Assembly: GCF_032118995.1 (NCBI RefSeq)
Contig: NC_092657.1
Location: 13,282,139-13,346,138, forward strand
DNA: 64,000 nt
Reading direction: 5' to 3'
Source of the DNA: Asterias amurensis
Taxonomy: Eukaryota > Echinodermata > Asteroidea > Forcipulatida > Asteriidae
Below, piece after piece: positions 1 to 64,000 of the stretch; position 1 is the first letter of the stretch; every line of letters starts with the position of its first letter. The translations under genes and the position numbers were made by a program. The notes under the pieces were generated by a model. It did no database searches. It was not told the origin of the DNA and worked only from the letters and a program-made list of their open reading frames with translations.

Positions 1-194
1 CTTATTTACAAAAGCTTTAAATGACACAAGTTAATTAAAGTTTAATAATTGTATAGAGGATTAAAACAACAACTTATCTGCTAACAACACAATGATGGTA
101 TACATTCGGTTGAGGTTAAACAAAAAAGGATAGCTTCATTTACATTAATCGACAATCAAAAACATATCCGTAATAGTACAGCTACAAACTTCAT

Positions 195-560
195 TTAAAG
201 GCAGTGGACACTATTTTATTTGTAATTACTCAAACAAATTATTTGCATAAAATCTTACTTGGTACCGAGTAATGGGGAGAGGTTGGTATTATAAAACATT
301 GTGAGAAACGGCTCCCTCTGAAGTGGAGTACTTTTCGAGAAAGAAGTAAATTTCCACGAATTTCACTTCGAGACCTCAGATTTAGAGTTTAAAGGTCTCG
401 AAATCAAGCATCTAAAAGCACACAACTTCGCGTGACAAGGTGGTTTTTTTTCTTTCATAGTTATATTGCAACTTCAACAACCAATTGAGCTCATTTTTTA
501 CAGGTTTGTTATGTTATGCATAATGTTGAGATACGTCAAATAATAGTGTCCGGTGTCTTT
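195..560. mobile_element. Foldback MITE family A, copy 1 (TTAAAGGCAGTGG ends)
   Basis: The left end reads TTAAAGGCAGTGGACACTAT and the right end is its inverted, diverged counterpart (TAGTGTCCGGTGTCTTT). Between them are two inverted halves: 'ctcgaaatcaag' and 'cttcgagacctc' face each other around the centre. Related copies lie at about 16677-17040, 17040-17408, 21964-22328, 23756-24509, 24505-24835 and 46617-46856, with a fragment at 63076-63144. There is no coding capacity, so it is a non-autonomous DNA element. The flanking 1-194 is AT-rich with nothing recognised. Confidence 0.75.
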
Positions 561-633
561 CAACTTTAAAAGTTGCAAATTTACATTGTCATCAATATTA
601 TTGTACATTTTACGACTATGACGTCATCGACAC

Positions 634-2622
634 TCACACTCGATGCAATATCTTTACCGAGTGCAGAGCAGCCACGATGAGGTCACCGGTCGGAGTAAAC
701 GTCATGCCTAGAGGACCGTACAGACCACGAGCTAAACAGCCGATGTGCTCACCTGATGCATCGTAATGATGTAACTCAAAAAAGCCATCACCATCACCAT
801 CACCATCACCATCACGATCACCATCACCACCACCATTTTTGCGTACGATACACGCATATATATCCCCAGCATCATCACAACACACACCAGTAGAAAATAC
901 AGTTTTGCCGTCAAGGGAGGTGCTTATATTAAACACCTCGTTTCCAATGAAATCCACACAAACTAGTTTCGACTCGAGGAGGTTTGTAAAGATCAGTTGC
1001 TCCTTGTTGTTAACAGATATAAAGCTTGGATTGTCGGTATCGCCAATATCATCATGATGTATTGTGGAAATGGTGGATCCATCCTTGTTATGAAGAGATA
1101 TTACCTTTCTCCCAAAGTCATACACTGCAATACGATCTTTCTTGTCAACAGCAATACCAACGAGTAAACTCTCTGACTGCCCCTCGACTTGATTCTGTGA
1201 GGGTCTGAACTTGCGAATGTATCGTAGTTCTCTATCATAAACCTTTACATCCTGTCCGTCAGTAACCAGAAGCAGGTCATCAGAGGTCACCGCAACACCG
1301 ATAGGTTTTTTTAGTTGTCCATCTTCTGTTCTACTTTGCACACCTTGAGATTTGTAACTACCATTCGATGTAAATGTGGATAATATTTGCCGCTCAGAAT
1401 CAGTAACGACGATGTCATCGTTGCTTAAACAAGCAACGTCCCATGTAAACTTGAACTCCCCCTCACCTTCACCTTCTTTACCAAACTCTGTCTTCACCTC
1501 CCACTTCTCTTCCTCTAGTATTTCACCGATATCCGCATCAGTGACGACATCATGACCTTTGAACCAGATGAATGACTTGCTATGCTGCACTGTTTGAAAC
1601 TTGAGCTCATTGTGGAATGTCAAGTTGTGCATAACCTTTAGCTTGAGGTCCAGTAGCTCAAAGTCATCAGCATGTTGCATCAAGTCGTTGACTGAAGCTA
1701 CGATCTGCTCTGCACGGCTCATTTTATCGCTGTTGATGCTCTGCTTGCTGCCGAATTCCCCACCTCTCTCTATGCTGATTTGAGTGACTCTTTCTTGAAG
1801 GAGGCGAGATGCTTTTCTAATTTTCTCGACTTCCTCTTCCTCCTTAGCCACAATATCTTGAAGAGCCCGGTCGACCATGAGCTGTAATCTATGCTGTGAG
1901 TGTTTGATAGAGTCATCTACTTTTTGAAATTGCTTGCGACATTCATCAAATCTCATCAATGCCTCTTCAACAGCTTGACGATAAGTACGAATGGAGTCTT
2001 TGATTTCAGTTAGTTTGTGGTTTTGCGCTCTGTGATCAAATACCACACATTTGAGACAAACAAGTAAGTCACACGTTTCACAGTAAAAACAAAGTTCCTG
2101 GTCAGTGTGTTTCCGGCATTTTGGAGAGCAAGTTTTTTTCTGGTTTCTGGATCCCTCATTTGACGACCCGGCTGCATTAACGACTCGATGATGCCTGTTC
2201 AATTTTATTTTGGCGTGGTATTCCAAACAAATCTTGCAAAAGTTCGCATCACAGTCAATACACCGTGAGACGGCTTCAAGACCTTCGTCGCATCCTTCGC
2301 AAATCGAGACAAGAGGGTTAATGTCCACCTCGGGACTATTCGGATTGATGACGTCATCAATAAGCGAGCTCAAAAGAAAGCAGTTGAGAAGAGCCGATGG
2401 TCCCTTAGCTGGGATTGAAGTTTTCTCTCTACACACTGGGCAAAGGATGAAATCCGTCTTCGAATCCTGTTTGTCTACAAGTTCCTGAAGACATTTTAAG
2501 CAGAAGCTGTGCTGGCAGTCCAGGATTTTCGGATCGATAAACCGAGTCAAGCAGATTGGGCATTCGATGTGTACATGTCTAATCTTGCAAGTGGTCGCAG
2601 TGTGAAGTGCAGCTTCGGCCAT
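634..2622 (-). CDS. TRIM-type protein: RING, two B-boxes, coiled coil, NHL-type beta-propeller
   Basis: An uninterrupted 662-codon frame, ATG at 2620-2622 and TGA at 634-636. A C3HC4 RING is visible (C21, C24, C36, H38, C41, C44, C61, C64), the signature of an E3 ubiquitin ligase. Then come B-box 1 (about 108-144; C108, C111, C121, C124, C129, C132) and B-box 2 (about 169-203; C169, H172, C178, C189, C192). A charged coiled coil covers about 205-335. From about 380 to the C-terminus are NHL-like strands with 'GVAV' and 'GIAVDKKDRIAVYD' cores. The order matches TRIM2/3/32/56-like proteins, which use the propeller to bind protein or RNA. A Gly-Asp run near the C-terminus comes from a hexanucleotide repeat. 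The lack of introns fits the expanded single-exon TRIM genes of invertebrate deuterostomes. Exact orthology and substrate are not determinable. Confidence 0.93.
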   Translation of the reverse strand: MAEAALHTATTCKIRHVHIECPICLTRFIDPKILDCQHSFCLKCLQELVDKQDSKTDFILCPVCREKTSIPAKGPSALLNCFLLSSLIDDVINPNSPEVDINPLVSICEGCDEGLEAVSRCIDCDANFCKICLEYHAKIKLNRHHRVVNAAGSSNEGSRNQKKTCSPKCRKHTDQELCFYCETCDLLVCLKCVVFDHRAQNHKLTEIKDSIRTYRQAVEEALMRFDECRKQFQKVDDSIKHSQHRLQLMVDRALQDIVAKEEEEVEKIRKASRLLQERVTQISIERGGEFGSKQSINSDKMSRAEQIVASVNDLMQHADDFELLDLKLKVMHNLTFHNELKFQTVQHSKSFIWFKGHDVVTDADIGEILEEEKWEVKTEFGKEGEGEGEFKFTWDVACLSNDDIVVTDSERQILSTFTSNGSYKSQGVQSRTEDGQLKKPIGVAVTSDDLLLVTDGQDVKVYDRELRYIRKFRPSQNQVEGQSESLLVGIAVDKKDRIAVYDFGRKVISLHNKDGSTISTIHHDDIGDTDNPSFISVNNKEQLIFTNLLESKLVCVDFIGNEVFNISTSLDGKTVFSTGVCCDDAGDIYACIVRKNGGGDGDRDGDGDGDGDGFFELHHYDASGEHIGCLARGLYGPLGMTFTPTGDLIVAALHSVKILHRV
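784..836 (-). repeat. In-frame (CCATCA)n hexanucleotide repeat in the TRIM gene
   Basis: About eight imperfect CCATCA units. On the coding strand they translate to alternating Gly-Asp with one Arg, inserted between two propeller strands. The 6-bp unit keeps the frame, so its length can vary between alleles without breaking the protein. Confidence 0.85.
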
Positions 2623-3977
2623 CTTGGTGAGACTGGGCTGTCCTGTTATACGAATACAAACAAATGTTTCATTTTCATTAAATCATCCAGTCAATGACTT
2701 TTGGACACTTGGTGGCAGCAGGCTTACTAGGTGTAGAGCAGTGATATATGTTATAATGACTGGAGAGCGGACGCCATTTGAAAACACCAACCAATCCTGT
2801 TTTTTAGCCGACATTATTTAGCAAAGTGCCTGCCCGTGTGGCAATAAACTGCAATAACAGATACTAACATGGTTGTGGAAAGAAATTCCATCTATTGTTC
2901 GCGATTGTTTGTTTTATAAGATTTTAAGGCTAAAAAAACTTTTTGTTTTTAATGTACCTACAGCGGGTGAAGAAATAAAAAAACACTGGTGAAACAAAAC
3001 AAAAACAAACTTTCATTGTATGATACAATAAATCGTTGAATTAAATTCCATCATCAAACCCCCAAATATTAACAAACTGTCTTATTTTATTATGTAAGTT
3101 TGATATGTATAATTAATTCGATATTGTTACCATTATTTCTTGATCTACTTTGCGAACCCAACATAGCATGTCTGCCTTTATATAAATCTATGCTTTGCAA
3201 ATGGGAGAAAACAATTGTCCACATTCTTCAAAGCGTTCCGCCGACGTTGCTCTAAAAAATATATCAACATACCATTTTCAGTACAGTGGATCGGTAATTT
3301 TGTCGTCCAAATAGTTGCTAACAATAATGTTTGCCTCTTTGAATGAATTGTAATCGTTTGGAATATGTAGGTATTTTTTTGTTTTACTCCTAGTTTGGAT
3401 AACTCTATAAAACTACATGTACACATTTCATTTCAAAATGTGGTATTGTTTCTGATTATTGCCTAAGATTTGTAGCAGTTATATCCACGCAAGGAGAATA
3501 ATTTACCATTGGAACGCATAACATGAAAAACGTGTCTGTCAGTACCAAATATAAATATTGTTAGGATAAAAATTGCAATGTGATTTGTTTCATAATTGAA
3601 GTACTTCAGAGTGAAAAGTTCTTCTAAAATACACCATACTAACCAAAGCTGTATTACATATATTTCAAGTAATATTGCAATGTAATTGATATTCAGTCTT
3701 TACTAAACGTATATAAAAGGACACATTTACTTTGTTAAACAAACAAGCAGTAACAATGTTTAGCATCAACATTTAAACGGTTAATGTTTCCACAGTAAAC
3801 TTGCATCCATCATTTACACATACCCGAGTCAGCGTTGTTGGTTTTTAGGGTCAATCTGGTCAGCATTTATCTAAGTTTGGATTTGGGAATGTTGCCTCAA
3901 TCATTCGTCTCACCGACTATGTAGGTTGTGACCAAGGAGGACCAAAACCACATTAAGGGTAGTGTGGCAGTATATAT
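2623..3977. other. Intergenic, upstream of the TRIM gene
   Basis: AT-rich sequence with no convincing coding exon, RNA gene or repeat end. The TRIM promoter should lie at its left edge, but no clear TATA box is seen. Confidence 0.5.
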
Positions 3978-4252
3978 GCACATGGGTGACATGATTGGCT
4001 TGTGCGTAAAGCGCTCGCCTCTCACCAAGGTGACCCCCGGGTTCGATTCGGCTCGGGGAAAAAAAATCGATATTGGCTGTGCTCCGTGGCCATAACGAGT
4101 TGATGTGACTGGCAGCCAGATGCGCCATTGCATGCCTGCTTCTCGAACACGTTGTAGCCGCGTCCTTCGCAATTCAGCTCTAAGCTGCGAGTAAGGATGA
4201 TCAGCCCGCCCCCCAAAAAAATAAAAAATAAAAAATAAAATAAAATAAAATA
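3978..4252 (+). mobile_element. tRNA-derived SINE
   Basis: The head resembles a tRNA: a B-box-like 'GGTTCGATTCG' at about 4040-4050 lies about 50 bp after an A-box-like 'TGGCTTGTGCG'. A unique body of about 150 bp follows, then an A-rich tail of repeated AAAAT units (4214-4251). Tail and internal RNA polymerase III boxes lie in the right order for the plus strand. Confidence 0.7.
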
Positions 4253-4849
4253 CTGGTTCTTATGTACTAAATCATGATCACATAGTTCACAATGTCCGAG
4301 CTGTCATTTAGGACAGCAAATACCTTAGTGAAACACAGTCTTACCTGTAGCTGTAGATGTCACTTTAATTAACACACTTAACAAAGTTGATCTTCTTTGC
4401 TTAACTCACTGATAGCCGGCAAACAAAATACAAAATGACATTGGAATGGGACAACAACAGTTACATATACAGTGCATATATCGGCTAAACGCCCTTGCAC
4501 AATGGTAGTTTCACACCGCTGGAAAAACCCAATTGCAAACCCTATTTGCATATGAAAGTACAGTGCGTAGGCTTACATGTTTGGATAAACACTCATGCGC
4601 AACTGGAAAAACACACTAATATTTGTAGCGTCCAATGGTACCAGGATTGGTAGTGCGTGATAATGTTTCCATTTGACATCAACTGATTCGACAGTCAATT
4701 TAACATTTGATCCCAACATAAACCATATGCAAAACGATGCAAGTGTAAACTATACAAACATGTACTTCCGTATTTGGTATTGAACAACGTACGAAAACAA
4801 TCAGATGATGATTGTTTAATGTCATGTTATCGCCTCTATCAACAAATCA

Positions 4850-4952
4850 GGGGTCGATTTCACAAAAAGTTAGGACTAGTCCAAACTTAGGACTAGTCTT
4901 AGGAGATACTAAAAACGTATGGCTAGTGTTAACTCATTGTGAAATCCACGCC
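4850..4952. mobile_element. Short MITE with inverted ends
   Basis: Left end GGGTCGATTTCACAA and right end TTGTGAAATCCACGCC form imperfect terminal inverted repeats around a 'GGACTAGTC' palindrome given twice. About 103 bp, noncoding. Superfamily not assigned. Confidence 0.6.
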
Positions 4953-6025
4953 TCTTTTAACAATCGAAGTGTTTTACAGTATATTAAAGATTGCCCTCAA
5001 TAAAAGTAAAACATTTTCAGTCATCAAAAATACAACACATTAGAGAATGGAGAGGCAAAGAGAGCCTGCCAAATTGGAAAGACTTAAAAAAAAAAAAAAA
5101 AAAAAAAGAATATACGTCACACATCACAACATCATAAACTGTATATGCATGACCATGACATTCCCTGAAACGGACAAAAGACTGGGTATTTGTATACAGC
5201 ATTGTTGTTATGCAAAAACTGTTCACACTTGACTGACGAAAATATAGGTACAGTCCTGTCGTGTTTGTAGTTCATGGTAAATGAACAAAATAACAAACGG
5301 AGTCAACTTTCTGTTTTATTATTTTGATGATTGTTCTTTAATCAGAGTTTAATCAGTTCAGTATAACCAGGAAGGTAAATCAGGAATTGTTGATTGCTAG
5401 AATTCAGGCTAATTGGATCACTTGGTATGAAGGCTGGGTAATTACATGTAGTTCAGTAGGTGGATGTAGTAAGATTCATTCATTTATCTAAGAAAATATA
5501 GGTATTAGGAAATTAATAATGCAAAATAACTAATAAGAGCGATTGGCAGATAATTGGAAAGGGCGACAATAAATTATTCCCATTATTTGATTCACGTATG
5601 AAAATGACGTATTATTTCCGACAACTATAAAGTATATTAGTTGGACAGTATATTTATATGTTACCTATGTAATTGTTTTTTGGATATGATCTATGTGCAT
5701 AATAAGGGAATTTTTGGACAATTGGTGGTTTCAGACTTACCAGGTTAATGAACGTGAATGTCAGACAATTGTGTTGTAAAAACCTTACGTTTTTAGCATG
5801 CGTGAGGGCGCCGAAAAGTTGCTCTTGCATGCAGTTTAGACTAGGTTAAAATCGGATGGTGAGTTTTTCCACAATCAAAGTTAACTCATTAAATAATATA
5901 ATTATGTTTTGATAAAACCTAGTCTGTAATTGTTTATTGGAATTGATATAGATTGTTATTCATTCATAATATTGTGTAGTTATCGTGTATTTCAAGCCAA
6001 AACAAGTCCAAGAATTACACAACTG
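4953..6025. other. Intergenic, AT-rich
   Basis: Contains a 22-base A run (5086-5107). No gene or complete repeat recognised. The last part is probably a continuation of the repeat whose arm starts at 6026, because its reverse complement resembles sequence after 14816. Confidence 0.4.
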
Positions 6026-7022
6026 ATTTTGTTTTCTTTAGTTATAGACTCTTTGGGCAAAGACCAAAACTGTTATTTATTGTAATCAGACCAAATATAA
6101 TCTTTGAATCACTCAATTGAAGCAAAATACCACGGAACAGCTTTGTGTTTATGCACAAACACCTAATGTCTAGTTAATAATTATTGTAATATTTGTTAAA
6201 GATTTTGAACTGCAATTCAGAGCTACGACATTTTAAAATAAGTAAACCATAACTTAATTAAACAAATTATAGCAGAAAATTATGTTGTGCTAAAGTGTAT
6301 ACCTCCTTTATTATTTTATTAGTTTGTACAAAGCATTTTTAAATTAATTTATTCATTGCTGCTGTTTTTCATTTTGTTTTAGTTTTGTGTTCATATCATG
6401 GACAACTACACTTTATTGTAATGGACTTTTTTATTGCAAAGTAATATCATTTAAATTTAATATTATTTGATATACGTTTTTCATTTTTATTTTATTAATA
6501 AAAACATACGAGTTAGAATGCTGGTTGAATTTTCGTCTGACAACGAAAGTTTTACTTTATGACATCTGTCTACTGTTTTTTTGGCGGCACACCATTTTGT
6601 CAAAATGGTAGAAAACCTCTATTGGGCCAATACTGGTTTTGTAGCTGCACTAAATCTTTTCTGGGCCAATACTGTTTTTTTTTTCTTTTCTTTTTTCAGT
6701 GCCTTGCAATTTTGGCGAAATGGTATAGAAAACTTTTTCTGGGACAATACTCGTTTCGAAGCGGCAAACCATTTTGGCAAATAATGGTATAAAAAAAACC
6801 TTTGCTGTGCCAATACTGATTTTGTAATGGCGCAGCATGGGGCCGGCATTGAACCGACATTGGTAAAAATATGCAATTTTCAAGGCAGGGTGTCAAAGCA
6901 GCAACTGTGCCAAAAGATGGCTTAAGATTGTGAAAACAATTAAAAACTGACAAGGTAATGTAATTTGTTGGAATTTTTGGCTATAAAATACCCCCCAAAT
7001 TGTAGATATTTTTTGACGAGAT
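6026..7022. repeat. Left arm of a 3 kb palindrome
   Basis: This 1 kb segment is matched almost base for base by the reverse complement of 8066-9058. Differences are mainly homopolymer length (for example the T run near 6668 against the A run near 8400) and scattered substitutions. Identity ends sharply at the word 'gacgagat' on the inner side. No host gene is encoded; the frames seen in both arms are mirror images and carry no recognised domain. Confidence 0.9.
6575..6840. repeat. Degenerate ~62-bp minisatellite inside the palindrome arm
   Basis: About four diverged units, each containing 'atggta.aaaa', then 'tgggccaatact', then a variable tail ending in 'cattttg'. The mirror copy lies at about 8215-8480 in the right arm. 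Confidence 0.6.
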
Positions 7023-7028
7023 AAATTA

Positions 7029-7066
7029 AACCAACTCGACCGATCCAAGGCAACGTGTTCCTTTAA
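7029..7066. mobile_element. Family B MITE, right-end fragment
   Basis: Only the last ~38 bp of a family B element (ccaactcgaccgatccaagg through CCTTTAA) sits at the inner edge of the left palindrome arm, 13 bp before a full family B copy. Confidence 0.7.
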
Positions 7067-7079
7067 CCTGGGGTAATCT

Positions 7080-7466
7080 TTAAAGGAACACGTTGCCTTG
7101 GATCGGTCGAGTTGGTCTTTTAAAATTGTTCTACAACCGTTTGTTATAACATGTATATGGTTAGAAAGATATTGTATAAGTACAATACAATGATCTACAC
7201 AAATATGCCTCGAAATTGCGTGGTTTTCTTTTTACCCTGTCGACTAACACGGTCGGCCATGGGAGTCAAAATTTTGACTCCCATAAATGGCCGACCGTGG
7301 TAGTTCGCGACGTAAAAGGAAAACCGGGCAATTTCGAGTGATCCTTGTGTGGATCATTATATTCTTCTTTTTAAACATCTTTCTAACCATATTCATTTCA
7401 TAACAAACGGTTTCAAACGCTTTTAATTGACTAACTCGTCCGATCCAAGGCAACGTGTTCCTTTAA
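7080..7466. mobile_element. Foldback MITE family B, full copy
   Basis: TTAAAGGAACACGTTGCC at the left and its exact inverse GGCAACGTGTTCCTTTAA at the right. The centre is a second palindrome: 'actaacacggtcggccat' and 'atggccgaccgtg' around 'tcaaaattttga'. The whole 387 bp can fold on itself. TTAA at both edges is the likely target duplication. Noncoding. Confidence 0.85.
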
Positions 7467-7557
7467 TCTCCAATGCCCAAGAAGTCTCCCAGCAAATATC
7501 TGTAATGACTCGATACTGGCACTGACATTTGAAACATTGGCAATTAATCGGCCCAAG

Positions 7558-7860
7558 ACAGTTGTCATAACTCATCATGTACAGGCCCGATAACGCTCGC
7601 GCCGATGCTGTCACTTCTGTTTTATGCCATTATAGCATGGCACTATTTGACCCAGAATTGGCCAGCTACTGGCCAGATAATGCCACAGCTCGCGGAAGGT
7701 TGGCCAAATACCTTTTTGTGCACAGTAACAGTTGCCATAACTCACCCAGTAGGCTTTATAGGCCCAATGACGTTCATGATGATGCTGGCACTTCTGTATT
7801 GGGCCAACACAGTTTGCCAATATTGGCCCATAATTGGTCCGTTACTGGCCAGATTGTTCA
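7558..7860. repeat. Two diverged ~170-bp direct repeats in the palindrome spacer
   Basis: The words 'acagttg(t/c)cataactca', 'gatgctg(t/g)cacttctgt' and 'tactggccagat' appear in the same order starting at 7558 and 7728, offset 170 bp. Other spacer sequence to 8065 holds nothing recognised. Confidence 0.65.
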
Positions 7861-8065
7861 GTGTGTAATTAATACGTTAATGAATTAAATATTCTACTAA
7901 TTGCACCCTCAGACACATATATATACATGTGACTATACTACTGTTAAAACACACAATACAAACAGCATACAGCCTATGCATTATAATAAGCACCGAGTGA
8001 TATAAACTTCCGTTGAATTTGTATCCATTGATATTGATTATCAGTTATTCCAAATTATTACATCT

Positions 8066-9058
8066 CGTCAAATAATATCTACATTATTTTTTTGATAGTC
8101 AAAAAATCCCAACAAATTACATTACCTTGTCAGTTTTTAATTGTTTTCACAATCTTAAGCCATCTTTTGGCACAGTTGCTGCTTTGACACCCTGCCTTGA
8201 AAATTGCATATTTTTACCAATGTCGGTTCAATGCCGGCCCCATGCTGCGCCATTACAAAATCAGTATTGGCACAGCAAAGGTTTTTTTTATACCATTATT
8301 TGCCAAAATGGTTTGCCGCTTCGAAACGAGTATTGTCCCAGAAAAAGTTTTCTATACCATTTCGCCAAAATTGCAAGGCACTGAAAAAAAGAAAAGAAAA
8401 AAAAAAAAAACAGTATTGGCCCAGAAAAGATTTAGTGCAGCTACAAAACCAGTATTGGCCCAATAGAGGTTTTCTACCATTTTGACAAAATGGTGTGCCG
8501 CCAAAAAAACAGTAGACAGATGTCATAAAGTAAAACTTTCGTTGTCAGACGAAAATTCAACCAGCATTCTAACTCGTATGTTTTTATTAATAAAATAAAA
8601 ATGAAAAACGTATATCAAATATATTAAATTTAAATGATATTACTTTGCAATAAAAAAGTCCATTACAATAAAGTGTAGTTGTCCATGATATGAACACAAA
8701 ACTAAAACAAAATGAAAAACAGCAGCAATGAATAAATTAATTTAAAAATGCTTTGTACAAACTAATAAAATAATAAAGGAGGTATACACTTTAGCACAAC
8801 ATAATTTTCTGCTATAATTTGTTTAATTAAGTTACGGTTTACTTATTTTAAAATGTCGTAGCTCTGAATTGCAGTTCAAAATCTTTAACAAATATTACAA
8901 TAATTATTAACTAGACATTAGGTGTTTGTGCATAAACACAAAGCTGTTCCGTGGTATTTTGCTTCAATTGAGTGATTCAAAGATTATATTTGGTCTGATT
9001 ACAATAAATAACAGTTTTGGTCTTTGCCCAAAGAGTCTATAACTAAAGAAAACAAAAT
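8066..9058. repeat. Right arm of the 3 kb palindrome
   Basis: Reverse complement of 6026-7022. Its outer end stops exactly where the (TTACTG)n array begins, while the left arm's outer flank continues into sequence that also follows a related copy at 14713-14816. The right arm therefore looks truncated by the neighbouring LINE tail and microsatellite. Confidence 0.9.
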
Positions 9059-9530
9059 TGTTATTGTTATTGTTACTGTTACTGTTAATGTTACTGTTAC
9101 TGTTACTGTTACTGTTACTGTTACTGTTACTGTTACTGTTACTGTTACTGTTACTGTTACTGTTACTGTTACTGTTACTGTTACTGTTACTGTTACTGTT
9201 ACTGTTACTGTTACTGTTACTGTTACTGTTACTGTTACTGTTACTGTTACTGTTACTGTTACTGTTACTGTTACTGTTACTGTTACTGTTACTGTTACTG
9301 TTACTGTTACTGTTACTGTTACTGTTACTGTTACTGTTACTGTTACTGTTACTGTTACTGTTACTGTTACTGTTACTGTTACTGTTACTGTTACTGTTAC
9401 TGTTACTGTTACTGTTACTGTTACTGTTACTGTTACTGTTACTGTTACTGTTCCTGTTACTGTTATTGTTATTGTTATTGTTATTGTTATTGTTATTATT
9501 TTTATTATTATTGTTATTTGTATTATTATT
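9059..9530. repeat. (TTACTG)n hexanucleotide array with (TTATTG)n edges
   Basis: Roughly 65 nearly perfect TTACTG units, bounded by TTATTG and TTATTA variants. The six-frame Val-Thr and poly-Leu readings are artefacts of the repeat. On the minus strand it directly follows the 3' end of a LINE fragment, so it probably grew from that LINE's short 3' repeat tail. Confidence 0.9.
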
Positions 9531-10124
9531 TTATTTGCCATAAAAGTATAAATAAAAATACATTGAGAATAATACCCCGATATGGGCAAGGGACAACAAA
9601 AGCAAATACATACTATGATCATTAGATCTGTTGCCCCACATCTGGGGTACACAATGAAATTAATATGGATTTAACATAATATACATGTAGTACACAATGC
9701 AATAAAAACATATAATTATCCAACCAATAGCAAATAATAAATATGTAATAAGCATAAAAAATGAATTTAAAATAAATAAATAATACAAGAAAATAAATAA
9801 ATAAATAAAAAGTAAACTTGTAGATAAATTAAACAACTTAAAATATTGAACAAGTGATTCAGCTAAAGGTACTATACAATATATTCGTGAGCTTGGCAGA
9901 CAGAAAATCTAAGTGATTTTAGAAAGCTGTAGAAGGGCAAGAGCAGTAGTGAATTGCGAATGTTTTCAGGCAAACTAGACCAAAGTATTGGGAAAAGATA
10001 AGGAGCAGAGAAATGCAAAACATCGTTTCTAGCATACAGGTGTTTGAAGGTGAGAACATTAGGATATCTATGGTTGACAAAAATTATGTCTGCCACATCA
10101 CAGTTAATAAGGTTAATCTTAAAC
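9531..10124 (-). mobile_element. LINE 3' fragment (end of reverse transcriptase frame plus 3' UTR)
   Basis: On the minus strand a frame ending at 9872 carries 'LWSSLPENIRNS' followed by 'FYSFLKSLR'. This is the usual C-terminal tail of CR1/L2/Jockey-type non-LTR polymerases. An AT-rich 3' UTR follows and ends in the microsatellite at 9059-9530. The upstream side is cut by a family B MITE at 10125. Only the polymerase tail remains; no catalytic motif is left. Confidence 0.6.
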
Positions 10125-10515
10125 TTAAAGGAACACGTTGCCTTGGATCGGACGAGTTGGTCAAAACAAAAGCGTTTGTAACCGTTTTTTATAAAATGCA
10201 TATGGTTGGAAAGATGTTATAAAAGTAAAATACAATGATCCACACAAGTTTGCCCCGAAATTGCGTGGTTTTCCTTCTACTGTGCGAACTAACATGGTCG
10301 GCCATTTATGGGAGTCAAAATTTTGACCCCCATAAATGGCCGACGTGTTAGTCGACGAGGTAAAAGGAAAACCACGCAATTTCGAGGCATGTTTGTGTGG
10401 ATCATTGTATTCTACTTTTACAACATCTTTCTACCCATATGCATTTTATAAAAAAACGGTTACAAACGCTTTTCAAAGACCAACTCGACCGATCCAAGGC
10501 AACGTGTTCCTTTAA
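10125..10515. mobile_element. Foldback MITE family B, full copy inside the LINE remnant
   Basis: TTAAAGGAACACGTTGCC to GGCAACGTGTTCCTTTAA, with TTAA at 10125-10128 and 10512-10515 and the same central nested palindrome as the copy at 7080. Flanks are ...atcttaaac and tgataaaat.... Noncoding. Confidence 0.88.
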
Positions 10516-10649
10516 TGATAAAATACAAAACAGACAACTTACGACGAATTGACAGAGACGACCAGTCAACACGGGGTCAAGATTACCCCAGGTTAACCCA
10601 CACATGTGACGTCATGCTATTGTTAAATCGCTCCATTAATTTTCAAGAA

Positions 10650-11075
<426 letters not shown>

Positions 11076-11081
11076 GAATAT

Positions 11082-11610
11082 TGTAGCGGAAATGCATTTG
11101 ACGGACATGTGACTGTATTTGCATGTGTTTGCTGCGTGGCTGGGCGATCGATGCAAGTGGGCGGAGCCTAGCACTTGCAGTGACTCAGGCTGACATGGTG
11201 CGCGTGCGCAGTGAATCAGGTAAGCGGGGTGCGCGTGCGCAGTTAGCAATCTAGGACCGCATGTGTAGAGGCATGGCACCGGGGGTTGGCGTGGAGCGCA
11301 TCACGAGTCAGTGTGTTTAGTGAAGTGACTCGAGCAAGACTTGGTATAGTGTTTTATTGTGTAGTGAAACCATCGTTTAGCTAGAGTACGTGTATTGGGT
11401 GATTGTCTTTGGGTTAGGGTTCATTGACAATTTAAGGTCTTAGTCTTGTTATAGTTTTTAAGAATCTGTTGGCGGTGCTGTCGACGTTGGACGATATACA
11501 ATCGTAAGTTTGACTTGATTGCATTTATTGGGGGTATCTTGTATTCTTGCAATTTATGTGATAGGCCAGGGTGTCTCAGGGGTGTCTATTAATAATAATA
11601 AACAACTACA
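11082..11610 (+). mobile_element. Probable solo LTR of an LTR retroelement
   Basis: Begins TGTAGCGG and ends CTACA, a TG...CA boundary with a 5-bp inverted terminus. An AATAAA lies at 11597-11602 near the 3' end, and the body is GC-richer with repeated 'gtgcgcgtgcgcag'. No internal retroelement region is next to it and no flanking target duplication is evident. An old solo LTR is the simplest reading; another repeat type is possible. Confidence 0.4.
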
Positions 11611-11891
11611 ATCAAATCAAAATTTTGCGAAACAATTATTAGTAAACGAATATTTATTAATAAACAAATTACAAAATTGCCTAATAGGGCCCTCCCAACT
11701 ATCCTGCCTAGTTGTGTAACGGACAGTGCCTTTCACAAAACAACACGAACAATGAAAGCATGGTTAAATAAGGGAATCAATGTGTGATGAATAGGTTTTC
11801 AAATAGTGGTTTACTCCCAACGAGGCCTGGTTCTTGATAATTTTACCGAGACGAAGTCGAGGTAAATTATAAAGAACTAGGCCTTTGCGGG

Positions 11892-12962
11892 TTTATTATT
11901 ATTATTGTTATTGGTTTATTAAAAATCAAACGTAGCAGCCAAAAGGCTGAATTGTGTTTAGGTTTACAATATAAAAATACGTTCAAACATCAAAAACCAG
12001 CAAATATACAATACGAGATTATAAAAATAGAGTAGATGAGAATATAAATTAAAAAACTGTAAGTATATACATTACAAATATTTACACAATGCAAACAAGT
12101 TATCTACAGGCCAGAACAATTATTGGTGATTGAGCAGCTCAACTAGGGAAGGGATGGAACTGTTTTTGAAACGGTTAGTCCTACATTTAATTGTACAAAG
12201 TTTATTGGAATTTCTCAGGTTGTTGTTTCTAGGTGGGGGAAGCCATTGTTTATGTCTGTTAGAAGTGAGGAGGGATTTACCAAAATTAACGAAGAGCTGC
12301 TCAAGTCTAACATCCATGGCAGGGAGGCCAAGCTGGGAATAATCTCAGCAAAAGACTTAGTTTCACAGTAATCGTAGGACAAGATAATACGAAGAGCCTT
12401 GCGCTGCAACTTTTCAAGGCATCCAAGTTGAGACTTCGTGAGGCTTGAATACCAGACTGGGCAAGCATACTCAATAGTTGGTCTAACATACATAATATAT
12501 ACACTCAACAAATCAGCAATAGAAGTGCAGCACCGTTTTAATTGGCGCAGAAGGTACAATTTATAGTTGAAGGCTTTGCACATTGAACTTATCTGGGTAT
12601 CCCATTTAAGATTACTCTGTAGATGAACCCCAAGAATTGTCATACAGCTTGTGTTAGTGATGGCTGAAATACCAATATGGAAACTAGGTAGTACAGCTGG
12701 GGTGCGTTGGAAACAAATACTCAAAGCTTGACACTTGGGAGGATTGATTTTCATGTTGTTAGTGTCAGCCCACTGTTGGAGACAGTCTAATTCGTTTTGC
12801 AAACCAATAGCATTCTCAGAGTTTTTAAAAGACTGGCTAAGGGTCATGTCATCTACATACTTATAGTGAGTAACCTCTTGATGATCAGTGACAAAATCAC
12901 TAAACATGACCAAAAAGGCGATCGGTCCGATTTTGGTACCTTGTGGGACACCGGCTTTGAAC
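11892..12962 (-). mobile_element. 5'-truncated LINE (CR1/Jockey-type), reverse transcriptase C-terminal third
   Basis: On the minus strand the frame opens with 'GVPQGTKIGPIAFL' (about 12950-12915) and continues through the catalytic 'YKYVDDMTL' box (YVDD), the 'NPPKCQALSI' motif, 'TILGVHLQSNLKWDTQI' and the thumb-like 'YVRPTIEYACPVW'. The frame breaks once near 12310 and continues in another frame to a stop near 12120 ('LPPPRNNNLRNS'). The 3' UTR ends in an AT repeat (11892-11920). The 5' side is cut at 12962, next to a short direct duplication of 'aaccattagttgaaaa'. Non-functional. Confidence 0.85.
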
Positions 12963-14187
12963 CATTAGTTGAAAACCATTAGTTGAAAATCGATTCAACA
13001 CACTTTGATTCCAATTCATAAATACCTTTTAGGTCAAAAACATCATCACTGTTTGGTCAAAAAGTAAAATAAATGCAACAAATATAATGTTTAAATGATT
13101 TATTTCAACACAACACCCTTCCAGCTATGAAACGGTAAAGCCCTCTGCCGCCCTCGGGTAAACAACTCCTTATAAGGGAATGGTGTGCGCATCGCGCGTA
13201 TTTGCGTGATGTGGCAAAACTGTTTCAGCCGTTGCTCTCGATCAATATGAATGGAGAAACTGTCTCAAAAGAACATGTGCAAGGTCGCGTGTCACACCCA
13301 TGAATTAACACTTGTTACCGGTCATGAAAAAAAGGTTTACATCCACCCACGTGAAGCGCTCTACACCAATAGGAATAGCGAAACTGTCTGAGGTTTTTAT
13401 GAATAACAAATAAAATTGGCCCCTGGATACAGGTAATGAAAGGTAATTACTTTTGTATGTTATATTTGTTTGTCTTTTTTTCGGACACTACAACAATTAT
13501 AACAAACGGCCGTCCAGGGAAAGCCAAAAGTAAAACAAAAATGTCAACAAACAGATGTGCCCTCCCAAACCATGTGCATAAAAATGAGTTAAGATTGGAA
13601 ACAACACTGGAAATAAATGTATCAGTACACATACACTTTCATACTCTAGATATTAAGTTTACACTGAGCTATTGCGCAGCCAGCGACTGTTCCATGTGCT
13701 TGTGTCTACGGTACGGTAAACAATTCATGAAATGTGTTAAAATGCAATGGAATAATACCAGCATATATAGCTTGAGGTGAGTCGTCGACCAATACAGTCA
13801 CCATTAATTTCGAAGCCCCATATGATTTTAACACGCTACACGTTCTTAGAAAAAAAAAAAAAACGCAGGTTGGACTTGGGGTATTTTCTTTCTGTATCAA
13901 CTAAATTTTTCTTTTGTATTTACTTCACATCTTTATTAACTTTTACTCCTCTTTTGTTTTCATCTCAAAGCGCATAGGGACTTATATGTGATTGTGATAT
14001 GCGCTCTACAAAAATGGTTCATTATGTGAGATGTAGGTTGGTGATACCAATGATATCATTTACCATCCATGACGTTACATTGACTGTGTCTGAAGAACAT
14101 ACCTGTAACCAGTTGTTCTCAGTGAGATGTTGCTTATGAGTTCCTCAGTGCGCCTCTTGTTTTGTTTAATCTCTTCTTGGTCCATAG
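12963..14187. other. Intergenic, upstream of the transporter gene
   Basis: AT-rich with an A run at 13850-13862. No exon or repeat recognised. 'cttcttggtccatag' ending at 14187 looks like a 3' splice site, so a noncoding first exon of the transporter probably lies in or before this stretch. Confidence 0.45.
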
Positions 14188-14190
14188 AAA

Positions 14191-15400
14191 ATGGCGCATG
14201 GCTGCTTGGAGAGCGTTTCGAACTCTTTAAAGGAAACCATACGAGATGGCGGTATTCATGGTTGGATTGCTGTGTTGGGTGTATTTACGTGTTTTGTAGC
14301 AAGGGTTGGTGTGACCAAAGGTCTGGGTATGATGTTACCCACCCTACAGGAACAGTTCGTCACTTCGACGTGGTTAATTGGCTGGATGGTTGCTTTTGTT
14401 TCGTCTGGTGGGGCGTTCTCGGGTAAGTTTATCTTAAATATTGATGTACTTTTAATTAAATTTTACTGTTTATAAAATAGTTTATTTAAACTTATCTCTT
14501 TGCTTATTTGTGTACAAGCCAGTCACAATATGAAACAGTTGGCCCAGGCCACAGTTATTAAGTTAAACTTTTGTGTTTATGGCAAGTGTTGCTGTATTGA
14601 TTGTTCCCTTGTGGATTTTCATCACTTTGTTGCTCTGTACTCATCATTGTTTTGTTGTCTGATTTCCCAAATGAATAATAATACAATAAATATAAATAAT
14701 AATATCAATTAAAAACTAGACATTCGGTGTTTGTGAACAAACACAAAGTTGTTCCGTGTTGTTTTGCTTGGACCATGTGCTCAAATGACCAAGGAGTCTA
14801 TAACTGAAACAATTGAAAATAGGTTGTATATTTCTTGAGATATGGTCTCACTTTCGGTTGACCCGGAAGTATAGGTCAACTTGAGTCAAGGTTTTTTTTA
14901 AATGAATGTCCATGCCCAATGAATTTAAACATTGGTCGTGTAGTTCTTGAGATTAAGGTGCTGCAAAGATTTCCACTGTAACTTGTCAATAGAGGGCGTT
15001 ATATAAGTTGAGTGGTATCAACATCTCCTTTTTTAAGGCAAATAATGTTCAACTGAATTGTTTATCCCCAAAAGTTCAATTAAAAAGTTGAATGAATGTA
15101 AAAACTTGTATTTTACTCAGGATTGTTTGATTTGTTTGGTTTATTGAGTACATGACAGTATTATTAGAGTCCATTATCATGTGACAAACTCCTTAGGATG
15201 AAATCCTTGTATTTGGTAGGTGGTTTGATGTTTGATCTAGTACGAGTGGATTTCACTGAACTCATAACCACCAAACTCTGTGCTAATGATCACCATTTTC
15301 CGCTTACTGTGTATTTCAAACATCATGCATGCACACAGGTTATGCTGGGCTAACAATTGAGAAATAATAACAACAACAAAAACAACAACAAAAACAACAA

Positions 15401-15431
<31 letters not shown>

Positions 15432-18400
15432 AACACTGGCAACGGCAACAACGGCAACGGCTGCGGCGGCGGCAGCGGCGGCAGCGGCGGCAGCGGCAGC
15501 GGCAGCGGCGGCAGCATCAGCAGCAGCAGCAGTAGTAGTAGTAGTATATCGACGAAAACAATATCAACAGCTAAAAAAAAAAAGATCGCCTGCACGGATG
15601 TAATATATTGTAACTTTGTTCAATTATACTGCTGTCACAATTATAACCAATGTATCATCGCCATGTTTTTTTTTCTTCTTTTCTGAGCAGGGATATTAGC
15701 AACGCCACTAAAGGAGAGATTTGGCGCCAGGACTGTGGTGACAGTGAGTGGAATAGTTGCTGGTATCTCTATGATAAGTGCGTCATTCCTATCCAGTCTG
15801 TACGCAATCACCTTCCTCCTTACTGTTTCAGGTAAAACGTTGCTTAAAATTAACATAAACAAGTTGGATTGAGCTAACAAAACAGTTGCTGACATTGTTA
15901 CCACTTTATGCAACACACTATATGCATAATCTGACAAACCTGTGTAAGTTTGAGATCGATCGGCCATCTGGTTCAAGTAAAACAAAACGATTGCACATTT
16001 TGCATAACACCAAAGCAAGCCTATCGGGAGAGTGTATACACTACAAACAAATGACCTTGTTGAGGCATAATTGTCCTCTAACTAAATGTTTTATTTTTTT
16101 TGATTGGTCGTTTTCGCGGGTTTAAATGTTTGCAGCAGAGATTGTACAGTACGAAGCTTTTAAAGGGACATGCGTAAAAACAAAATTGCGTGCGAACGAA
16201 ACAAACAATTGGGTGCAAACAAAAATAAGTCCAACGAAGATTTTGATCGTACGCAAGCAAATTTTTAGTTCGCAACTGTTTTCGTACGCACGCATATTTG
16301 TTGCGGTTGAACGTAGATTTATTCGTCAGCTCGCATATTTGTTTTTGTTCGCACGCAACTTGTTTTCATTTTTTTTTTCACGCATATTATTCCTTAAGCT
16401 CCGTATAATAGAGCAATAGTGTCTATCGGTCAAACCACACAACGGCTGGACTAACAATCCAGACACTGTAATTGCAACTACATTCAACAAACAGTATGAA
16501 GATAGTATGGTATAGTGACTTCTTTAAATTTTACTTCCTGAGGTGCTGATTTTTTTTGAGAACATAGTAAAACAAGTCACGAAAATAACATTAACGGACA
16601 TTACGAAACATGTGAAACGTCTTTACGTGATACTGGTTTACTCATTCATAAAAACAATTGCAGCACCTTAGCAATTAACATATAAAGGGAAAGTACACGT
16701 TTTGTAATTACTAAAAACAAATATTAACTCAAAAATTTACTTGGTAACGAGCATTGGAGAGCTGTTGTTAGTATACAACATTTCGAGGAACGGCTTCCTC
16801 TGAAGTAGTATGTATTTTGAGAAAGTGTTTATTTCTGACTTGAATGTTAAAAGACTTTAAGCTATAAGTATTTTATTTCTAACTGAAAGCACACAAATTT
16901 TGTTATCTTTCATCTTTGTCTTGCAACTTCTATGACCAATTTAGCTTAAATTTTCACAGGCTTGTTATGTTATGCTTATGCTGGGATACACCAAGTGAAA
17001 AGACTGTGCTTTGACAATTAACAAACGTGTACCTTCCCCTTAAAGAGAGTGGACACTATTGGTAATTGTCAAAGACCAGTCTTCTCACTTCTCACGTAAA
17101 ATAACAAACCTGTGAAAATTTGAGCTCGATTGGTCGTCGGAGTTGCGAGATAACTATGAAAGAAAAAAACACCCTTGTCACACGAAGTTGTGTGCTTCCA
17201 GATGCTTGATTTCGAGACCTCAAGTTCTAAACTTGAGGTCTCGAAATCAAACTCGTGGAAAAGTACTTGTTTCTCAAAAACTATGTTACTTCAAGAGGGA
17301 GCCGTTTCTCTCACTGTTTTATACCTCTCCCCATTACTCGTTGACAAATGAGGTTTTATGCTAATAATTACTTTGAGTAACTACAAATAGTGTCCACTGC
17401 CTTTAAAGGTTAACTTTTTATTATCATTATCTTAAAACGGTGTGAGTGTAATTTATGTAAATATGTTGACATTGTTGAAAAAAGTACCTTAATGTTTAGA
17501 AAATGTTGAGTATACTTTGTTCCCTCAGCTCTTCAGAGGAATGTTAAAAGTTAAAACTCTTAACATATTTCGTATCTTACTATTCAGGAGCAGCAATTGG
17601 CATCACTTACATAATATCGAAGCATCTGGTTGGAAGTTTCTTTACCAAATCACTCACAACAGCCTACGGCTTGGGGTTCATGGGCTCCTCCTTTGCCTTC
17701 ATTGCTGTTGTGCCATTGATACAGCTTTTCCTAGATATATACGGCTGGAGAGGAACAATGCTACTACTTGGAGCATTATTATTACATATCGCTGTTTGTG
17801 GAGCTCTGATGAAACCACCTGCAGCTAGTGGGAGTCGAGAAGGTTACGAAGCAGCTCTCACATACGAGGAGCAAGAGACCGGAGAAGACAAAAGGGCACC
17901 AAACAACCACTGTGGCTGTTTTAACAAAGTATACTTATTCACTCGTGATACATTCCAGCGTGGTTTGTTCTCATCCACATCATTTTGGTTTATTGTATGT
18001 ATATCAACTGTTCGACTAATCACTTACTGTGCTTGGTTAGTCTACTATGTGCAGTATACTACTGTGTATAAAGGATTCACAATGGAAGACGCGTCGCATT
18101 TCATCGTTGCTTATGGAATTGGAAAAGCAGTAGCCTGCCTTATGATCGCCCCTATAATTCAGCAAGTGCAATTTGTCAGCAAATACACCTGGCTGGCTAT
18201 AGCTGTACTTATACTTGCCATTTACTATGCTGTCGACCCATGGTTGATGTCTTACTGGCCAATTACTGGAAATGCTTGTATCTTTGGAATTGCTTTTGCA
18301 TTGACTTCCATACTCATAGATGTTGTCATAAAGGAAATATTTGGTAAAGAACAGCTGGGCCATGTTCTTGGCTGGATGGGATTTATGACTGGTTTGTCCT

Positions 18401-19824
18401 TAATCCTTCTCCTATATTTCCCAGGTGAGTTTTTGTGTTAAAGGAACACGCTGCTTTGGATCGGACGAGTTGGTCATTGAAAAGCGTTTGTAACCGTTTG
18501 TTATAAAATGCATATGGGTATTAATATATTTTTAAATTAGAATACAATGATCCACACACGTTTGCGTGTTTGCGTGGTTTTCCTTTTACTTTGCGACCTA
18601 ACACAGTCGGCCGTTTATGTGAGTGAACAATTTGACCCCCATAAAATGGCCGACCGTGTGAGCAGGTTAGCCCACACTTTCGTTCCCAGGGGTGATCGAT
18701 CTCGCCGCGCCTGTTTGACCCATGACTACGAGGATGCATACAACACTACTAGGCGCACGAATGCATATCCGAAAATGGTCTCTGTCATCAAGATGCAACA
18801 CATGTACAAAGCTCAAGGAAAGGACGTCGGTATATTTCGACATGCAAATATCGTCCTGATTAACACAATCAAACTAAGTAGGATTTGAAACTTTGCGTGG
18901 TGGAAATACGATATAGAAAGTTTTGCGGTAACACCATGTAATGACTTTCTCTATTGAGTTGGGGTGGTTCTGAAAAGAACCGTTGGTTTCAACTCGACGT
19001 TTCGATAAGTATGCTCTGATCGTCTTCTGCAGAAGACGATCAGAGCAGAAGACGATCAGAGCATACTGATCGAAACGTCGAGTCGAAACCAACGGTTCTT
19101 TTTAGAATCACCCCAACTCATTAGAGATAGTCATTACATGGTGTTACCGCAAACCTTTCTACAAGCAAACTAACCCAACATATTGATAACAGATTCGTAA
19201 ATGATTGATAAACGTTCTGCATCGAGTATTTTGTGAGGTGTCTTGGCCGAGTGGCTATATTCAAGTATGGTCAAAATCAATGGAGTGTGGCTTCAGGTCC
19301 CGGTAGTAAAGCTTTTGTCCTTGAGCAATATACTTTACTAATGTTTCTTTTCACCAAGTGTTATGTATCTGCCAGTTTGATTTGTTGGTAAGAAAAAGCC
19401 TTCGGAGCGCTACCTTTGTCCAGGGAACGGATACATATGAAAGGGATGTTATTGCCCCGATGACCGGGGCAATATAATAAAGCGCATTGGGACGGTAGTT
19501 GTAAAATTCACTATTGTGTTGTTTATAATTAGTAGTTTTGTCGGGATGGATCCAAACCACTCTCTCGATCAACAAAGCTCACGGCTACACTGGCGAGCTG
19601 ATGAATTAATGAGTCGCAAATTAATGAATGAATGAACGAAACAGTAATTGAAGGTATGTAACTTAAACATGTGTACGTTTTTTTTGTGCCCACCAGGATT
19701 GATATACGACTTAACTGGAGACTACACCGTTGCCTTCAGTCTAATGGCTGGTGCACAATTACTGAGTGTTGCTGCTGTATTTTGGTTACACTGGAGGCAT
19801 AAAGGAAAGAAGAGTTTTCGATAA
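14191..19824 (+). CDS. Monocarboxylate-transporter-like MFS protein (SLC16 family), four coding exons
   Basis: Coding exons 14191-14422, 15691-15831, 17588-18424 and 19697-19824, each flanked by GT and AG, all introns phase 1, total 1338 nt (445 residues plus TAA). The N-terminus has 'DGGIHGW' before TM1, a variant of the MCT family DG-G-W motif, then 'KGLGMMLPTLQEQF'. Exon 2 begins 'GILATPLKERFGARTVV', matching the family's TM2-TM3 loop with its RFG(C/A)R motif. Exon 3 carries 'YGLGFMGSSFAF', TM4-6, a central Cys/charged loop and TM7-11. Exon 4 supplies 'GLIYDLTGDYTVAFSLMAG' and TM12. Length and topology fit SLC16 proton-linked carboxylate transporters of the plasma membrane; the substrate is unknown. 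Introns hold repeats only. An acceptor-like AG sits 3 bp before the start codon. Confidence 0.9.
14713..14820. repeat. Solo copy of the outer end of the 6026-9058 palindrome repeat
   Basis: The words 'ctagacatt.ggtgtttgtg', 'aaacacaaag.tgttccgtg' and 'gagtctataact' follow in the same order as in 8910-9045. Similarity continues weakly past 14820, as it does on the outer side of 6026, so the repeat is longer than the palindrome arm. Confidence 0.65.
15357..15550. repeat. Trinucleotide-rich low-complexity tract in transporter intron 1
   Basis: Runs of AAC, then GACAAC, then GGC/GCA and AGC/AGT units, merging from one to the next. Any translation (poly-Asn, poly-Gly, poly-Ser) is incidental. Confidence 0.8.
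16158..16397. mobile_element. Foldback element in transporter intron 2
   Basis: Left 'atgcgtaaaaacaaaattgc' faces right 'gtttttgttcgcacgcaac' and 'cacgcat' as inverted repeats, with internal 'ttcgtacgcacgcatatttg'-like words. About 240 bp, noncoding, likely MITE. Confidence 0.55.
16495..16676. mobile_element. Family C foldback fragment
   Basis: Shares 'gaggtgctg.ttttt' and 'agtaaaacaagtcacgaaaat' and their inverted counterparts with the fuller family C copies at 29538-29886 and 36720-37149. Confidence 0.5.
16677..17040. mobile_element. Family A MITE, diverged copy
   Basis: Contains the family words 'ttacttggtaacgag', 'ggcttcctctgaagtag' and 'ttcacaggcttgttatg'. Its ends (aaagggaaagtacacgttt / aaacgtgtaccttcccctt) form inverted repeats that differ from standard family A. 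Confidence 0.6.
17040..17408. mobile_element. Family A MITE, full copy
   Basis: TTAAAGAGAGTGGACACTAT at the left and ATAGTGTCCACTGCCTTTAA at the right, with the central inverted pair 'gatttcgagacctcaagttc' / 'aacttgaggtctcgaaatc'. Directly abuts the diverged copy before it. Confidence 0.8.
18438..18660. mobile_element. Family B MITE, half copy
   Basis: Starts TTAAAGGAACACGCTGCTTTGG right after the exon 3 splice donor of the transporter gene and runs to the central palindrome 'atggccgaccgtg', then stops. The second half is missing. Confidence 0.75.
18914..19161. repeat. ~248-bp near-perfect palindrome
   Basis: The left arm starts tagaaagttttgcggtaac and the right arm ends gttaccgcaaacctttcta. 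The centre contains 'gaagacgatcagagca' twice and 'gatcgaaacgtcgagtc'. Such 'cgaaacgtcga' ends are common in Penelope-like elements, but no reverse transcriptase is nearby, so the family is left open. Confidence 0.7.
19232..19640 (+). mobile_element. tRNA-derived SINE with (AATG)n tail, transporter intron 3
   Basis: A-box-like 'TGGCCGAGTGG' at about 19244, degraded B box 'caggtcccggt', 'gtccttgagcaat', a unique body, then an 'aatgaatgaatgaacgaa' tail. The head resembles tRNA-Leu/Ser genes. Confidence 0.55.
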
Positions 19825-20181
19825 AGACGCCACGCCGTTAGTATTGTCATGACAGAGTGTTAGCAGAGAATAATTCGGGGGTATGCCGCTTCTCGATTGA
19901 CCCTCGCTAACTTTCATTTTCCTTAAAGTAACAAATACTGAATGGTGATTGTGGAAACTGATTGAAATATTTGTGTCGACAATTTCAGTGAGCGTTATCA
20001 TCGATTTTTCTTTTTAATCGATGTCATGCTAAAAGTGTCATCGGTGTATGGTGGATTACATAGTGTTGGCAGTGCCAGCCACTGTTTTATAAACCAATAT
20101 GTAATGCCCCTTTGACTCATCATTGTTCCATCGTCTTTACGACTTCTTCTGAACCCCTTTTAAACCCTTCTCATCCTGTCC

Positions 20182-20187
20182 AATAAA
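20182..20187 (+). terminator. Poly(A) signal of the transporter gene
   Basis: AATAAA about 360 bp after the stop codon at 19824, the first canonical signal downstream on that strand. Confidence 0.5.
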
Positions 20188-20199
20188 CTAGAGAGCTTT

Positions 20200-21190
20200 C
20201 GATTTTGGGACGGTAGGAACACAGAGGACGGGAGGTAGCGTTAAGGCCGAGTCACACAGTGACTGCAGCGATAACTAAAATGTTAACGATAACGACGCAA
20301 AGAGGAGACATTGTATTGGTTAATTAATTGCTCTACACAGAAAACGCCCATGCTTCAAGGGCGTGCATTTCTAACGTTCTCGTTTTCATTCTCTTATAAA
20401 GGCCTGTGCTCACGATTGAACGCCCCGCCCTGTATGATGTGGACCGCACGGTAACATACTTGGCTTGAGTCCCATTCCAATGAGGTTCATTTTATGTCCA
20501 GTCCCATCATCTTGACACCAGGAAAGCTTTGAGCGGCCGGCATCCCCAGCCATATGCCTGGCCATTCTCGGGACCGGGTGGTGTCATGTTTACGCGTTGT
20601 TGTGGTTTTTATTAACTGCACCGAACCGTGATCTTGTGAGCCCTTTCACCGTTAGACTTGATTCAATGCCCGTTCTCGTGCGAGAGGTCCCTTGTCACAT
20701 CCGCCGCCACAATGTAGCTACATTGGTCCCGAGAAAGGTACGGAACAGTTTGGGGGTGATCGGCTGCACAAAACAAATGTTCATTTGTGGGCGATGGGAC
20801 TGAAAAAAAAACTGTCACGGAACTGCGACTTGAGTCAAGTCAATGTCAAAAGGAACAATAAAACAACGTGTGCAAAATTCTACGATTTGTTCTTCTCCAA
20901 ATCATGATAAAGCTGTGATGTCCTTGGTATGGGTGGTTCATGTTAAAATGGGTTGATCCAATTGTGTGCGAAGGTTGGAAAAAAAAAATAATATAATAAT
21001 TAGTTTCCTTTTGTGTAAGGGTTTTCGTGGAGAAAATTATTTGTGAGCCGGGAATTTTTGCAAAAGAGCTGGACAACACCTTATTGGGAACTATACAAGG
21101 TAATAAGCATTTTAGTTTATTTAGACTGAGTTGTCCGCATAAATATAGTCTGATTAGTGATCGATAACTAATACGCAAAGTCACCTTGAT
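20200..21190. other. Intergenic
   Basis: No exon recognised. Mixed composition with a short hairpin 'gcccatgcttcaagggc' near 20347 and A runs near 20804 and 20980. Confidence 0.4.
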
Positions 21191-21194
21191 GTTG

Positions 21195-22425
21195 CAGTGT
21201 TAGAGTAGGTCGGTACAGTGACTGTGTAATTGCCTTCGACGCGTTCCTTTTAAAGAAAACAAATGGAGCGGAACAAATTGACTTATTGCATTGTAAAAGT
21301 AGGTCGGTACAGTACCCTTTGATGTGAAATTGCCTCTGTTGTGTTCCGTCTACAAAACTAAACAAATGGAGCGGAACAAATTTACTTCTCTTTTCTGACG
21401 TACATGCAGCTATATAGCGCTAAAGATCTCATATCAAAAACAATTATGATTTCCACCACGTAATTGCAGTCTACACACCTCGGTATTGTGCCACCTTGGC
21501 TGTTATTTATTTTTTTGTTTTTGCAGCGTTTTTTTTTACAGAAAACAAATTGAGCGGAACAATTGCTCTCATCTCGGTTCTGACGTGCATGAACCGCTTT
21601 TTATTCCAGTAAAAACCAAAACAAATACGCGAAAAAAAAGACTTTTAGTTACTCTGTAAACGTATGTCGGTTTAAAGAGTCAGTCAGCGTATAACATTAT
21701 TTGTGAGCATATGGGTGTGTGTTCGTTTAGCTTCCATGGGTTGACCCCGGTCTACGTCTGCCCTGGTACGTTCGAATAGCTTTGACGGGGCTCACCCGGG
21801 TCGGCCCCCAGTGCCCTGCTTTTGGAGTGGGCCACTTTGGTGACCTGATGAGTATGCCATCATCACGAGAGGGCGAGTGTGATCGTTCGATTAGCTCTAT
21901 TTGCGTTATATATGCGTTGTTATAGTTTTGGCAAACGCTACAGTGTGACTTGGCCTTACAGACACTTGACACCATTGTAATTTGTTAACACACAGTCGGT
22001 GTATCTCACCATATAGTTAAAATAACAAACCTGTGAAAATTTGAGCTCACTCGGTCGTTGTTGTTGCGAGATATTATTGAAAGAAAAAAAAAACCTTGTC
22101 ACAAGTAGTTGATTGCTTTCAGATGTTTGATTTCGAGACCTAAAATTCTAAATATGTGGTTTTGAAATCAATTTCGTGGAAAATTACTTCTTTCTCGAAA
22201 ACTACGTCACTTCAAAGGAAGCCGTTTATAACGGTGTTGTATACCATCAACCTCTCCCCATTACTTACAAGAAAGGTGTTATGCTTATAAATATTTTGAG
22301 AAATTACCAATAGTGTCCACTGCCTTTAAATAATAGGCCGATACAGCATCCTTGGCTGTGTAATTGCTTTCGCTACGTTCCTTTTGCAGAAAAACAAAAG
22401 GAGCATAATACAGTGATTTGGTCTG
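21195..22425. repeat. Four scattered copies of a ~95-bp unit upstream of the fibrinogen-domain gene
   Basis: Copies at about 21202-21295, 21297-21395, 21500-21600 and 22325-22425. Shared words are 'aggtcggtacagt', 'gtgtaattgc', 'gcgttccttt' and 'aaacaaatggagcggaacaa'. The first two are in tandem; the last is separated by a family A MITE. No stable reading frame is shared. Between 21720 and 21960 the sequence is GC-richer, with no identified feature. Confidence 0.6.
21964..22328. mobile_element. Family A MITE, diverged copy
   Basis: Right end ATAGTGTCCACTGCCTTTAA and body words 'aacaaacctgtgaaaatttg' and 'tttgatttcgagacc'; the left end is degraded. Confidence 0.65.
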
Positions 22426-22522
22426 AAGCACACAGGAAAACCTAATCAATTGTATTACACACGCAAATAAAATTGACCCAGAATTTGACAGCCAATCAAA
22501 ACCCGCCACAGTCGTCTGTTTC

Positions 22523-22530
22523 TTTATAGA
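22523..22530 (+). promoter_or_regulatory. Possible TATA box of the plus-strand fibrinogen-domain gene
   Basis: TTTATAGA about 215 bp before the start codon, a spacing close to that of the TATA box of the related minus-strand gene. Weak match. Confidence 0.3.
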
Positions 22531-22743
22531 CAAGCCTTAAATACTGTTTGGTCACTCGTTTCTATCTCACTGCTGCGAATACGGTGAACGGTGAAGTCGA
22601 TGAGTGAAGCTTACTCAATTACACATGTGTGCAGCAACAACTTCTGTTCAATTAATTGCTTAATTTGAATAAATATATGAATAACTGCCTGATTCATTAC
22701 TTCTAAAAGTTATTACGAACAATAGTATACACAAACGATCATC

Positions 22744-23733
22744 ATGGAAGTTATTATCGCAACTTTGTTTATGTTTGTACTGATTCAAACATGCCATGGT
22801 GCAAACCAACAGCGGTTCATGGAAACATTCTACTTGGCTGAAAACCGTGCCTTACTGAATCAAGTGTTTCAGTTGAAGACTGTATCTTCTCCTGTGATCT
22901 GTGGGCGAGACTGCTCTTTAAACCCACAGTGTGCATCATTCAACTACCAAATAGATAACAATGGTTGTGAATTTAACAACATCACCAGGGGAAACAGCCC
23001 TGTTGACTTTATCGAATCACAAGGAAGTGTCTACTATGATGGAAGGGTGGACACTTTTTCTTTTTCCGTTCCGAACGTGAAAAAGTATAGCAGTTGTACT
23101 AAGTTATATCAAGCCGGTTACCGTGACAATGGCATATACAAAATCTACCCTGCAAGTCTAAATGCTGGGTTACAGGTCTACTGTGATATGGAAACAGATG
23201 GAGGAGGCTGGATCGTGTTCCAGAGGAGACACGATGGCTCTGTTGACTTTTACCGCACCTGGTCTGAATACGCATCTGGCTTTGGTGACATGCAAAATGA
23301 GTTCTGGTTGGGGAATGACATCCTGCGTGCCCTTACTGGAACGGGTCAATGGGAGCTCAGAGTAGATATGGATAATTGGCAGTCCACTGCAGTTTGGGCT
23401 TCTTATGGTGAGTTTGCTGTTACAGGTGACAAGTACACTCTCAATGTTGGTTCATATGATGCTCAGAGTACAAGTGATTCAATGTTTGGTCATAATGGCC
23501 AACCATTCACAGCGAAGGATCAGGACAATGACGGAGATACCATTGCCAACTGCGCAGAGCTATGGGAAGGTGCCTGGTGGTTTACAAGCTGCTACATGTC
23601 CCATCTGAATGGTAAATACTATCCACAGGAAGATGTTCCATTCGGACGTGGAGTAAAATGGGCAGGTTGGTGGTATGGATCAGATTATTTCTCCCTGAAG
23701 AAATGCAGCATGAAAATACGGCAAGTTTTGTAA
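22744..23733 (+). CDS. Secreted PAN-like plus fibrinogen C-terminal domain protein (FReD)
   Basis: A single-exon 329-residue protein. Residues 1-19 are a signal peptide ending at about HGA-N. Residues 24-98 hold a short Cys-rich segment (C53, C57, C63, C75) like PAN/apple folds. Residues 115-329 are a fibrinogen C-terminal domain with 'YCDMETDGGGWIVFQRR', 'NEFWLGND', a calcium loop DQDNDGD (259-265) and cysteines C118, C147, C270, C283, C321. Invertebrate FReD proteins of this type are secreted lectins binding acetylated sugars, often in innate immunity; the ligand here is unknown. It shares layout and most motifs with the protein at 49016-49996 on the other strand, so they are recent paralogues. 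No intron is needed. Confidence 0.93.
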   Translation: MEVIIATLFMFVLIQTCHGANQQRFMETFYLAENRALLNQVFQLKTVSSPVICGRDCSLNPQCASFNYQIDNNGCEFNNITRGNSPVDFIESQGSVYYDGRVDTFSFSVPNVKKYSSCTKLYQAGYRDNGIYKIYPASLNAGLQVYCDMETDGGGWIVFQRRHDGSVDFYRTWSEYASGFGDMQNEFWLGNDILRALTGTGQWELRVDMDNWQSTAVWASYGEFAVTGDKYTLNVGSYDAQSTSDSMFGHNGQPFTAKDQDNDGDTIANCAELWEGAWWFTSCYMSHLNGKYYPQEDVPFGRGVKWAGWWYGSDYFSLKKCSMKIRQVL

Positions 23734-23755
23734 CTCATTAAACGAACAAGCTTTA

Positions 23756-24509
23756 CTTAAAAAGACACAGGACAACTTCGGTATTGCCATCGACGTGTCT
23801 CCTAATTTGGTATATCTCAACATATGCCCAGCGTAACAAACCTTAAAAAAATGAACTCAAATGGTCGTCGAAGTTGCACGATAATATTGACACAAACAAC
23901 AACACTTGTCGCACGAAGTTGTGTGATTTGAGATGCTTTAATTCGATACCTTAAAATCAAATTTACGTGTTTAAGTGAGAAACAACCTCTTTCTCGAAAA
24001 CGACGTTACTTCGGTGGGAGCCGTTTATCGCAATGTTTTGTAATATCATTGATCGTCAAGAAGTAAGTTTTTATGCTTACAGTTATTTTAAAGGAAGTCG
24101 TTGCCTTGGATCGGGTCGAGTTGGTCTTTGAAAGGCGTTTGTAACCGTTTGTTATAAAATGCATATGGGTAGAAAGATGTTGTAAAAGTAGAATACAATG
24201 ATCCGCACAAACATGCTTCGAAATTGCACGGTTTTCATTTTACCTCGTCGACTAACACGATCGGCCATTTAGGGGAGTCAAATTTTTGACTTCCATAAAT
24301 GGCCGACCGTATTAGTTCGCACAGTAAAAGGAAAACCACGCAATTTCGAGGCAAACTTGTGTGGATCATTGTATTCTACTTTTAAGACATCTTTCCAACC
24401 ATATGCAATTCAAAACAAAGGTTACAAACGCTTTGTATAGACCAACTCGACCCGATCCAAGGCAACGTGTTCCTTTAAGCAATTGTCAATAGTGTCCAGT
24501 GCCTTTAAA
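23756..24509. mobile_element. Family A MITE split by a family B MITE
   Basis: Family A words run from 'aaaaagacacaggacaac' to 'agtaagtttttatgcttacag'. A complete family B element (24088-24478) interrupts, then the family A right end 'tagtgtccagtgcctttaa' resumes. Confidence 0.7.
24088..24478. mobile_element. Foldback MITE family B nested in family A
   Basis: TTAAAGGAAGTCGTTGCCTT to AAGGCAACGTGTTCCTTTAA with TTAA at both edges and the usual central palindrome. Being inside a family A copy, this insertion is younger than that copy. Confidence 0.85.
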
Positions 24510-24835
24510 GGCAATAGTGGCATATGTAGTTGACTATAATACCAATATTCTCACTTGGTATAACCCAACACTATGCATAACCAAAAACATTCTTTAAAAA
24601 TGTGACCCATTTGGTCATCGAAGTTGCAAGAGAACTGCCGGCTTTTATATGCCTACTAAAATGTGCAGCTAGCGTTTTTGATTATTTTTGTGAGAAATTA
24701 CTCATCTCTCAAAAACGTACTTCAGAGTGAGCCGTTTATAAATAATATGTTCAATAGCTCCCTGTTGCTCGTTAACATTTTGTTTGGACTTGACACAAAT
24801 TGAATAAACACCAATGGTGTCCAGTGCCTTAAATA
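24505..24835. mobile_element. Family A MITE, diverged copy
   Basis: Left TTAAAGGCAATAGTGGCATA and right ATGGTGTCCAGTGCCTTAA, sharing the TTAA of the previous element. The central halves are degraded. Confidence 0.6.
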
Positions 24836-24984
24836 AACATTATGAGAACGAATTTACAACTATTCATATAAGTGATCATCGCAAAATGCATCACTGCCCC
24901 AAAGTATTCAATCTGAAGTACCTTGATGACTGATTTAATAAATAAATTAATGTCAGAGATAACAATGACATAAAACTCATTGAT

Positions 24985-25346
24985 TTAAAGGTACACGTTG
25001 CCTTGGATCGGTCGAGTTGGTCTTTGTAAAAGGGTTTGTAACCGTTTGTTATCAAATGCATATGGATAGATGTATGTCGTAAAAGTAGAATACAATGATC
25101 CACACAAACATGCCTCAAAATTGCACGGTTTTCCTTTTACATCGTCAGATAACACGGTCCGCCATTTATGGCCGACCGTGTAAGTTCGCAAAGTAACAGG
25201 AAAACCACGCAATTTCAAGGCAAATTTGTGTGGATCATTGTATTCTACTTTTAAAACATCTTTCTCACCATATTCGTTTTATAACACACGGTTAATTTTT
25301 TGTTTATAGACCAACTCGTCCGATCCAAGGCAACGTGTTTCTTTAA
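24985..25346. mobile_element. Foldback MITE family B, copy with shortened centre
   Basis: TTAAAGGTACACGTTGCC to GGCAACGTGTTTCTTTAA. The central palindrome lacks the 'tcaaaattttga' loop, leaving 'cggtccgccat' / 'atggccgaccg'. Confidence 0.8.
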
Positions 25347-25719
25347 CAATTGGAAGTAGTCGAGTTGAAGGAACATGTGATTGGTGACAACAGTTCCTAA
25401 ATAATTGGTTTGTACATTCTAAAATAAATATCCAGTGCAGATTATTTTTTTTTTTTTTTTACATTTTTACTCCAAAAAGGTACAAGTTTTCCGAACAAAC
25501 ACTTGGTCGTTTCCAACCACCCTGTGTTTAAAGCGGGAAACCCGTTGGAATTCCGAGTGTTCTGGTCAACTGATGTTTGTTGTAGAAATGAATGGCATGT
25601 AGTATAAAAAACAAAACAATCAATAACACAGCAAAATATTACCCTTTTTGTTAATCAATGTCTATATAATAGAGGTTAAATTTGCATCGGGGATAAATAA
25701 AATTAATTTTATTTTTTTA

Positions 25720-25846
25720 CCCAAACACCGGTGTGTGTTAGCACTGTATAATCAGTACTTTTCCGAGTCCTGTGAAATAAATACCACAGGCATATTACTC
25801 GGGTGGGATTCGAACCCACGACCCTTGCAATTCTAAAGTAGTATTA
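25720..25846 (-). mobile_element. tRNA-derived SINE fragment
   Basis: On the minus strand 'gtcgtgggttcgaatcccac' is a good B box. It is followed by 'ccgagtaatatgcctgtgg' and 'tacagtgctaacacacaccg'. The A-box side is lost. Confidence 0.6.
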
Positions 25847-25899
25847 ATCAATGTGTGTTGCATATTGCACATTTTCAAATCAAAAATGTATTATTGTCA

Positions 25900-27330
25900 T
25901 TGCCTTTAAGAAACTACATGTTGAGAAGTTGATTCTGTTTCATTGTGCTTAATTGTGTTTAACTTAAATTTAAATGTGTGGAACCTAGATTAGAAAAAAA
26001 GTAAAACAAGACAATCTTAAAAACTATAAACAAGCTAAATTCAAGGACAACAAATGAAAATGGGTCCGAAGAAATTGTTGCAAAGATCAATACAACAATA
26101 TCCATTCTCAAAATAAAATTGAAGTGTTGTATACATTTGATGAAGCACATATATCATTAACAATGAACTGCTAACTACAACATTATTGTGTTGTTGTCAG
26201 AGTTTTTAAGTTATTAAATTATAGAAGAATTTTAGATTTAGTACGAACAAAAAAAAATATGACTGAAGCCGTGTTCTTATCAAGGGATACAAAACTATCG
26301 ATCAGAGAAACTGATTGAAATGTAAAGAACATTACAACAGCCGATTTCCTTTTCAGGAATAATCAAAATGTGGATAACACATTAATTGTGAACCGCTGAT
26401 TTACACAAGTTGTTGAGCGTTTAAGAAAGTAAGTTTTGAAGAATGTCATTATCTTTTATTTTACTTAATTGCAAATTTATCTGTGTAAGCTTCAGGTAGA
26501 AATTAAATATTAAATGACTATAATCGTTTACTCATCCAAGGATACAACCAAAATATGGATCAGAAAATATAATTTAAAACATGAGTTCAACAGCAACAAT
26601 CAATGCTGGAATATTTCACATGTGGTTTACAGTTGATGAAGGGATTGACACATTAAGTTAGAAGTGGTAGTTGAAACATTTGTCGTTGGGAGAGTGTTGA
26701 AAAAAGTACATACTGAAGAAGGTTGATCTCTTGTAATATGCTTAATTGTCTTTATCTGTTTAACTTATGTGTTTATCTTAGATTCTAACAAAACTTATTT
26801 TATGTCAATAAACATGTACTCATCTGCTAATTTAAAAAAAAAAAATTCTTGTTAGAATGTTTAAGAAAGTATATTATTTTGAAGATAGTTGTTTTCTTTA
26901 AAAAAAAACTTAACTTTCTGCATTTGTTTTTTTTCTTTGTGGACCTTAGATTAGAAAAAAAAATATATATAAGATGATTATCATCTTATTAGATGGTTAT
27001 AAAAATTACGCAGCCAAGTAAACAAACATAAGGGTCAGAAGATCAGAAGAAATGAATGCAACTAACAGTAAAACAGCAACGAAATCCTTTGTTTAACACT
27101 AAAAGTTTGATTTAAACAATATATGAAGCAGATCTCAACTTTGCGGACTGCAATTGTTTTACATGTGTAGTTGTTGGTGTGTTTAAGAATGAAATTGTTA
27201 CGAATGTTTTTTTGTTTTTTTAATTAATCGTCCAACTCTTAATTTCTTACATGTTAGCCTGATATATAAAACAAAACACAAACCTGTTGAAATATTTAAA
27301 ACGTTTACTCATACATGGCCTTTTTCAGAA
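25900..27330. repeat. Decayed tandem array, ~300-500-bp units
   Basis: Recurring anchors 'gtttaagaaagta.a.tttgaaga' (near 26415, 26850, weaker near 26700 and 27190) and 'accttagattagaaaa' (near 25985, 26945; weaker 26775) occur in the same order with variable spacing. No frame is maintained. It looks like an old local duplication series. Confidence 0.4.
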
Positions 27331-28405
27331 CTATGGAACCTAAGACAATACAAAACGCCGCTACTAAGCGGTTTAGAGCTTAGAACCTAAGTTGTACAAG
27401 TTGTCTTAGTACGTAGACACTACATTATTTGCTACTCTTACCAATGAGTAAACTGGTACATATAAGTTTGACGTTTAATTTTGTTGTGATCAATTACCGA
27501 ACTTTGCGCCCAATGAGGCTGCCGGCAATGCACCTCTAAATGATCAGCAACAATGCGATTTGATAACAAAATAAAATACCGTCATAAATGGCTCTTACTT
27601 TTAACACCATCTGTAACGCCCAAAGTCAGGGAACTTTGTTTCTGTTAGTTGAGGGCGCTGTTGGGGTCGAGCTTATGCTTCTGGGTACTAACAGCCATGG
27701 TTTAGTTCCACGATTTGTTCCTAGTCAAGGCCCATTTTTTTCGCCCGAAGTTTACATTCCCGCCAAGGTTTTTTAAACGGTATGTTCATTGATTGTATTG
27801 CCACTACATTATAGAGCTGATTGAGTGATGGTGTTATATTTAGTTACTGATTTGAAACCTAACATATTTTTTTTTGACAAACCGTTTAATTTGGTTGCAC
27901 ATATAAATGGGGAATGTTATTCGGGTTCTTACATGCATAATTTCATTGGCTGGTACACACAGGGTATAGCATAGTCAGTTGCTAATAATATTGTGTTTAA
28001 GTGGTAACTCTAGCCCTGGGTTATATATGTCAAAGTTGGTATCTAGACTCGCTTCATTCCATTCACTTCATGCACACAGGTCAATGTAAACATTGCTTTA
28101 TTCATACATTCATTTGCATAATTATTAGGGTAATTTGTGTTAGGTCCAGTTGGTACAATCACTGAGTATGTCTTGAGACATATCTTTTTGTTTACATTAT
28201 CACTGTAGTTAATCCGTGCTAGTCACCATGTCAACTAAGTTTAATAACCATAAGAAGAATTATTAAAGAAACTGGATGTCTTGAACTCGAAGCACAGCAT
28301 TTTTTTTTTTACTTTTGCAGATCAGCCATCAATCATTCTGCCGAAAAAAAGTACGGATACGCAATTATATATTTGAAAATACCGACAATCAAAAGCTATT
28401 CTTCT
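27331..28405. other. Intergenic
   Basis: No gene or repeat recognised. A short open frame at 27588-27776 has no recognisable domain and is not called. Confidence 0.4.
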
Positions 28406-29356
28406 TTAAAGGCACATGGAAACATAATTTTCTTTTCTTCAAACATTAGAGTATTTGTTAATGAACATTACAATATTTCTGTGAGTAGTCGTTTTTAATA
28501 ACAATTTATATGTTTACACAAAATAGATAAAGTTGTTTGGGGGGGACTCCGCCTACCCCTTTTGTGACGTCAATCGAGGCAGCTTTTGCCTCGATTGAAC
28601 ATTGAACACACGTACGTGCAAGTACATGCAAGTCCTAGTTGTGAGTTTGTACGTTTCGAAAAAAGAAAAATTATTGCATTTTTCCGGCAATGTCGACCAG
28701 GTGTATTGCTGCTGGATGCAGCAAAACAACTTAAGATAGGGTCAGTTTGCAAAGGGGTCCGGTCCGACGTCTTTTTCAGCACTTCGATCCGTCGTGCTTT
28801 GAGAATCCGGAATACACCGCACATTTTGACATGAAGAGAAAAGTTATTTTCTAAAACATGACGCCACCCCAACAATTTCTAGAGATAACTGGAACTCGAA
28901 TAAGATACCTGAAAGACGTGACGAACCTTAATAAGCATTTGCCTTACGTGAACAAAATCGGGTATTGTTTCAACTGTGAGGGCATGTTTTTAGCTTGCGC
29001 TAATCGTCACTATTTTGTGTTGGCACTGCATGCGATTCACCGTCCCCACAGCAGCCATACAGTGCGTGCATTTTGCTTCGTGACCGTAGTTTTGTACGTA
29101 CGTAAGCATCATACCGATCGGGTATCAAGACGCAGTGTACGGGGCCAGACTATACAATTTCTCTTCAAATATCGCGCCTCGATTGACGTCACGAACAGCG
29201 CCCTGTCGGGTCGGGCTTTCTTTTAAATTGGTGAATAAAATGGAAACTAATTTTGTAGAACCTTAGCTCCTTGTTTATTTATGTTCCACTCATCAAAACA
29301 CATATTTTAGTGACAAAAGCTTTATTTTGACAAAATACCACTTCCAGGTGACTTAA
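28406..29356 (+). mobile_element. Kolobok/T2-like DNA transposon with decayed THAP exon
   Basis: TTAAAGGCACATGGAAAC at the left and CTTCCAGGTGACTTAA at the right, TTAA at both edges. Collinear with the element at 39784-41069: same 'actccgcctaccccttttgtgacgt', 'ccggcaatg.cgaccaggtg' and right-end 'cgcgcctcgattgacgtcacgaacagcgccct' blocks (the last in pieces). The THAP coding part is shortened and interrupted (start lost, internal deletion and stop), so no protein is expected. Confidence 0.75.
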
Positions 29357-29537
29357 ATGCATTCATTGGTAGGTATACATAGGACGACGATGTTGTAATT
29401 GAATGTGTTACAAACAACCAAATGCATTGTTACTAAAGCTGCAATGGACCGTGCAAGTGTCGCTCTTTTTCGCAGGTTTGACCAACTAAAATTCGGTTTG
29501 TCATTAATGGCTACACACTGAAAATACTTGAATACAC

Positions 29538-29886
29538 TCTTAGAGGATTTTGGTACTTTTTTAACACAGCACACAATGTTCACATTATTTACACTAAATT
29601 TTAACCGTAAAATATCAGTTGCTGAGGTGCTGTAGTTTTTGAGAAATTAGTAAAACATTGTCATGAAAATACGTTTACAGGCTAAAACAATGTTCGTCTC
29701 ATGATCACTGAGACGAAGATTATTCTTATTACATTGTTTTACTCATTTCTCAAAAACAACAGCACCTCACAGCAAGTAATATTTTCAGGGACGCTTTCTA
29801 CTATTATTATCTTCAAGCTCTGTAAGTTAAGTGTAAATCTGTGGACATTGTTTTTGTTGTACTACAGAAAGTACATAGACCCTTTA
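29538..29886. mobile_element. Foldback MITE family C
   Basis: Inverted halves: 'gaggtgctgtagtttttgag' facing 'ctcaaaaacaacagcacctc', and 'attttggtacttt' facing 'gaaagtac'. The centre is 'gtctcatgatcactgagac'. Noncoding. Confidence 0.65.
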
Positions 29887-29939
29887 TCTTGCACGGTCTC
29901 TAGATGTACCTCAGCATTCTGGATTGAATAACCAATGTT

Positions 29940-32660
29940 GTGAGAAAATAAACTAAAGCATTGATAAAAGTGAACAAATGTCTTTGATGGAATTTGAGTA
30001 AACGGTGTTCATTTGTCAAAGTTATGTTATGAGAAATTGTTTAACGATGTCGTTTGAACAATGTATTTAAGATACAGGCGTAACTTTATTGATAGTACAT
30101 GATATGAGTAATCGGACAAAATAAAAGGAAACAACCTTGGACGAAGACATGCTTACTTAGAACAGACTAAAATAATGTTAAAAAGCTAAACCTGTTTCAC
30201 AAAATAGTACTTACATGAACTTAAGAGTAATGGGGTGAGGACGCATACAAATGAATTATTACAAAAACAAATTTCATATCATTACACAAACCTATTAGGT
30301 TTCGGGTGAAGTGGCCTTTTTGTATTGTTTGATAGGAAATTAATTTTACAAATTTTGTCATTTTCTCAAAATACTTTTGAAACATACGTTCACTGTTTTG
30401 AAACTAGTGCCGCATTTTTTTATATTTCAGTTATGTCTAGGTGGGTTAATGTATATTTGTGGGTTTTTTTCCGAAAATTATTTTCAAATTAATTTGGTTT
30501 CCTGTGCCTGTTGTTCTAGAGATGCAACAGATTGAATATAATTTGTTTTCCTATATTGACCTAGATACACATCTAATAACGTTAATTTTAATACGTTTTT
30601 ATTTTTATTTTCTACATTCGGTTTCTTTAAATTAATTGAAATTTTTTCCCAACCTGAATTCGAACTTTTAAAACAAAGTATTACACTAACATCATAAAGT
30701 GTATGTATTAAAAAAAAAAAAAAAAAAAAAAAATTGACGTGGAAAAATGTTCACTTACCCTTGGGTATTTTTGTTGGTATTTAGAAAACAAAATATGTCG
30801 ACCATTTTTGTTTTACTGTGTAGCTCTATGGTCACAGTTTAGTCGTTGCAGCATCACAGGCATTATGCTAACAGCCATTGTACAAGTATATGGAATAGGT
30901 CACAATGAGATCATGTGACTTATTTCACATGGGAATGGCTAATAACAGAAATGCTAAGTAAACAATTTGTATGGACTATGTTGGTGAGCTTTTAAACCAA
31001 AACATGATGGTTTTGACAAGGCAATGTAGCCCGAACGTCTTACGTCACAGTTCGAGGCTCGCGAATGACGTCAGAGAGTGGCCTCTAGCAAGGGTAAATC
31101 CCGTCCATCTTCACCTTCCACCTACATTCGAATAACACACAGCTGCACACACACACCACCCTAGACACATCAAATACAAAAGAGCAGTTGTAGCGCATTT
31201 TAGTTATTCAATCAAAATACAGATGCGAAATGGGATGTCACTACACGTTTATATCATTGTTTTCAATGCAATAACTGGTTCTGAAAAGCAAGTACCTGTT
31301 TAATACAGGGGACCAGTCTAAAGTAAATGTTGAATTGTTAGACGCTAGGTGGCAGTATGGAAACTTACATTGTTAGTTTGCTGCAGCCCCCTTTATTCGC
31401 GTTTATTCGGCTAGCTTTAGTTAATGAAGTTGGAACGTATCAAACAATGTGGCGGAATACCGTTTGATTAATTAAACAAAAGACACTCAATAAACTGAAT
31501 GAGGAAATCGAGCGAGGATGAAATGACTTCAAATGATGTTGGAACTAATTTCTTATTTTCCACTTGATGGGACTTTAACAAAAACAAATAGTGAAAATGT
31601 TGATACACTTCAGCGATACAATTATCCGGTAGAAAAGAGTTAACAACAAAACGGTTTATCAAGGAGCGGATTTTAAAACAACGCGTTTTGAAAAAATTTA
31701 TTCAAAACAACGCGTTTTGAATACATTTATTGACGGTTCAGCCCACTTGGCACTTTATAAATGTAACTCTGGAGGCACCCTGACGTCTCAATCGGAACAA
31801 CTCAAAATTGTTACACCATACCACTTGGCTGTGATACAATCTGGTTTCAAACTCAACTTCAACTGCTCAGTTACGGCTGTCAGTAAACCTAAATTCACAA
31901 AAAGAGACGGGAGAGCTCCTTAATTGGTAAACCATACACAAACCTCCAATCGGCACTTGAAGTATTTCATACAAATATATTGATTTTGCTGTCCCCGCGA
32001 TCGTCTAATTATGAAGCCTAGGAGAAAATACGCCAGCCTTGCAAAATCAAAATATAAAACTATCGACTTTCTGTCCACGCCCATCATCTTAGTTTGAGCG
32101 GCTTTGACAAATGATGGATAGGAACAACAAACGCAGAATTGACCTAGATTTGAGACCAAGCCTCGGTACGGGAACCCAATTCAAACTTCGGAATGAAAAT
32201 GAGGAGTCTCGCGTATTATTAATTAACGCTGCACATCACTTTATAGACAACATGTGTAACTCCGCAAAGTGAAAGGAAAATCAGTAAAATACTAGTACAA
32301 TTAAAAAAAAAATTTACTTTGAAGTGGAAACTTCATATTTTGCAAAAAAATATATTATTTAAAAGGTTCAAAATGGTTGGTATATTGTGTTCGATTGGAA
32401 AATATTTGTGTGCATTTATTATAAATCTCTGTGCATTAGTATTGTCCCCTGTCTACGCCAAAGAGCAACTGGTGCTTGATACCACGTCAGCAGCAATCAC
32501 GTATATTATACGCACTGGACAAAGCTATTTCAGCTTTCCACTGAACGACAATGAAAAGGCAGTGACAAAGGATTGAAACTACGATGTCCTTGGAATAAAT
32601 CTCGTCCGTTTTGTAAACACCCATGCTAAACAATCAATAATGGACTGGACCAAAGCTGCC
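29940..32660. other. Intergenic
   Basis: No exon recognised. Holds a 26-base A run (about 30709-30733) and a small direct duplication of 'aaaacaacgcgttttgaa' at 31676-31722. Open frames here are short and without domains. Confidence 0.4.
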
Positions 32661-32668
32661 GCAGACAA

Positions 32669-32676
32669 ATTTATAT
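32669..32676 (+). promoter_or_regulatory. Possible TATA box of the discoidin gene
   Basis: TTTATATA 86 bp before the predicted start codon at 32762, in a plausible position for a short 5' UTR. Confidence 0.35.
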
Positions 32677-32761
32677 AGGTGTTTGAGTCTCAATACTGTT
32701 GCACCGTGTTTCAAGTTAGTCTGACAATGTTAGTCATGGTGAAAATTAAAAATTAGTTAAG

Positions 32762-34805
32762 ATGAAGAGTTTGCTGCTGATCGTATTTTTGGTGTGGTGT
32801 ATTGAAGGTAAAGTACAATTTGTCGTTTTTGTTTACCAAGTAAATTGCTGCATCGTCAGTTGATGTTGGCGGGTTTTATGTGCTTGTTCATATGATCGTT
32901 ATTTTTACAGGTTTGTCTCTGCCAATTTCAACAAAATAAATTTCATTGGATAATGATGGTGCTGCAAAAATGCCTTTTTACGATTTGTTTTTTGAATGGT
33001 GTCCGTTACAGCAATTTTCTGGTTATTACGCTTTTACATGCTAATAAAATAACTAAGACTAAACTTACGTTGTGACTTGTTTTACTCAATTCTTAAAAAC
33101 TATAGCACGTAAGTAAGTAATATTTGACGGGAAGCTTTTTACTATCATTATCTTTAAACCCTGTAAGTTTAGTGTCAATCTGTTGAAAAGTACTCGAATC
33201 CTTCAAACGAAAATTTAAGTGTCAATAATGACAGAAATCTGTCCGCGTATCTAGGCAATTTTTTTTTGGGGGGAACGCAATTCTTGTTAGCACAATAAAG
33301 CATATATCTTGAGAAAACGAAAACGTATTTTGTTGTGAACGTTATCGCACGTAAGTTAGGAAACAAAAGCGTATAAAATACACGCAATCGAGCATTTAAA
33401 ATTTGAAACTTTAACTTTCGGTTTGAAATTGAATTGAAGGTCACGTGGGGTCGCACACTGTGTAGCAGTGCTTACATTTTTGAAGGCACGGTGATTCAGA
33501 AATCCAATAATGTGCTCATGGTTTTGAAACCGATGTGTGGTTTAGGATTAATGATTCGTTAAATCGTGAACTTGTTATAACGTATAAATGATACAATTCC
33601 TATTTGTAAGGTTGACGAGTAATGATTTTTCAAATGTAATGTTTCATCATTTTCAGTTTGAACTGGAAGTAAAGGTCACGTTGAGTAAATTTGTGTGTAT
33701 CTCTGGTATTTTTTTTTCCAAATATTTAAAATCAAGAAAACGATACATTCTGAGTGAACTTTGTCTACTTTATTGTCACGTTTAGATGTCTTTGGTTTAT
33801 CTGTGTAGATAATTTAGTTGGCTTGATGTGCAGAAAGAAACTCACACAATTTTTCTATTTTACCCCGGTAGTAACTTTTAATGTAAACATAAGTATAAAT
33901 ACTGTTTGTTCCGTTGTCTTTGTTAAATTTTCAGCAAACAATGGCATGGAGATGTCGTCTTATTATGGCCCAGTACCCGAGCCTGATCCCGGTCAGCCTT
34001 ATAACAAATACCATTGGGTGAAATCAGCCATGAAGAAACTTCAAAGCGGATGTCTGAAAGGAACCCCATTGCATGAAAGTGACCCCACCGGAAGTACTGG
34101 TCAGAAAGGTATGCTTCTTACTGCTAGACGTTCACATCAATCAAATATCCAGTTACCGTAGTGGCAGGGAGTCAGAAACACTTTGTTACGTAGAAGCAGT
34201 TAAGTTGGGCGGAGTCTTCAACATGCCAAATTGCTTGATTTCGACGGCGATCATATATACCCCGACTTGATAATGTATTAAAATCGGGCAGATTGGCATT
34301 ACCTTCGTAAGGTCGTAGTGCTGTGTGAACAGGGTATAAGACAATTTCTGGATGAGATATCAGTATATACTTGGATTGCGGTAAGACCGTGTGTTGTCCA
34401 CTTGCTCATATCAACTTCAAATTTCACATTTTATAATTGGACATTTACTAAGAGGAAATCTCTAAAGTTACGTCCTGATAACGTCTTACGCTTTTGAAAT
34501 ACTTTATTCAAAGTTTAATAATTAAAACTGCCATAACTCCCGAACGCCCAAGTTGATTGTGTACAATTCAAACAAAATCGCAGCGGGTATTTTTAAACTC
34601 ACTAAACGACATAACATAATGTGATCTAATTTGACCGTGACTTTTGGTTTAAACATGAAAACAAAATTGTATTGTATTGTAGTTTGTTCCTTGGACTCCG
34701 ACGAGCCTCTCGGTATGGAGAATGGAGACATTATCAATACCGATATCGAAGTATCATCGACGCCCGGCGTGGATCCTGTTAGCAGTGCGAGGCTCAATTA
34801 TCAAG
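32762..34805 (+). CDS. Secreted F5/8 type C (discoidin) domain protein, first three exons
   Basis: Exons 32762-32807, 33935-34108 and 34683-34805, each with GT/AG borders and phase-1 joins. Exon 1 encodes a signal peptide ('MKSLLLIVFLVWCIE'). Exon 2 gives a ~58-residue Pro/Gly-rich linker ('YYGPVPEPDPGQPY'). Exon 3 opens a discoidin domain: 'CSLDSDEPLGMENG' followed by 'SSARLNYQ', the classic first cysteine, PLGM and ARLN signatures. The rest of the domain (W-x-QVDLG and the closing Cys) was not found in frame downstream to about 38 kb. The gene is therefore either truncated or continues in exons not recognised. A possible fourth exon starting at 35378 is weak. Discoidin domains bind phospholipid or glycan at the cell surface. 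Confidence 0.65.
33040..33205. mobile_element. Family C MITE, right half
   Basis: 'cttgttttactca.ttctta', 'gggaagctttttactatcat' and 'aaaagtactcgaatcctt' match the right half of 36720-37149. It lies in intron 1 of the discoidin gene. Confidence 0.6.
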
Positions 34806-34987
34806 GTACATTTTTCAAATAAAAGTACAATAATTATTGCGGCTCTTATATGTGACCCGCCACGTGAAAATGAGTCAGATGTCGCGCTATGCATTAGCGC
34901 GCACATGTCCGTCACTTAATGACGCTCCTAGCGCTGTAGCAGGCAGTATTTCCTGCCAGATGTGAGACTACGTTTTTTAATTATGAG

Positions 34988-35229
34988 ACCTATGTTTTAC
35001 AAGATGCTGTGGTGCAATTTGTTGCCAATCAGACCAGGAACACCGGGGCAAACCCCTTCTCTTTGTTGATAAGTGTGGGTTAAACAAGGACGAAGGAGTG
35101 GTTAAGTGTCTTGCTTAAGGACACAAGTGGCTGGGGATGCGTGGCTGGGGATTCGAAACCCCACTCTGCTGATCAGAAATACCAGAGTTTGAATTCGGTG
35201 CTCTTAACCGCTCGGCAATTGATTCTGAG
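34988..35229 (-). mobile_element. tRNA-Leu-like SINE
   Basis: On the minus strand the head reads 'ttgccgagcggttaagagca' (A-box side), with a B box 'ggtttcgaatcccc' about 60 bp later, then 'tgtccttaagcaagacactt'. Anticodon-region words resemble tRNA-Leu. The 3' tail is poor. Confidence 0.65.
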
Positions 35230-36690
35230 GGGGTTTAGAAACACCAAATTAGCATCCACGCGACTTTATCGAAATTGGTAGCAACATTATTACAATTATA
35301 TACATTTGCTTCAAGTCAATTAAGCACGGTTTTTGAAGTTGCTGACCTTAACAAACTTCGTACTTGCGGAATACAGGGAACCTCTGGCCCAAGGGTGCAT
35401 TTTGCAAAGGGCGATTGGTCATTAACATTGCTCAACCATATGAAGGAACAATACATGAAATCGAAAAGTCGTGCTAACCAACTTCAATTTTAATCCCGTA
35501 CAATGAACGAATTTTCAGATTGAAACTACACGTGAATTATTTGTTTGTATTCTCTCCAGTTATCTAAAATTGTGGTACAGTTCTCAGTTTACCATTGTTA
35601 TACCTCTGTTCAAACTGTGAAGTTTGATTGGTCGATAACCAATCACGTGCCGTGCAACAAATACGCATGTATCATGGCTAAAGATGCTCGCTACGCGGTG
35701 TACATCACCTTGATCGTTCCCACCGTTGGACGATTTCCAGCGCTGTACCAAACTCACGCGGGCTCGAGGGAACAGGTGAATAATTGTTACTTATTTGAAC
35801 TGTTCGTCTGCTTATTAAACCATGATTAAACTAAGCATAGCTCCGTCTTAATAATGTTTGAAGATGACAACATAACTTCGAGAAGAGGATAACAATGTTA
35901 ACATTGTATAACAAAACAATTGTTGCACGCTGTGACTGGGGTCCATGCACTGTAAACAAAACATGGGTAATTGGGTGTTGGGTAAAACTATTCCAACACA
36001 CTTATTGGTAAAATCTGCTGTTGGGTAAAGGTAAGGCTTCACCAATGTTCGTACGAAATTGAGTCATTGAAGTTTGGTAATCTTTACCCAACAAAATGGT
36101 ACATAGTGCTTGCTTCAGTCGGCTTACTAGATGTTGGGTATAAAATCAGCCATATTCACCAACAATCACCAGACTAGACTGGTCCCCCGTACTCTAAGTG
36201 TGACGTCAGGGCTACAGTCACGATGTCATGTTCGCGCATAATTATCTGGAGAACTTTTGAGCAATCATCATGACGGAGTGCAACACGCTAGACATGCTTG
36301 AATAGAATATTCATCAATGGGGGCTCGACGAGCTGTACCAGACATTCTCAGGTAATACTCACAATGAATAATAACAATCAGGACAATGGAGATGACAAGA
36401 TCGTATGCTATTATTTAGAAGAAAAAAAAAACTTTGAACTTGGTGCACACGTCATCACATCGTGTGTGTGACACTGACAGTTAACTCGTGAGTCGAGTAG
36501 GCCTAGCCCGCCGTAGGCGTAGGGGTAACGTAAGATGAAATTTAAAAGTCAAAACAAGTTTGTTTTTGCAAAATTGGTTGTCAAAAATATGGTGTGTCGG
36601 TTATTTTTTTATTTATTATTTTTTTTTTTTTTTCAATTGTTGTCATGGTTGTTAAAATTTCCAGCAGACAACTTGCCATAACTTAAGTTA
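35230..36690. other. Intergenic or distal intron sequence
   Basis: No clear exon. A frame at 35674-35775 ('MAKDARYAVYITLIVPTVGR') is followed by a GT but has no domain match. A hairpin of 'gttgggtaaaggtaag' with 'aatctttacccaac' lies at 36023-36098. 'agactggtccccc' near 36180 recurs at 61825. Confidence 0.35.
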
Positions 36691-37440
36691 AGCCTGGCTA
36701 TCCAACTTTTGAGCAATGTTTAAAGGGTATTATGTACTTTTTCCCAACAAAAAACACAATGTCCACAGATTAACATTAAACTTACACAGTTTTAAGATTA
36801 TGATAGTAGAAAGCTTCCCTTGAAATTTTACTTACTGAGGTGCTGTAGTTTTTGAGAAATGAGTAAAAGTAATAATGTTCGTCTCAGTTTTAGCATGTAA
36901 AAACGTATTAACCAGTTATGCTATAGTTGTGGTATAATATCATAACTGGTTAATGGGATTTTACATGCTAAAATAATTTTGGTCTCATGAGACCAAAATG
37001 ATTTTGTGACTTGTTTTACTCATTTCTCAAAAACTACACAACCTTAGTTAGTAATATTCGAAGGGAAGCTTTCCACTATCATTATCTTCAAACCCTGTAA
37101 GTTTAATGTAAATCTGTGGACATTTTGAAAAAGTACCCGAATCCTTTAACAGACTAACGTTCAACTTTGAGGCAAATCTAAATAAAAGTTGGGCAATGTC
37201 AACACCCATCATGCCCAACGTTTGAGTAGGGTTCCTGCAAAAGAAATACTAGTGGACAAACAACATTGCATGACATGTCATTTATGCACATTTAAGTTGA
37301 ATTTTAATTTAAATATGCCAAATTAAATCATGCCCAACTTTTGAGCAGGGTTCCTGCAAAAGTATTACTCGTTGGGCGAACAAACCTTGCATGCCATCTA
37401 ATTTTTGTGCAACTTCAGGTTGAACTTTCATTTTAACAAA
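36690..37440. repeat. ~130-bp direct repeats, one unit interrupted by a family C MITE
   Basis: Units start 'catgcccaac.tttgag.agg' at about 37209 and 37341 and share 'gttcctgcaaaagta' and 'ttgcatg.cat'. A fragment of a third unit ('ccaacttttgagcaatg') at 36697-36718 is cut by the MITE at 36720. Confidence 0.6.
36720..37149. mobile_element. Foldback MITE family C, full copy
   Basis: Left TTAAAGGGTATTATGTACTT and right AAGTACCCGAATCCTTTAA; inverted halves with a second internal palindrome 'aaccagttatgctatag' / 'atcataactggtt'. TTAA at both edges. About 430 bp. Confidence 0.75.
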
Positions 37441-38103
37441 CTGTCCTTGTTTTTAAATTGTTTAATGTGTAGTGTCCGATCCCTTAACAGTAAATACGTT
37501 GGCACTGTTTATGTTGGCACTGGTTTTCTTTTAGTTTTTGAACATGAACTTGCAGTTGTGCACTGTGTACATATACATTATTTTTACTGTGGCTTTCTGA
37601 ACATTGGCATTGACTGTCTCTTGGGACAAAAAAAACGTAGCGCCTACCTACACATGTTTTAGTCTAGTTTCACGTCAACATGGTCATTGAGACTTTGTGT
37701 TGTTTAAATATATTTCTTACAATTTTAAATGGTTAAATGATTTACAATTTAGGACTTACTAGGCACCATTGACAACACATAGTTACTAACATGTCTGTGT
37801 ACCAGTGTTTCAGATGATCATTTTGGTAAATTTTAAGTTTACATGCCTCATACTAAATTAAAACATTAAATCACTAAGACATGTTATAGTCCACAAAAAA
37901 ATTGTTGTTTTTTAAGAGGAGTTTTTGATGTTTGAAAAAAATAAAACGAACGATATCAATAGATATGGAAGCTTTGGAGCTGTTAAGAGAATAGTGCTTA
38001 AAGACTCGATATAACAAAGGGACTATTATTGAATATTATTTAAAGTAGTTTATCTGGAGGTTAAAATAATATTGATGTGTTTGTATTTATTAAGTAATTT
38101 CAA

Positions 38104-38914
38104 GTGCAGCAACTCCTGATGAACCCAAAGAGAAGAAAAGAGACAGCTGAAGATGTACTTGAAAAGGTTCAGTGGCTAAAGGACAACTGTGCACCTTCTA
38201 CCAAAGTCAACGAGTACATTTCATTGACATCAAAGCACAGGGAAGAATGGGTGAAGGATAAGGAGAGAACTGTTGCAGAAATCTTGGAGGAGTCCCCCAG
38301 GCTGCTTGCTATTGTGGGATGGTAGATTTCTACCAAGTAAAATCATTTCAAACTGTGATAGTCAATGTTCTTCTTTTCTCAAGCTCTTAATTTAATTTGT
38401 TTGTCAAAGCAGTGGGATTAATATTGTCCGCATCACAATTATGGGCTGTGAGAAACTTGGTAATAATAGTTAGATAGAAGGCGACAGTCTTGAATACTAC
38501 TTGGTAGTGCTGCAACTATCACTCAGAAATCCTGGTTAATTATTGTCGTTGCTTTGCACTAGTTAAGTTTCATACAACTCGTTTGTGTACTCATTATGCT
38601 TTACAAACACTTAAAGCCCGTCAGTCCTAGCTAACGCTGACTTTGATTTGTTTTGTTTCTGAAGAGTTTTGAAATATTGGTCAGCATGTAATTAAGCTAA
38701 AGTGAGGTCAAGGTAGTGCTCCACAACTAACAATAATGTTTAATTTTATCCCTTTTACTTAAGATTTAGCAAGACTTCCAACTGATGTACCCAACAAACT
38801 AACGGACAAATGGGGCGGCTCGTCAGACGCGCTAATAGACTATGCCATACTAATGTTTCCGCTTTGGAAGGGTTAGATCTGGATGCAACTACTGATATAA
38901 AGAAAATGACTGAA
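38104..38914 (+). pseudogene. Remnant of a SAMD3-like gene, two exons
   Basis: Exon-like segment 38104-38325 follows an AG and encodes 'RRKETAEDVLEKVQWLKDNC' then 'SKHREEWV' and 'VAEILEESPRLL'. This resembles the conserved middle part of SAMD3-like proteins of fish and invertebrates. A second segment (about 38765-38914) reads 'DKWGGSSDALIDYAI' and 'LDLDATTDIKKMTE' and ends at a GT. It follows the same family in order, but the frame breaks at least once and includes stops. No start codon or SAM domain is present. Probably a decayed gene fragment; family assignment is from memory of the motif pattern. Confidence 0.5.
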
Positions 38915-39320
38915 GGTATTTTTCAGATTTTTTGAATGTCAGGTTGTTTGGTTTTTGCTTAATTCATTGGGTGAGATGTTAAACTTTCAGAATACAATTT
39001 TGAGTCTTCTCAAGTCAACCATCCTCCAGATTAATTTGAAGTGGCGGAGGATTTCCAATTGAATGCCGCATTGACATAATGCCCTTGTAATTATGATTTC
39101 CTTCATTACAGTGATAAGTTGGGTAAGACACACATAGTGTAGGTCTTTCTCATACTGAATTCATTTTAGCCATTTAAAACATTGCAGGGTCGTGGCCGTG
39201 CGATACAGGCCCCACCTTCGGCCGTGCCTTTATCGAACTGACACGAACCTGCCGGTTTTAAACGGCAGTTTAAAAACTCATCGCTACCTTTTCATTCCCT
39301 TAGTTAAAGTAGCAAAGCCA
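38915..39320. other. Intergenic
   Basis: Nothing recognised apart from a GC-rich patch 'cgtggccgtgcgatacaggc' near 39190. Confidence 0.35.
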
Positions 39321-39323
39321 AAC

Positions 39324-39444
39324 GATATGGGTGTCGGAACATAGGGGTGTCGGAATTTAGGGGTGTCGGAACAAAGGGGTGTCGGAATATATGTTGAGTT
39401 GTCGGAAAATAGGGGTGTCGGAATATAGGGATGTCGGAATATAG
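39324..39444. repeat. ~17-bp minisatellite
   Basis: About seven units of 'ataggggtgtcggaa' with small spacers and one divergent unit ('gttgagttgtcggaaa'). Confidence 0.8.
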
Positions 39445-40069
39445 AGCAGTCACCGTTTATACACATGGTGCACTCCATCATGTGCTTTAGCTATTGCCAA
39501 TCACAATCGCTTTGTCCGCTAGTGTGAATAAAGCGCTCACTGAGCGAGCAATTTCAAACGCGAAGTTAGATTATTTGATTTTTCATCAAATTATCACATT
39601 TCAGACATAAATATTTATTGGGATGTTTTCAACTATGTTTATCAATAGACCGTATAAGTTTTATGTAAATCTGTGATTATGTCAAACGAAGTGGTTTGAT
39701 GTAGGGACTTTTGTCTCATTGTCATTTGTCTGCTGAACAGCAACATATCATAAATGTATCTGTCTTTCATGGACCCGAGATTCTTAAAGGCACCTGGAAA
39801 TAGGATTTTTTTTCTTTTAAACATAAGAGTATATGTTTATTAACAATAAAACATTTTTTTGAGTAATTGTTTGTCACGATTTGTATGTTAAAAAAAAATA
39901 ATTAAGTGCTTGGGGGTGGGGGTTGACTCCGCCTACCCCTTTTGTGACGTAGGAAAAGGAAGACTTTGCTTCGATGCGTAGATAAACACACGTGCAAAAG
40001 TACATGAAATTCTAAGACGTGAGTTTGTACGCTGCGAAAAAAGGTTTTTTTTCTGGCATTTTCCCGGCA

Positions 40070-40415
40070 ATGCCGACCAGGTGTGTTGCTGCTGGATGCA
40101 GCAAAACAACTAAAGATGGGTTCAGTCTTCATCTATTTCCTGCAGATCCCAATTATAGGCGGTTGTGGGCTGCGAAAGTCAGATTAACTAGAGCAAAGTG
40201 GTCCGGTCCGACGTCTTTTTTTAGCGCTATGCAGCGAACACTTCGAGCCGTCGTGCTTCGAATCCGGGATACACCACTCATTTGACATGACGAGAAGAGC
40301 CATTCTTAAACACGACGCCGTCCCAACAATTTTTCCAGCTAGTGGGAAATCGAAGAAGGTATTTGAAAGTCGTAACAACCCAGAGGAGCATTTGCTAAAC
40401 GTGAAAAAAATTCGG
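40070..40415 (+). pseudogene. THAP zinc-finger exon inside the transposon
   Basis: ATG at 40070 opens 'MPTRCVAAGCSKTTKDGF', the C-x4-C start of a THAP finger, then 'LWAAKVRLTRAKWSGPT'. The second metal pair 'LCSEHFEPSCF' and the diagnostic 'AVPTIF' lie in a different frame. The frame changes in the T7 run at 40216-40222, most simply a one-base homopolymer change. The exon ends at 40415 before GTAAGT. The THAP module would bind DNA as the N-terminus of a transposase or THAP host protein. Confidence 0.75.
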
Positions 40416-40703
40416 GTAAGTGTGAACTTTGAGGGTATGTTTTTAGCTTTTGCCAAGTGACACGATTTTGTTCAGGGGCAGGTCCTATATGTGACCGTCC
40501 GCACATTATACAGCAGCCATAGTGCGTGCGTGCAGTCTGCTCCGTGACCGTATTTCTATAATAATACCCACATCTTACAACCCATTTGGTCACTAAAAAG
40601 TCGCATAGTTAAATAAAAATAGCAGCAATAGCTTTTGTAAAAACCACTAGGCGTTCAACATGTTCAAGTTTCAATGTACGTATGTGTGTAAAATCGTGTC
40701 TAA

Positions 40704-40832
40704 GGCCGTGTCCGAAACGGCGACTTCGGCTACAGCTACGGCTAGATCGCGCGCGTCTGCCTATTCTTCAACACTGGTAGACGCGCTGATCTAGACGTAG
40801 CTGTAGCCGAAGTCGTCGTTTCGGACACGGCC
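40704..40832. mobile_element. Palindromic MITE (GGCCGTGTCCGAA ends)
   Basis: GGCCGTGTCCGAAACGGCGA to its inverse TCGTTTCGGACACGGCC, with 'gacttcggctacagctac' / 'gtagctgtagccgaagtc' inside; TAA on both sides. A second copy is at 51778-51891. Confidence 0.8.
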
Positions 40833-41814
40833 TAAATTTGTTTTGATGTGCCATGTTCCCAGACGTAATATACGGGGGCCTGACTACAAATTTTCTCTTC
40901 AAATATCGCGCCTTGAATTACGTCACGAACAGCGCCCTCTCGGGTCGGGGCCTACTCGTAAATTTGTAAATACAATCAAAACTAATACTTTTAAACCTTA
41001 GTTAACTTTTTATTCACATTCCTCTCGTAAAAATACATATTTTAGTGACAAACTTCCAGGTGACTTTAATTCTCCCGGATAAGGTGTTTTAAAGCATCGG
41101 TCACTCATGTCTTAGAAACTATTAAGAAAGTGACAGAGCTTGACCACGTTTGCATTAACATTTAATTCTTTACACATGTTGTTCTTTGTTAACCACACTG
41201 ACAAAGTATTAAACAAACTCTCACAATTTCTTTGTTTTGGTTGTTTTTGTCCCAAACAAAAGTTAATAAGTTGAAAGTGCTGTTTGGGAATATGGTTATT
41301 GATGCTGGTAAGTGACTGCTTGGGGATAAAGTTCGGCAAATGGGGACTTTTAAAGCGCTTGGAAGCCGCAGACCTACCAGGTAAAACAACATTGTTGTCG
41401 GTAATGCGCGCATGCTCAGAACTACGTTCCAAAGTATCCCATTGCGGTGCACTAATTGTTCCTTTGTGATGCTTTGGTTTAAGTCTCTAGCGTAATAATT
41501 GTCTGGAAAAAGAAACTTCATTGAGAATACCAAAAATCAAACATTTTTAGTCATATCCGTCACTTTGTAAAACACACTGGTTTATTGTATATTAAAAACA
41601 CCGTTAATATCACAGTGACTTAACCAGCAAAAGAGTTGAAGATTAATACAATGAAGATCATGTAACCTTTGTTTACAACAGGATCGAACCTTAACAGGTC
41701 GGGTCATTTCCTGGTAGATGAGACACTACACTGCAGGGTCATATGAGTCTTCCACATAATGTAATAATTTCCACCTTAATTAAAAAGTGTAAATAGGGTT
41801 TGAGGCATTGCACG

Positions 41815-42112
41815 TTGAGGTATCGATATATATTTGGTTTGCGATAACACCATGTGTGTATCTTGTTGCCAGGTAGAGTTTGTTCTTAGAGATCTGTCTT
41901 GCTTAATTCTACTACCGCGGAGTAGATTGTTCGGGAGACTTCTGAGTTCTGAAAGAACTGTCCGCATAATTAACTATTACATGGGTGGATGGTATTGAAA
42001 TACGCTGGGACTACTACTTTAGCTTATGGGATCGTTGTTAACTGTACTACCGCGGAGTCAGTGTTTGGATGATCTCAACTTGTCGACTAGCTTGCTCTAG
42101 TCATCGTACGGT
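41815..42112. repeat. Unclassified dispersed repeat with two 'ctaccgcggagt' blocks
   Basis: 'ctactaccgcggagtag' near 41909 (palindromic) and 'gtactaccgcggagtca' near 42045, plus 'gataacaccatgtgtgtatc', which resembles the end of the palindrome at 18914. 41070-41814 before it holds nothing recognised. Confidence 0.4.
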
Positions 42113-44989
42113 GTACTTTTTCAAAACATATCTTGCTAAAAGTGGATTTTAACTTTTTCCAAAAACCCCAAAACAACAATCTTTATCTAAAAGGTCAGAT
42201 TAAGTTTGATCTGACTCTGGGTAATGTACTTATCGTGTCTACATGAGGTCCAGACTCAGTGATGTCACATGCTGTATGATCTATACAGTAACATCTAGTC
42301 GTTGGCGATGTTTGAGAACTATGTTTATTATTTCAAACTTGGATTTATAAGATACAAAACGAATTATTGAATATATATAATCATAACACAACTTTCTTGA
42401 AATCGTAAGACTGTTCTTTGCATAATGTTAGGCAGAGCAAAGTCTTTAAGTTTGGATTAGTGGTTATCATTGTTATGTACGTTGTTGGGGCTGCTCAAAG
42501 GTTGTTTCTAGGTGACGTCCACCCCATATTGTAACCACTGACAATAGTGTTTTAAAAGTGAATTTTAACCTATTTAAGAACTACACTCACAATTACATCC
42601 ACTTTATTAAAATAAAGAAAAAACATATACATATATATAAACTGAGCCTTCTTAACTTCTTGCGTCAACATTCCGTGTTTCCAATTGAAGTACCTGTACC
42701 GAATCAAGAAAACCACATCTTAAGAGAGATGTGTTGATATTTGTTTGCTTCCTTTGGTGTGAAGATTTTAACATTCTCTTACATACTTTCATTCAGCAGT
42801 TTTATTACTTTTAAAATTATTATAAATATTAAGTATATGTTGTTATTTACTACAAATGTAAGAAATATAACCAGATTCGTAATTTCTTGCCTAAATCATC
42901 CCCTGTTTTTGTTTTTTTTATCTTTAACCAAAACAGCAACCTCAAACCCTCATTAAATTTTGTTTGTATATTTATTTTATAAGTGTCTACAAGACACATC
43001 AGGTATCAAGTAATCAATATTCCTGTCATTAACGAACTGTAATTCATTGTCCAATCTAAATTGATTGGATTGATACTTTTAATCGATAATAATAACTGTA
43101 ATGATGAAATCAAGCTTTTATTTGATTCATCTGTTACAACTGGAATGTTATTGATTCTTAAAGTTACTAAGCATAATTGTTACAAAATCTACAAAATGAA
43201 CCAATAAAGTCTCGCTTCTCTATGAGTCCACGAAGTTGACCCTTAATTAAACCATTCAGGTTTTTGTGAGCACTACAGTGACAACTACATCAACTAGATT
43301 AAACAAAAATAACAATTATTATAAATAATTCTAGTTTGTGTAAAATGGTAAATTGGTCCTGCAATTGTTGTAAATTATTACAAAGAAAATTTCTTAAAAA
43401 TGAAGAAACAATTGATTTCAAAACAATTCCTCACGTCTTAGAAAAGAAATGCGCTAACCTTGATAGGTAACATGACATTTTCCCCAAGCATTTCATTACA
43501 GCATAAACATAACTAAATAATGGTTATGAACAAAGTTTATTCCGCCCTTTTAAATGTAATTACAATTGTGATCAGTAATGATAATTTGAGTTTTTGCATA
43601 GCGGCAAAAGTCAACTCCTTCCTGTGTATCTTTTAATAATCTATGAATAGAAGTATATCTATAAAACACTTATTATTTGTTATCTTAATTATTGACCATA
43701 ACATAACACATATGTTTTTGCAAATACTCACACATTCTCAAAGTCAATGACTGCTTGCGTAAACTCTCTTTGTTTGTTTTTTAATCAAAACAAGCATCCT
43801 TATTTTCTGAATAGTACTTGAGCAAAGCTTGCCAATAAATACACTGAGTATAAAGTGCTACGACATCAACAATGTATACTATTTATACCTGATGCAAAAT
43901 TTCATCTATACATACACACATTTCAACTAAGCCAAATCCATGACTGCTTGCGTAAAACTCTCTTTGTTTTGGTTAGTCAGTCAAATCAGACAATCTTAGA
44001 TTCCAGAAACTTACACAAAGATGAACGTCTGTCAGTTCTAAATTTATCAATAAACAGACTATTTCAAATATCCGATAATGAAGCAATTACCAATAAATGA
44101 ATTTCTGCTGTAAATATCTTATTATCCTTCTTTTACAAATAATTCGTCGTCTTAATGTTGGTAATTTTTTTTTAACTTAGTTTACTTGCCGTATAGTTTC
44201 ATAATTCAGTTCTTGACTGAGTAGCTCAAATCCGTCCAGTTTGTAATTGCATGTATGAAATAGTTGATGTTAATAATTACACTAAAAAAAGATTGCCCCC
44301 TTTTCTTTTAAAGTAAACTAATCGTTTTCGTTTTGTTTTGTTTCAAAAACTTTGTGCCAAAGACAAAGACATATTTACAAACAGCAGCTCTGTTTTTAGC
44401 TAATCCCCTCTTTGCTGCTAGAAATGTTACGGTACTAGCTTTTGGATTTTACAAATACAAGAATAATCTGCCTCTTGTTATTATATGTTTCACCTGGAAA
44501 CACAAGGCCTGACTGCACGGTTATAAAAATAAGCTGATAATTGATATTTCAAAAATGATTTGTTTTCTTTGGACAAGACCGTATGCCTTCAGTGGTGTTT
44601 TTTCTCACAGCAGTTTGCCCTATGATATTATTTTGAAGAAAGCCAATTATAGCATTTTCTGTTACCAAATTTAATGCATTTAATTTATTTAATTTATCTT
44701 TCAAAGAGCTTAAGTGATGCATGCACGCCACGGAGCGCCAAGGTTATTTCGTTTTGAGTTATCTGATGCTAGGCATTTATTCGTATAACAAGGCAATACT
44801 TTATTGTGTTTAACCATGGAGTCACTGAAACGAATAATGGTTCAATATGCTTATTATTAACGGAACACTTAAAACTGGGTTGCTGTAAAATCAAAGATAT
44901 TTCTGAAATGTTGGCAGACTTAAAAAAATTGATTTTGGCAAAACTCCATGTACGAGTAGGTATGGGTACACAAAACACAAAAATCGAAA
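42113..44989. other. AT-rich intergenic region
   Basis: No gene found. One diverged direct duplication: 'tgactgcttgcgtaaa.ctct' with its flank at about 43740-43810 and again at 43930-44010, about 195 bp apart. Confidence 0.45.
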
Positions 44990-45360
44990 AAAAAAGTTAT
45001 ATCAGACATTGGTTGCCATGGTTACGGCCAAAATATGATTTTCGGCAAATTTTCCAAGTTTTTACCTTTTTTAAGTGTTGAAATATAGGTGTATTGAAAG
45101 TACTGGTACGTCTTGAGGGGAAAACGTTAAGTTTTTCTTTCACACATACTGCACAACCATGTTTACTCTTACAAAAAATGTTTTTAAAAATTAAGTGTGC
45201 GATCAACTTTGGATCGAACCATTATTTCAAATAGGGGTGTTTTTGTCATATTTTCTAATAGCGAACAATAAGGGTATTGAATTGGGCCATTAGTCCGAAA
45301 GTGGTACTTTGTGGATTATGACACTTTGATAGTTGGAAGATAAGGTACCAATCTACGTAA
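44990..45360. repeat. Left part of a diverged long inverted repeat
   Basis: 'ttggttgccatggttacgg', 'cattatttcaaataggggtg' and 'agtccgaaagt' occur here in the order in which their relatives occur in the reverse complement of 47880-48265. Similarity is patchy, suggesting an old element about 3.3 kb long (44990-48265). 45361-46616 shows 'ccatggtaac' words and a C-rich tract at 46145 but nothing else. Confidence 0.45.
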
Positions 45361-46616
45361 AAATGCAATAAAATGTTTTTGTATTTTAAGTACGCGAACA
45401 CAGTTTTGCCGGAGAGTTAGCACTTTTGCAGGGGAAAAAGCGCAAAAATTACCAAAAATTATACATTATTGATAGGTAAATATCATTTTTTTGTTTTTGT
45501 TTAAATACCTTATCGGTGGAAGGGCTTTGAGGTTTAAAACAAATAAACTTTTGAAATCACCACAAAGCCCTTTGCCATGGTAACAGCTCATTTTGTGTTT
45601 TGGCAATTCTTTGCCGATTTTGTGTCTGAAAAACTGTATTTTAGCATATTATTGCAGCTCCACTAAGCAAATGCGCATTTTTTTTTTTAATTTTTATCAA
45701 ACCTTTCACATCAATACAACGAGTCGTCCTTTGTTTTACTTGAGACAAACAACAATTGATTTAACTTTTACCCTTCTGCTATTTTTAGTACAGCATTAGA
45801 GCATGTCTGTAGAAAATCGAAAAATCTGCATTTTTACCCTATTTTTGGCCTTCTAAATGACAACGTGCCAGGGGTCTCAAAATATTGTCCTTTCGGTTGT
45901 GTTTTGGGCCAACATTGGTCCTTCCATTTAGAGAAACACAATTGTATCATGTTGTAACAGTACAGCCTAAAAAAAATGCATTTTGAAGTTGTTTTCTTCG
46001 GATTGAAATAATAACATTAATAAAACAATACTTTTATTTTTTAAGTTTTCCATCAATCCGATACCTTTCATTAGCATCCTGTAGCCTTGTGGACTACCCA
46101 ACATTGACCAAGAATATTTTGAATGACCTAAGTTTTAGATGTTATACCCCCCCCCCTCCCCGCCCAGCCCCCAAGTATATCAAACTTTGTTGACAATGCA
46201 TGAAAGCGCTGTGAACAGCGCTTTCTTTTATTGATAGTCCCTTTTTTAACTTCCAATTGCACATCATTAGTAGTATACAAATTTGTAGTGTCTTCAGTTT
46301 AATTCAGAGAATATTTCCCTTTCGGTTGTGACTGGCCAATTATTTGTGTTTTCATGTCTGGCGAGCACAAATGGGCAACTGTGTCATGTAGTGACACTGT
46401 CTCAAACATGGTAATATTTGCTAAAACAAGATCAAAATAATTATCTAAAATGGCATTTATTACATGCTGAACAATGATGTTGATTGATAGAAAACAGGAT
46501 AAAATAAAGCAAAGCAACTTAAAATACAAATATAACTCTCAATTGTATACAATGTATAGTTTGAAGACTCACCCCAAGCTAATTCGGCTGGTATAGTGTT
46601 ATCCAGCTATGTTCCA

Positions 46617-46856
46617 TTAAAGGCAGTTGACACTATTGGTAATTACTCAAAATAATTATTGCACCAAACCTTACTTGGTAACGATTAATGGGGAGAAGTT
46701 AAGGGGAGAGGTATAAAACATTGTGAGAAACGGCTCCCTCATTGTTTTCGAGAAAGAAGTAAATTTCCACGAATTTGATATTATGCATATGTTGAGATAC
46801 ACCAAGAGAGAAGACTTGTCTTTGACAGTTACCAACAGTGTCTAGTGTCTTTAAAG
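46617..46856. mobile_element. Family A MITE, internally deleted
   Basis: TTAAAGGCAGTTGACACTAT at the left and AGTGTCTAGTGTCTTTAA at the right; one inverted half is shortened. Confidence 0.7.
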
Positions 46857-47222
46857 CCATTGGACCCTTTCGGTACAGAAACAAAACAGTTCACAGATTT
46901 ACAAATTACTTACAGGGTTACATAAGGTAATGGTAAAAGACTTCTCTTGAAATATTATTCCATGAAATGCTTTACTTTTTGAGAAAACAGTAAAACAATT
47001 TCAATTCTCGTTAACGAGAATTACGGATTTATTTTAAACACATGTCATGACACGGCGAAACGCGCGGAAACAAGAGTGGGTTTTCCCGTTATTTTCTCCC
47101 GACTCCGATGACCGATTAAGCCCAAATTTTCACAGGTTTGTTATTTGATATAGAAGTTGTGATACACGAAGTGTGGGCCTTGGACAATACTGTTTACCGA
47201 ACGGGTCCAATGGCTCTAAGGA
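46853..47222. mobile_element. Family A/C chimeric foldback element
   Basis: Inverted ends 'aaagccattggaccctttcg' and 'cgaacgggtccaatggctct'. The left half has family C words ('cacagatttacaaatt', 'tttttgagaaaacagtaaaa') and the right half family A words ('aaattttcacaggtttgtta'). It suggests recombination between families or a common ancestor. Confidence 0.5.
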
Positions 47223-47411
47223 ACTCGGAAATTAATTGATTTTCGTAACCATCAGTTGAACAGTCACTGATTCTGTGATGCCTGTGCGCCGCGTTTGGGA
47301 CGTGTAAGACATTTTTGATAGTTCAAACAAAGAGCTGTGAACGTCCATGTTGTCAAGAAAATTGAAAATTGTGTTGATGATTGTAGCTGCTATAGCCAAA
47401 CGTAAATGACC

Positions 47412-47862
47412 AAAAACATACAACAGAATGTCTTTGTGACGCATTTTTATACAATTGAAAGTTATGTTTATATACTTGTAAGTTGCTTTGCTATTTTTGT
47501 GTGCCTGTGTTTTCAATCAACATCATAGTTCAGCATGTTAAAAATAATTAAAGAGCATTATTTTTTCATATGATTATGAAATTTGCAAAACACGGTTTTT
47601 TTTTTTTTTAAAGCATGAAGTTTCTGGCAACACTGCTCCACAGTTCGAAAAATACAAAAACTTTCTTTTTTTAATTCTGTGATGCATGTTTATACAACTG
47701 AGAGTTAGGTTGTCATAAAATGCTTTATTATATTTTGTCAGTCTTCAATCATTGTTAAGCATGTAGAAAGTCATAAAAAGAGCATTATTTTATAACTTTA
47801 AATCTATACAATTGCCAAAAAGCATAAAGCTCTGGCAACACTGCTCCCCAGTTCAACAAAGA
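47412..47862. repeat. Two ~220-bp tandem repeats
   Basis: 'agagcattatttt', 'aagcat.aag.t.ctggcaac' and 'actgctcc.cagttc' recur in order, ending near 47640 and 47862. Confidence 0.6.
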
Positions 47863-47879
47863 CCAATTTTTTTTGTCGA

Positions 47880-48265
47880 AATTCCTACAGACCAACATCT
47901 TATCTTTCAAGCCTGGTAGCAAAACTTTCCTAAATATGATACTTTCGGACTTCTGACAAACTTAGCAACCCCCTCTTTTTCCCAAACTGACCTTTGTTCA
48001 AAACACCCCTTTTTGAAATAATGGATTGTCCCATTCACAATAAACTGTACCTGTGTCAAGGTGCATTTTTGGAAAGACCAAGGGTGTATATTTACCATAT
48101 TCAGTTGAGAGGCAGGTCATAAAATTTGGTATTTACACAGTGTAGCTCTCAACTTTAGGTAGTTTTTACTCATGAAAATAGCTAAATTAGGTGAAATATG
48201 GCAATTTTCTTATTTTTAACCGTTGCCATGGCAACCAAAGTGCGGATGCAAAAAGCCATGCTTTC
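47880..48265. repeat. Right part of the diverged long inverted repeat
   Basis: Reverse-complement relatives of 44990-45360: 'acacccctttttgaaataatg' and 'gttgccatggcaaccaaa'. Followed by T-rich sequence at 48370-48416. Confidence 0.45.
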
Positions 48266-48534
48266 TTTTTACACTTTGGTTGAAAGAATTATCATGTGCA
48301 AAGAGGTAACAAGATCCTTAAAACAAAAATATCATATTTTGTTGTTATACAATTTGAAAATAAACATCTGTTTCCCTTTTTTTTTTTTTTCTTTTTTTTT
48401 TTTTATATTTTATTAATTAAGACACATGTGACAACTACTTAATGAGCCTCATGCTGTTCGATTTCGCTTGAATGTTCAGAATGTTGAAATTATGAAGAAT
48501 ATGATGTTACACTTGTGACAAATTGATTGGTACA

Positions 48535-48670
48535 ATGCATTTAAATAGAGGTTCTCACAACTAAATTGATGAATTTTTCAATAAATATATGATGGTCAAT
48601 ACGATCGAAAGCTTTGCTAAAAATCAGTAGTGATCAAGGCAGCAAAACGCTTAGGAACATTTATTTCATT
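48535..48670 (-). mobile_element. Small LINE reverse transcriptase relic
   Basis: On the minus strand 'NVPKRFAALITT' is followed, after one inserted base, by 'SKAFDRIDHHIFIEKFINL'. This is RT motif A of CR1/L2-like non-LTR elements. About 45 residues only. Confidence 0.65.
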
Positions 48671-49015
48671 GTAAGTTTGTTTAGTTTAAACATAACAAAA
48701 TAACAAGTTATATATTAAACACTCACCAATCAACGAAACTATTTCTAACGCGTTCACTTAATCACAACAAGGGTGACTTTAAAAGCTTTACTGAATCAGG
48801 AAAAACTGCGCCCTGAACATTGTTATTTGTCGACGCTGCTTTCGTGCAATTTAGTTATTTGATCAACAATTTATCAAACAACGACAAATTGTAAACTGAT
48901 GTATGATTCCAAAACCATTGTAAAAACTCGTTTGACAAGTTTTCTTTTGTTTTGTGTCAGGATCTCATTTCCGTCGACAAGTACACTATTTGCATGGACA
49001 TTGAAGTATGGGAAT
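48671..49015. other. 3' flank of the minus-strand fibrinogen-domain gene
   Basis: AT-rich; no feature recognised. No clear AATAAA on the minus strand close to the stop codon. Confidence 0.35.
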
Positions 49016-49996
49016 TTACTGCACTTCCCGTAGTTTCATGCTGCAATTTTTGAGGGAGTACCTTCCCCCCCTCCAGGTTTTCCACTCTATTCCCCTTTTA
49101 AACGTATCAACCCCCCAAAGGTATTGGCCATTGAGGTAAGCCTTGTAGCAGCTTTTAAACCACCAGCCACCTTTCCTGTGTTCTCCACAGTTATTTGAAG
49201 ATAAGTCGTTGTCCTGATCTTTTGTTGTGAATAATCTTTCATTGTGATGAGTCAATGAATCACCTGCTGTACTCTTAGCATCATATGAACCAACATGGAG
49301 AGTGTACTTGTCACCTGTAACAGCAAACTCACCGTAAGAAGCCCAGGATGTGTTCGACTGCCAATCTCCCAAGTCTACTCTGAGTTGCCATTGACCTGAC
49401 CCAGTAAGGTCACGCAGGATATCATTCCCAAACCAGAACTCATTCTCTAGATCACCAAACCCATATTGGTATTCTGTCCAGTTACGGTAAAAGTTAACAG
49501 AGCCGTCTTGCCTCCTCTGGAACACGATCCAGCCTCCTCCATCTGTCTCCATATCACAGTAAACTTGTACCCCATCAGTCAGGTTTGTGGGAAAGATGGT
49601 ATGAATGCCATTGTCACGGTAACCAGCTTGATACAATTTCAAACAACTGCTGTAGCTTTCAGTGATTGATTCTGAAAACGTGGGTTGGTTCGCATTGTCA
49701 TCATAGTACACGCTTCCTTGCAGCTTGACAAAGTCATCACCGTTTTCAGCTCTGCTGGCATGATTTAACACACAGATACGCTTTTTGTTGTGATAGTTGA
49801 ATGAGCCACAGTTTGGGTTTATAGAGCAGTCTCGCCCACATACCACGGGTGAAGATACCGGCTTCCAATGTATCACATGGTTCAGTAATGCACGGTTTTC
49901 AGCCAAGTATAAACTTTCCATGAACCTTTGTTGATTTGCACACAGACAGGTTTGTACAACCACAACCAGAAACAAGGTTATGATGACAACTTCCAT
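49016..49996 (-). CDS. Secreted PAN-like plus fibrinogen C-terminal domain protein (FReD), paralogue
   Basis: Single exon, 326 residues, ATG at 49994-49996. It has a signal peptide (about 1-19), a PAN-like Cys segment (C53, C57, C63, C75) and a fibrinogen domain from about 115 ('YCDMETDGGGWIVFQRRQDG', 'NEFWFGND', calcium loop KDQDND at 259-264, C118, C147, C270, C283, C318). It matches the 22744 gene along its length, differing most in residues 95-112 and the last 45. The shorter calcium loop (DQDNDLSS against DQDNDGD) may change metal or ligand binding. Upstream lies a CRE/TATA promoter that is tandemly duplicated together with the first 65 codons. Likely role: extracellular recognition lectin; ligand unknown. 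Confidence 0.93.
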   Translation of the reverse strand: MEVVIITLFLVVVVQTCLCANQQRFMESLYLAENRALLNHVIHWKPVSSPVVCGRDCSINPNCGSFNYHNKKRICVLNHASRAENGDDFVKLQGSVYYDDNANQPTFSESITESYSSCLKLYQAGYRDNGIHTIFPTNLTDGVQVYCDMETDGGGWIVFQRRQDGSVNFYRNWTEYQYGFGDLENEFWFGNDILRDLTGSGQWQLRVDLGDWQSNTSWASYGEFAVTGDKYTLHVGSYDAKSTAGDSLTHHNERLFTTKDQDNDLSSNNCGEHRKGGWWFKSCYKAYLNGQYLWGVDTFKRGIEWKTWRGGRYSLKNCSMKLREVQ

Positions 49997-50124
49997 GATA
50001 AACGCTTTTGGGTTAACTTATCTAAAACGATTCACAGTAGAAGAAAACAAATTCTCTGTAGAAATGTTGTCTTGACACTGACAGTTAATCTTTAACGCGA
50101 GTGAATTTATCAAATGAACTGATT

Positions 50125-50210
50125 TTTGGTCGCTTATAATTTTTAAGCCGTAAATTATAGCCATTGACGTCACTGTTACCATGGCATTATTTTATAAACA
50201 AGCGACCAAA
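50125..50210 (-). promoter_or_regulatory. FReD promoter: CRE and TATA box between inverted repeats
   Basis: A perfect CRE (TGACGTCA, 50165-50172) and a minus-strand TATA box (TATAAAA, about 50190-50196) lie between 'tttggtcgcttata' (50125-50138) and its inverse 'tataaacaagcgaccaaa' (50193-50210). It is about 130-215 bp before the start codon. Regulation by CREB/ATF-type factors is inferred from the site only. Confidence 0.6.
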
Positions 50211-50317
50211 CCGTGTTACACGCTTGAAGACTTTTGGCATAATCACTCAACCGCGGGTTAGATTTGGTGTATTGTTCCCGTTTTTTTTCGGCAATTAGTT
50301 TGTGTTCTTCAAAAGAA

Positions 50318-50533
50318 TCAGTGAAGCATGTACATCAATGAGCCACAGTTTGGGTTTATAGAGCAGTCTCGCCCACATACCACGGGTGAAAATACCGGCT
50401 TCCAATGTATCACATGGTTCAGTAATGCACGGTTTTCCGCCAAGTATAAACTTTCCATGAACCTTTGTTGATTTGCACACAGACAGGTTTGTACAACCAC
50501 AACCAGAAACAAGGTTATGATGACAACTTCCAT
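50318..50533 (-). pseudogene. Truncated 5' copy of the FReD gene
   Basis: Start codon at 50531-50533, signal peptide and PAN-like start identical to the full gene except Ser48 to Phe, up to 'NPNCGS' (65 codons). It then reads out of the duplication junction into six unrelated residues and a stop. Whether the 71-residue secreted peptide is made is unknown. Confidence 0.85.
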
Positions 50534-50663
50534 GATAAACGCTTTTGGGTTAACTTATCTAAAACGATTCACAGTAGAAGAAAACAAATTCTCTCTGTAG
50601 AAATGTTGTCTTGACACTGACAGTTAATCTTTAACGCGAGTGAATTTATCAAATGAACTGATT

Positions 50664-50749
50664 TTTGGTCGCTTATATTTTTTAAGCCGTAATTTATAGC
50701 CATTGACGTCACTGTTACCATGGCATTAGTTTATAAACAAGCGACCAAA
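50664..50749 (-). promoter_or_regulatory. Second copy of the CRE/TATA promoter
   Basis: CRE at 50704-50711, TATA at about 50729-50735 and both inverted flanks (50664-50677, 50731-50749) are all kept. It could drive the truncated copy or act as an additional upstream promoter. Confidence 0.55.
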
Positions 50750-50874
50750 CCGTGTTTCACGCTTGAAGACTTATGGCATAGTCACTCAACCGCGGGTTAG
50801 ATTTGGTGTATTGTTCCCGTTTTTGTCGGCAATTAGTTTGTGTTCTTCAAAAGAATCAGTGAAGCATGTACATC

Positions 50875-51777
50875 ATTGAGCACAGGTTTATACGAGTAAC
50901 AATCATATGGGTTATGCCATTACGGCACCGTGTATAGGGACACTTAGGGCCGTAACTACGAAACCCGTTTCACCCATTAGATGCGTATAAATGAGTATTC
51001 ACTGTATAAACCTCGTGTCTAACTTTAAACAGGTACTACAAAGCTTGCGTTTAGTTAGCCGCGTTGTATTGACCATTAAAGTTCAACATGTGTTTATAAC
51101 AAACAATAGCAATTCTTAAACAGCTACCTGAGCGGAATGTTTTCAACAGAAATTGTATTTTTTCTTGTTTATAATGCACTTGTTCACCATGTTAATGTAA
51201 TTTTGGTATGTGTACATTTCTGAACTTTTCGTAGTTATCAATTAAAAACTCAGGCCCCTACCTTAAGGTTTTTTTAAAAACTAAAACACTTCTGCCGTTG
51301 AGAGCGGGCGTCAAAAGACAATTACGCTGGCGTCATTTTGTGGGAGTTTGCTTTGTCATACATCCACGCTGCAACAAAGCGGCTTTATCTACTAATGACG
51401 TTTTGAGAGTGAATACGTAACGGGGCTTTTCGCAAATCTCGCAGAAAAGCTCTGGACAAGGGCATACAAAATGATTGTTTTTTTTACACAATTGAAACCT
51501 ATTTATAATCATATGACTCGATTTCCTTATTCATCGAAAACATTTTAAGTGGAATTCAGCAAAGTTCACGACTTGACATTTTCGTTCAAGCAGGTCGTTA
51601 AACATGGTACGGGGGTTGTTTAGTGAGTATTCTGAGCCATTTAGAAGCCAGATATATACACATAAAGGTATAAAGGTGGACAGGATGGATGGGCTCCAAA
51701 TCTCCTTAACCCTGCATTCCACGCTAAGCAGACAAAATATTATCTGTTAAGCAGGCCAGGAAAACATGGCACACTTA
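50875..51777. other. Intergenic
   Basis: No gene or repeat recognised. Confidence 0.4.
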
Positions 51778-51891
51778 GGCCGTGTCCGAATTGGCGACTT
51801 CGGCTACAGCTACAGCTAGATCAGCGCGTCTGTAGCAGACGCGCGCGCCCTAGCCGTAGCTGTAGCCGAAGTCACCAATTCGGACACGGCC
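51778..51891. mobile_element. Palindromic MITE (GGCCGTGTCCGAA ends), second copy
   Basis: GGCCGTGTCCGAATTGGCGA to the inverse CACCAATTCGGACACGGCC with the same 'cttcggctacagctac' core as 40704-40832. Confidence 0.8.
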
Positions 51892-52642
51892 TAATACACT
51901 GTGTACACACTATACACCCAACACGGAGGATTCACTGTTGACTCTAAGCATCCCTAGCACCTTTGAGGTGGGGGGGGGGGTTGGAAGGAGGATGGCAAGT
52001 AAAAAGATCTTCTTACTCAAGGCCCCTTACTTTCTGAACACATTTTATGCCCGACTCAAAAAGAGGATAAACATAATTGACCTTTCTCTTCAGACATTCC
52101 ATTCAAAAAGTCAAACAAAATCCCCCAGCCCCCCCCCCCTTCATCCCAGCGCACCCCTGACCACCATAGTAAACAACTTTTATGAAGCTTTGGTGAAGCT
52201 TGCCAGCTGGCACAGTCAAGTCTGTACTACCTGTTGACAGACAAGCTTGTTGCCTGCCATTTTCAATTTTTCCAGCAGTACATGTCTATGGGGAAGTCCC
52301 CAGAACCTTGGACCAGTGTCACTTGATATGGACGTAGAAGATAAACCCGATAACCTAGGCCATTCAAATTCTCCATTATGTTTCTCAAACGTATAATGAA
52401 GGAGGTCATGAAAGTAAGGCTTTCTACCTCATTCACGAGAGGAGTAATTACCAAAAAAGTAAAATGTGCCATAAAAAACATAGCTAACTCACTTAAAACA
52501 GGGTTAATTGCACAAGAGGAGGATGACGAACAAGAAAATCGTCATGGTCGCCAACACCAGCGTCCACCAATAGTTTTTAGGGACAAGGTGAATCCCTTAG
52601 AAGAGAATGAAGAAGAGCATCTTGTTAATGGCTTGTCCTGAA
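51892..52642. other. Intergenic with an unassigned open frame
   Basis: A plus-strand frame at 52378-52641 (87 codons, basic start, acidic end 'EEDDEQENRHG') has no recognised domain and runs up to the microsatellite. Not called as a gene. A G run (51970) and a C run (52130) are also present. Confidence 0.35.
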
Positions 52643-52834
52643 AAAACAGACCGACAGACAGACAGATAGACAGACAGACAGACATACAGACAGACAGACA
52701 GACATACAGACAGACAGGCAGGCAGGCAGACAGGCGGGCGGGCGGGCTTGCGTGCGGGCGGGCTTGCGGGCGGGCTTGCGGGCGGGCGGGCGGGCGGGCG
52801 GGCGGGCGGGCGGGCGGGCGGGCGGGCGGGCGGG

Positions 52835-52878
<44 letters not shown>

Positions 52879-52882
52879 CATG

Positions 52883-52922
<40 letters not shown>
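52643..52922. repeat. Compound tetranucleotide array (GACA)n-(GGCG)n-(GGCA)n
   Basis: GACA/CAGA units give way to GGCA, then GGGC, then a second long GGCA block. Each block differs from the next by single-base changes of the unit. Any translation is meaningless. Confidence 0.9.
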
Positions 52923-53016
52923 CGTGAATGTGTATACTGGCCTTCTATGAAATGTTTTTGGGGTGGTACATGTATTTTCTTGTTCTTTGGGTGGGGGGGG
53001 GGGGGCAGGCCAAAGG

Positions 53017-53593
53017 TCTAGACTAATCATTTGGCTGTGCCTACAGAGTCACTCTAAGTTATGACTGTACTTTGGTGGTGCATACCTTAAATTTGTTTAA
53101 GTGCCATCGTGTTTCTACAAAAGTCAAACATGTTTCTCCAAGTTCTTGTATGCAATGCTACAGGACAGAACGATTCAATGTCACGTTTTCCTGGAATCTT
53201 CAGCAAAATGAATCTCTGCAAGCCCTCGGTGACGTCTTTTTTTTCCTGGGCAGTCCAGGGGCGTCGCTTGAATTGTCGACACTTGACTTGTCGAGCTTTT
53301 GGAGCTGGATCCGTTTGGGTTGGTGGCCTTCCTACAACACACAGTAAAGAAGAGTTAAATTAGGAAACATAATCAAATGGGGCGTATACATAACCTTTAA
53401 ATGTTCATTTTACCGATGTGACATTTACTCCTCGAGTAAACCAATAAGCAATTTAGCACAAAAAAATGCGATATAGGTACCTTCAGAAAATGCCTGACAA
53501 GAAGCAGCCAAGACTAATCACTTGGCTGTGCCTACAGAGTGACTCTAGGTTATGACTGTACTTTGGTGGTGCATGACACCTTAAATTTGTTGA
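53017..53593. repeat. ~80-bp direct duplication of the 3' end of the finger-like gene
   Basis: 53017-53099 and 53511-53593 share 'ggctgtgcctacagagt' and 'tatgactgtactttggtgg' through 'ccttaaatttgtt'. The first copy includes the stop codon of the terminal exon; the second lies in the preceding intron. Confidence 0.8.
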
Positions 53594-54614
53594 AAGCAAA
53601 CGGAGTCTGGCATCTTATCGCATTTTGGTCTAGGGGGTAAACAGGGAATAGGACCAGCATATGCAAGAGACCTACAAGAGATATAGGCAGTCACAAATAC
53701 TACAAACTTACTGGCATCAACACTATCCTCAAAAGCTGGGTCACACGAGTCACCTGAATCACTGCTGTCCTCATCGCTGGTGAAGTCTTCTGCAATAAAA
53801 ATAAATTAAACTTCTACACTTAGCTTTGATTGCTTTCTGGCACACAAATACAAATGTGGGCCAATCCGTTGGGTTGGGTGTGTGGGGTTTGGGGTGTACA
53901 GTGGATGATGTTCAAAGGGGGGGGGGGTGATGACGGCCACAGGCAGAGTTATCAGGCCCCCAAAACAAAGAGCAATTGTTAAATTAAGGTATGCTTGCTT
54001 TTTGGCGCACACACCTACTGCTACCATCAGTCTGTGCAGGGAGCGCAGGCTTAAGTGGGCACTGATGACGCCAAAGATCAAGACGCACGTAATAGTCATA
54101 ACAATGTATGCATGGTCCATATGTGTGTGGAGATGCCTCATGATTTATTCTGTATATACTACAATAAGGTCACCCTTTCCCTCTCTAAGGACTTTGCAAT
54201 TGTGTCTGTGATTACCAATATTGCGGATGTATAACATGAGTTTCTTGCGGGGACTAACGTCGGTCTCCGATGCTATCTCTACAACTTCCCACTCCTCCTT
54301 GAGACGCGACTGAAGATGACGGGGTAACTTGGCCTGAGGCTCATCACAGTAAAAGCAATAGTGTTTTGCCCCATTTCCTTTGTCCACCGACATTATCGGT
54401 CTGCATGACTGTTACGGCACACTTCTCACTCGAATCATTTGTTTCACATCCTACAGCTTCATTGCTTTGGTGAAGCTCGGCAGTTTCTAAAATAGCTTGT
54501 GGGTCATCGTCATCCCAGGAACTGGTGTTGGGGTTGACAGACCTTGAAGGATCAGACTGAAAAATAGCTTGTGGGTCATCGTCATCCCTGCAATTAGTGT
54601 TGGGGTTGACAGAC
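53087..54614 (-). CDS. Partial multi-exon gene: Cys/His finger-like module plus RPWT module
   Basis: Three supported pieces on the minus strand. (a) About 54393-54145: 'HYCFYCDEPQAKLPRHLQ' (C-x2-C with a following RHL), then 'LMLYIRNIGNHRHNCKVLRE' and 'GKGDLIVVY'. (b) Exon 53789-53712, an acidic Ser/Asp stretch ('DFTSDEDSSDSGDSCDP'). (c) Terminal exon 53331-53087, 'KRRPWTAQEKKDVTEGLQRF', 'PGKRDIE', 'TRTWRNMFDFCRNT' and a stop. Exons b and c join in phase 1. The link from a to b is not settled. The order resembles an uncharacterised family seen in marine invertebrates and fish; I do not know its function. Upstream (54614-54394) is an acidic segment with a 24-codon duplication ('DDDDPQAI' twice), one frame away from piece a. 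So either a frameshift or another start (ATG 54391-54393) applies. Confidence 0.55.
54489..54614 (-). repeat. Direct repeat, 54-bp units offset by 72 bp
   Basis: 'aatagcttgtgggtcatcgt' through 'gttggggttgacagac' occurs at 54489-54542 and 54561-54614. The 72-bp offset keeps the reading frame, duplicating SVNPNT and DDDDPQAI. The second unit ends exactly where the LTR begins. Confidence 0.85.
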
Positions 54615-57310
54615 TGTATTATATTTGGGAGACGACACAAACAAGTCCTACAAACATGGCTACCTGGAACCAACGACGCTCACACGAGGTCTTTTTATAT
54701 AGAACACAATACGAACAGTAGAGGGCGCTATACAATGTTTATGGACTCACAGTATAGAATACTACACTCCTTCCCCCTTAAATGAATTTTACTCCCTTTT
54801 ACAATGACACAGGCATATTTAACTAAAAGCCACTTGGTTGAAACCTATTGAGAAAAAACCTGCTTAATGAAAATCAGCAATATAGTTAGCTGTTTGTTGT
54901 TTTTGCTTAAGCCAATGGAAAGCATGTAATGTTTACACCAGTTACATGAAATGTAAAGTAGTACATGTACTTTGCTATTAAACCATTTGAAAAGTATACC
55001 ACATTAATATGGTGTTCTTCCTATTATGTATTGTTTACAAATCCAATCGTTTTTGTGGATTTCTAACTCTTTGGGGATAGTGTCTCACTTGAGTAGAACT
55101 TCCAGGACTACCCGGACTGCTCTCATTAGCCTGGTTACTGTGCTTTTGGTCAAGTGATTGTGGGATTTCTCCACTTGATTCAAAATTTTGTTTTTGGTTT
55201 GTGACCTTTTCCTGTTGATACTGCTCTGGAATTTGGTTGGTTACCGGAACATGAACTGGATTACTTGTTTCGGGCATGATTGGATCTGGAACCACCATTT
55301 GACTTTCTTCTTGTGACGGTCAAACATGATCAATATGCACAAATCTGTTCCTTCCATTTTTGTACACCTGCACTATGTAAGTACGAGGCCCACACACTTT
55401 TACAACTTTGCCTGACACCCATTTCTGTAAGTTGTTCTGATGACTTTTCACTCTAACCTTCTGGTTTAGGGGCCTTGTCAAAACTCATCCTGGGCAGCCA
55501 TCGGACGGCGCCCGTCCAGGACCAGGTTTCTCGTCCCATGTTGAATTCCCTTGTAGTTCTTACTTTATCGGATGGGCCATAGGATGAGCTCACAGAAACT
55601 GGCCTTTACCAGAGATCGTTTGTTTACAAAACCCAAGAGTGTTTAGATCACTATCTACTGGAAACAGCAGGGGGGTCTGCCCACAGGGCAGGTTTTTGGT
55701 TTCACGCCACAGTTTTTCATAAGTCATGGCTATCAATGGATACTTTCATGAATAAGCTTTTATTTGATACTTACATTACACTACAATAGTTTGTATAATT
55801 ATTATCTTGTAACCTGTCAAATTGAAAATGGAGGAAGGGGAAAAAGAAGGTAACTAGGAACTGGGCTAGTAACTTTGTAAAATGAAAAAAAAAACAATGG
55901 GTTAAAAACTCCACCAAACTACAGTGACCTCCAAACAGTCAGACCGGACTCAAACCCCAAGTTTGTTTATTTAGTGTTTAATCAGGCAGTGAAACCGCAG
56001 AGCGCTCTGTGGGGTGCCTTGGGCACTGTGTATCGGACGGGAAGACACCATTCATCGTGTGAAACATTGTATCATTGGAACTCCCATCCTATGGCCCGTC
56101 CGACAAAAAAACGACATCGGATGAGCCTCGTCCGGTGGTCTGTCCAGGATGAGTTTTGACAAGACCCCTTACCTTTAAGGTTATTTCCTTTATCCGGCCC
56201 TTATCTTGAAACATTCTCTGTTTCAGTTGTTTGTCTTCCACTGTTGTGGCTAAATTTGGCTTCAACAAAGAAAAACGAGTTCTGGGTTGTCTTTTTAGGA
56301 ACAATTCTGCCGGAGTTCGACCGGTAGTTGCCTGAAGGAGTGTTGCGGTATGTTATAAGGAAATTAGCTAACTTGTGATGTATTGACAACTTTTGCTTTC
56401 TTTGGTTCGGATCAAGAAGTTGTTTAGTTAACGCTCTTTTCTGTTTGCACCGTTCTCTCCGCTGCCCCATTGGACGCTTGGTGATACGGCGGAACTTTGG
56501 TATGTGTTATACCATTTTTGGTCATGCAGTCTTGAAATTCACTTGATGTAAATTGTGGCCCATTGTCTGAAACAATTTCCTCAGGGATTCCATAAGAAGG
56601 GAACAATATTCTAAGAATGTCCAATGTTTTAGTGGTAATGGTAGTTTTCATTGGATACACTTCAACCCACTTAGAGTGACTATCTACCAAAGTTAACATA
56701 TGTTGGCCTTTAAGTTCAGCATAGTCAATGTGTAATCTCTGCCATACCCTTGTTGGCCACTCCCATGTTTTTTAAGGGTGTCTTGGGGGTGCGTTTCGGA
56801 CAGAGAGAAAAGTGGTGCATGCATTTACCAAACTTTCAATATCCTTGTCTAAACCTGGCCACCACAGGTAGCTTCGTGCTAAACCCTTCATACGACATAT
56901 GCCTAAATGTTGCTCATGAAGATCATCTAGCAATCTAGATGTGAACTTGGGTGGGATGATCACCCGCAAACCCCATAGAATACAACCTTGTTTTACAGTT
57001 AACTCATCTCTACGAGTGAAAAAGGGTCTCACACCTTCATCCTGTACATAATTTGGCCAACCATTTGCTACAAACTCATGTACTCTAGCTAACACTGGAT
57101 CTTTCAGTGTAGCTCTACTAATATCCTTAGCAGTGACTGGTAACTCGTCTAAGTATGAGAAATACTTTACTTCCTCATGAGTGGTATGATCCACTTTTCT
57201 AGGTAACCTAGATAACGCATCCGCGTTTCATGATCCCCTGACCTTTTGAACTAAATGTCATAGGTGTAGGCAGATAATATGATTGCCCAACGATGCATGC
57301 GTGCAGCAGC
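54615..57310 (-). mobile_element. Broken Ty3/Gypsy retroelement fossil (3' pol part and 3' LTR)
   Basis: On the minus strand, in order: end of an RNase H region (about 57310-57195), integrase zinc-binding region, integrase core, integrase C-terminal region (to about 56200 and on to about 55035), a purine-rich tract (54781-54767) and a 152-bp LTR (54766-54615, TGTAG...ATACA) with a TATA-like box at 54691-54701. Gag, protease, reverse transcriptase and the 5' LTR are absent from the window. The element carries several breaks plus one foreign DNA insertion (55469-56168). It cannot be whole. Age: old enough to have decayed, but still easily recognised. Confidence 0.85.
55469..56168. mobile_element. 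PIF/Harbinger-like MITE inside the Gypsy fossil
   Basis: GGGGCCTTGTCAAAACTCAT at the left and ATGAGTTTTGACAAGACCCC at the right are inverted. TTA on both sides (55466-55468, 56169-56171) is the likely 3-bp target duplication, typical of PIF/Harbinger. The inverted similarity extends inward ('catcggacgg', 'cccatcctatggccc'). 700 bp, no transposase. Confidence 0.75.
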
Positions 57311-58886
57311 CAAAGTTGTGTGGCGGGCAATTGCAAATTATTACAGGCAAATTACAATTTGATCCTTGGCCTAACTATTCTCCAGACTTAAAGAACATCG
57401 AGGGGTCTAAAGGCTGTGAGAGGAAATATACCGCCGATTGCGAAATGATCAGTCAAATTATGTTAGGTACACAAACACAAGTTACACGTAAGCAGAGAAA
57501 CCTTGACAAATTGGCTGTCGGTAAAACTGATCACTAGATCCTTTATTGCACAATCAATATTCAATCAAATCATATACATAATTGGGCAGGGATTCGTTTA
57601 TTAACCACCTTTCTCTTAGGGTCAATGAATATACATCTCAACAAAACATTAAATCCGTACTACAACATACCCTATGAATACATATACCCTTGCTCTAACG
57701 TAACCCCAAGTAACCATCTGCTACATCCAAAGTAACTCCAAGTAACCTGTCACATGCACGGTACAAATTGGAGACGGCGGAGACCTTTAGATGAGCTTTT
57801 CCCATTTATTTGCACTTAGTGTATAACATTACACAGGTGAAACTATAAATAACAAATACATAAATAGCTAATAAATGACACAAAAAAATGCACATTATTA
57901 AACAATTAAGGGAAGGGAGACAAAGGCGAACCATAATCAGTCTAACAAAAACAACTTTAAATGCAGAACGAGATACAGCGATAAAACAAGCAATGACCGA
58001 GGGCTGATATTAAAGTGAAACTTGAATATAAGGCACTACAAAGACAAACCCGGCGTTTAAATTACAACAGTGAAATAACTAATACATTTAATAAACTTAC
58101 ATCATTGCCGGGAGAGACTCAGAAACTAGATCCGTGCACATGGTAAATAGGTATTATGGGGGCGTTCACTGGTATTCTGGTATAAACATTACATAAACAA
58201 ACAATAAATATACAGGAAACAACGGGGGACTTATAAAAAATAATTCCAAGCAATATAATAAATACAGGCTGAAGCAGCAAGAGAATGAATAACACGTCAA
58301 ATTAACTCCAGAGACAATAAGCCGTAAAAGGGGGACCGATTGAGTTGGCTCAAACGGCGATAAATAACTATTAGGAAAATGAGAAAACGGCAACTTGCTG
58401 AATATGCTGAACAGGAAAATGCTTACATAAGGGAAGTTTTTACTGTGAAGGTTAAAATAAAGATATTTATACATAAGGGAAATAAATGCTAGAAATAACA
58501 GTTGTAAACAGAATAAAGTTACTTACGGGAGATGGCTACGGAAAATTACATGACTGAGAAGAACTAAAATATACTCGAACAGAACACAACGGAATCAGGA
58601 ACAGAAATGACTTGGAAATACAGGCACCCAGGTATATGTATACAAAAATAGGGGCTTGCCACACCTTAAACGAAATTCCTTAGATGTCCGCAGGCGATTG
58701 GCTGTGGCCACTGAACTTTGACTTTATGCAAACAAGGATAAACTGATAAACGTAAGAGAAACGTACAAATTACAAACAACAATATAAACACATCACCGGT
58801 GGGAGATGACACTGGAAGTTATTTCTAAATCTGAAAACGTTTAATTTGTTTTCTGTACCGAAAGTGACCAATGGTTTTAATAAGTA
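57311..58886. other. Intergenic, AT-rich
   Basis: No gene, RNA or repeat end recognised between the Gypsy fossil and the LINE target site. Confidence 0.4.
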
Positions 58887-58899
58887 GTAACCAGTTGTT
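58887..58899. repeat. LINE target-site duplication, left
   Basis: 'gtaaccagttgtt', repeated at 61136-61148 just after the LINE. Confidence 0.85.
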
Positions 58900-61135
58900 T
58901 TTACAAAACGTTTTTCAACGAGATTGGGCAAGATATTTGCGATGTAATCAACACGGTCTTTGAAAATGGTAATTTAAGCCAAACTCAAAAGAACGGGTTA
59001 ATCACCCTGATTTTTAAAGAAAAGGGCAGCCGTGACGACCTAAAAAACTGGCGTCCGATCTCGTTGTTAAACGTTGACTACAAAATCATCTCCAAGATCC
59101 TCGCCACCAGACTACGCACAATCCTGAACAGTGTTATCCATTTGGATCAAACCTGTTCGGTGGAGGGTAGATCAATACTAGACAATGCACACTTGCTCCG
59201 AAACGTTCAAGATTACGTTGAGCAAAAGAATATGGGCGCGGTCTTTGTGTCTCTCGATCAAGAAAAAGCTTTTGACAGGGTAAACTGGGGGTATCTCAGG
59301 CAAGTACCAGGAAAATTTGGCTTCGGTCCAAATTTCCAAAAGTGGGTCGAAATACTGTACACAGACATAGACAGTGCAGTTATTTGCAATGGTCACATTT
59401 CGGAACCCTTTTCACTGTCACGCGGGGTCAGACAGGGTTGCCCCCTATCCCCCCTACTGTACATTTTGGCCTTGGAACCTATAGGCTGCGCGCTGAGAGG
59501 TGATCCATCTATCGTGGGGATCAAATTACCCGGTAGGACCGAAGCTAGAGTTTCCATGTATGCCGATGATACTACCCTTATCCTGTCAAACGACCGTTCC
59601 GTTGTCCACAGCTTTAGACTGATCGAGAGATATGAGAAAGCGTCCGGCTCCAAGCTCAACCAGCAAAAGTCCCAAGGATTTTATCTTGGGAGGTGGAGTG
59701 GAAAGTTGGATGGACCAGTTGACATAGCCTGGGGTAACTCAGTCAAAATTATCGGGGTTAATTTCGGAAACAAAGAATCCCGAAAAGAAATGTGGGACCG
59801 ACAAATTTCCAAAATCGAACAATCAATCAACGATGGGAGTGGCCGGGATCTAACCATGAAAGGAAGGGTCACGGTCACTAACACATACATTTTGCCCAAA
59901 ATATGGTACTTGGCTGAAGTTACCCCGCCCACGAGAAATAACGAAAATAAACCAACTCATATTTCGATTCATCTGGGGCCACAAAGGCGAATTTGTCAAC
60001 CGGAACACCATGTTTCTCACCACTTCCCGAGGTGGCCTTGGGGTAGCGAATATTGAAGACAAAATGGCTACTATGCAAGGGATGCATATAAAACAACTTA
60101 TCAGTGAAAAACCAGCGAAGTGGAAATCTCTGGCGAGGTACTGGTGCGCCCTTTCCCTTAGGGACATAAAACCAGAGTTAATTCGAAGTAACACCCCTCA
60201 CTGCGACACCCAGTCAGATTTTTACACTTCAGTTCTTAAAACCTTCCGGAAAACAAACAACTTGTTATGGACTGGACAAAGCTGAAACAAAATACTTACC
60301 TTGCATCCATTCTAGAGTCCCGAGAGACCAAGCCTAAGATCCAAAGAGACTTACCAGGGAAAAGTTGGCAAGTCGCGTGGAAAAGAACATTGTGCGCCAA
60401 TCTCCTCAACAGCCAAACTAGCTTGAATTTCAAAATAGCACATAATGTCTTACCTATCGGCTACAGAATGCGCAAAAACCCAGGGGCAACTGGGAGTTGC
60501 CCGCATTGCGGTCGGCTCGAAACACTAGAGCACGCTTTCATTGAATGCAGCGTGGTTAAGCCGGCAGGCGCGTGGCTCGCTGACCACATGAGTAGGCTCA
60601 ACAATGGGCACGTGAGCCACTACGCGGACACTATATTCGCGGACACTATATTCTTCTCATTGTACGAAACCAATAAACCCAAAATTACAGTGCAGCAACT
60701 TAACAGAATCCCGTCAATCTACCGAATGGCAGTGTGGTTGGCCAGGAATAGAGCTGAATTTGAAAACAAACACACCCGAGCCACCGCATTTATCAAAACA
60801 ATCCAAAATCTGGTATAGTGTCCGAGTCTGGCCCGAGTTTCTCAGATTTCTCTTGTTAAAGTCACAATGCATAACCTATAGTGCAAAATACGTTTCCTTG
60901 CTTTGTTTTCTCCCTTAGGTTTTCTCTAAGCATAAAGTGAGGTAACACGTGTCAAAACCGACCCAAGGCGTCTCTAAAAAGGCCCACCTTTTGAAGTGTC
61001 AGCATCAACGTTTTGCACTTTCCTCAGTTTTGTTTTTTGTTTTCTTATTTGTAAATAAAATTATGTAAATACTGCAATGAATGTATGGTAAAAGCCCGAA
61101 TGGCTTATTTGCACAAATAAACCATTTTAAAAACT
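58900..61135 (+). mobile_element. 5'-truncated LINE (L1/Tx1-like) with reverse transcriptase and zf-RVT
   Basis: The frame enters in the polymerase: 'GLITLIFKEKGSRDDLKNWR' and 'PISLLNVDYKIISKILATRL' (fingers), motif A 'VSLDQEKAFDRVNW', motif B 'RGVRQGCPLSPLLY', motif C 'SMYADDTTLIL' (YADD intact), then 'SGSKLNQQKSQG'. The frame shifts near 59930 and again near 60270. The last part carries 'SCPHCGRLETLEHAFIEC', the zinc-binding zf-RVT motif, and stops at 60818. The 3' UTR runs to 61135. A 13-bp target duplication flanks it. 5' endonuclease region and ORF1 are missing, so it is dead on arrival. Confidence 0.9.
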
Positions 61136-61720
61136 GTAACCAGTTGTTAAGTTTAATAAATTATTATGCTGTGATGTACGTGTCAACTGTTTTGTAATAA
61201 ATGTGAGAAGCCAAGGTGCGAAATGAGACCAACTGTACCATGCCAGCTATCGTGTATAGTGTTAATATGGTTTACTCTGGGGTTCATTGGATAAATAATA
61301 ATTTAGCTTCGGGTGTAAATTTGTGCCATAGCGTGATACTGTCAAGGCTAATGACTTTATAATTAATCGGTTCGTTCATTTCATTCCAGGTAAAAAGCCA
61401 TCATAAACTAATTTCGGTCAATCCTATACAAATGCAATCACCATTAAAATAACCAGTACCTGTTAACGAGAGGCACCTATTGTTCCCTAATGACTCATCA
61501 CTTCCGGACCTGAATTAATTTGTTATCCAACGGCACCATTCATTCATGAAACGTACGATAACTCTACGTGAATAACAAGCCTATGTATTTGTGTTAAATT
61601 TCAACCACTTTTCTAGTTTGTTACTGTAAGAGTCTCGACAAGTTCGTATATTATTTTCGCCAAACTCGACAGAAAGGTAGAATCAGATCACAAAGGTATT
61701 CGGACCATGTTGGGGTGAAG
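61136..61720. repeat. Segmental duplication, copy 1 (LINE-bearing)
   Basis: Matches 63389-63950 along its length: 'gtgatgtacgtgt', 'cgtgtatagtgtt', 'gccatagcgtgatactgtca', 'aacgagaggcacctattgtt' and 'gtattcgga.catg'. No coding frame is shared. Confidence 0.85.
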
Positions 61721-61824
61721 AAAATGTAAGCCAGAACTTCTAACGCCAGATATTGGCAGTGAGACTTACATATGCAATGTTGGCGTTGCGTTCATTTCTC
61801 AATTAAATTATACGATAAAGACAG

Positions 61825-61861
61825 GGGACCAGTCTAGGTGTGAACTAGACTAGTCCCCTAG
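61825..61861. repeat. Hairpin 'aggggaccagtcta...tagactagtcccct'
   Basis: Short inverted repeat; related words at 31308 and 36178. Possibly a remnant of a small foldback element. Confidence 0.5.
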
Positions 61862-62391
61862 CAATAGCTAGACTCGTGGTTGTTATTCAATGACGAGAGG
61901 ACTTGATGACAAGTCGTTATACAGTAAACAGTTTTCTGCCTGCACATGCCTTATACAAGCGCTAGGCATCTCTAAAACACACATCATGCCATGCATGCAA
62001 AAGTAGCAGTGCGATATTGAAAATCATTTAACGGTTGTAGGTAGCGCGTTACATGGTTCTTGCTCTATCGACTTGGGTAGTTTGTTCCCAAATGAATATT
62101 CATATTATGGTAAATACTACAATGCTTATGCAAACGTTTCCATACAAATGGTTAATGGTAGCCTGTCAGGAATAATTCATTATAGACATGGGAATGTATT
62201 TTTATTTTTACTGGCTAGATTTTGTTTACAAATGACAGTTTCTTTCCCATCATTGTAAAAATCATAATATTTTATTCCAGTATGACAATGTGCGACTGTT
62301 TCTTGAAAGCATTTTGACCGCTGCATTATCATTAATTGATACTATCGATTATATATCCATATTAGTGAACAAAGTATGCGCCTTAGCGCCT

Positions 62392-62515
62392 TACATTTAT
62401 GCATGACGTCATAATTCTTACCCAAAATTAGGCTATGGGCGCACGACTGCCACCGCTTGCAGTGGCTGTGCCTAGTTTTGGGTTAGCATTGTGACGTACA
62501 TCAGGCATTAAGAGA
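62392..62515. mobile_element. Short foldback element
   Basis: 'gacgtcataattcttaccca' and 'aaattaggc' face 'gcctagttttgggttagcat' and 'tgtgacgtac'. About 124 bp, noncoding. Confidence 0.55.
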
Positions 62516-63075
62516 CGCGTATAGGAATTGTACACACACAAGCGGCCGAGTGACAAACTCTGTTTTGCCATAAGCTGCAAGATGTAAGATTAATATTCAT
62601 GTTCTCACTTTCCTAAACCAATTAAACGTCGAATGCAAGTCAAATGCAAGTACACACAGCTCGGTACAAACTATCCAATACAGTAATATTAGGAATGACA
62701 CGCACACATATTGTGGGATCAATGATTGTTTCTAGTCCCCACTACAGTGGGAACGTTGGGGAAAACAAGCAGCAAGGCGACTTGACTTCAAGACTAGTAT
62801 TTGTGGGACAAGAAAACGCACCTTCAAATTAAAAATAAATAGTCAACAAGAGTGCGCATTGCTGCAGAAGGCAATCCTCTCAATTATTAAATTCCAGTGA
62901 ACTTGTTGGACGTTCATGACGACACATGTGCATTTGACCGCATTTGACATGTGCATTTGACCGTGAATTAGCATAATTATGTGACCCAATCTGTGAAAAT
63001 GAGTCAGATGTCGCCAAATGCATTATTGGGTAGTATACAGTTTAATGTGGAAAATATCAAAACATTATATTTTTT

Positions 63076-63144
63076 TACTCGTTACCAAATGAGGTTTTAT
63101 GCTGATAATTATTTTGGGTAATTACCAATAGTGTCCACTGCCTA
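63076..63144. mobile_element. Family A MITE, right-end fragment
   Basis: 'actcgttaccaaatgaggtt' through 'ccaatagtgtccactgcct' is the last ~70 bp of family A. Confidence 0.7.
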
Positions 63145-63388
63145 AACAACATCGTTATATGAACTAAGAGAATCCACTCATCAGGTTTCCATGAGATAAC
63201 CCAAGAAGACTTTCCAAATTTCCCAACGGGTTTTCGAGTTTCGGCAACCGGCTACTCTCATCATTGGATCTCGTAAGTAAGGAATTTACTCAACATTTTT
63301 TAACGGAGAGAAGAGAGGGAAAGACTGTCGCAGAGAATAGACTGTGCCTTTTGGGAAAAGACGTAACTGTTAACTGCTTGAATAAGTA

Positions 63389-63950
63389 GTAACTAGTTGT
63401 TAAGTTAAACAAATAATTATGTTGTGATGTACGTGTAAAATAGTGAAAAACCAATGTGCGAGCTATCGTGTATAGTGTTTAATGTGGATAACTCTGGGGT
63501 TCACGAAGAAATATTAATTTGGCTTATTATAAATTTGTGCCATAGCGTGATACTGTCAAAACACTAATGACTTAGCAATAGATCAGTTCATTTACTTAAT
63601 TCCGGGTAAAAACCATTATAAACTAATTTTGTTCAATAAAAACCAATCATCATTAGAACTACCGGTACCCGTTAACGAGAGGCACCTATTGTTACCTAAT
63701 GACTCATCACTTCTGGACCAGAAATAATATCCAACGGCATCATTCATGAAAAGTACGATAACTCTAGGTAAAAAAAGCCTTAAAGGTACCTTTTCAAATT
63801 TTAACCACGATAATAATAATAATAATAATAGACGATTATAGTACCTTACTTCAAGAGGCTCAACAATTGAAACATCTTTTCGCCAAACTCGGGCGAAGGA
63901 TGGGCTTAATCAAAGTCCGACCAGGGAGGTATTCGGATCATGACCGAGTA
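63389..63950. repeat. Segmental duplication, copy 2 (empty LINE site)
   Basis: Contains 'gtaactagttgttaagtt' at 63389 without any insertion, corresponding to the target site of the LINE in copy 1. A short (AAT)n run lies at about 63810-63829. Confidence 0.85.
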
Positions 63951-64000
63951 GGTAATAGACTTGGTAAACTATGTGGTGTCATTCAATAGACTGTTGATTC

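Follow-up and report, generated by a model that had tools for sequence, protein, structure and literature searches.

Known TTAA-specific elements

Kolobok transposons are described in PMC9587614 as producing TTAA target duplications and as having 5'-RR...YY-3' ends, unlike piggyBac. According to the sections of PMC6004289 used here, Kolobok transposases usually carry a C2CH THAP domain with P/W/F residues and an AVPTIF box, together with DDE and H2CH parts. The same sections describe the T2-MITE, which combines TTAA with terminal AGGRR and is probably mobilised by Kolobok transposases, and several Kolobok subfamilies with different ends within one Xenopus genome (Table 5).

The window, i.e. 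the whole stretch of 64,000 nucleotides that was analysed, contains an element with a THAP exon (E1), a second copy of it (E2), and three further families of small repeats (A, B and C) with TTAAAGG ends. E1 and E2 are very probably decayed Kolobok copies, with A, B and C as MITE-like, non-autonomous members of that superfamily. The grouping of the local elements with Kolobok, proposed in the initial annotation, is supported by the TTAA target, by the THAP domain and by the ends, which read AG...CT, and hence RR...YY, in E1, E2, A1 to A4, B2, B4 and C1. A decayed Kolobok-type element with neighbours of the same end type is ordinary repeat biology.

Borders and ends of the THAP-bearing element

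39784..41069, plus strand: E1, probable non-autonomous Kolobok-type element with a THAP exon; TTAA at both edges, a 12/14 inverted match inside the TTAAs and a second copy in the window
39788..39801, plus strand: left terminal inverted repeat of E1 (AGGCACCTGG...)
41052..41065, minus strand: right terminal inverted repeat of E1; the minus strand reads AGTCACCTGG...
40703..40833, unstranded: foldback of another family inside E1; 87% inverted self-match, other copy at about 51775-51894

Read directly, E1 has the layout TTAA-AGGCACCTGG...CCAGGTGACT-TTAA. The left edge at 39784 is TTAAAGG, the start reading TTAAAGGCACCTGG, and the right edge, GACTTTAA or in a longer reading CCAGGTGACTTTAA, finishes at 41069. 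Inside the two TTAAs the outermost 14 bases agree as an inverted repeat at 12 positions. Across the whole window an inverted match of at least 12/14 is displayed by 8 of the 8,719 TTAA...TTAA pairs spaced 300-2000 bp. Of these eight, one is E1, four are A elements and one is B2; the remaining two belong to a large inverted repeat (about 6.9-8.2 kb). The earlier account of E1, with a THAP exon and TTAA edges, stands, except that it overlooked a foldback lying within the element at about 40703-40833. The arms of that foldback and of its other copy (51775-51894) contain GGCCGTGTCCGAA, and its family has no TTAAAGG ends.

P elements make 8-bp target duplications. No such duplication is seen at E1, where the edge octamers are ATTCTTAA and TTAATTCT and have in common only the TTAA at the border. 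A title cited in PMC6004289 connects THAP with the P transposase, and E could on that account be sought among relatives of the P element, which likewise has a THAP-like domain; given the octamers, such a kinship is highly improbable.

The second copy

28406..29357, plus strand: E2, second copy of the E element; THAP exon internally deleted and with an in-frame stop, right edge CTTAAA as against CTTTAA in E1
28564..28580, plus strand: left arm of an exact 17-nt inverted repeat, subterminal in E2; none of 200 shuffles reaches 17, the longest giving 12
29176..29192, minus strand: right arm of the same repeat

A BLAST search of the window with E1 as query recovers E2, missed in the initial annotation, at 28406-29317; the match consists of three blocks, with 76, 73 and 80% identity. 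The right end extends to 29357, where CTTCCAGGTGACTT recurs and is followed by AAA. The CTTAAA found there is one base off the CTTTAA of E1, either through a change of TTAA to TAAA or because one T is missing ahead of an intact TTAA; taken at E1's position, the edges of E2 are TTAA on the left and TAAA on the right. Because two copies have the same limits, the left border does lie at TTAAAGG, and because the second of them has THAP sequence within matching limits, the exon is part of the element. A third E fragment, considered at 26790-26848, was dropped, as it is T-rich and has no E end beside it.

In the alignment E2 is without part of the THAP exon and without the stretch matching the E1 foldback at 40703-40833. 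The foldback may be a later arrival in E1 or may have been lost from E2, and both fit the window. The 17-nt inverted repeat of E2 (GTGACGTCAATCGAGGC), whose arms lie 158 and 165 nt from the element ends, is possibly a transposase or regulatory site. The longest subterminal inverted match in E1 is 8 nt, a length that 173 of 200 shuffles reach.

The THAP exon

40070..40415, plus strand: THAP-coding exon of E1; PF05485 matches above cut-off, frame broken near 40216-40223, donor-like CGG/GTAAGT after it

The exon matches PF05485 in two parts, 40070-40231 with model positions 1-45 (24.6 bits) and 40221-40412 with positions 53-87 (27.7 bits), both above the Pfam gathering cut-off of 23.9. Split by a frameshift near 40216-40223, the halves lie in different frames and translate, each in its own, as MPTRCVAAGC...LFP...W and ALCSEHF...AVPTIF. 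C-x4-C, C-x2-H, P, W, F and AVPTIF are readable, so that the C2CH, P/W/F and AVPTIF features of a Kolobok THAP domain are present in E1 across two frames; they are degraded in E2, where an in-frame stop lies 14 codons past the ATG. An intact THAP domain is not to be expected from either copy. The donor-like CGG/GTAAGT of E1 is at 40413-40421, and the corresponding E2 sequence is CGGGTATTG. The two PF05485 matches, with the second copy, confirm what had first been reported, a THAP exon at 40070-40415 in a TTAAAGG-ended element.

Between E1 and E2 the THAP core is identical at 159/182 positions, the remainder of the exon at 58/82 and the sequence outside the exon at 455/603. The p of 0.0005 for core versus outside is optimistic, since the core (40070-40330) was given its limit at 40330 after the identity profile had been inspected; when the comparison is limited to the 3' non-coding part, the core's higher identity is not significant (p 0.09). 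Differences in the exon number 19, 12 and 16 at codon positions 1, 2 and 3, with no third-position excess. Past coding constraint on the exon is suggested by the identity and not by the codon positions.

Alternatively, a TTAA-specific MITE could have picked up the exon from a THAP gene of the host, as THAP domains occur in host genes too and the scans described below revealed no further transposase part. Solved structures closest to the second THAP half are THAP1 (E 0.0024) and THAP2 (E 0.0042), a result without power to discriminate because no Kolobok structure is among the PDB matches. The exon begins 286 bases inside the left end of E1, in sense orientation and with an ATG in both copies, and THAP is usual in the Kolobok transposases of PMC6004289; both points make a host capture improbable. 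The TTAA edges, the AG...CT ends and the C2CH THAP domain with AVPTIF fit a non-autonomous Kolobok element, and neither piggyBac nor P.

As decayed Kolobok copies, E1 and E2 would be internally deleted DNA transposons of this superfamily that kept both ends, the sole coding exon retained being that for the THAP part, by which the transposase binds DNA. The full transposase would be made elsewhere in the genome, its THAP domain binding the element ends. By cut-and-paste the element would be excised and inserted at a TTAA, which would thereby be duplicated.

Search for a catalytic part

Among 74 (10 + 64) of the 91 window ORFs of at least 90 aa, the 17 in tandem arrays being set aside, no DDE or H2CH part was found against Pfam. 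Ten shorter ORFs of E1 likewise gave no Pfam match; this short-ORF scan was confined to E1, less two of its ORFs (30 and 33 aa). For A, B and C the search for THAP consisted of overlapping ORFs of at least 90 aa. Transposition-related Pfam matches in the window are RVT_1, zf-RVT, Integrase_H2C2, zf-H2C2, rve and THAP, of which all except THAP can be read as putative retroelement parts. The absence of DDE and H2CH is a weak argument against the Kolobok reading, as Pfam may have no model of the Kolobok catalytic domain, and a missing catalytic part is to be expected of a non-autonomous copy.

In bacterial, archaeal and viral records, exact matches number 0 for the B end (viral and genome contigs), 0 for the A end (viral) and 0 for the stretch common to E1 and E2 (viral contigs). 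Patterns of the first THAP half matched 8 stretches in viral contigs and those of the second half 50 stretches in genome contigs, none of them confirmed. No literature match was found for four end sequences.

Other ORFs of the window include a TRIM-like one of 682 aa at 634-2682 (minus strand), with RING, B-box and whole-protein NHL matches, and a pair with PAN and fibrinogen C-terminal domains at 22726-23733 (plus strand, 335 aa) and 49016-50017 (minus strand, 333 aa). The pair is 75% identical in DNA and opposite in orientation, and its second member overlaps a tandem duplication (49800-50351 and 50337-50888, 97% identical).

Families A, B and C

7080..7466, unstranded: A1, family A foldback; TTAA at both edges
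10125..10515, unstranded: A2, family A foldback; TTAA at both edges, 87% inverted self-match
24088..24478, unstranded: A3, family A element inside a family B copy whose parts lie at about 23757-24087 and 24479-24508
24985..25346, unstranded: A4, family A foldback; TTAA at both edges
18438..18662, plus strand: family A half element
195..564, plus strand: B1, family B element; approximately placed right edge with CAAC where TTAA would stand
17040..17406, minus strand: B2, family B element; TTAA at both edges
21956..22329, minus strand: B3, family B element; one edge TTAC
46617..46854, plus strand: B4, short family B copy; TTAA at both edges
36720..37149, unstranded: C1, family C foldback; TTAA at both edges, with incomplete relatives near 33019-33206 and 29707-29886

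TTAA on both edges with AG...CT inside is found in E1, A1 to A4, B2, B4 and C1. The local families had been described as foldbacks, which holds for A and for C (76% inverted self-match over 36755-37127). Family B shows no full-length inverted self-match in self-BLAST and so differs from the foldbacks A and C. The far end of B is GTCTTTAA in B4 and CTCTTTAA in B2; in B1 and in the copy hosting A3 one end is degraded or uncertain, and the far edge of the host copy is placed only approximately. A 51-nt motif, 61-86% identical to a reference copy, recurs at 301-351 (in B1), 36818-36868 (in C1), 16521-16571, 29605-29655 and 46945-46995, a weak hint that bodies may be shared or mosaic.

Between the arms of an inverted repeat of about 1 kb (6026-7022 and 8062-9058, 98% identical) lie a single family A element and a fragment of A. 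Near the outer edge of its right arm begins a 12-bp tandem array. Two 12-bp arrays run from 8927 to beyond 9514 and from 10560 to beyond 11119, and each has one 18-bp step among the spacings listed.

TTAAAGG at repeat boundaries

TTAAAGG occurs 28 times in the window against 14.5 expected, and 1 of 100 shuffles reaches 28. Position on boundaries is a stronger test than frequency: 17 of the 28 sites are at most 2 nt from a self-BLAST boundary, while for 209 control words of the same letters boundary sites have a mean of 0.10 and a maximum of 4. The 17 sites represent four families (A, B, C and E), within which copies are not independent.

Target duplication

With the flanks of A3 joined on one TTAA, alignments to five B copies (17270-17409, 22186-22330, 194-347, 46614-46690 and 63079-63143, the last without gaps) run through the junction, which establishes the TTAA duplication for A3. 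The comparison of empty sites that had been suggested as a check for exact TTAA duplication thus proves positive for one family A element, A3 in its B copy. Three aligned B copies have TTGA at the place of TTAA, and the target copy would accordingly have had its TTAA by a base difference that preceded the insertion. No junction-spanning relative of E1, E2, A1, A2, A4 or C1 is present within the window; the sole junction-spanning row for A1 reflects its own right flank plus a neighbouring A end, and was rejected as an empty site. For E the edges are TTAA/TTAA in E1 and TTAA/TAAA in E2, the duplication itself having been seen once, in family A.

A TTAA duplication would also favour a piggyBac-type element. 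THAP is not known as a feature of piggyBac. In PMC9587614 RR...YY ends set Kolobok apart from piggyBac, and with ends here of AG...CT, which is RR...YY, the chance that E is of piggyBac type is very slight.

Likeness of ends between families

Movement of all four families by one Kolobok transposase, as the initial annotation had it, would accord with the TTAA edges and AG first bases present in all, and with the AGGCA common to one end of E and of B. The ends of C are AGGGT and AGGAT and those of A mostly AGGAA, with AGGTA and AGAAA in A4. Likeness in TTAAAGG gives no independent support, because the families were grouped by it. In the 12 bases after TTAAAG no likeness between families is detectable in 18 comparisons (p 0.17 to 1.0, a weak test), the best p being 0.17 for B-A, 0.19 for E-B, 0.43 for B-C, 0.48 for A-C, 0.48 for E-C and 0.93 for E-A. 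When a family's own two ends are compared, p is 0.0002 for E, 0.0036 for B (far end taken from a single copy, B4) and 0.09 for C; as C's own ends reach only 0.09, the test can miss real likeness. The frog, moreover, holds several Kolobok subfamilies with different ends (PMC6004289). A single enzyme for all four families is therefore doubtful, the families' ends beyond TTAAAG not being detectably alike by this weak test, while the Kolobok part of that earlier proposal is supported. As members of one superfamily, A, B and C would be cut at the same TTAA/AG boundary as E by one or several related transposases.

As a lead and not a test, TTAAAGGCA, present in one end each of E and B, fits the human THAP1 site TNNNGGCA given in PMC11811203. 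A bolder scheme, and one with little likelihood, would be a Kolobok lineage cutting at TTAA/AGG and requiring hardly any further end sequence, in which one enzyme serves several MITE families and truncated derivatives spread the THAP exon alone. If true, a protein made of THAP alone could repress by occupying these same ends, or could feed new host THAP genes.

Comparison with known superfamilies

The four small-repeat families of the window gain a likely superfamily label, and the ends and THAP exon of E1 and E2 provide a query for an autonomous partner. If one partner drives several MITE families, this would bear on the minimal end sequence required by a Kolobok transposase; otherwise it is routine repeat annotation.

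KolobokP is a Kolobok lineage, described from seven animal phyla and with non-autonomous units (PMC9587614). THAP is not mentioned in the main text of that paper, whereas E1 carries one, and self-BLAST reveals direct terminal repeats in neither E1 nor E2. XKol of Xenopus, compared by description only from the sections of PMC6004289 used here, is like E in its TTAA edges, AG...CT ends and C2CH THAP domain with AVPTIF. Full-length XKol measures about 7-14 kb (Table 5 of PMC6004289), as against 1.29 kb for E1 and 0.95 kb for E2; in E no DDE or H2CH was found, and GTAAGT follows the THAP sequence of E1.

The T2-MITE of Xenopus (PMC6004289) is likewise short and non-autonomous, with a TTAA target and an AGG start. 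By its description, the likeness to T2 ends that had been drawn for the local elements holds for family A, most of whose ends (AGGAA) fit AGGRR, but not for E and B (AGGCA) or C (AGGGT, AGGAT). By analogy, the frog subfamilies with differing ends in Table 5 of PMC6004289 provide a simple model for the four families found here.
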